In this document: positions 1 through 29,340 of the stretch, piece after piece
How the letters are laid out: the number at the start of each line of letters is the position of its first letter
Position numbering within the stretch: position 1 is the stretch's first letter
IMG/VR virus record: IMGVR_UViG_3300037961_001370
Coordinates: 1 to 29,340 of that record
Reading direction: 5' to 3' (one strand)
Source: a virus
Length of the DNA stretch: 29,340 bases
Notes under the pieces: generated by a model
Database searches by the model: none
Told to the model about the DNA's origin: nothing
What the model saw: only the letters and a program-made list of their open reading frames with translations
Translations under genes and position numbers: made by a program

Positions 1-38
1 ACCACAAAAAAATAATTAACAAAGTTATAAACAGGGAA

Positions 39-245
39 TTAATAAGGACAAATCATATCATAAAAATGTGAATCAATTTCCTTGATTTTTTTCTCTAATT
101 TTCGAAGCTCAATTTTTGTTCTTTTCCCGAAGTCGTTCTTTGCTCCGGTGTCTTTGTCGGCGATTATCATTGCCATTTTGTGAAGGATTTTATCAATCCG
201 TTTTTTGATTGTTTTGTTTGTTCTGTATTTAGTAAGGTCTTTCAT
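39..245 (-). CDS. Small charged hypothetical protein
   Basis: This 68-aa protein is rich in Lys, Arg and Glu and probably mostly helical. It starts at an ATG 10 nt after the phosphoesterase stop, so it appears to be the last gene of the lysis-end operon inside this window. I see no membrane segment, Cys cluster or recognisable domain. The charged, Lys-rich N-terminal third could bind nucleic acid, but that is only a composition argument. I do not recognise the family. Being co-directional and tightly spaced supports it as a real gene. Confidence 0.55.
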   Translation of the reverse strand: MKDLTKYRTNKTIKKRIDKILHKMAMIIADKDTGAKNDFGKRTKIELRKLEKKIKEIDSHFYDMICPY

Positions 246-255
246 AATTATTTTA

Positions 256-978
256 TTAAAGTTTCATCATACAAGATATGGGAATTTTTCCTTCATCCAA
301 AATGATTGCGCAACCAATTGCTTGTTTCTTAAAATTTTTAGCGTATGCGGCCGCATAGGTTTTGTTGTTTATTCCACACCCAGTCTGAACGGCGAACACC
401 CGAAATTTTTTCCCGACAAGCCATTGAACATACGCGGATGTGTGCGTGTGTCCACAAACACTTGACATCATATTATTTTTCGCTTTGGTCAACGCTTGAC
501 CACCTTCACCATGTTCATAAAGAACGTCATCATAAACAACACTTTCAACCCAATTCCAATCCGGTGTTTTTAATACTTCGTTGTAAGAACGAATCCAAGC
601 GGATGGGACACCACCGGTCATCGCTTTTCGTGCGGCTAATCTGTCATGATTCCCGACACAAACATCGACACCGAAAGGGACTGTGTCATTATTAAAAGCT
701 TCATACCATCGTGCAATTCTTTTGACGGCATATGAAAGTTCATGTCCGGCACTCATTCCGTCGGGGTCGGCCTCATGGTATGACCATCCGTGTGCATCTA
801 AAATATCACCAATCATTATAACTTGATTACAATTCCATTTTTTATATTGTTCAATACAATGTGGAAGATATTCATCTAAATCGAAGGGACAATGAAGGTC
901 ACCCACGACCAAAATGTTTCGTATTGTTTTATTTCTTCGGTGTTTTATCAAGTCGTTTTCTGACTTGGTCAACCGCAA
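256..978 (-). CDS. Calcineurin-like metallophosphoesterase
   Basis: This 240-aa protein carries the full set of metallophosphoesterase metal-binding motifs: GDLH (residues 26-29), GD (57-58), GNHD (109-112), a lone His at 156 in YEHGEGG, and GHTH (176-179). Family members use a two-metal centre to hydrolyse phosphomono- or diesters. In phages the substrate is usually unknown; nucleic-acid ends, cyclic nucleotides and protein phosphates are all possible. It follows the 3-TM holin after a 25-nt gap. The reading frame has no ATG upstream of GDLH. The start must be the TTG at 978, or a TTG two codons later, which may indicate weak or coupled translation. The family call is firm; the role in infection is not known. 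Confidence 0.85.
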   Translation of the reverse strand: MRLTKSENDLIKHRRNKTIRNILVVGDLHCPFDLDEYLPHCIEQYKKWNCNQVIMIGDILDAHGWSYHEADPDGMSAGHELSYAVKRIARWYEAFNNDTVPFGVDVCVGNHDRLAARKAMTGGVPSAWIRSYNEVLKTPDWNWVESVVYDDVLYEHGEGGQALTKAKNNMMSSVCGHTHTSAYVQWLVGKKFRVFAVQTGCGINNKTYAAAYAKNFKKQAIGCAIILDEGKIPISCMMKL

Positions 979-1003
979 TCGATATGACTTTTTTTCTTTT
1001 ATA

Positions 1004-1384
1004 TTATTTCTTTTTAATTTTCTCGATGGAACGTCCAGCGAAATAAGCGGAATAACAACAAATCAATAATGTTTGATAAATTGGAACGTATGCGGGTGAT
1101 ATTGTAAACCCTCCGACGTTACCATCAAAAATTGATATAACCACAAAAACCAATGTCAAAAATATCAACGTCAAAGGTCTGATGTTTGCAGGTAACCACC
1201 CCGCTTTATTGTCAGATTCCCAACGTCTTGTCACTTGTTCTTGTGCTGCCCCCTCCGCCTGTGTCAAAATTTCTTTCAATTTAGCTTTTAACGTCATTCG
1301 TTCCGCGTCCGTGGTGATAACGTTATCAACAAGTTTGTTCACATCTAAACCAACGTTTCCAAATAGTTTACTTAAAAATTTCAT
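1004..1384 (-). CDS. Holin-like membrane protein (GTA 3-TM holin type)
   Basis: A 126-aa protein with a soluble, coiled-coil-prone N-terminal half and two to three hydrophobic helices after about residue 70. The junction WLPANIRPLTLIFLT is typical of the GTA/3-TM holin family (PF11351-like). Such proteins permeabilise the inner membrane to release or activate the endolysin. I chose the internal ATG at 1384, not the open frame back to 1495, because it overlaps the M15 peptidase stop in an ATGA arrangement and gives the family's usual N-terminus (MKFLSKLFG). Adjacency to an endolysin supports a lysis role. Another holin candidate lies at 2476-2652, so which one triggers lysis is open. Confidence 0.75.
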   Translation of the reverse strand: MKFLSKLFGNVGLDVNKLVDNVITTDAERMTLKAKLKEILTQAEGAAQEQVTRRWESDNKAGWLPANIRPLTLIFLTLVFVVISIFDGNVGGFTISPAYVPIYQTLLICCYSAYFAGRSIEKIKKK

Positions 1385-1845
1385 AGTGATATATAATTTT
1401 GAGTTATATCGGTGTATTTTGTTTTCCGATTTTCCTTGTATGCTTTCAATATCTGGTTCCGATTGTTCTTGTGGCTGTATGAAACATGTATCCAAGAATA
1501 ATTGAATTCTTCAATCAATTGGTCAAATTCACAATTCTGAATAATTGTATCCATTAATAATTTGTTATTCATGACACCATCTTTATGGAATTGAATATCC
1601 GCCGCCATTCCTTCGGTGTGTTGACTTGTTTTTTTACTACCAAGAGCGACGCACAAATCGGGACTTCTATATCCCGAAGTGATTCTTATTGGCCCTATTA
1701 TATCACGACAAATTTGAAGGACATTGTCACACAAATAAATAAGATTTTTTATTGACCTTTTGTCCGGTTCATTTGAAAGGTTCAAACGCTGCGCCGTCGC
1801 GGATCTTGTAAATTCTGACAAATAAAAATTGGAGGACAATCTCAT
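1381..1845 (-). CDS. M15-family peptidase endolysin
   Basis: A 154-aa protein resembling peptidase M15_3 (PF08291), a zinc D-Ala carboxy- or endopeptidase fold widely used as phage endolysin. Visible motifs are ITSGYRSP (about 55-62), SQHTEGMAADI (74-84) carrying the probable zinc ligands His76 and Asp83, and WIHVSY (118-123) with the third ligand His120. Glu112 or Glu113 is in a suitable place for the catalytic acid. It has no signal peptide, so it should need a holin to reach peptidoglycan. It overlaps both neighbours by 4 nt (ATGA): the thioredoxin-like gene upstream and the 3-TM holin downstream. This tight coupling defines the lysis cassette. Confidence 0.9.
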   Translation of the reverse strand: MRLSSNFYLSEFTRSATAQRLNLSNEPDKRSIKNLIYLCDNVLQICRDIIGPIRITSGYRSPDLCVALGSKKTSQHTEGMAADIQFHKDGVMNNKLLMDTIIQNCEFDQLIEEFNYSWIHVSYSHKNNRNQILKAYKENRKTKYTDITQNYISL

Positions 1846-2183
1846 TCAAATTTTCTTAAATAAATATTATCAATTTCGGATTGTAATTCTTTTTTTGTGA
1901 CAACAAGTTCCATCATGATGTTTGCTTCAAAACGAATTGATTCCCGTTGTTCATCAAAAATGATTATTGTGGGAACCGATTTGATTTTGTATTTATCTTG
2001 TAATTCTGGATTATGACATATTACCACATTATCAATGTCACAATCTTTCAAAACAGATATATCAAAATTGTTTTTTTCATTCCATTCACTATTGAAATGA
2101 ATGACAGAAACTTGACCAAAGCAAATCCCATATCCAAAAAAAATCAACCCCAACAAGACTAATAAAATAGAATCTAATTTCAT
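1842..2183 (-). CDS. Membrane-anchored thioredoxin-fold protein lacking CxxC
   Basis: A 113-aa protein with an N-terminal hydrophobic segment (about residues 5-22, signal peptide or anchor) followed by a thioredoxin-like pattern: VSVIHFNSEW, a middle Cys (VICHNP) and KSVPTIIIFD with the conserved cis-proline Pro71. The position normally holding CxxC reads SEWNEKNN, so it cannot be a conventional disulfide oxidoreductase. The predicted location is periplasmic, facing the envelope. It overlaps the endolysin start by 4 nt (ATGA) and follows the 97-aa membrane protein after 2 nt, so it belongs to the lysis cassette. It may act as a binding or regulatory partner of the endolysin. The fold call is moderately strong; the function is inferred from position only. 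Confidence 0.65.
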   Translation of the reverse strand: MKLDSILLVLLGLIFFGYGICFGQVSVIHFNSEWNEKNNFDISVLKDCDIDNVVICHNPELQDKYKIKSVPTIIIFDEQRESIRFEANIMMELVVTKKELQSEIDNIYLRKFE

Positions 2184-2185
2184 AT

Positions 2186-2479
2186 CTATTTGTTTAAATT
2201 ATAAAGTCGTGTATCAATCTTGTCAATCTTGTCTTCAATCTTGTTCAATTGTTCTTGTTGTGTTTCAAGTTGTTGACCATTGTTTAAAATCGTTTGTCGA
2301 ATTAAAGCGTCTTTCAATTCAAATTCCTTTTCACTAATTGGCATTTTTGGAAGCTTCTTGGCTTCTTCAATTTCAGCCGTCAAAGTGAAGTAAGTGGCGG
2401 ACAAAGAAAGCACGCCACCCACAAAAAGGATGATGGTTTTTAAATCAAGTGTGAATTGACTTTTTTCGTTTACAATCAT
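2186..2479 (-). CDS. Single-pass membrane protein with coiled coil (possible spanin or holin accessory)
   Basis: A 97-aa protein with a short N-terminus, one hydrophobic helix (about residues 13-32, TIILFVGGVLSLSATYFTL) and a C-terminal heptad-like region rich in Gln, Glu, Lys and Asp (about 60-94). The layout, one membrane segment then a periplasmic coiled coil, resembles inner-membrane spanins (Rz-like) or Bacteroidota phage lysis accessory proteins. I chose the ATG at 2479 because it overlaps the stop of the upstream 58-aa gene as ATGA; a frame-open extension to 2500 would add seven residues and lose this coupling. No outer-membrane spanin lipoprotein was identified. Confidence 0.6.
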   Translation of the reverse strand: MIVNEKSQFTLDLKTIILFVGGVLSLSATYFTLTAEIEEAKKLPKMPISEKEFELKDALIRQTILNNGQQLETQQEQLNKIEDKIDKIDTRLYNLNK

Positions 2480-2652
2480 TTTTGACATTTTTCTTGACAC
2501 TTTCTGTCGCTTAATCCTTGAGATATTAAAAGACCCAGTGTGATTAATACTATACTATTTGCATCAACATCGCTAAAACACAACAAGCAAATTGCTGCGA
2601 ATGAATACCAGAATTTTCGACTTCCAGTTATTTTGTTTATTACTTTTTTCAT
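2476..2652 (-). CDS. Small two-helix membrane protein (holin candidate, 58 aa)
   Basis: This 58-aa gene encodes a basic N-terminus (MKKVINKITGSRKFW), a hydrophobic stretch (about 16-28), a short turn containing Asp residues, a second hydrophobic stretch (about 32-45) and a polar tail with two Cys residues (KCQEKCQK). Two closely spaced helices with charged ends is a common small-holin architecture. Its ATG at 2652 directly follows the barrel-protein stop, and its TGA overlaps the next ATG at 2479 (ATGA), which strongly supports it as a real gene. Its place at the head of the lysis cassette fits a holin or antiholin. I could not assign a family by eye. Confidence 0.65.
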   Translation of the reverse strand: MKKVINKITGSRKFWYSFAAICLLCFSDVDANSIVLITLGLLISQGLSDRKCQEKCQK

Positions 2653-2653
2653 T

Positions 2654-3676
2654 TTATATAATTATTAAATTAATCCCTAAATTTAAAGTGTGATTTTTTT
2701 TGTCAAAATACTTTAAATAATTTATGTCCGCGTAAACGGAAAAACGTTTTGTCAATTTAAGATTCCCAATGATTCCGAAATCATAATCAACATTTTCGTG
2801 TCCGTATTCTGTTAGTTTAAAACTCTTGAATAAATAGTTCCCGTAAATTAAAACGAAAGCATTGTCAAGATGTTTATAATAAGACAACCCAATCACACCA
2901 GAAAGTGTGTATTGATTCCCCAGTTCCGAAAGACGTTCTTTGTTGTATTGTGCGGGGATGGTTGCATAGTGTTGTAAAAATTGGGATGTGGTTTGTGCCA
3001 CTGTGTCCCCATTTAAAATCCATCTAAAAAAAGATTGTTCCAATCTGTCCAAATGGTTGTTGTTGTTTTGGTCAATGAACCAAAATTCTTTGATATATCC
3101 AAGTTCACTTGAAACCGCTTCAAAATCGTCATAATTTGGAAAATCGATTTTAAAGGGATTTAAGGAATAAATCGGATGGTAACGAAGGACAACCCCAACC
3201 GACACACGAAAGTTTCTTAAATCGTATTTAAAACGCGTGTCAAACGATTTAAAGTTGAGGTCAATATATCCATTATTTGATGATTGGATTTTTGTTGTTG
3301 TGTGATTCCCTATATATCGGAACCAAATATCGTGATTATTGTATTCACGACCGAATTGTTTAATTTGTTCATATTGAAGTAAATATTCAAATTTGTCAAC
3401 AGGTGAACGGAACACACTCGCGTTTGTTTCATTCCCATCATAATAAAAGCGGGGCTTCTTTTCCCAAGAAAAACGGGATATCTTTCGAACACCGACAAAA
3501 TATCTGAAATTTGAATCGTCCTCGGGTGTTGTTTCAATCAATTGGTTGTTCACATATTGATATGTTTCAATTGGTGCAATTGTTGAATATGTTGAAACAC
3601 CTCCATATATGGTCGAATACTTATAAAACTGACCAAATGACAAAAATGGTAATAATAGAAATATGTATTTTATCAT
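2654..3676 (-). CDS. Secreted outer-membrane beta-barrel-like protein
   Basis: A 340-aa protein with a clear signal peptide (MIKYIFLLLPFLSFGQ) of the flavobacterial kind. The remainder is rich in Tyr, Phe and Asn with many alternating short strands, and ends in strand-like segments (SVYADINYL, HTLNLGINLIII). This is consistent with an outer-membrane barrel. Residues 202-213 read DQNNNNHLDRLE, matching an EF-hand calcium loop (acidic or amide residues at loop positions 1, 3, 5 and 9, hydrophobic at 8, Glu at 12). It starts in a TAATG overlap with the fibre-like gene and is followed at once by lysis genes. Possible roles are receptor masking, superinfection exclusion or outer-membrane breakage. 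No family was recognised; surface location is inferred. Confidence 0.6.
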   Translation of the reverse strand: MIKYIFLLLPFLSFGQFYKYSTIYGGVSTYSTIAPIETYQYVNNQLIETTPEDDSNFRYFVGVRKISRFSWEKKPRFYYDGNETNASVFRSPVDKFEYLLQYEQIKQFGREYNNHDIWFRYIGNHTTTKIQSSNNGYIDLNFKSFDTRFKYDLRNFRVSVGVVLRYHPIYSLNPFKIDFPNYDDFEAVSSELGYIKEFWFIDQNNNNHLDRLEQSFFRWILNGDTVAQTTSQFLQHYATIPAQYNKERLSELGNQYTLSGVIGLSYYKHLDNAFVLIYGNYLFKSFKLTEYGHENVDYDFGIIGNLKLTKRFSVYADINYLKYFDKKNHTLNLGINLIII

Positions 3677-4218
3677 TATAAAATTTTAGTATAGCAATAA
3701 GTCAAGTAAACATCCATACTCCACCCGCCGTCGAATCCTGTTCCACCTGACCACATATAAAAAGCGGTATTTATTGTTGATGAAGTTTTGACCCCTTTTG
3801 CGGGTTGTCCACCGGAAAATATAAATGTATTGTTAGTTGCAAGCGTTGACATAAACCTACTTGCATGATCCCAATATAACGCCGTTTGTGTGTGGTCAAA
3901 TCCAAAATATAAATTTTGATTTGAACCTTCTATGTCGGACGGGTCTGCAGTGGTTAATACTGTGCAAGAAATGGGCGTCACCATGTAACCACTTAACGCT
4001 GTGACAAGTGTTTTTGGTGATTCTCCCGTTTCCAACAATTTGACTTCCGCATTACTCAACGAAAACTTGTCCGTTTGAATTACAAATTTTGAATCAATTT
4101 TTTTGGAAGTTCCACTTGATGACCCAGTTGTGTCCGACACATCGACGACCATATAAAGGTCGCCAGAACCGGTTTGTTCATCGAGTGCCGTTTTGTCCGT
4201 TAATCTTTGATTTGCCAT
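3676..4218 (-). CDS. Putative tail fibre or virion decoration protein
   Basis: A 180-aa protein with an N-terminal module reading LTDKTALDEQTGSGDLYMVVDVSDTTGSS, a pattern I associate with fibre or appendage proteins of Bacteroidota phages. The rest is Ser/Thr/Gly-rich and strand-like, ending in an aromatic-rich region (WSGGTGFDGGWSMDVYLTYCYT) that resembles a receptor-binding tip. It lies after the head-tail connector gene and overlaps the barrel-protein ATG by one base (TAATG). Its size is small for a full fibre, so it may be a short tip, collar whisker or decoration protein. The structural role is inferred from composition and position. Confidence 0.5.
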   Translation of the reverse strand: MANQRLTDKTALDEQTGSGDLYMVVDVSDTTGSSSGTSKKIDSKFVIQTDKFSLSNAEVKLLETGESPKTLVTALSGYMVTPISCTVLTTADPSDIEGSNQNLYFGFDHTQTALYWDHASRFMSTLATNNTFIFSGGQPAKGVKTSSTINTAFYMWSGGTGFDGGWSMDVYLTYCYTKIL

Positions 4219-4294
4219 TGTTTAATTTTTTAATGTATTTTTTTAATTTCTTGAAGTTTTTTAATGAAAACTTTGTCTTATATTTTCCCCTCAT

Positions 4295-4870
4295 TTAACA
4301 AATGTTTTTAAATCCGGCAGCTGCCAACACTGCCTTTGCTAATTGACTTCGTGAATTGACATTCGTGTCCATATTTATTCCACTATAATAATTTCGTGTT
4401 GTTGGTGACATGTCCGCCCCCGTGTTTGAACTATATTCGGGAAACAAAGAAGAATTTTCGGTCAAGTAATCAATCAAACGTTCGCGATAAAATTCACCCA
4501 TGTCAAGAGCACTTGAAATTAATGGTTCGATGTCGTCGAAACTCACTGACGTTCCTTGTTCATTATCCATTTGAACCACTGAATGACGGACGGCCCTAAG
4601 TCTTAAAACGGGATACAAGGTCGCCAATGTAAATTGACACAAACATTTTTGAACATAGTCTTTCAATAGTGTTTCGTAATTTCCGGCCGGTGTTCCTTCA
4701 ACTTCCGTTTTTAATTTTTCAAACAAATCCGTTCCTAAAACCGGAAGGATGTATCTATCTTGTGCCAATAGAATGACCGGATGAATTAAGTTGTCATCAA
4801 CCGATTGTGAAATTGTGGTCGTTCGTTTTAAAGAATCCGAACTTATTAAAAGTGTATGAGTAATCGCCAT
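4295..4870 (-). CDS. DUF6712-like head-tail connector protein
   Basis: A 191-aa, mainly helical protein whose N-terminus (LLISSDSLKRTTTISQSVDDNLIHPVILLAQDRYILPVLG) matches my memory of the DUF6712 family found next to portal genes in Bacteroidota phages. The helical, acidic-patched layout with YRERLIDYLTEN near the C-terminal third is like head-completion or adaptor proteins that dock under the portal ring. It starts 4 nt after the portal stop, which supports this role. The family call is by pattern; the adaptor role is inferred from position. Confidence 0.7.
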   Translation of the reverse strand: MAITHTLLISSDSLKRTTTISQSVDDNLIHPVILLAQDRYILPVLGTDLFEKLKTEVEGTPAGNYETLLKDYVQKCLCQFTLATLYPVLRLRAVRHSVVQMDNEQGTSVSFDDIEPLISSALDMGEFYRERLIDYLTENSSLFPEYSSNTGADMSPTTRNYYSGINMDTNVNSRSQLAKAVLAAAGFKNIC

Positions 4871-4874
4871 AATT

Positions 4875-7142
4875 TTAAATTTTATCTTTTCGTTGTTCCC
4901 ATCCCGGATAACGTCCGCGATTAGGTTTCATTTTATTATTCGCCTGTTGTGCTATTTTCCAACCCCATGGTGAAGGGATGTAAGATTTTGGAATCGTTTT
5001 CACTTCTTCGTAGTCACCTTCATAAACATCTTCACCAACGTCATCACCATCCACAACAATGGTTTCCGCTTTTAACCTATATAAGACCATTTCCCACGCA
5101 TGCTTGCAGAACGGCCCCCCTTTCCACATAAATAAATTATAAGGTGAACCACCTTTACCATGTCCGAATTTACTATTTACGCCGTCCCTTTCCGCTTTGT
5201 CAATGTCTTCAATCCTATAAACAAACCCTTGTCGTTGCAACGCCATCATGTTTCGACAAAATTCACGAGATCCAGAACCGGACTTGTTTCTTGACATATC
5301 TTTTCGAACATACCTAAAACGTATTTTATAAAAAGACTTATCCAGATAACTTGTTTTTGTTCCGTCACCATCCAAATCATTTGACGGGATTTCATTCGCG
5401 AAATCAATTCGTTTCCTAATTTTTCTATTAACCCAAAGGTCAATGCCTTCGTCATCGTCATCACGTTTTTGGTCAACCTCAACCCAAACATCTTCGTCAA
5501 TTTGTTCACCCTCCAAATTATTTTGGATTTCAAGCATTTCTTCGTCGGACAAGTCATTTTCTTTGTTTTCAATTTGTTTGACTTTCTTCGCTGCCCATGA
5601 TTGACCAGCGTCACCGCCCCATAAAGCCCAAGCTATCCGACCAGCAGACGGAAACCCGTCTTGTCCGGGTTCAAACCCTTCACCGCCTTTTGAACTCTTT
5701 TCGTGTCTTGCAAAAAAACTATTCATTCGTTTAATTGTTTCAATACTCAAATTTTTCCCGTTCGAAATATCTCTTGCTCTTGCAACGCCAACTTCCGTCC
5801 CCCCTCGACCATATTCCTTTCGCCATTCCAACCCTTTCTTTGCTTCTTCCACCATTCCTTTTGTCGGTTTGGTGTCTATTTCTTTATTGAATTTTTTTTT
5901 TTTGTGTTTTGCGATTAGTTCTTCCATTTTTTCAATGGTCACGTCTTCGATGTCAATTCCTTCTTTTTCTTCTTCAATAACTTTTTCCGCGTCTATAAAT
6001 TCCGCCGGTTTAACTGTCTTGAAATATATATCAAGGCTGTCAATACCATTCACACGAAAAATCTTTTCAAGTCCTTCCAATAATGTTGATTGAAATGGTT
6101 TGATTACAGAAGACAACAATAATTCAAAGCTGTCTTTGATTTCTTCGGCGTTGTTTCCGAATCCAGAACCATCACCCTTGACACCAAATAATAACGGGGA
6201 AACAATACGATGCGCTGTCAATACCTTTCTTGAAACCTCCGAAGACAAAAATTGATATTTGTCATCGTTGTCACCCGTGTTTAATGGGATAACCTCGGGG
6301 GCCGTGTCTTTTCCTTCATTGAATGTCAAAATTAGTTTTCCACTATTTCCAGAACCGGAAAATTTCGCGTTCAATTTACGTTCAACCTCCATTCTTTCTT
6401 CGTCTGTGGGAATACCATTCGAAAAATTCACCATACACGAAGGCATAAAATTATTCTCTATGTTCGCCAAATGTAGTTCCGCTATAGACATATCGAGTTT
6501 TATATAATCCGTCCCACCAACATAATCACAAATTCCATAATAGAATGATTGTGGATTGTATTCTTTTATTTGTAGCAATTGACTTGTGTGTGTTCGGTTC
6601 TCGGGGTCAAACGCTTTAATGACATGCGGTTTGTATTTTCTTTCATTACTCCAATCGTAACAATACCAAAATTCATTCACATTCCCGTATGAATCAACTT
6701 TTCCACTTCGGATGTATTGTGCCGGAACGTGTTTGATTTCGTGAACGGCCGTTCTTGTTTTGTTCCAAATAACATTGACATAACAACTACCGAATAATTT
6801 TAAATCAAAAGCCAAATTTTTCACCGTGTTTCTATCACCACGATTTAAAAGTTTCGCAAAAACAAGATATTGTTCTTTTGCTTCACCCTCCAAAATGTCT
6901 TTGTCAACAACGTCCAGTCCTTGATATGTTCCTTGTTGGTCACCCGCAATCATTGCCGCCACCCCTTTGATTATAGCACTATTTATCCCACTACCTGTGA
7001 ATAATTCAATCAAGTATTGTGGATATAAATTGTCCAAACCAAATTCAATCCAAGCTTTAGAATCTTTTTCACTAATGTGTGGGATGTTGTAATGTGACAA
7101 ATCCACAACGGACATATTAAAATTATTTTTTTTCTTTTTCAT
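4875..7142 (-). CDS. Portal protein with additional internal and C-terminal domains
   Basis: A 755-aa protein whose first 390 or so residues look like a siphophage portal: GLDNLYPQYLIELF, a stem/wing region with KHVPAQYIR, and HRIVSPLLFGVKGDGSGFGNNAEEIKDSF near 312-338. Portals form the dodecameric DNA gate at the capsid vertex. Residues about 425-525 hold a separate module (PTKGMVEEAKKGLEWRKEYG, VGVARARDI, PSAGRIAWALWGGDAG) often seen attached to phage head proteins. An acidic linker follows (about 530-575). Residues about 605-690 resemble a head-morphogenesis domain (SREFCRNMMAL, VYRIEDID, WKGGPFCKHAWEM). Most portals are 400-550 aa, so this is a long fusion. It starts directly after the preceding stop with no gap. 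Confidence 0.8.
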   Translation of the reverse strand: MKKKKNNFNMSVVDLSHYNIPHISEKDSKAWIEFGLDNLYPQYLIELFTGSGINSAIIKGVAAMIAGDQQGTYQGLDVVDKDILEGEAKEQYLVFAKLLNRGDRNTVKNLAFDLKLFGSCYVNVIWNKTRTAVHEIKHVPAQYIRSGKVDSYGNVNEFWYCYDWSNERKYKPHVIKAFDPENRTHTSQLLQIKEYNPQSFYYGICDYVGGTDYIKLDMSIAELHLANIENNFMPSCMVNFSNGIPTDEERMEVERKLNAKFSGSGNSGKLILTFNEGKDTAPEVIPLNTGDNDDKYQFLSSEVSRKVLTAHRIVSPLLFGVKGDGSGFGNNAEEIKDSFELLLSSVIKPFQSTLLEGLEKIFRVNGIDSLDIYFKTVKPAEFIDAEKVIEEEKEGIDIEDVTIEKMEELIAKHKKKKFNKEIDTKPTKGMVEEAKKGLEWRKEYGRGGTEVGVARARDISNGKNLSIETIKRMNSFFARHEKSSKGGEGFEPGQDGFPSAGRIAWALWGGDAGQSWAAKKVKQIENKENDLSDEEMLEIQNNLEGEQIDEDVWVEVDQKRDDDDEGIDLWVNRKIRKRIDFANEIPSNDLDGDGTKTSYLDKSFYKIRFRYVRKDMSRNKSGSGSREFCRNMMALQRQGFVYRIEDIDKAERDGVNSKFGHGKGGSPYNLFMWKGGPFCKHAWEMVLYRLKAETIVVDGDDVGEDVYEGDYEEVKTIPKSYIPSPWGWKIAQQANNKMKPNRGRYPGWEQRKDKI

Positions 7143-7613
7143 TTAGATTGATGTATTTGTTATGAACACCGGTGATGTTGATGTTTGTTCATATTCATTA
7201 TATGTGATTGATGGGTTGTTCTTTGCACTAAAATTCAAAATCCCGTTCCAAATTACTTTCACAATTGAACCATCCGTCGGGTCAAGATTCGTTGTTGATG
7301 TTTGTTGCCAGATTTTGACATTATAAAATCCGTATGGATATTCTTTAGTTCCCATATATATCGAACCAGTCAAAGGCGCTTCACCGGATGAATTTTTGAT
7401 TGTATAATAAATTTCCCAATATCGAGATTGATAAGTTTTTGTCAAGGTTGTTGGAAGAAAATATTTGGTTTTGTTTGTTTCTTGACTTGTGTATCCAATC
7501 AAAGGTTTGAACGTGTCAACATTGGCCGCCGTGTGGTCAAGGTTGCTAAACAAATCCAATCGGATATAATTGGGTGACGGTGAAGTTGTCGAATCTCTAA
7601 TCGCTTGAATCAT
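7143..7613 (-). CDS. Hypothetical virion-like protein
   Basis: A 156-aa protein beginning MIQAIRDSTTSPSPNYIRLDLF. It is Thr/Ser/Tyr-rich and strand-like throughout (SRYWEIYYTIKNSS, GFYNVKIWQQTS), with no membrane segment. I chose the ATG at 7613 because the open frame back to 7682 runs through the upstream 55-aa gene; with this start the overlap is 17 nt. It abuts the portal gene with no spacer. Position between the major-tail-like protein and the portal suggests a structural, head-tail-joining or accessory role. I do not recognise the family. Confidence 0.6.
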   Translation of the reverse strand: MIQAIRDSTTSPSPNYIRLDLFSNLDHTAANVDTFKPLIGYTSQETNKTKYFLPTTLTKTYQSRYWEIYYTIKNSSGEAPLTGSIYMGTKEYPYGFYNVKIWQQTSTTNLDPTDGSIVKVIWNGILNFSAKNNPSITYNEYEQTSTSPVFITNTSI

Positions 7614-7764
7614 GTTTGATTTTCTTTTTCTTCTTTTGTGTTTCAAAATACTTGTCACCAAATCGTGATTGAATATGTTCAAGTTGGTGTTGATTCATCT
7701 CGCCAAGTGTCAACCGATAATGTGAAACTTTTTCGTCAAGATACTCTTTTTTTACTATAATCAT
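7597..7764 (-). CDS. Small charged protein behind a late promoter (55 aa)
   Basis: A 55-aa protein, MIIVKKEYLDEKVSHYRLTL at the N-terminus, then a Gln/His-rich helix (NQHQLEHIQSRF) and a Lys-rich tail (TQKKKKKIKHDSS). The frame is open back to 7944, but that extension would pass through a terminator and promoter and overlap the tail-protein gene. The ATG at 7764 lies 12 nt after the promoter element at 7777-7803, which fixes the start. Short 'KKEYLDE...' proteins at this place in head operons are common in Bacteroidota phages. Its role is unknown. Confidence 0.65.
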   Translation of the reverse strand: MIIVKKEYLDEKVSHYRLTLGEMNQHQLEHIQSRFGDKYFETQKKKKKIKHDSSD

Positions 7765-7776
7765 AGTGTGTCTTTT

Positions 7777-7803
7777 TTTATAAATATAAATATCTGCTTT
7801 TTG
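7777..7803 (-). promoter_or_regulatory. Late promoter-like element, copy 4
   Basis: On the minus strand this reads CAAAA, ten variable bases, then TATATTTATAAA, identical in layout to the elements at 11187-11213 and 19968-19994. It starts a few bases after the U-tract of the terminator at 7809-7839 and ends 12 nt before the ATG at 7764. TATATTTA resembles the Bacteroidota -7 element TAnnTTTG with the last G replaced by A. Inferred to drive the portal/connector/lysis transcript. Confidence 0.7.
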
Positions 7804-7808
7804 TTTAC

Positions 7809-7839
7809 AAAAAAAAAGACGACCGAAGTCGCCCTTTTT
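7809..7839 (-). terminator. Intrinsic terminator after the major-tail-like gene
   Basis: On the minus strand a six-base-pair stem (GGCGAC / GUCGUC, one G-U pair) closes a UUCG tetraloop and is followed by an uninterrupted run of U residues. The arms are at 7828-7833 and 7818-7823. It ends the transcript that carries the capsid and major-tail-like genes. Confidence 0.85.
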
Positions 7840-7864
7840 CAAAACAGAATAGAAAAACAATTCT

Positions 7865-8458
7865 TTACGTCGGTGTTGTTCCGACTGTGATTGTAACGTT
7901 TCCGGGTGTTGAAATCGCATCAAATGGATACTTGTCAGTTCCAACCCCTGCCGTAGCTTTTACAATATAATTTTCAGTTTCTTGGGATGTGAAAGTCAAA
8001 GTGAATCCCGAAAGATCCCCTTTCGCCGTTCCCGTGCTCATTGCTCCCGCAGTCACAGAACATCCAAATCGTGTTCCTAATAAGAACACATTGTCATTCG
8101 CATCAAGAACCCAAACTTGACAACGACCTTTTAAAATGTTGTCTAAATGTGGAATGTCTTCTTTGACAATTTTTTGTAATGTAACGTCCAAAACTTGTTC
8201 GTAATATGTTGAACCCGTCGCGTCATCACTTGTAAAATTTGCATTAAACGTCGCCGTGTTTGGTCTAAGGTCATATTGGTATAATGTGACCGCACTGTCA
8301 ATGTCGGTAATCTCATTTGACGTGATTGTCAATTTCGATAATAAGTCCGCATCGTAATTCAATAAGAAAATCTTATTGATTCCGCCGATGACGTCTTTAC
8401 ATCCAACGGCTCTGCCCTCACTAACATCACACCCAAATTTATAAAATTTATTAGCCAT
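7865..8458 (-). CDS. Putative major tail (tube) protein
   Basis: A 197-aa protein with the segment LGTRFGCSVTAGAMSTGTAKGDLSGFTLTFTSQE (about 126-160). This is a pattern typical of siphophage major tail proteins: a strand, a glycine-rich turn, then GDxSGxxLTFTxxE. The region before it (YQYDLRPNTATFNANFTSDDATGS, DVTLQKI) fits tube strands. If correct, it polymerises into the tail tube around the tape measure. Unusually, it lies directly after the capsid gene and not in the tail module. The abundant-protein interpretation is supported by its own strong terminator. A head decoration protein is the main alternative. Confidence 0.6.
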   Translation of the reverse strand: MANKFYKFGCDVSEGRAVGCKDVIGGINKIFLLNYDADLLSKLTITSNEITDIDSAVTLYQYDLRPNTATFNANFTSDDATGSTYYEQVLDVTLQKIVKEDIPHLDNILKGRCQVWVLDANDNVFLLGTRFGCSVTAGAMSTGTAKGDLSGFTLTFTSQETENYIVKATAGVGTDKYPFDAISTPGNVTITVGTTPT

Positions 8459-8480
8459 TTTTTTTCTTTTAAAAGGTTAT

Positions 8481-8506
8481 AAAAGGGGGGTGTGTTTCAA
8501 CCCCCA
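8481..8506 (-). terminator. Hairpin between capsid and major-tail-like genes
   Basis: The minus strand forms a GC-rich stem (GGGGGTTG / CACCCCCC, one mismatch) with a five-base loop followed by only four U residues and then mixed sequence. It lies in the 58-nt gap after the capsid gene. The weak U-tract suggests a partial terminator or an mRNA 3'-end stabiliser that would raise capsid transcript levels over downstream genes. Confidence 0.6.
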
Positions 8507-8516
8507 TTTAATAATA

Positions 8517-9452
8517 TTATCCAGCGTAAAGAGTGATATCAGAACCGAACGCGTAGTTCACACCCGCGTTGAATCTCATAATCAATCTCACGTTGTCCGA
8601 CCCGTCAAGTTCTGCCATGTCTAAAACACGAACTTCACTTGAAGAACCATCCGTTCCAAAGAACATATTTGACGTTCTTCCTGCAATCATTGTGTCGTCT
8701 GCCATTCCCGGAGCGTGCGCAAGTCTCACGCCATTATAAGACAAATTCCAACCCTCTCTCATGTTGTATTCGTTAAAATAACCAAGAGCCGCTTGAGCTT
8801 GAATATAAAATCTCCATGCAGATGTTGGAATCCAGATTTTTAAATCTTCTTTTCCATAGACTGCCGTTGGAATAGTTGAAACAACGTCGCCCAATTTTTC
8901 CACGATATTTGCAGCAGTTAAAGCCGCAGCGCCTGCAACGTCATTCACGTCACCATCAGCCAAAGCCAATTTTCTGAATCCGTCAAATTGTCCGTTGGTG
9001 TCGGTTGTTCCGTCCCATATTGAAGTTTGTATTTCTGCTGAAACTTTTTCAGCTGTTTGCGCGATTAAATAATCAACGAATGGTGTTGGTAATGTTCCAT
9101 TTAAACTATTAGACATATTTTGTCCCTCCCAAGTTTTCAAAAATTCTTGTTTACAAACTTGTGTGTTAACCTCTAATTTTTCTGGTTCTAAAACTCTTTC
9201 AGCATAAGTCACTGTTCCAGAATCAGTGAAATCACAAGTCGCGTCAGCGATTAAGCCGTCCGCAGACCCTCCAACTGTGATTTTTCTAAGGTTAGCTTTA
9301 AATTCAACATTATTCAATAATGTTAATTCATTGTTTGCCATTGTTGGGTTTGAAAGTAGAGCCGCCGAAATATATCCTTGAGCCGCTTCACCTGCATAAT
9401 TTGAAGTGACCGACTGTGTCAAGTCATACTTCTTTGATAGATTCTTTTTCAT
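8517..9452 (-). CDS. Major capsid protein
   Basis: A 311-aa protein in the expected place, directly after protease and scaffold genes. Its sequence has features of HK97-fold capsid proteins of Bacteroidota phages: a helical N-arm (KKYDLTQSVTSNYAGEAAQGYISAALL), a middle segment PEKLEVNTQVCKQEFLKTWEG, IWDGTTDTNGQFDGFRKLALAD, a strand-rich P-domain (DLKIWIPTSAWRFYIQAQAALGYF) and a C-terminal stretch RVLDMAELDGSDNVRLIMRFNAGVNYAFGSDI. No separate cleavage site is obvious. Spacing to the scaffold is 18 nt. The call rests on gene order plus recognisable segments; I could not run a structure search. Confidence 0.85.
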   Translation of the reverse strand: MKKNLSKKYDLTQSVTSNYAGEAAQGYISAALLSNPTMANNELTLLNNVEFKANLRKITVGGSADGLIADATCDFTDSGTVTYAERVLEPEKLEVNTQVCKQEFLKTWEGQNMSNSLNGTLPTPFVDYLIAQTAEKVSAEIQTSIWDGTTDTNGQFDGFRKLALADGDVNDVAGAAALTAANIVEKLGDVVSTIPTAVYGKEDLKIWIPTSAWRFYIQAQAALGYFNEYNMREGWNLSYNGVRLAHAPGMADDTMIAGRTSNMFFGTDGSSSEVRVLDMAELDGSDNVRLIMRFNAGVNYAFGSDITLYAG

Positions 9453-9470
9453 TTTTTTAAATTAAATTTA

Positions 9471-10160
9471 TTAGTTCATTTTATTTATATAATAAGCAAC
9501 TCTTTCTTTTGTTGAAAGCTTTGACAAATTAACTTCAACCGGTTTCGTTGATGGTGAAACCTTTAAACCCTCCGAAGATGGTTGTCCTTCAAACTCTTGG
9601 AGTTTGTTTTCTAAATCGTCGATTCTTGTTGTTAAATCACTGATAACATCCTTTGAAAGTTCAACTTCCGTTGTTTCAACTTCTTCTTCAACTTTCGTTG
9701 CTAAGTGGTCAACCACAATTTTCGCAACTTCTTTTGAAATTTCTTCCGTCACTTCGTCTGGCGTCGCGTCATTTATTTTGACCGCCACTTCTTCAATTAC
9801 CGGATCTGCCGTGACCGCTTCAACAACTTCTTCTTTTTCAACAACTTCTTCCATTTCTTCTTTTTTCAATTCTTCTTCAATCACTTCTTCTTCAATTACT
9901 TCTTCACTTTCTCCAGCAACTTTGCTTTCTGAATCGATTCTTATTTTTGAACCATCTTGCAAAGTGTAGATTCCTTCGGCTAAGGATTCGACCGCGCCTT
10001 CATCGTTTATCACATAAACTTCCGCACCTATGTCAAACGCTTCCGCGTCAGTAGCGATGACCCTTGCATCGTCAAGAATTGCTTCCGCATACATCTCAAT
10101 TTTGTATGTCTTTTTTTTAGAGAACTTTAAAAGCTCTTTGATTTTTTTGATTGAACTCAT
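9471..10160 (-). CDS. Capsid scaffolding protein
   Basis: A 229-aa, strongly acidic protein. Residues about 20-75 form a small strand-rich domain (VYVINDEGAVESLAEGIYTLQDGSKIRID). About 80-180 is a Glu/Val-rich low-complexity, coiled-coil-like stretch. Residues about 168-190 form a leucine-heptad helix (ISDLTTRIDDLENKLQEFEG), and the end is a basic, conserved-looking tail (LSTKERVAYYINKMN). Acidic coiled-coil proteins between the head protease and the major capsid gene are characteristic scaffolds, degraded by the protease during maturation. A promoter-like element lies 11 nt upstream of its ATG. The N-terminal domain resembles one seen in several Bacteroidota phage head proteins. Confidence 0.75.
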   Translation of the reverse strand: MSSIKKIKELLKFSKKKTYKIEMYAEAILDDARVIATDAEAFDIGAEVYVINDEGAVESLAEGIYTLQDGSKIRIDSESKVAGESEEVIEEEVIEEELKKEEMEEVVEKEEVVEAVTADPVIEEVAVKINDATPDEVTEEISKEVAKIVVDHLATKVEEEVETTEVELSKDVISDLTTRIDDLENKLQEFEGQPSSEGLKVSPSTKPVEVNLSKLSTKERVAYYINKMN

Positions 10161-10171
10161 TTGATTTCTTT

Positions 10172-10198
10172 TTTATATATATTAATAATTGATTTTTG
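10172..10198 (-). promoter_or_regulatory. Late promoter-like element, copy 3 (variant)
   Basis: Minus strand: CAAAA, ten bases, then AATATATATAAA. The second block differs from the TATATTTATAAA consensus at two of twelve positions, and the total 27-bp layout and spacing are the same as in the other three copies. It ends 11 nt before the scaffold ATG. No terminator precedes it, so it would be an internal promoter boosting scaffold and capsid expression. Confidence 0.5.
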
Positions 10199-10218
10199 TT
10201 CCCTTTCAAATTGAAAAC

Positions 10219-11175
10219 TTATCTTTTAACACTTCTATTTTTGATAGCGGCACATACCTTTTCGGCTGTTTCCCTGTCTCCATATTCTTTCATTTGGTCA
10301 CGAATACATTGTTCCCATGGATACGACGCCAAATCATTACTTCGGTATTTTTCCGATTTGTATTTGATTTTTTTCTTTCGTTTCTTTAAAAGTTCCGCAT
10401 GAGATTTACAACCCATGTAATATGTTTGACCATCGATTTCATGTGAATGACTTCCAGAACAATCAAAAAACAATTCCCCGTATAATTCAGCCTTTTCAAT
10501 ATCCAAATATACCGGTGTCCCATCAAGGGTCATGTCTGGTTTTAATTCAGCGTTTAAAAGTATATCTTTGATTTCTTCCATTACTTCTTTTTGTTCACAT
10601 TCAACGCATTCTTCTGCTAGGTCAAGAATGTCTTCTTTCTGCATCTCGATAACCTTGTCCACAAAATATCCCTCTATGCTGTAACCACGAAGTTTGTTTT
10701 CTTTCACATCATTCCAAACATCGTCATTGTATATCTTCATTTTTACAAACCAACTTCCGATTGGAACGTCATTGAATCCATATAAATTTGATTTGTCGTT
10801 CTTGTCTTCTTTTATCCAAGTTTCAATGACTGAAACACCATCAACATTTTTTTCGTGTTCAACTGTAGCGTTGTTATTTTTTAAACCATTCATAAAAAGT
10901 TCTTGAGCCTTTTCAATAGTTTCTTTTGAGAAAAAAACAAGATATTCTTCGTTCTTTTCTTGGTCAAATCTTGGAATCTCTTTTTCGGGGATCAAGGCTA
11001 CACCAATCAATGTCCTTTTGTCTTCGTCTATTTTTGCAAGTGACACAAATTTGTCTTTTGACATTGCAACCCACCCACGCTCAATGGCTGGATTTGACAC
11101 CAGTGAAATCGCTTGTATTCCGAAAATTTCTTCGGTTTCGTCAATTATTAATTCAACAATTTTTGGTTTCTTCAT
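10219..11175 (-). CDS. XkdF-like prohead serine protease with extra C-terminal domain
   Basis: A 318-aa protein. Residues about 1-175 match the XkdF-type prohead protease pattern (PF14550-like): IFGIQAISLVSNPAIERGW, LIGVALIPEKEIPR, TVEHEKNVDGVSVIETWI with probable catalytic His107, PIGSWFVKMKIYNDDVW, and LRGYSIEGYF with probable nucleophile Ser166. It should cleave scaffold and capsid during maturation. A second region (about 205-318) carries CSGSHSHEIDGQTYYMGCKSH and YPWEQCIRDQMKEYGDRETAEKVCAAIK, a module often attached to Bacteroidota phage head proteins and possibly metal binding. It starts 11 nt after a late promoter element and opens the head operon. Confidence 0.8.
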   Translation of the reverse strand: MKKPKIVELIIDETEEIFGIQAISLVSNPAIERGWVAMSKDKFVSLAKIDEDKRTLIGVALIPEKEIPRFDQEKNEEYLVFFSKETIEKAQELFMNGLKNNNATVEHEKNVDGVSVIETWIKEDKNDKSNLYGFNDVPIGSWFVKMKIYNDDVWNDVKENKLRGYSIEGYFVDKVIEMQKEDILDLAEECVECEQKEVMEEIKDILLNAELKPDMTLDGTPVYLDIEKAELYGELFFDCSGSHSHEIDGQTYYMGCKSHAELLKKRKKKIKYKSEKYRSNDLASYPWEQCIRDQMKEYGDRETAEKVCAAIKNRSVKR

Positions 11176-11186
11176 TATACTTATTT

Positions 11187-11213
11187 TTTATAAATATAAT
11201 ATCAATGATTTTG
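11187..11213 (-). promoter_or_regulatory. Late promoter-like element, copy 2
   Basis: Minus strand: CAAAA, ten bases (TCATTGATAT), then TATATTTATAAA. It lies 13 nt downstream of the tape-measure terminator's U-tract and 11 nt upstream of the protease ATG. Inferred to start the head operon. Confidence 0.7.
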
Positions 11214-11226
11214 TTTATTTTATGAC

Positions 11227-11257
11227 AAAAAAAAGGGGGATGGTTAGGCACCCCCCC
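11227..11257 (-). terminator. Intrinsic terminator closing the tail operon
   Basis: On the minus strand an eight-base-pair stem (GGGGGGTG / CATCCCCC with one G-U pair) with a six-base loop is followed by eight U residues. It lies about 110 nt after the tape-measure stop and immediately before the head-operon promoter. Confidence 0.85.
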
Positions 11258-11367
11258 TTCTTAAAAAAAACTTATTCATACATGAGTATGGAAATTGAAA
11301 ACCTTTAATTAAAAAGATATGTAAATATAATTAAAATAATTGACATCACAAAAAATTCACCAAAAAT

Positions 11368-12957
11368 TTACAATGTTGTTTGAAGGTCAAGTTCTTCTTG
11401 TAGCGCTTGACTATTTGAAATGTCTGTTTCCACAACATAAGCTTGAACGGGCTGTTGTGTTGTTTCTGTCAAATTTTCTGTCAATTGATTGGGGATTAAA
11501 TTATCAACATTCATCGGCCCTGTTCCTGTTGGGCTTGGAGTGACACCGCCACTGCTGTCGTCAACCGAATCTTCTTCGGGGTCGGTTTTCAATATATTAC
11601 GAACTGCCGCGAATCCTGTCGCCGCCGTTATCCCAGCTTGAACCAAATTCCAAGGTGCTGGAACGTTTGCCAGTGCGTTTGTAATTCCTTGGTAAGTATT
11701 GTATAAAGCTTGAGCCACTGCAAACCCTTTCGCCGCTGTTGAATTTTCTTCCATTAAACCACTAAGGGCACCAAGTCCATCCGAAATCATTTTGACTTTC
11801 GAATCTTGAATTGCCTTTTCCCTGTCTTCTTCTTCTTTTGCGTATTTTTTATTAATTTCGTCAACCTGTTTCCCGTATTGTTCGGTGATTGTTGTGGTGT
11901 CTTGTCCGTATTTATTAGCCAACTCCAAAAGTTTTTGATACTTCTTTTCGGCTTGAAAAAGTTCTTCATCAATTGCGGTTTGGTTCGCCACCCTCAAGAC
12001 TTCCAAATCGTCTTCACGTTGTTTGTCGGCCTTTGCTTTGTCCGCGTCTTCTTTTTCTTTCGCTGCCTTTCTGTTTGCCTCACCTTCTTTTATAATGGAA
12101 TTTATTTTGTTGTTTAATTCGATTTGTTTGGTTGTGGATTCTTGACGAACATTGGCCAAATTGATTTCAAGTTGTGTCAATTTTTCAAGGTCTTCTTCCA
12201 TGTTTTCGCTTGTTTCCATTTGTTCCATCTGGATTCGAACGGCTTCTTCCGCGTTCGCTAATCTTTTTGCGACCAAATTGGTTTCAATTTCAAAAGCCTT
12301 TTGAGCCGCCGCAAGTCTTTCATCTTCACTTTTCGTCACGTCTTCCGAAATCATTTTCAATTGCTCAATCTCTGCCCGTCTTTGTGCTGTTTCAACATTG
12401 ATTTGACGTTCCGCCTCCCGTAATGCGATTGCACTTTTTGTCAATTCACCCATCAATTTGACGTCTTCTTTTATTTCTTCACCAATCCCCTTGAAACTAT
12501 CTCCCATCTGGTCAATACCTTCTTTAAATCCCCCCTTTTTAAATATCTTCAAAAGACCTTCACCGAAATTTGAAACCCTGTCTTTTATGACTGTGAATGT
12601 CGCACCAAGTTTCGCCATTGCTATTTCCAATTTTTCCGCACCCCTTTGCGTTGATGTGAAGTATGTCACAAGTGAACCGATGGCAACAACAAAGGCACCG
12701 ATTCCCGTTGATATTAAACCAACCTTTATTGATGTAAACATTAATTTCGCGGACTTGAGTGTCGCTCCAAACGCCTTTTTTACAGAACCCAAACTTGTTC
12801 CCAAGATATTGACTTCACCCCATGCGGCTTCCACACTCTCGCCCAGTGACTGGGCTTCTTCGCCGGCATCTTTAGTGGCCTTTTTTAATTTGTCAATCTC
12901 TTTTGTTCCTTTGTCAGCTCCTGTGACTTTGACATTTACTGTGATTTCTTGCGCCAT
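11368..12957 (-). CDS. Tape measure protein
   Basis: A 529-aa protein with the classic layout. It has a short N-terminal domain (ITVNVKVTGADKGTKEIDKLKKATKDAG), a hydrophobic segment at about 78-105 (VGLISTGIGAFVVAIGSLVTYF), a long Glu/Lys/Ala-rich coiled coil from about 160 to 390, and a second hydrophobic, Ala/Gly-rich segment at about 410-455 (TAAKGFAVAQALYNTYQGITNAL, GITAATGFAAVRNIL). Tape measures set tail length and may enter the envelope during DNA delivery. The length implies a fairly short tail by the usual length rule. It begins inside the end of a 61-aa gene (22-nt overlap) and is followed by a strong terminator. Confidence 0.85.
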   Translation of the reverse strand: MAQEITVNVKVTGADKGTKEIDKLKKATKDAGEEAQSLGESVEAAWGEVNILGTSLGSVKKAFGATLKSAKLMFTSIKVGLISTGIGAFVVAIGSLVTYFTSTQRGAEKLEIAMAKLGATFTVIKDRVSNFGEGLLKIFKKGGFKEGIDQMGDSFKGIGEEIKEDVKLMGELTKSAIALREAERQINVETAQRRAEIEQLKMISEDVTKSEDERLAAAQKAFEIETNLVAKRLANAEEAVRIQMEQMETSENMEEDLEKLTQLEINLANVRQESTTKQIELNNKINSIIKEGEANRKAAKEKEDADKAKADKQREDDLEVLRVANQTAIDEELFQAEKKYQKLLELANKYGQDTTTITEQYGKQVDEINKKYAKEEEDREKAIQDSKVKMISDGLGALSGLMEENSTAAKGFAVAQALYNTYQGITNALANVPAPWNLVQAGITAATGFAAVRNILKTDPEEDSVDDSSGGVTPSPTGTGPMNVDNLIPNQLTENLTETTQQPVQAYVVETDISNSQALQEELDLQTTL

Positions 12958-13121
12958 AATCTAAGTATTTCTTTAAACATTCTTTTAAAACTTGTGTGTT
13001 TTTCATTCCGACCATAGAGAAAGCAGTATTCTTCACGGCCGTATAATTCTATTTTGTTAATTGTTTTTAATTGTATCAACATTAATTTTGTTGACAATTT
13101 AATGTGTTGTTTTAATTCCAT
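12936..13121 (-). CDS. Small basic protein between tail genes (61 aa)
   Basis: A 61-aa, Lys/Arg-rich protein without Cys clusters or membrane helices. It overlaps the upstream 1160-aa tail gene by 10 nt and the tape-measure start by 22 nt, filling exactly the space between them, which is the main support for its being real. Small genes at this position can encode tail assembly factors, but nothing in the sequence shows that. I do not recognise it. Confidence 0.5.
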   Translation of the reverse strand: MELKQHIKLSTKLMLIQLKTINKIELYGREEYCFLYGRNEKHTSFKRMFKEILRLWRKKSQ

Positions 13122-16100
13122 AATAAATAACTTGCGTTTTCAAATAAGATGTTGTCAGCATTCTGAAAAATAGCGTAATCACTGGAAACAGGAATTGTCA
13201 ACGCGTGAATTTCTTGGACTGACAAATCACATGTCAATTGCCACATTCTCTTTGTGTCCGTTTGGTCATCGTCAAGACCAAATTCCAACAAACCATTGTT
13301 TGAAACGATGTTCAAAGTGCATGTTGTTGGGAACACTCCTTCATGAAGATTAAATTCATTTGTTCCCCCCGCTGTTCCTTGTTGAACCACTGTCCCCGAC
13401 TTGTTCACAAACGAAGTGTAATATGCAAACGAATCCGTTGTTCCAACCACATAAGTTGAACTTGTTCCGCCAACCACTGTCACAATCCCACTGACACGAA
13501 TCAACATGTTTGTGTTGTTTGGAATAATTAATGATTTTGTGTTCTGCGACCCCTCTGGATATGCGTATCCCCGTGTTGTTCCTTCGGTGAATCCTGTCAA
13601 TATCATTCGGTGCATCTCGCCCTGTATCTTTGGCCCTTTCTGTTGTCTTGTTTTATATTTAATAATAATGTCATCCTTTTGTGGTCTTAAAATCGAACTA
13701 CTAAATCGAGACGTGTCCGAACCAATTCTCAAAGGTTGTTTTCCGATTAGCCCGTTAAATATTGTCTTCGTTTGACCTAATGACAAAATTGATTCCAAAG
13801 CAAAAACATCTTTCAGTTTCAAAGGGAAACTTCCAACGTTTGCCAAACAAGGATATAATCCCGACGCCGCGTTCAATGTGAAGAACGTCAATGATTGTCC
13901 GCCAATACATTCACAACAACTTGTCGGAGCCATCACACCAAGAAACGGACTTGAAACCGAAGGGGTGCAATTTGGGTCACTATCTGGACACCAATAATAA
14001 AAAAGTCCATAATATAAATTAAAACCACTCGAATCCGTTCCGACAACATAGTCGCAATCTTCACATGTGACAGTGTCGGTGATTTTTAAAAGGGTGACTT
14101 TTGTTGAAACGTCTTGACCAACTTGATAATTGTGAATGTTGATAATTCGCCAATATGAATCTTTGATGAAAATTTCGTCATTGAAATTAAAATTGTGAAT
14201 GTCAACTTCGTCAAGTGTCAAATGACATTCCATGATCCGCGAATCTGGTGAATAAATTCCGTCAAGATAACTTTTCCAATACAAGCCATATAATGAATTA
14301 TCGAACCAAGACCCCGTGTCGTTTCCGTAATTGAAGACACTCAAGTCACCAACCAACGGGGGGTTTGCGTTCCAATACAATGATTTATTGGCTTGTGTCA
14401 ATGTATATTCATTACTCGATGGTGTTATGTCATAAGGTGTGCACAATGGATATGTCGTGAAGTTATAAACCGCAATGACAGAATTTGATGATGGTTGGTG
14501 GTGCATATTGTAACCCCCCGACAATGCGTTCCCATCACTTCCAAGGACGGCCGTTGGTGTTCCACAATAATAAAACAATTTCGGCTTTGTGGCTTCAATT
14601 GGATTTTCCGCACCTCCTTCAACAAGTTTATATGTAAATTCATAATGAACCGCCATATTCAACAATTGTGTTGTAAGTTGATTTTCTTCGTTCTGTTGGA
14701 CTTTTCCATTAATATAAGGGGCGAATATCGATTTGTTCTTCAATTCACCTTGAGCGAACTCATTTGTGTCCTGTGTTCGTTTATAATGTCCATATACATT
14801 CGATGACGGAAGTTTCTCTTTTATTGTTTTGTTTGCAAGGTCAACATCTTCTTGGTCTGTCAAATGAATTGTGTGTTTTTGAATTGATGTGGTGTCCTTT
14901 ACAATAATCTCTTTTGACGTGTCTAATTTGTTTGACCACGACTTGATTGTTCCACCTTCTAAATAATCATTGTATGGCTCTATTATTAAATTAGTTGGAT
15001 TGTCTTTGTCCGGTATTATAACCAAATTAAAACGTTGTATTATGTCGGTCAAGAAATCTTTTTGAAGAATGGATTCATCAACACATGCGGGAACATTAAT
15101 TGTTTGATTGTATGCTCCTTCATTCCACGCCGGCCAAATCACTTGGACTTGACTGTATAGTTCGGCACATGTGAACGGGTCATCACTCCCAAAATTAACA
15201 GAATTAGTGGCAGACGTTGGCTTCATGTTTTCAATCGTCACTTTTATTCGTGCACTTTGACCAACAGGAATTGAAGTCAAGTCAAATTGATATGTCAAAG
15301 GACTGTTGAAATCATTATTCGGGTCGGATGTTGTTAGGTCAATATATATCGGTTCACCATATGTCACATTTGGGTCTTCGGCCACTGCGTCCACATCCCA
15401 TCTTTGAAGCCACGCTTTGAACCTAATTGGTTGATATGTGTTTTGTGGTGTTGTGACATCATTCGGTGTCGCGGTGTCCATGTTTTCAAGTTCCAATTTG
15501 TGACGGACTGTCATCAACATTTGTGTTTGAACATTCCTTGTGAAATAATCATATGTAGCATCCCATGAACCTCCATTATTTAAACAATCAGCGCCGCCCG
15601 TGATGCTCGCTGGAACTCTTGTCACTAATTCAGCCGCGGGAATTTCTTGGTCGTCTGGATAATTACTTGAAGCCCCCCAAGTCAACGCATTTCCAACATT
15701 CATTGAACCCCCTTGTTGTGCTGATGAATCCGTCACCGGAAGACCAGCTTCGGCCAAATGATTCCCCGTTGTCATAAAGATTTTTCCAAAATAGGAACCA
15801 TCAATGAAGGTGGATGTATATGTGAACCCCGCGTTTGTGATTAACTTGTTCAACAAATACTTGATTTGTATTGCTGGACGTAGTTGGTTTATTGGAACCA
15901 TAAATTCCGGGGGGTCATTGATGGGGTCTGGAAATATCGCCGTGTTGTTAATGTCCGACGATGTCATGTTCAAATAATATGGTGCATTTTGGTTGTAATA
16001 AAAATTAGGTTTTGTCAAACTCATGGGATACATAAGTTTTTGAACACCCGCGGATACGTCTTGAAGCGGATCTCCCGAACTATTTTCGAAAGAATCTGAC

Positions 16101-16594
16101 GCCCCGTTCCACGAATCTGTGATGTTTCCTTGTGTGTAAACATGGTCAAGTTCTGTTGAATAACTTCCATTTTCATTTTTAAAAACGTCTTTCAACTTTT
16201 TGTTTCCCACCATTGTGAAAAGGTCGGCCGTGTTTGACATCAAAACAACTTCATAAAGCTGTGCTTTTTGATATACCGCTTTTAATTGAATTATCCCTTC
16301 GAATTGTGGTGTCGCCCCAACAAACAACGTCGCGTCAAACTTCTTTCGGGCTGTGAAAACTAAAGTATCTAAATTGACATTGAACCAATTTTGAAAGAAC
16401 TTGTTGTTGTTATCCGTGAAAGGTAATTTGAACGTTTGTGAATAGCTGGCTTTTCTTGTTTCCGGTTCCTTTATATCACTGAATTGAAAGTTCAAAGAAA
16501 CGGACGGGTTTTCTTGTAAGTCCAATTCATAACTTGATTCTGTTGTTGACGATGTTGTCGCCTTTCTGTATGCAACTAAACGAACTTGTTTCAT
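13112..16594 (-). CDS. Large tail protein (probable baseplate or tail-hub component)
   Basis: An 1160-aa protein, the largest in the window. The N-terminus (LDLQENPSVSLNFQFSDIKEPETRKASYSQTFKLPFT, about 25-60) resembles a domain in large tail proteins of Bacteroidota phages that lie beside the tape measure. The middle is strand-rich with many aromatic and Asn/Asp turns; VIIPDKDNPTNLIIEPYNDYLEGG near 530-555 is hub-like. A Cys-rich stretch lies at about 845-895 (TCEDCDY, CPDSDPNC, SCCEC). The C-terminal third looks like a carbohydrate-binding or trimeric tip module. It overlaps the previous stop in TAATG form. The tail role is well supported by context; the exact part is inferred. Confidence 0.7.
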   Translation of the reverse strand: MKQVRLVAYRKATTSSTTESSYELDLQENPSVSLNFQFSDIKEPETRKASYSQTFKLPFTDNNNKFFQNWFNVNLDTLVFTARKKFDATLFVGATPQFEGIIQLKAVYQKAQLYEVVLMSNTADLFTMVGNKKLKDVFKNENGSYSTELDHVYTQGNITDSWNGASDSFENSSGDPLQDVSAGVQKLMYPMSLTKPNFYYNQNAPYYLNMTSSDINNTAIFPDPINDPPEFMVPINQLRPAIQIKYLLNKLITNAGFTYTSTFIDGSYFGKIFMTTGNHLAEAGLPVTDSSAQQGGSMNVGNALTWGASSNYPDDQEIPAAELVTRVPASITGGADCLNNGGSWDATYDYFTRNVQTQMLMTVRHKLELENMDTATPNDVTTPQNTYQPIRFKAWLQRWDVDAVAEDPNVTYGEPIYIDLTTSDPNNDFNSPLTYQFDLTSIPVGQSARIKVTIENMKPTSATNSVNFGSDDPFTCAELYSQVQVIWPAWNEGAYNQTINVPACVDESILQKDFLTDIIQRFNLVIIPDKDNPTNLIIEPYNDYLEGGTIKSWSNKLDTSKEIIVKDTTSIQKHTIHLTDQEDVDLANKTIKEKLPSSNVYGHYKRTQDTNEFAQGELKNKSIFAPYINGKVQQNEENQLTTQLLNMAVHYEFTYKLVEGGAENPIEATKPKLFYYCGTPTAVLGSDGNALSGGYNMHHQPSSNSVIAVYNFTTYPLCTPYDITPSSNEYTLTQANKSLYWNANPPLVGDLSVFNYGNDTGSWFDNSLYGLYWKSYLDGIYSPDSRIMECHLTLDEVDIHNFNFNDEIFIKDSYWRIINIHNYQVGQDVSTKVTLLKITDTVTCEDCDYVVGTDSSGFNLYYGLFYYWCPDSDPNCTPSVSSPFLGVMAPTSCCECIGGQSLTFFTLNAASGLYPCLANVGSFPLKLKDVFALESILSLGQTKTIFNGLIGKQPLRIGSDTSRFSSSILRPQKDDIIIKYKTRQQKGPKIQGEMHRMILTGFTEGTTRGYAYPEGSQNTKSLIIPNNTNMLIRVSGIVTVVGGTSSTYVVGTTDSFAYYTSFVNKSGTVVQQGTAGGTNEFNLHEGVFPTTCTLNIVSNNGLLEFGLDDDQTDTKRMWQLTCDLSVQEIHALTIPVSSDYAIFQNADNILFENASYLLWN

Positions 16595-18117
16595 TAATTG
16601 TTTGTATTTATTGGGTTGCTGTGTTCAATCTCAAAAGTGTATTGAATTTGAAGTTTGTTTTTTGCACTTGTTTTCTTTTCAAAGGACTTGTTTGTTATAA
16701 CGACCCTTTGTGAAATCTTAAACGTTCCCTTTTGAATCATCATGACCGCTGTTGAATTGAACATTGTTTCTAAAAATTCGGCTTCTTCTTGTTCGATGTA
16801 TTGTGTTTGAATAGTTGACTTCAAAGTCGTGCTTGTTGTCAATGTTTTTTTTCCTCCGCCCCATGTTTCAAAAGAATACGTTGAACCGGTGTCCAAACTA
16901 CTTGAGCCAAGCAATGATGAATAACCACTTCTTTCGGTTGTTATCGTGTCAACCTTTCCCCCGCGAAAATCGTAATAATCCCACGCCCCCAATTCATTGA
17001 CCCATCCAAGACGGACAATCTCTTGGTCTTTACAATTGTAGTCGGTGTCAAAGTCACGAACAAAATAATAGTATTTTGAACGGATTTGTGAAGTCCCGTT
17101 TTTATCATTACACATATAAATACGATAATAAGCGTAATCCCGGACAACTGTTCCGGATGGTTTCCCGTCAAAAGTAGCTAAGGCCGCGTCATCCTTGTGG
17201 GCTTGTCCTGTGTATGTTTCAAAATTCGCAGTTCCACAACCTGCATAAAGTAGATATTCTCCATCACCACCTGCAGAAGCTGGAGCCCTTCCACCAAATG
17301 TTGTCGTGTTCGGGAATGTATATGTATGAATCAATCCACCATCTGAATTATAATACTGCAATCCTAAAAAATCACCATCCGAACCCCAACCACTTTTATT
17401 TTGAAAACCTATTGTGTGAAAGTCGGACAACCTTGAAACATAATTAATATATCCTTGTAACAACCCACCACCACCGGGTTGTTGATTTAAATTTCTGTAA
17501 TCATAAATGAATGGAGCGTTTGACAATAATAATTTAGTGTTTGCGGACGTTGTATAGTCACCAAGAGGATTCGTGTTCGAAGCGTTCGCATAAGTCATTA
17601 ATCCAAACGTTGCATTTGTAAAATACATTGTAATTTGAACCACATCCGCCGCTCCTGTTTGTTCAACGGGTGACGCCGTTGCTGTTGACGCATATTCGAT
17701 ATTTGCTTTTAGAATAATTGTTTGGACTGTATTGGTGTTTTTACCAAATATCTTGTCGGTCACACCGGTGTTTCTTCCGAGCTTGTGAACTTCATAAATT
17801 GACTGATTTGAATCAGTGAATGTGGATTCAATTTGTGTGTTCACGATTCCTTTTATATCAAAAATAGCAACTTGATTTGTAGTTGTCGAAGCGTTGTTTG
17901 TTCTTTGTTTTAATGTCGCCAATAAGTTCGCGTCCGAAACAGAATCTTTGTAAATCCTCAATATATATTTGAGCCTAAACACCGCCGACAAATTGTCTGT
18001 TCGATTAACAACAACCGGAAGAATTGGCCAATAGTTTGTTGGAACTAATTCATCATAAGTTGATGTCCCCGTATAGGTTGCTGTTTCTGTTGGAATTTGT
18101 GTTATCTGTGTTGCCAT
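16594..18117 (-). CDS. Structural tail protein, 507 aa
   Basis: A 507-aa strand-rich protein. Its N-terminal half is Thr/Asn-rich (NLSAVFRLKYILRIYKDSV, LGRNTGVTDKIFGKNTNTVQTI). The C-terminal half has a distinctive run RLGWVNELGAWDYYDFRGGKVDTITTERSGY followed by EEAEFLETMFNSTAVMMIQKG and a final KNKLQIQYTFEIEHS. I have seen this kind of sequence in marine phage virion proteins, but I cannot name a domain. It lies between the gp10-like gene and the 1160-aa tail protein with TAATG and zero-gap junctions, so it is very likely co-translated. It may be a distal tail or baseplate subunit. Confidence 0.6.
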   Translation of the reverse strand: MATQITQIPTETATYTGTSTYDELVPTNYWPILPVVVNRTDNLSAVFRLKYILRIYKDSVSDANLLATLKQRTNNASTTTNQVAIFDIKGIVNTQIESTFTDSNQSIYEVHKLGRNTGVTDKIFGKNTNTVQTIILKANIEYASTATASPVEQTGAADVVQITMYFTNATFGLMTYANASNTNPLGDYTTSANTKLLLSNAPFIYDYRNLNQQPGGGGLLQGYINYVSRLSDFHTIGFQNKSGWGSDGDFLGLQYYNSDGGLIHTYTFPNTTTFGGRAPASAGGDGEYLLYAGCGTANFETYTGQAHKDDAALATFDGKPSGTVVRDYAYYRIYMCNDKNGTSQIRSKYYYFVRDFDTDYNCKDQEIVRLGWVNELGAWDYYDFRGGKVDTITTERSGYSSLLGSSSLDTGSTYSFETWGGGKKTLTTSTTLKSTIQTQYIEQEEAEFLETMFNSTAVMMIQKGTFKISQRVVITNKSFEKKTSAKNKLQIQYTFEIEHSNPINTNN

Positions 18118-18696
18118 TTATACAAAGTATTTTTCTTTAGTTAAATTTTCTTTTAAGTCTTGAGCGTATGCACCTTCTAAATTCATATACATTCGCCCCA
18201 AGTTTTGACCAAGTGGTTTTGAAAAGAATCCAGTTCCTGTCAAACCCTGTCTATGTATTGAAATTGCCATCGCGAATTTTATTGAGCTTCGTGAAATGAA
18301 TCGTCCCTTTGCGTCTCTTGTTCCGTCAATTCCCTTTTGAATCATCCATTTGTCAAGGACACTTGGGGGAATCATTCGTTTTGTTGTTTTGAATCTTGGT
18401 TGATTCTTAAATCCAAATATCATATTCGCAAACGCATTGTTCAATGGTTTTTTCATGTTCAATGGTTGTGCGTTTTTTCCTGTGGGTTTCACTCCCGTTC
18501 CCTTGACACCAGTATCCACAAAACCCCCGTATTCTGGTATTTTAAATTGAACAACAGGAGATTTCTCAAAACTTCCAATCACTTGGGCTGTTATGGATCT
18601 AGCAAGATTTTTAGAGCCCTTTAGATTCCTTTTGGCGTCTCGGACTTGTTTCCTTGCAAATCCCTGTAAAACTTGAATACTATTTTCAAAAGCCAT
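18118..18696 (-). CDS. HK97 gp10-like tail completion/neck protein
   Basis: A 192-aa basic protein. The pattern VVQFKIPEYGGFVDTGVKGTGVKP near 48-71, followed by IHRQGLTGTGFFSKPLG near 145-162, resembles HK97 gp10-type proteins, which join the head connector to the tail. The start at 18696 leaves a 3-nt gap from the upstream stop, and the stop abuts the next gene with no gap. Position after the tail-terminator-like gene fits a neck-module pair. Sequence similarity in this family is weak, so the call leans on context. Confidence 0.6.
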   Translation of the reverse strand: MAFENSIQVLQGFARKQVRDAKRNLKGSKNLARSITAQVIGSFEKSPVVQFKIPEYGGFVDTGVKGTGVKPTGKNAQPLNMKKPLNNAFANMIFGFKNQPRFKTTKRMIPPSVLDKWMIQKGIDGTRDAKGRFISRSSIKFAMAISIHRQGLTGTGFFSKPLGQNLGRMYMNLEGAYAQDLKENLTKEKYFV

Positions 18697-18699
18697 ATA

Positions 18700-19197
18700 C
18701 TAAGAATTATTAATTTGTGGAACACTGCAAAGGTCATTTTCATTTTGACAAACTACATTGAAAGTCCCACCCCATCCCGTCAACATATTCGCGAACCTAC
18801 TTGTGAAAGGTTCCAAGGTCAATGGAAGTTCCAATTCCGTTCGTTGGTCTGCCCACGATGACGATTGTGTCGCCTGTCTAAAATTTGAAATCACGTCTTT
18901 CATCAACAACAATGTTTCTGTGTAGGCGTCATTTAATCCCGTGTAGTCTTCTTGAATCAATTCCGCGATAATAACATCAAACGAATATGTGATTGTTTGT
19001 GCGTCCACTGTCACGGGGTTTGGTGTGATATACATTAACGGGAACTTATCCGCGTCCAGTTTTTCAATGTCAACATCATTCAAACTTCCAGAATTAAAAG
19101 ATTGAATCACTTTGTTGTTTGTCGCTATGGATTCAAACGTGTCAACCATTTGTTTGTATGTGATATTTTTATATGTCTTGTTATCGTTTTGTGCCAT
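18700..19197 (-). CDS. Tail-terminator-like protein
   Basis: A 165-aa protein beginning MAQNDNKTYKNITYKQMVDTF. The order LDADKFPLMYITPNPVTVD, then TITYSFDVIIAELIQED, then DAYTETLLLMKDVISNFRQ resembles the alpha/beta fold of gpU-like tail terminators, where an early strand pair is followed by a long helix. Terminators cap the growing tail tube and join it to the neck. It overlaps the end of the frameshifted chaperone frame by 17 nt and precedes the gp10-like gene. The family assignment is by pattern and place only. Confidence 0.5.
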   Translation of the reverse strand: MAQNDNKTYKNITYKQMVDTFESIATNNKVIQSFNSGSLNDVDIEKLDADKFPLMYITPNPVTVDAQTITYSFDVIIAELIQEDYTGLNDAYTETLLLMKDVISNFRQATQSSSWADQRTELELPLTLEPFTSRFANMLTGWGGTFNVVCQNENDLCSVPQINNS

Positions 19198-19965
19198 GTT
19201 CTTTTTCCAATATAAATTTGTCCTGTTTATAAGACAAAAATGTTAATGCTTGATATAACTTTATTTCGGTTACATCGTCAATTTTTAATACATCCCCCGA
19301 AGCCAATTCATAAAGAATCGCATACCATCCCCATTTTTTTGTGTATCTCTTTTCTGTTGTCACCCTTCTTTCGTATGGTGTCCCCTCATTTTGAACTACT
19401 TCAGTTTCTCCAAATAATTGGCTGAATCGGTCAAAAGTGGTTCGCCTAAATGAAAAAAAAAATTAAGAACCCCCAACGCGTATCCCATCGGAAACCCTTT
19501 CATCAACTCTTGTTTTTCTGGTGTCGGTTCGTAGTTCTCTATTTTATATCTTCCGAACCTGTCTTTTTTTTCTGTTTGTTTCCTATATAAAACACTGATA
19601 ATTTTATGTAGGTTTTCAATGGTGTTTTCATTGTATGATTCTAAGTCAATAAATTCACCCGTTGTCATATCACTCATATTTGGAATTACTCCATAGTTCT
19701 CACCATTAAATTTGATGTTTTGAACCATCTCAACACCCGTCGGGTCTTCACTTATCCATCCGTTTAATATTTTACCAATCTTGTCCAAATCACCAAACGC
19801 AAAGTTCTTCAAATCCTTCATTGAAACATTACAAAACAATGATACCATTTTCATCGTTTTTTGTTCTTCTTTTAAATTACTTTCAAGAATATCAATCATT
19901 TTTTGATATTGTTCAATTGTTATGTCGTTCCAATTATCTGGAACTTTTAATTTAATTTGTTTCAT
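19181..19965 (-). CDS. Tail assembly chaperone -1 frameshift fusion (G-T type)
   Basis: The zero-frame protein (19396-19965) shares its first 170 residues with a 261-aa product made if ribosomes slip back one base in the T10 run at 19462-19453. In the -1 frame a TAA lies directly before the run (19465-19463). The frame is then open for over 90 codons to a stop at 19181, and includes KRYTKKWGWYAILYELASGDVLKIDDVTEIKLYQALTFL. This second part has no ATG; only a GTG at 19363 would allow separate translation. Position just before the tail genes and the two-frame layout match lambda G/GT-type chaperones that load the tape measure. Slippage could also be transcriptional. Confidence 0.6.
19396..19965 (-). 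CDS. Tail assembly chaperone, zero-frame product (G type)
   Basis: A 189-aa mostly helical, acidic protein: LKVPDNWNDITIEQYQKMIDILE at the N-terminus, SLFCNVSMKDLKNFAFGDLDKI near 45-65, and a C-terminus of GYALGVLNFFFHLGEPLLTDSANYLEKLK. The N-terminal 'w.dIt..qy' helix pattern is common in tail assembly chaperones of this phage group. Three Phe codons (168 onward) are encoded by the T10 slip run, and the short zero-frame tail then ends at TAG (19396). It follows a terminator and a late promoter whose TATA-like block ends only 2 nt before the ATG, so a leaderless or near-leaderless mRNA is possible. Confidence 0.7.
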   Translation of the reverse strand: MKQIKLKVPDNWNDITIEQYQKMIDILESNLKEEQKTMKMVSLFCNVSMKDLKNFAFGDLDKIGKILNGWISEDPTGVEMVQNIKFNGENYGVIPNMSDMTTGEFIDLESYNENTIENLHKIISVLYRKQTEKKDRFGRYKIENYEPTPEKQELMKGFPMGYALGVLNFFFHLGEPLLTDSANYLEKLK

Positions 19966-19967
19966 TT

Positions 19968-19994
19968 TTTATAAATATAAAATTATTGATTTTG
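19968..19994 (-). promoter_or_regulatory. Late promoter-like element, copy 1
   Basis: Minus strand: CAAAA, ten bases (TCAATAATTT), then TATATTTATAAA, ending 2 nt before the tail chaperone ATG. It starts about 9 nt after the U-tract of the upstream terminator. Inferred to start the tail operon. Confidence 0.7.
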
Positions 19995-20003
19995 TCTAAG
20001 TGT

Positions 20004-20030
20004 AAAAAAAAAGAGTGCCGAAGCACCCCT
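20004..20030 (-). terminator. Intrinsic terminator after the 64-aa gene
   Basis: Minus strand: stem GGGTGC / GCACTC (one G-U pair) closing a UUCG tetraloop, followed by nine U residues. Arms at 20023-20028 and 20013-20018. It separates the packaging side from the tail operon. Confidence 0.85.
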
Positions 20031-20053
20031 TTATTGTTATTTGTTTATTTATT

Positions 20054-20248
20054 TTAGATTCTTGTGATTGAATAACCTTCACCTTTTATTTCCTCAATTA
20101 GTTCACCACTGTAAATGTCATCACTATCGCCCTTTGTATAATAAACGATTTTTGGAAGTTTATCAAAACCTTGTAAATCACCCCACATTTTGCGATTTCT
20201 TCGTGGTTGTTTTATTTTGATTACGTCTTGATATTTTACTATTTTCAT
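20054..20248 (-). CDS. Small hypothetical protein (64 aa)
   Basis: A 64-aa protein: a Lys/Arg-rich N-terminus (VIKIKQPRRNRKMWGDLQGF) and an acidic middle (GDSDDIYSGELIEEIKGEGY), with no Cys cluster or membrane segment. It stands alone between a host-type promoter candidate (20269-20299) and a strong intrinsic terminator, so it may be a single-gene transcript. That arrangement suggests a separately regulated accessory or host-takeover protein, but no function can be read from the sequence. Confidence 0.6.
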   Translation of the reverse strand: MKIVKYQDVIKIKQPRRNRKMWGDLQGFDKLPKIVYYTKGDSDDIYSGELIEEIKGEGYSITRI

Positions 20249-20268
20249 TATTTCTATTTGTTAAAATA

Positions 20269-20299
20269 CAAATATAAAGAAAAATTCCCATATAAACAA
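20269..20299 (-). promoter_or_regulatory. Host-type (TAnnTTTG) promoter candidate
   Basis: Minus strand: TATATTTG at 20276-20269 matches the Bacteroidota -7 consensus TAnnTTTG. A TTG at 20299-20297 lies 20 nt upstream, where the -33 TTTG element is expected. It is 20 nt upstream of the 64-aa gene ATG, in a 55-nt intergenic gap. Confidence 0.5.
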
Positions 20300-20303
20300 G
20301 TTT

Positions 20304-21470
20304 TTATGAAACATAATATTTACCACTATATGACACTATTAATTTATTTAAACACACATATCGAACCGCGTCAATGGTGTGATTGAATGCGTCAATTGGT
20401 TTGTTTGTGATTTCATTATTCTTGTCTTTTATCCATTTGTAATTCCTAAATTCTTTGATGGTGTTGACACTTCTTTTTGTGATATTGATTTTGTGTCTTT
20501 TCATCACATCAATTCCAATTCGGATTGAATCGTGTCCTTTCTTAGCGGGTTTTATATTAATGACGTTCATCCGAAAGATTTCTTCAATTGATTTCGGTTC
20601 ACTTGAATCCGCAAAACATTCCGCCCGTCTTTCAATGTTCAATTCTTTTATTCGATTCGCGATGTCTTGATTTGTCAATCCCCGTTCATAGATTAATTCA
20701 TCGATATAAATATCAAGGTCGTGTTTGTAAACTCGGACAAGACTTGTCGGGTCTGCCGAAAATCCGAAGTCAAGACCCAACGCGACCTCTTTCGCGTTTT
20801 CCGGAATGTCATCAACGATGTTGAAAACGGGAAAAATTGTTTCAGTTGATTGACCTCGAAGTCCTTCACCGAAAACCCTCCACAAGTTTTCGTCTGTTTC
20901 TTTTAATCTTTCAATTTCTTTGATTGTTGATTCTTCCAAAAATGGGTTGTCCTTGTATGTTGAAACGTGAAAGTCAACATCGTCCCTGTCGGCGTCAATT
21001 AGTTGTGTGTATAACCAATGATATTCGTCGGATGGATTAAAGTCAATTATTATTTTATATGTTGTTCTTAATGACAATTGAATAAAGTCATCCATATCAA
21101 ATTCGTTGCACTCATTAAGGAACAAGACGGAACGTTTACGACCACGAACCTTTTGTTGTGAATCCAAACTTATAAATTCAAACACACACCCGTAAAGATG
21201 GTAAAGGTGATTTGACCGATTGTGATTTCTTTCGTCATAAAGATTTTCATTTTTTAGGATCTGAAAAAAATCCCTCATCGCAGTTCCCCGAAGTGCCGGG
21301 AATGTCTTTCTTGCTATTGTGATATATAAACCTTTTCCCTTGTTCTTATAAGCGAACTCAATCAATCCAAGTAATATCGAATATGTTTTTCCACTCCTTG
21401 TTCCGCCCTGCAATATACAAATCCGTTTGGTTGACTTTTTTAAATCATAGTATGGTTTCGCTTGTTTCAT
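20304..21470 (-). CDS. terL: Terminase large subunit
   Basis: The DNA-packaging motor ATPase/nuclease, 388 aa from the chosen start. Walker A is GGTRSGKT (about 22-29), followed by the Arg-rich segment ITIARKTFPALRGT. Walker B is SVLFLNE (about 114-120) with the catalytic Glu. The C-terminal RNase H-like nuclease has LGLDFGFSADPTSL (Asp at about 234), CFADSSEP (Asp about 288) and DAFNHTIDAVRY (Asp about 360 and 367). The frame is open to a GTG at 21524 and has ATGs at 21500, 21491 and 21470. I chose 21470 because it gives the smallest overlap (26 nt) with the small subunit gene. The true start could be any of these ATGs. The protein looks intact. Confidence 0.93.
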   Translation of the reverse strand: MKQAKPYYDLKKSTKRICILQGGTRSGKTYSILLGLIEFAYKNKGKGLYITIARKTFPALRGTAMRDFFQILKNENLYDERNHNRSNHLYHLYGCVFEFISLDSQQKVRGRKRSVLFLNECNEFDMDDFIQLSLRTTYKIIIDFNPSDEYHWLYTQLIDADRDDVDFHVSTYKDNPFLEESTIKEIERLKETDENLWRVFGEGLRGQSTETIFPVFNIVDDIPENAKEVALGLDFGFSADPTSLVRVYKHDLDIYIDELIYERGLTNQDIANRIKELNIERRAECFADSSEPKSIEEIFRMNVINIKPAKKGHDSIRIGIDVMKRHKINITKRSVNTIKEFRNYKWIKDKNNEITNKPIDAFNHTIDAVRYVCLNKLIVSYSGKYYVS

Positions 21471-21804
21471 CTTCTTCGATAATGTCGTCATTGGTTTCAT
21501 CAATCCATGAAGGTGGTGACGCACTCACATTCACGTTTTGTTCTGGCATCCCTTCGATTCTGTCAAGGATTTCTTTAATCGCTTTTAACTTTTCATTGTT
21601 GTTTGATTGTTTACTAAAAGCAATTTGAATCAACATCTTTGCAATGGGTGCCCCAAAGTCACCAACACCATCCATGTTTTTGTCCTGTGCTGACAATAGT
21701 TCTTTTAATACTGTCGCCACATTCCTCCGACCTTTTGGACGCCCTCTTTTTTCTGGTTGGTTTGTTGAACTAAATTGTGTTGATTTGTTTGGGAATTTAT
21801 TCAT
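21445..21804 (-). CDS. Terminase small subunit-like protein
   Basis: A 119-aa protein with KRGRPKGRRNVATVLKELL near 19-37, a basic DNA-binding-like motif. Helical segments follow (PIAKMLIQIAFSKQ, NEKLKAIKEILDRIEG) and then an acidic tail (about 100-119). The RGRPKG...P...A...KAIKEILDR pattern is seen in small terminase or DUF5681-type packaging proteins. It overlaps the large subunit by 26 nt or more and follows the methyltransferase after 11 nt. Such proteins form rings that recognise the packaging site. The call is by position plus pattern. Confidence 0.7.
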   Translation of the reverse strand: MNKFPNKSTQFSSTNQPEKRGRPKGRRNVATVLKELLSAQDKNMDGVGDFGAPIAKMLIQIAFSKQSNNNEKLKAIKEILDRIEGMPEQNVNVSASPPSWIDETNDDIIEEDETSETIL

Positions 21805-21815
21805 TGTGTCCGTTT

Positions 21816-22991
21816 TTATACCGATTTTTCGTTCTTTAATATCTCACTTAATAAAGCCATCATTACATTGACTGTCATTGAGTTTCCCGCCTGTTTATAT
21901 ATTTGTGAATCACTGACACCAGCGTCCACACAATTTTGATGAAAACTATCCGGAAACCCTTGAAGCCTTAAACATTCAAGCGGTGTCAACCTTCTGATTT
22001 TTCTTTGTTTTATTATTGGTGTTGATGACGTTGTCAAACAAGGTGACATTCTGTTCTTTCTTATTCGGATTCCTTGGTCTGTTCTAACGTCTGCAATCCA
22101 TTCAATTAAATCACTACTTCCAGACCCCCCAACTTTCAAACAACTCATTATGTCTTTGACCACATTGTGAAATTTGGCTCGGAACCCGTTCCCCTTTTTT
22201 TTATTTCTTTCGTTGTATTCTTCTAATTTTTTTATTCTTTGAGGTGTCAAATAATACTTTTCTTCAACCTTTATAAAATTATTACTATTTTGGATTTTGT
22301 TACAACCCGCTGTAATACAAGACGCGATTTCTTTTTCTTCACCCAGTATTTTAAATTTATTAAATCTTTGGTGTCTTTGTAAAAAATCATAACTAGCTTT
22401 TTTTACATTATATTTGCTATTGACATTGTCTTGTAGTAAATCTTCTATTTTCAAATTCAATTCGACAGATTCTGGCCATTCAAATTCATGTGATTCACGA
22501 AACCCAACAATGAACAATCGTTCTCGATTCTGTGGGATTCCGTAATGTTTTGTATTTAAAACTTTGTGATATATAGTATAATTTAGACTTTCCAAGGAAT
22601 CCATTATCACTCGAAAGGTGTTCCCCTTGTCGTGACCCATTAAACCCTTTACATTCTCTAAAACAAAATACTTCGGACGTTTTAAATCTATGTATTGAAA
22701 CAGGTCAAAGAACAATGTTCCCCGTGTGTCTTCAAATCCTTTTCGTTTCCCCGCTACTGAAAACGCTTGACACGGAAACCCCGCAACATATAGGTCACAA
22801 TAAGGTGTGTTTTTGTGGTCTCTTTGTGTTATATCGTCAAACCAAGTTTCCGTTGTGTGGTTTGCTAGAAAACTTTGTTTCGCATACTTGTTAATGTCAC
22901 AAGCAAAGACGGACTTGTGTTTGATTCCAAGTCCAATCAATGCTTGTTCGGGGGCACCTATTCCGGAAAAGTCTGTTCCAATTGTTATCAT
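21816..22991 (-). CDS. C5 cytosine-specific DNA methyltransferase
   Basis: A complete 391-aa C5-methyltransferase. Motif I is GTDFSGIGAPEQAL (5-18). Motif IV is GFPCQAFSVAGKRKGFEDTRG with catalytic Cys74. Motif VI is ENVKGL (112-117), motif VIII QNRERLFIVGF (about 154-164), then a target-recognition region. Motif IX is RRLTPLECLRLQGFP and motif X is QAGNSMTVNV near the end. It transfers methyl from S-adenosylmethionine to cytosine C5, and probably protects phage DNA from host restriction. No cognate restriction enzyme is next to it. It overlaps the ParB-like gene by 4 nt (ATGA). Confidence 0.93.
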   Translation of the reverse strand: MITIGTDFSGIGAPEQALIGLGIKHKSVFACDINKYAKQSFLANHTTETWFDDITQRDHKNTPYCDLYVAGFPCQAFSVAGKRKGFEDTRGTLFFDLFQYIDLKRPKYFVLENVKGLMGHDKGNTFRVIMDSLESLNYTIYHKVLNTKHYGIPQNRERLFIVGFRESHEFEWPESVELNLKIEDLLQDNVNSKYNVKKASYDFLQRHQRFNKFKILGEEKEIASCITAGCNKIQNSNNFIKVEEKYYLTPQRIKKLEEYNERNKKKGNGFRAKFHNVVKDIMSCLKVGGSGSSDLIEWIADVRTDQGIRIRKNRMSPCLTTSSTPIIKQRKIRRLTPLECLRLQGFPDSFHQNCVDAGVSDSQIYKQAGNSMTVNVMMALLSEILKNEKSV

Positions 22992-23476
22992 AATTTTATT
23001 TTTACGTCAAACCCTCTTTTTTCAAGTTCGTTATATATTTCTTTTGCTGCGACTGCGTCACCTTCTTTTATGGTGATGACAATATCGTCATTGGTTTCGT
23101 CGTCTATTTTGTCAATGTTAAGTCCGAGTTCTATTTCTTTGAATCCCCATTCTTTCAATTCTTCAATTTCGAAATTACTTAACAAGTCAAAATCCCAGTC
23201 CCCTCCCGACTTGTTTAATCGGATGTTCAATTCCATTTCTTCTTCTTTTGTTAAGAACAACGCAACGCAATCAATCTCTTTATACTTTAATTCTTTACAT
23301 ACTTTCAACCTTTGATGACCGCCGATGACGGTGAAGTCTTTGTTGATAATAATTGGGTCAACAAGTCCAAATTTTTCAATTGACTGCTTTAAATCGTTGT
23401 ATTGTTTTTTACTTATCTGCCGGGGATTGTATCCCGCGGGTTTTAATTTATTTATAGATATCTTTTCGACTTTCAT
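22988..23476 (-). CDS. ParB/sulfiredoxin-fold nuclease-like protein
   Basis: A 162-aa protein with a ParB N-terminal-type domain: ISINKLKPAGYNPRQISKKQYNDLKQSIEKFGLVDPIIIN (6-45) and VIGGHQRLKVCKELKY (about 50-65), the conserved GxHR-like motif. No C-terminal partition helix-turn-helix is seen. A Lys/Glu-rich tail follows, with a final KKEIYNELEKRGFDVKIKL-like helix and strand. Short ParB-fold proteins in phages are usually paired with methyltransferases or terminases and may bind or nick DNA, or hydrolyse CTP. It overlaps the HNH gene by 29 nt and the methyltransferase by 4 nt. Confidence 0.85.
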   Translation of the reverse strand: MKVEKISINKLKPAGYNPRQISKKQYNDLKQSIEKFGLVDPIIINKDFTVIGGHQRLKVCKELKYKEIDCVALFLTKEEEMELNIRLNKSGGDWDFDLLSNFEIEELKEWGFKEIELGLNIDKIDDETNDDIVITIKEGDAVAAKEIYNELEKRGFDVKIKL

Positions 23477-23741
23477 CTAATTTTTTATTTAATTCTATTA
23501 ATCCATATATTTGGTGACACACATTTTCTAGGTGACGTATTCTCGCGAACATATTAAACATTCCATCGGAATCCGCTTTGATGTGACAATCCCGACACAA
23601 TCCACACAAATTTTCAATGAAGTCCTTGTCTTTCTTTTTTCCAAACTTTGATTGTTTTGTCAAATGATGAACGTCAACCGCTTGAGATCCGCACATCTCG
23701 CACGGAATAAAGTCACCGGCTTCATAATTGAAAAAATCCAT
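23448..23741 (-). CDS. HNH-type zinc nuclease-like protein
   Basis: A 97-aa protein from the chosen ATG at 23741 (a GTG at 23765 would add eight residues and overlap the next gene). Motifs are CEMCG (Cys14, Cys17), VDVHHLTKQSKF (His25, His26) and ENLCGLCRDCHIKAD (Asn44, Cys49, Cys52, His53). This is the CxxC-HH-N-CxxCH layout of zinc-stabilised HNH proteins. Near terminase genes, HNH proteins often assist DNA cleavage in packaging; this one may do so or be a free nuclease. It overlaps the ParB-like gene by 29 nt. Confidence 0.8.
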   Translation of the reverse strand: MDFFNYEAGDFIPCEMCGSQAVDVHHLTKQSKFGKKKDKDFIENLCGLCRDCHIKADSDGMFNMFARIRHLENVCHQIYGLIELNKKLDESRKDIYK

Positions 23742-23748
23742 GTAAACT

Positions 23749-23907
23749 TTAGTATGGTGCTTCACTCTTTTGTTTTCTTTTAATCATGTTGAAATTGTCT
23801 TTCAATCCGGACACAACGAATTTTCCATTACAAAAGAAACATCCATTGTCTTTCATTAATGTCATTCGAATACAATGACAACAAAATCTATAAATTTGAT
23901 TTTTCAT
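23749..23907 (-). CDS. Small zinc-finger-like protein (52 aa)
   Basis: A 52-aa protein, beginning MKNQIYRFCCHCIRM. It has two Cys clusters: CCHC at residues 9-12 and CFFC at 23-26, consistent with one zinc site, then a basic C-terminal half (KRKQKSEAPY). The start (ATG at 23907) overlaps the TGA of the upstream gene as ATGA, and its stop lies 8 nt before the HNH ATG at 23741, so it fits the operon exactly. It could be a nucleic-acid or protein adaptor. The family is not recognised. Confidence 0.65.
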   Translation of the reverse strand: MKNQIYRFCCHCIRMTLMKDNGCFFCNGKFVVSGLKDNFNMIKRKQKSEAPY

Positions 23908-24269
23908 ATATCACAACTTTTTTCATAAACCTTTTTTAAATTTTCTAAGGTTCTTTTATTACACGGGCCACAACTTGACCATTTGGCCGGAGTGTTGAAC
24001 ACCGCCTTATATATTCCGTTTAAAATACTTTGATTCTTTCGATTCACCATTGTTGTTTTTTCAACTTCGGGAATCACTGATTCATATATTTCTTTTTCAT
24101 CTTTTGTGAATGGTCTTATGTTTTTAAAGTTGGGAAACATATTGTTCAACTTTTGTTGTCTTTCTTCACATCCACAATCGTCACCAAAGATTGTTTTGAC
24201 CAACTTTGAAAGACCTGTTTTGTCCGTGAACTTTTTTATGTCGTCGCCAAGACCTTTACTTTTTTTCAT
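23904..24269 (-). CDS. Conserved phage protein of KGLGD...CGC type
   Basis: A 121-aa protein starting MKKSKGLGDDIKKFTDKTGLSKLVKTIF, followed by DDCGCEERQQKLNNMFPNF and, near the C-terminus, WSSCGPCNKRTLENLKKVYEKSC. I recognise the KGLGD / TGL / CGC..R...LN..FP pattern as recurrent in Bacteroidota phage genomes close to terminase genes, with no known function. Four or more Cys residues in CGC and CGPC could bind metal. The ATG at 24269 is chosen over the open frame to 24323 because it overlaps a 31-aa membrane ORF stop as ATGA. Confidence 0.7.
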   Translation of the reverse strand: MKKSKGLGDDIKKFTDKTGLSKLVKTIFGDDCGCEERQQKLNNMFPNFKNIRPFTKDEKEIYESVIPEVEKTTMVNRKNQSILNGIYKAVFNTPAKWSSCGPCNKRTLENLKKVYEKSCDI

Positions 24270-24361
24270 CGTAATGTTAAAATAAATATTAATACTATAA
24301 TAACACCAATAACAAACATACATTTGTTCGCGAATTCTTCTGTTTTTTTACTTCTGTTCAT
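24266..24361 (-). CDS. Single-pass membrane microprotein (31 aa)
   Basis: A 31-aa reading frame: a charged N-terminus (MNRSKKTEEFANKC) then one hydrophobic helix (MFVIGVIIVLIFILTL). Its ATG overlaps the end of the sigma-like gene by 14 nt, and its TGA overlaps the ATG at 24269 as ATGA, filling an otherwise unexplained 78-nt gap. Tiny membrane peptides like this are frequent in phage early or middle operons and often act on host membrane proteins; nothing specific can be said here. Confidence 0.5.
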   Translation of the reverse strand: MNRSKKTEEFANKCMFVIGVIIVLIFILTLR

Positions 24362-24905
24362 TAAATATCTTTTTTACTTTTACTATTGATTTATATAATG
24401 TGTTTCGACTTATTCCACATTGATTTGAAAATTGTGTCAATGACATTCCAGTCATTGTGTAAATTCTGAAACACTCCGAATCGAACCAGTGTATCTCTTT
24501 TAATTTTTTGTTCACACGTTCCAAATCCTTTTCAAACTTTTCTTTTTGTTTCACCCCGTCTTCTTCAATCATTCTGTGAATCCGTCCGGGTGTGTTGTTG
24601 ATATATTGGTCTTGCCATGTTCCAATTGAAAACTTGTCATTTATAATTTGATAATACTTTTTATATTTCTTATAAAATGGTGACGTTTTTGAGTGATATT
24701 GGTTGACCATGATTCGAGCAATCCAAAAAATCAATTCGTTCTTGTCAATTAAACTTTCAATCTTGTTTTTATCACTATCATATAAATTCACAATCGTGTC
24801 GTGAAGTAAGTCTTCACTATTGTATTTTTTCCCACTTGTTATCTTGTCCGAAATTTCTTTCAGTTTTTTATAATTCTTTTCAAGATAATTGTTCAGTTTT
24901 AACAC
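24348..24905 (-). CDS. Sigma-factor-like helix-turn-helix regulator
   Basis: A 185-aa protein with two-part sigma-70-like layout. Residues about 15-80 resemble region 2 (SEDLLHDTIVNLYDSDKNK, ELIFWIARIMVNQYHSKTSPFYKKYKKY). Residues about 150-182 resemble a region 4 helix-turn-helix (MSLTQFSNQCGISRNTLYKSIVKVKKIF). Divergent proteins of this kind are common in Flavobacteriia phages and may direct late transcription. The start is a GTG at 24905, inside the end of the preceding gene (26-nt overlap); no ATG is available. It is the best candidate in the window to recognise the repeated 27-bp late promoter element. Confidence 0.65.
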   Translation of the reverse strand: MLKLNNYLEKNYKKLKEISDKITSGKKYNSEDLLHDTIVNLYDSDKNKIESLIDKNELIFWIARIMVNQYHSKTSPFYKKYKKYYQIINDKFSIGTWQDQYINNTPGRIHRMIEEDGVKQKEKFEKDLERVNKKLKEIHWFDSECFRIYTMTGMSLTQFSNQCGISRNTLYKSIVKVKKIFNEQK

Positions 24906-25185
24906 AATTTATAATTGACGGCGTATTTATATTTTTTAACATGTCATATTCCACCTTCGACAACCTTCCGGTCTCTATTTCAACAACATCAAATCTTTCA
25001 TTGATTTTTTTATAAATATAATCAAGTATTGATTTGTTTTGTTTGATGTCCCTTAATATATAATTTTTTTCAAGATGGTGTCCGCCCTCTTTGTGAATTA
25101 TTGTGAACAAGTAATTGTTTATATCTGTGTGATTCCAATAATATCTTTCGTTTCTACTATTAAAAAATGTCTTCTTGATTTTCAA
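24880..25185 (-). CDS. Hypothetical protein (101 aa, TTG start)
   Basis: A 101-aa protein, basic at the N-terminus (MKIKKTFFNSRNERYYWNH) with alternating polar and hydrophobic stretches. The frame has a stop (TGA) shortly upstream and no ATG before residue 81, so a TTG at 25185 is the only reasonable start. It overlaps the DUF3127 gene by 26 nt and the sigma-like gene by 26 nt. The snug fit supports it as a gene; the non-ATG start weakens that. A region of its coding sequence (25009-25020) carries the TATA block of the late promoter but not its CAAAA part. Confidence 0.5.
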   Translation of the reverse strand: MKIKKTFFNSRNERYYWNHTDINNYLFTIIHKEGGHHLEKNYILRDIKQNKSILDYIYKKINERFDVVEIETGRLSKVEYDMLKNINTPSIINCVKTEQLS

Positions 25186-25456
25186 TTGATATGTTTTTAA
25201 TCATTAACGCATTGAACCACCTGTCATTCCATTCCCTTGACTTGATATAAAATTCTATATTGACAATTGAATCTTCTACGATATTGTCTTTATGTAGTTG
25301 GATATTTTCTTTTCCAAATATCTCAAATTGATGATGGTGTTCAAAGTCGGAATCAAGTTCACGGATTGTCACCAAAAGTTTTTCAAAGGTTTCCCCCGCT
25401 TTAGATTCGATTTCTTCATTTTTTATTTCTGTTATTCGTCCTCTTATTTTATACAT
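25160..25456 (-). CDS. DUF3127-like (OB-fold) protein
   Basis: A 98-aa protein. The pattern RGRITEIKNEEI, then HHQFEIFGKENIQLHKDN, then VNIEFYIKSREWNDRWFNALMIKNI matches the DUF3127 family, small OB-fold proteins of Bacteroidota related to ssDNA-binding proteins. The REWNxRxF motif is characteristic. It likely binds ssDNA during phage replication or recombination. It starts 11 nt before the stop-end of the VRR-NUC gene in the same operon, next to a nuclease, which fits a DNA-metabolism role. Confidence 0.7.
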   Translation of the reverse strand: MYKIRGRITEIKNEEIESKAGETFEKLLVTIRELDSDFEHHHQFEIFGKENIQLHKDNIVEDSIVNIEFYIKSREWNDRWFNALMIKNISIENQEDIF

Positions 25457-25467
25457 AGTTTTAAATT

Positions 25468-25815
25468 TTAAATTATTTTATTATTGATATATCGGTCAAT
25501 GACTTCTTTTGTTTCTTCAAATCCATAAGTGATTTCACAAACATAATTTCTGCCATTTAATTTATGACGCCACAACAATTGTTCTTTTGTTGCACGTCCT
25601 TTTTTTGTTTTGATTTCTAAGAACAAGCCGTGAAATTTTCCAACAGGTTCCATGACCATGAGGTCGGGAAACCCCTTGACGTATCCGGTGGCCTTCATCA
25701 TTCTAGCTTGTTTTATTGATGTTCTTAATCCGCCAGCACTTGCACAATATAAAACATTTGGATATTGTAATTTAATATAATTAACAATCGCTTTTTGAAT
25801 GTCTCTTTCTTTCAT
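25468..25815 (-). CDS. VRR-NUC domain nuclease
   Basis: A 115-aa stand-alone VRR-NUC protein, a PD-(D/E)xK-superfamily nuclease. Visible motifs are the N-terminal QKAIVNYIKLQYP helix, SAGGLRTSIKQARMMKATGYVKGFPDLMV with catalytic Asp51, GLFLEIKTKKGRATKEQ with Glu67 and Lys69, and Gln79. Phage VRR-NUC proteins often resolve branched DNA such as Holliday junctions. All active-site residues appear present. Its ATG overlaps a 38-aa membrane gene stop as ATGA, and it precedes the DUF3127 gene by 11 nt. Confidence 0.9.
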   Translation of the reverse strand: MKERDIQKAIVNYIKLQYPNVLYCASAGGLRTSIKQARMMKATGYVKGFPDLMVMEPVGKFHGLFLEIKTKKGRATKEQLLWRHKLNGRNYVCEITYGFEETKEVIDRYINNKII

Positions 25816-25928
25816 CTATAAAATTTATAAATTATATATGACATTATTGGTGTTGTCATTAGTATTGTAATTATATTCAAATGGGGTTCACCACAAATTC
25901 CAAATATATGTTTTAAAAATTCTAACAT
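25812..25928 (-). CDS. Single-pass membrane microprotein GEPH type (38 aa)
   Basis: A 38-aa gene: MLEFLKHIFGICGEPHLNII, then a hydrophobic stretch and a basic tail (YKFYR). The CGEPH motif just before the membrane segment looks conserved; I recall similar short proteins in other Flavobacteriia phages. The ATG at 25928 overlaps the end of the methyltransferase-like gene by 7 nt and the TGA overlaps the VRR-NUC ATG as ATGA. These overlaps fill the otherwise unexplained 106-nt gap. Likely an inner-membrane peptide; function unknown. Confidence 0.6.
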   Translation of the reverse strand: MLEFLKHIFGICGEPHLNIITILMTTPIMSYIIYKFYR

Positions 25929-26587
25929 AAACTTTCTAAAATTTCTCTGCATAATTCAGGCGGGACAATACTTCTTTCATAATTTCCTTTTAACCCCTGC
26001 GTCCCTGTTGTTTTTGAGCCGCGTGGCGCCTTTTCATGATGACAATTGCAATTTTTTTGTCTGTAATTGCACATAGGTCGCGGTTGCCACCCTTTAGGAT
26101 TAAACCAGTCAGCCAGATGATTTGTCCAAATGTCGGTTGGCTTAAGTTTTGTGTCGCCGTATTGACAATAACAAACTGTTGTTCTATTTAACCCCTTGAC
26201 AACATCTAATTTTCTTAATTTTCCACGGGGGTTTTCTATGAAATAGAAGTCGGGGTTTAAAAAATTAATTAGATCTATAGTTTTTTGAACTATCTTGACC
26301 CCCAATTCTGCTTTTTCTGTTTTTGGTGTGTGGTCTTTGTTCCAGTGGTGTCCGATACTTGCAACGCTAAACGCCGTGCATGGTGGCGAAGCCCAAACAA
26401 TATCAACATTGTCAATCCCCTTTTCAAATAATTTTTCCATTAACAAGTGATTGTCTAAATCTAGAATGTCAATTACTAAATCTATCTTTTCAAAATTCAC
26501 GATGTCCGTCGTGAAAGTCAACATTCCCATTTGTTCCGCCACTTTACTGAATGACCTTGACCCCGCAAATAATTCCAATACTTTCAT
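25922..26587 (-). CDS. Short cytosine-methyltransferase-like protein
   Basis: A 221-aa protein with a C5-methyltransferase core: motif I MKVLELFAGSRSFSKVAE (1-18), motif IV WASPPCTAFSVASIG with Cys70, and motif VI FYFIENPRGKL (116-123). Motifs VIII-X and a full target-recognition domain are missing. The C-terminal half is instead Cys/His-rich (MCNYRQKNCNCHHEKAPRG). Such short versions are common in phages and may be modification enzymes of unknown specificity or inactive homologues. I chose the ATG at 26587 because the frame-open start at 26614 would overlap the upstream gene by 16 nt. Confidence 0.75.
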   Translation of the reverse strand: MKVLELFAGSRSFSKVAEQMGMLTFTTDIVNFEKIDLVIDILDLDNHLLMEKLFEKGIDNVDIVWASPPCTAFSVASIGHHWNKDHTPKTEKAELGVKIVQKTIDLINFLNPDFYFIENPRGKLRKLDVVKGLNRTTVCYCQYGDTKLKPTDIWTNHLADWFNPKGWQPRPMCNYRQKNCNCHHEKAPRGSKTTGTQGLKGNYERSIVPPELCREILESLC

Positions 26588-26598
26588 TTTTTTATATT

Positions 26599-27357
26599 TT
26601 ATCCTTTTATCCATTTTGTTCCCGCGTTCGGTGAATATATACTTTTATAACCAAGACTTTTCAAATGTTTATAATACTCATTTCTTTTCGTTTGGTCAAG
26701 TCTCTTGTCAAACATTTCATCGTAGTGTTCGGGGAAACCAGATTTGTTCTTATTGAACCCATTTGAAGCCCACCTTGAAAGGCGTCTTGACGTGTTCCAT
26801 GTCTTTTCCATTTGGAATCTCATTTTACCACCTTTTCCCGTTTCTGTCCAGTAATCAATAAATTCTTCGTGATATTCATTATACGAATCTATTTTTCTAA
26901 CTTCTTTTTGAAAATCGCTTTCGGTTTCTGGAATATAGATTTTCTTTACTTTACTTTTCTTTACTTTACTTTTCTTTACTTTACTAGGATTGCTGTCGGA
27001 ATGCGACCGCATAACGTTTGTATTGTCCCATCGTTTCTTTGCATTTAAAGACGCTTTGATTGATTTGTTGTTGATTTCCTTAATTTGTTTCAAAAGTCTC
27101 TTAGAATGAAACAATTCACCCTCTATGACAAAAAGGTCAAAGTCTTCAATAACTTGTTTCAATTTTTCCGGTTCACATTGTAACCCATAGGCTAAACTTT
27201 CCAGATCCAAAATACAAAGTTCATTTTCTTCGGTGAACAACAATTCTAATAAAGCGAAGTAAATCCCGTAAAATTCCCACCCTCCGACACGTCTCAATTT
27301 GATTAATTTCAAATCATTCCGCGCATTTGAATCGTGTGTGAAGTATGTTTTTTTCAT
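26599..27357 (-). CDS. DUF4373-like replication initiation protein
   Basis: A 252-aa protein. The N-terminal domain (YFTHDSNARNDLKLIKLRRVGGWEFYGIYFALLELLF) matches the Lin1244/Lin1753 or DUF4373-type winged-helix domain found in phage replication proteins of the DnaD-like group. Then comes SIKASLNAKKRWD, a repetitive linker KVKKSKVKKSKVKK (about 125-139), and a C-terminal region with YHEEFIDYWTETGKGGKMRFQMEKTWNTSRRLSRW. I chose the ATG at 27357 because the frame-open extension to 27420 runs through an inverted repeat. The linker is encoded by perfect 15-bp repeats that could act as origin iterons. It likely loads the helicase. Confidence 0.7.
   Translation of the reverse strand: MKKTYFTHDSNARNDLKLIKLRRVGGWEFYGIYFALLELLFTEENELCILDLESLAYGLQCEPEKLKQVIEDFDLFVIEGELFHSKRLLKQIKEINNKSIKASLNAKKRWDNTNVMRSHSDSNPSKVKKSKVKKSKVKKIYIPETESDFQKEVRKIDSYNEYHEEFIDYWTETGKGGKMRFQMEKTWNTSRRLSRWASNGFNKNKSGFPEHYDEMFDKRLDQTKRNEYYKHLKSLGYKSIYSPNAGTKWIKG
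26940..26984 (-). repeat. Three perfect 15-bp direct repeats inside the replication gene
   Basis: Three back-to-back identical copies of TTTTCTTTACTTTAC (plus-strand reading) at 26940-26954, 26955-26969 and 26970-26984. On the minus strand they encode the repeated pentapeptide KVKKS in the linker of the replication protein. Short in-gene repeats of this type can be origin iterons, as in the lambda O gene, or simple slippage products. Confidence 0.9.
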
Positions 27358-27378
27358 ATTCTGTTTTTTATAATAAAA

Positions 27379-27428
27379 CCCCAAGGTGTGTCCCCAAAAA
27401 TAGAAAAAACAACAAGACACACCAAGGG
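27379..27428 (-). terminator. Inverted repeat before the replication gene
   Basis: Minus strand: CCC-TT-GGTGTGTC, a 23-base loop, then GACACACC-TT-GGGG and TTTTATTATAAAAAA. The inner stem is 8 bp and the outer stem 3 bp, with a TT/TT internal loop. It fills most of the 81-nt gap between the 132-aa gene and the replication gene. It may be a terminator with a long loop, or an operator or origin structure. Confidence 0.5.
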
Positions 27429-27438
27429 ATAAGAAATT

Positions 27439-27837
27439 TTATTTTTGTTTGAACGCGTCGGCCTCGTCTTCACCATAAACATCAACCAAACCGGATAGTT
27501 TTATGACGATTCTCGACAAACAACGTTTCTCAGCCATACATACCGGATAAGAATTTGTGTTGTTATATGGTGCGACTTCGCCAAAAGATTGACACGTTTG
27601 AACCTCTCCCGTTTCTGAATTTGTCATCGTTCCAGTTCCTAACACCACCGCGAATTTTTGGTCACCGGATAATTTTTGAAGCTGGTATGTAACAGAAATT
27701 TGAAGTGCGTTTTGTATCGTCTCGATTCCCGACCGCGTAATGATATGTTTTTTTTTCGCACCAAATTTCAATTGAAAAATATCCGATTCTTTTAATTTAT
27801 ATTTTAAATATAATTCTTTTAATTGTTCTCTTTCCAT
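27439..27837 (-). CDS. Hypothetical protein, possible DNA-recombination or ssDNA-binding type
   Basis: A 132-aa protein: LYLKYKLKESDIFQLKFGAKKKHIITRSGIETIQNAL (about 9-45), VLGTGTMTNSETGEVQTCQSFGE, and MAEKRCLSRIVIKLSGLVDVYGEDEADAF near the C-terminus. The MAEKRxLxRxVLK-L motif recurs in phage recombination or ssDNA-annealing-like proteins, but I cannot assign a named family with confidence. It overlaps the upstream gene by 19 nt and lies just before the replication gene, which fits a DNA-metabolism role. Confidence 0.6.
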   Translation of the reverse strand: MEREQLKELYLKYKLKESDIFQLKFGAKKKHIITRSGIETIQNALQISVTYQLQKLSGDQKFAVVLGTGTMTNSETGEVQTCQSFGEVAPYNNTNSYPVCMAEKRCLSRIVIKLSGLVDVYGEDEADAFKQK

Positions 27838-28199
27838 TTTTTATTTTTTAAATTAATAACTTCTTTACACCATCGTGGCACCCCGTAAAATTCTTCAAAG
27901 GCCAAATCCTCAAGTTCAATCATTTCTTCTTGTGTGATTAGTTTTGGGAAACTGTCAGCGTCAACAATTTCTTTTCCATTCCATTTTTTTAAGTTTAAAT
28001 TATCGATGAAGTCGCCACGCTCTGCCTTGTTGATTACTTCATTCCAATTTTTAAAATTACGCATATTTTCATATAATGCGGTGCGATAACTTTTTTTATT
28101 TAACGTATCCCGAAAGTAAATGTGAAACCATTTCCCCCCGTGGTTTGAATTGTAGGTTTTCCCAACCTTTACAAATTCCATAATGTTTTTCTTTTTCAT
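27819..28199 (-). CDS. Hypothetical protein (126 aa)
   Basis: A 126-aa protein, aromatic and basic in its N-terminal half (FVKVGKTYNSNHGGKWFHIYFRD, ALYENMRNFKNWNEVINKAERGDF) and acidic in the middle (EEMIELEDLAFEEFYG). The strand-like N-terminal half could be an OB-like fold, but this is a guess. ATGs at 28199 and 28181 are both possible; the first follows the recurrent AAATTTAAAAATAGAT leader. Not recognised. Confidence 0.6.
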   Translation of the reverse strand: MKKKNIMEFVKVGKTYNSNHGGKWFHIYFRDTLNKKSYRTALYENMRNFKNWNEVINKAERGDFIDNLNLKKWNGKEIVDADSFPKLITQEEMIELEDLAFEEFYGVPRWCKEVINLKNKKWKENN

Positions 28200-28213
28200 A
28201 TCTATTTTTAAAT

Positions 28214-28492
28214 TTAGTTTGCTTTGTGAACTCCAATCACCTTGAAATAAGTTTCGTCTTTATATAAGTTTTCAAGGATGGTTGTCAATTCGTCTTCCGT
28301 GCATTTTACTTCAATATAACCATAACCGACATTTACATCCGACATTTGTAATCCAAAGAAAGTTGGGTCATTTACCATTCCGCTATAATATCCTTTTCCG
28401 TGAATTAAATATTCATTGACCTGTGCTTGTGGTTGGAGCTTGCCATCATTCATAATTTCGTGTAATTCTTTTTGTGTTAATTCTTCACTCAT
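28214..28492 (-). CDS. Hypothetical protein (92 aa)
   Basis: A 92-aa protein: an acidic N-terminal helix (MSEELTQKELHEIMNDGKL), a Gly/Tyr-rich strand part (IHGKGYYSGMVNDPTFFGLQMSDVNVGYGYIEVKC) and a C-terminal helix-strand (DELTTILENLYKDETYFKVIGVHKA). The start overlaps a 28-aa membrane ORF stop as ATGA. No family recognised. Confidence 0.6.
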   Translation of the reverse strand: MSEELTQKELHEIMNDGKLQPQAQVNEYLIHGKGYYSGMVNDPTFFGLQMSDVNVGYGYIEVKCTEDELTTILENLYKDETYFKVIGVHKAN

Positions 28493-28575
28493 ATTCCAAA
28501 AATTAATGTTGTTAATACTCGGGCTAAAAAGTAGCCCCCAATTATTCCTAATATAATAAAGTTTATTGTTTTCAT
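28489..28575 (-). CDS. Single-pass membrane microprotein (28 aa)
   Basis: A 28-aa reading frame, almost entirely one hydrophobic helix with a glycine cluster (FIILGIIGGYFLARVL). Its ATG at 28575 overlaps the TGA of the 86-aa gene as ATGA, and its own TGA overlaps the next ATG at 28492 as ATGA. Perfect coupling at both ends in an otherwise unexplained 79-nt gap is strong evidence for a translated gene. The glycine cluster could support helix packing. Function unknown. Confidence 0.6.
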   Translation of the reverse strand: MKTINFIILGIIGGYFLARVLTTLIFGI

Positions 28576-28832
28576 AATTTGATATTCCATTTAAAAAATT
28601 TGTTTATTAATTTTTTTAATAAATCATTGTATCGGTCAACGCTGCTGTGCTTAAGTCTTTCATGAATCCATTCTTCGTCAATAGTTTTCAATTTCAAAGA
28701 TCCTTCATAAATACAATTTGAAAAATTCACATCTTCTTGTGTGTTATAATAATTTTCATCATTATGTTTTGATATTTCTTGAAGCGTGAGAAAGATTAAT
28801 TCACGCAATGCGTTTGTTGTTTTTTGATTCAT
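28572..28832 (-). CDS. Hypothetical protein (86 aa)
   Basis: An 86-aa, mainly helical protein (NALRELIFLTLQEISKHND, EEWIHERLKHSSVDRYNDLLKKLINKFFKW). It overlaps both neighbours by 4 nt (ATGA), so it is part of a translationally coupled chain of small genes. Not recognised. Confidence 0.6.
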   Translation of the reverse strand: MNQKTTNALRELIFLTLQEISKHNDENYYNTQEDVNFSNCIYEGSLKLKTIDEEWIHERLKHSSVDRYNDLLKKLINKFFKWNIKL

Positions 28833-29044
28833 ATCTTGTTTAATATATTATTAATGTCTTTTAACTTTTCCCGTTTTACATGAATGAGTTCGGTGTAAAG
28901 TTTGACTTCGGTTGTGTTGTTACTTCCGTTTAAATGTTCTGTGTATGTTGTGATGTCTCTTTCAAGGTCAACTTTGTATTGAACAAGAGCCATTTCGACA
29001 CGGAACAATTCGTATTTTGTCAATTCTATTGTAGTTGTTTTCAC
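28829..29044 (-). CDS. Small coiled-coil hypothetical protein (71 aa)
   Basis: A 71-aa helical protein with hydrophobic residues at heptad-like spacing (TKYELFRVEMALVQYKVDLERDITTY, VKLYTELIHVKREKLKDINNILNK). Probably a short helical hairpin. The start is a GTG at 29044, since no ATG is available in frame; it lies after the recurrent AATTTAAAAATAGAA leader and a terminator. Its stop overlaps the next gene as ATGA. Confidence 0.55.
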   Translation of the reverse strand: MKTTTIELTKYELFRVEMALVQYKVDLERDITTYTEHLNGSNNTTEVKLYTELIHVKREKLKDINNILNKI

Positions 29045-29070
29045 GATATTCTATTTTTAAATTAATACTA

Positions 29071-29108
29071 AAAAAAAAGGGCGGGTTTTAAGGGTGTTTC
29101 CCGCCCTT
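29071..29108 (-). terminator. Intrinsic terminator after the 51-aa zinc gene
   Basis: Minus strand: nine-base-pair stem AAGGGCGGG / CCCGCCCTT with a 14-base loop, followed by a run of U residues. It lies 5 nt after the 51-aa gene stop. Transcription of the genes below must read through it or restart between 29045 and 29070. Confidence 0.8.
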
Positions 29109-29112
29109 GTCA

Positions 29113-29268
29113 TTATTTGTCTTGGTTATAATATGTTTTGCAGTGACTATCACAAAAGCCTTCGTGATATATTCTGTCGCCGCAAAATTTGCATTTGTTT
29201 TTAAAATCGTCGTATGTGATTTCAATTTTTGGATTTTTTAAATCCGCTGTGTTCAAAAAGATTTTCAT
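29113..29268 (-). CDS. Small zinc-ribbon-like protein (51 aa)
   Basis: A 51-aa protein: MKIFLNTADLKNPKIEITYD, then CKFCG (Cys26, Cys29) and FCDSHC (Cys39, Cys43), a plausible one-zinc ribbon. The ATG at 29268 overlaps the TGA of a frame running off the window (ATGA). A terminator follows the stop directly. Small zinc ribbons are frequent in phage early regions and may bind nucleic acid or host proteins. Confidence 0.65.
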   Translation of the reverse strand: MKIFLNTADLKNPKIEITYDDFKNKCKFCGDRIYHEGFCDSHCKTYYNQDK

Positions 29269-29340
29269 TGTTTTCTATTTTTAAATTCATGTTTTGACGC
29301 GGTCAATTTCTCAATCTTTTTTACCAACCTTGTCGTTTGT
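29265..29340 (-). CDS. C-terminal end of a gene cut by the window edge
   Basis: The minus-strand frame is open from the window edge and ends with TGA at 29267-29265, encoding a basic tail (TRLVKKIEKLTASKHEFKNR). The TGA overlaps the ATG of the 51-aa gene as ATGA, the same coupling used elsewhere in this genome. Only about 24 residues are visible, so no function can be given. Confidence 0.4.
   Translation of the reverse strand, partial: QTTRLVKKIEKLTASKHEFKNRKQ

Follow-up and report, generated by a model that had tools for sequence, protein, structure and literature searches.

The four copies of a bipartite element that precede structural genes in the window, which is the whole 29,340-base IMG/VR phage record, are best explained as phage late promoters (P1-P4) that would be read by the host RNA polymerase together with a phage-encoded ECF-like sigma factor, and we put the probability of this reading at roughly 0.8. 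Judged from the sequence, the promoter identity of the sites is nearly certain, and the link between the sigma factor and the promoters is correlative. The genes of the window lie nearly all on the minus strand and follow the order of an early region (cytosine methylases, a ParB-like protein and the sigma-like protein), terminase, and then the tail, protease, scaffold, capsid and portal-like genes. Neither an Rfam family nor a tRNA is found in the window. From Nonlabens phage P12024S, which is a cultured phage, and from a host-type promoter, we infer that the host belongs to Bacteroidota; the phage is described as marine.

A pattern search of the window recovers the 27-bp element exactly at three sites on the minus strand: P1 (19968-19994, 35.8 bits), which precedes the gene of a 189-aa protein, a putative tail chaperone (19396-19965); P2 (11187-11213, 32.5 bits), which precedes the gene of an XkdF-like head maturation protease (10219-11175); and P4 (7777-7803, 42.2 bits), which precedes a 55-aa gene (7597-7764). 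The fourth copy, P3 (10172-10198, minus strand, 38.5 bits), is a variant with the core AATATATATAAA that carries two mismatches and precedes a putative scaffold gene (9471-10160). All four sites of the earlier note, including the one with two mismatches, are recovered in this way, and the distance of 2-12 nt to the ATG that it gave agrees with the measured gaps of 2 nt at P1, 11 nt at P2 and P3, and 12 nt at P4. The element is always oriented like the gene that it precedes. No separate site precedes the capsid gene or the genes downstream of it.

The scoring matrix was trained without the tested genome or its nearest kin, and the window was scored with a matrix from other genomes only; this matrix yields exactly the four sites, followed by a next match of 9.8 bits, and no site on the reverse strand of the window, where the best score is below 0. 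Chance would be suggested by the AT-rich composition of the window and by the loose 14-base patterns of other lineages, which match widely (in IMG/VR scans with the motifs of P12024S and the distant relative G026, mostly as scattered single matches among the matches listed). However, when up to three mismatches are allowed, the element has 8 matches in the window against 0.94 expected and a largest value of 4 in 100 shuffles, and the top matrix score in 300 simulated order-3 Markov genomes is 17.1, compared with 32-42 bits for the sites. These counts, together with the conservation and positions in the ten genomes and in IMG/VR described below, refute an origin by chance, the probability of which is negligible, as the earlier note had argued for this AT-rich DNA.

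In IMG/VR, the relatives of the capsid protein number at least 596, from which 80 loci were kept, and the sigma-like protein has 15 close relatives there; a near-identical named phage was not found. The contigs of approximately 30 relatives were compared, with genes called by a simple ORF script and named by BLAST to the window proteins, and some of these contigs are fragments that lack the sigma region, in which the absence of a sigma gene is uninformative. In the close relatives, the motif lies upstream of the same four genes. Each of ten genomes, including the window, contains exactly four sites (27-42 bits), with the next match below 10 bits and no match of 10 bits or more on the reverse strand. 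According to the earlier note, equally frequent occurrence inside coding regions would speak against the element; in the window and its nine close relatives, the four matches above 10 bits per genome are all intergenic, as judged by the simple ORF gene calls, and they precede only late (structural) genes. The lineages G006/G008/G012 and G009-G011 carry a recognisable but altered element with lower scores.

Fifty sites were examined from a scan of 2.9 million IMG/VR contigs with the 23-base pattern TAAACAAA-N11-TATATTTATAAAAAA, which favours the lineage of the window, excludes the P3 variant and tests specificity rather than breadth. Forty-nine of these sites are directly before an orthologue of the XkdF protease, the 55-aa protein or the 189-aa protein, and the remaining one is at a contig end. 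Counted from the T, the start codon is at position 43 (protease and 55-aa gene) or 34 (189-aa gene) at nearly all sites. The restriction to four intergenic sites per genome, with none on the other strand, and this near-constant offset before orthologues of three genes both argue for late promoters.

The consensus of the element is TAAACAAA-N11-TATATTTATAAA-AAA. In the alignment of orthologous sites, the conserved upstream box (T)AAACAAA or (T)AGACAAA occupies positions -19 to -12 relative to the core and is longer than the CAAAA of the earlier note. A G replaces one A of this box at P1 of the window and at some of its orthologous sites, and P3 has GGAACAA in the window and this or a similar sequence in the relatives. 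Within each group of orthologous sites, the upstream box, the core TATATTTATAAA and the AAA are invariant or nearly so and the spacer is variable; the conservation of the core columns is partly circular because the sites were chosen by the core, whereas that of the upstream box is not. The P3 core AATATATATAAA is identical at the scaffold gene across all close relatives, and the 2-nt gap at P1 is kept in all of them. Two boxes that are conserved around a variable spacer point to a promoter, and with the conservation among relatives and the exclusive position before structural genes they bear out the late-promoter proposal of the earlier note.

Terminator-like hairpins with a T run lie on the minus strand just upstream of P1 (20009-20032, z -5.6), P2 (11229-11262, z -2.9) and P4 (7811-7840, z -4.8), which is a further reason to regard the sites as promoters; the same hairpin scan detects no terminator hairpin directly upstream of P3. 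The upstream box of several relatives instead overlaps the stop codon of the gene before it. The terminators before three sites are difficult to reconcile with an element that acts in the mRNA leader, such as a translation enhancer or a binding site, although the position close before start codons at a near-constant distance would suit such an element and A-rich leaders aid initiation in flavobacteria (PMC6847099). Two boxes with fixed spacing that reach 30-40 nt upstream, a spacer that is not conserved, and late genes such as the capsid gene that lack the element also make a leader element very unlikely. An operator for a phage repressor or activator might likewise be present in few copies and before particle genes only, but the element is bipartite rather than palindromic, always follows the gene orientation and keeps a near-fixed distance to the ATG, and at P1 there is no room for another promoter between the element and the ATG, which renders an operator highly improbable.

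A comparison with the housekeeping promoter of the presumed host phylum reveals both similarities and differences. In Flavobacterium johnsoniae, this promoter contains TAnnTTTG with a nearly invariant final G, transcription starts 4-5 nt later, and 87% of the leaders exceed 10 nt (PMC6847099). The late sites share the AT-rich character and TAnnTTT, but in the lineage of the window the final G is replaced by A, the -33 TTTG occurs at just a subset of the sites and at differing distances, and the ACAAA box is much closer to the core. The earlier note had held that this is not the usual Bacteroidota promoter, and neither the -33 TTTG nor the G of TAnnTTTG is indeed conserved. For contrast, a pattern scan finds a host-type promoter TTG-N-TATATTTG at 20269-20299 (minus strand) before a 64-aa gene (20054-20248). 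Some relatives also have host-type promoters in their early region, in low counts that are alike on both strands and are not relied on here. A scan for E. coli-type promoters gives 59 in the window and 43 in shuffles, which is about equal.

The resemblance of TATATTTA to the host -7 box TAnnTTTG and the presence of TTTG approximately 20 nt upstream of the core at some sites raise the alternative that the late promoters are read by a housekeeping or alternative sigma factor of the host, while a phage activator or DNA replication determines when they are used. This alternative is improbable, given that the nearly invariant G of the F. johnsoniae promoters (PMC6847099) is an A here, that the TTTG is not conserved, that other lineages carry CGATATAT or CGTTAATA, unlike the host box, at the same places, and that the phages encode a sigma-like gene of their own.

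The candidate reader of P1-P4 is this gene (24348-24905, minus strand, GTG start), which is located upstream of the terminase gene, the place expected of a switch gene, and appears to encode a two-domain ECF-like sigma factor of 185 aa, as judged from its profile matches and predicted fold. The product matches PHROG 1740, RNA polymerase sigma factor, with an E-value of 4.5e-5, and the sigma70-ECF model TIGR02937 is matched by all 12 aligned relatives (best 5.2e-11; window copy 4.3e-7). With 29.7 bits against TIGR02937, the window protein is below the curated cut-off of 42.9 and is therefore called ECF-like rather than filed as a member of the ECF (group 4) sigma factors. The AlphaFold model is of moderate confidence (pLDDT 75.6, pTM 0.48) and contains sigma2 and sigma4 only, joined by a loose linker (90-117): residues 1-95 match sigma2 (5uxx, Z 8.7, rmsd 3.5), and residues 113-185 match sigma4 (1rp3, Z 8.4, rmsd 2.6) as well as region 4 of sigma-E on -35 DNA (2h27, Z 8.1). 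The leading PDB matches of the model are mostly sigma factors, with weak Foldseek E-values (best 0.01), and the sigma profile against the sequences of solved structures finds ECF SigH weakly, at E 1.6. The predicted protein thus has the sigma2-sigma4 layout of the ECF (group 4) factors but is very divergent, and the -10-like box of the window lacks CG. A tblastn search finds no relative in named phages, and a search of GTDB genomes with two peptide patterns finds none there. The phage-specific factor that the earlier note considered plausible would accordingly have a candidate with an ECF-like profile and fold, which favours a phage sigma factor as the reader of the sites.

A fifth core match at 25009-25035 (minus strand), which lies 104 nt before the sigma gene in relatives, was considered as an autoregulatory site and rejected, as it reaches only 9.8 bits. 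Its core (25009-25020) is intragenic and encodes Tyr-Ile-Tyr-Lys, the whole stretch encodes Tyr-Ile-Tyr-Lys-Lys-Ile, and the equivalent stretch in G001, G004, G005 and G007 contains a synonymous change (TATATATATAAA). The match is treated as a coding constraint, which is unproven.

Additional evidence for a phage sigma factor comes from other lineages, in which a sigma-like gene before the terminase gene is paired with a different motif at the equivalent genes. Distant relatives with 45-50% capsid identity have a sigma-like gene upstream of terminase, which is clear in G021 and G024, has E-values of 1e-6 to 1e-9 in G026-G028, and is weak in G022 and G025 (about 1e-4); no NCBIfam model matches the G022 protein. 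Phages P12024S and P12024L (Inhavirus) are distant as well. They have a capsid homologue of 29% identity and a sigma gene before terminase, and their particle genes are preceded by a repeated bipartite motif that is unannotated in the record. The sigma protein of P12024S, gp33, is annotated as Sigma-70 region 2 and matches ECF families, and it is missed by the profile built from the sigma family of the window.

The repeated motifs of these distant lineages are found just before the ATG. In P12024S, the motif is AAAACAAA-N-CGTTA[AC]TA, and an ORF start follows all six forward matches of its -10-like core at exactly 12 nt, compared with none of the three reverse matches near one. The boxes AAAAC and CGTTA of this lineage resemble ECF -35 and -10 boxes, for example those of the sigma-W type. 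In G026/G028, the motif is CAAAA-N-CGATATAT, with an ORF start at exactly 12 nt after 7 of 12 forward matches, no forward match at a different spacing of up to 30 nt, and no reverse matches. The motif is CGTTATATA in G027 (12 or 25 nt before the start), TTATATTATT-like in G022/G025/G030 (11 nt before the start) and TATATTTATATA in G024/G029. The -35-like part (ACAAA or CAAAA) is widely common to the lineages, whereas they diverge in the -10-like part. When the proteins are aligned, those from lineages with a TATATTTA-type box have in common an extra stretch within sigma2 (NQYHSKTSPFYKKY in the window) that is absent from lineages with a CG-type box, an association that is correlative and comes from a few lineages sharing ancestry. 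More generally, sigma factor and promoter are linked through their joint occurrence and parallel change in phages of common descent, and this link is correlative; a different conserved phage protein, for instance the one of 139 aa encoded at 23904-24323, could be required in place of the sigma factor or in addition to it.

Under the preferred reading, that of late promoters and a phage sigma factor, the host sigma factor would transcribe the early genes from ordinary host promoters (TTG-N-TAnnTTTG), and the ECF-like sigma factor, produced from the early/middle region, would join the host core polymerase and direct late transcription from P1-P4. Each site consists of a -35-like box, an 11-nt spacer, the -10-like box TATATTTATAAA and an A-tract. 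Four transcription units may result, comprising the tail genes, the protease gene, the scaffold and capsid genes, and the 55-aa gene followed by the portal-like gene (4875-7142) and later genes; the capsid gene (8517-9452) would be served from P3 by read-through. From the geometry of the sites, we infer that transcription starts approximately 4-5 nt after TATATTTA, which would leave a leader of approximately 1-2 nt at P1 and 10-11 nt at P2-P4. In P12024S and G026/G028, the ATG follows the C of CAAAA at approximately 30-31 nt, a position on or close to the expected +1, which suggests leaderless late mRNAs. The assignment of the sites to this sigma factor, the start points and the late timing are all predictions.

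Phage sigma factors that read late promoters are a known kind of system. The late promoters of phage 7-11 (GTAAtg-16-aCTA, sigma factor SaPh711_gp47) and of phiEco32 (tAATGTAtA, gp36) are few, are read by proven phage sigma factors and keep their positions, with a consensus that differs between relatives (PMC8948821). The window shares with them a phage-encoded sigma-like protein and a few conserved sites before structural genes, and a consensus that differs between lineages at kept positions is also seen in its phage family; however, those are enterobacterial phages with unrelated boxes. In phage T4, the late promoters consist of the single box TATAAATA, which is read by gp55, a phage-specific sigma factor for late genes. 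Such a factor is likewise proposed here, but the T4 promoters lack a -35 box, whereas a second conserved box is present at -19 to -12 in the window. The phage family of the window appears to be new among these systems. New are the phylum, as far as found, the boxes, the ECF-like two-domain sigma factor and, perhaps, the near-fixed distance between promoter and ATG. No late transcription system of a Bacteroidota phage and no phage ECF sigma factor of this type is described in the literature searched, which was largely open-access.

Taken more broadly, and as a tentative view whose chances we place a little short of even, the window may belong to a widespread family of small Bacteroidota phages with co-diverging pairs of ECF-like sigma factors and late promoters, in which at least five promoter dialects occur at equivalent genes, the switch between CG-type and TATATTTA-type -10 boxes tracks the extra sigma2 stretch, and the start codon keeps a set position relative to the promoter. 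Many late mRNAs would then have no leader or almost none, in a phylum whose mRNAs normally carry one. The lineage of the window offers a compact, testable circuit of one small sigma factor and four promoters, and the diverged pairs would form a natural set for studying how ECF-like sigma factors choose the -10 box. The promoters and the sigma factor may also provide an independent expression tool for flavobacteria, and leaderless translation in Bacteroidota becomes directly testable through the fixed spacing between promoter and ATG.

In the cultured Nonlabens phage P12024S, a distant relative of the window phage, the motif CGTTA[AC]TA is found at six sites spanning positions 166-26800 of its sequence (L136), and all six precede an ORF start by exactly 12 nt. 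The P12024S record carries no annotation of these sites.

Between the terminase gene and the proposed late promoter P1, the window carries a 64-aa gene equipped with a host-type promoter (the Bacteroidota housekeeping form) and a terminator of its own (20054-20299, minus strand). This gene is absent from every relative examined and thus appears to be an accessory insertion. On the other side of P1, the 189-aa putative tail chaperone gene contains a T-rich run close to its end (19396-19500, minus strand), and a short ORF (19181-19363, minus strand) comes after the gene, a layout that is common among frameshifted tail chaperone genes.

The early region encodes two C-5 cytosine DNA methylases on the minus strand, at 21816-22991 (Pfam DNA_methylase) and 25922-26614 (a weak match to DNA_methylase). 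A match resembling the -10-like core of the late promoters, TATATTTATAAA (25009-25035, minus strand), is conserved in relatives 104 nt upstream of the ECF-like sigma factor gene; it lies within a gene that overlaps the sigma start and probably represents Tyr-Ile-Tyr-Lys codons. Immediately 3' of the sigma gene, a 139-aa protein (23904-24323, minus strand) is encoded, which is found in nearly all complete relatives, has a weak counterpart in P12024S (27%) and is possibly a partner of the sigma factor.
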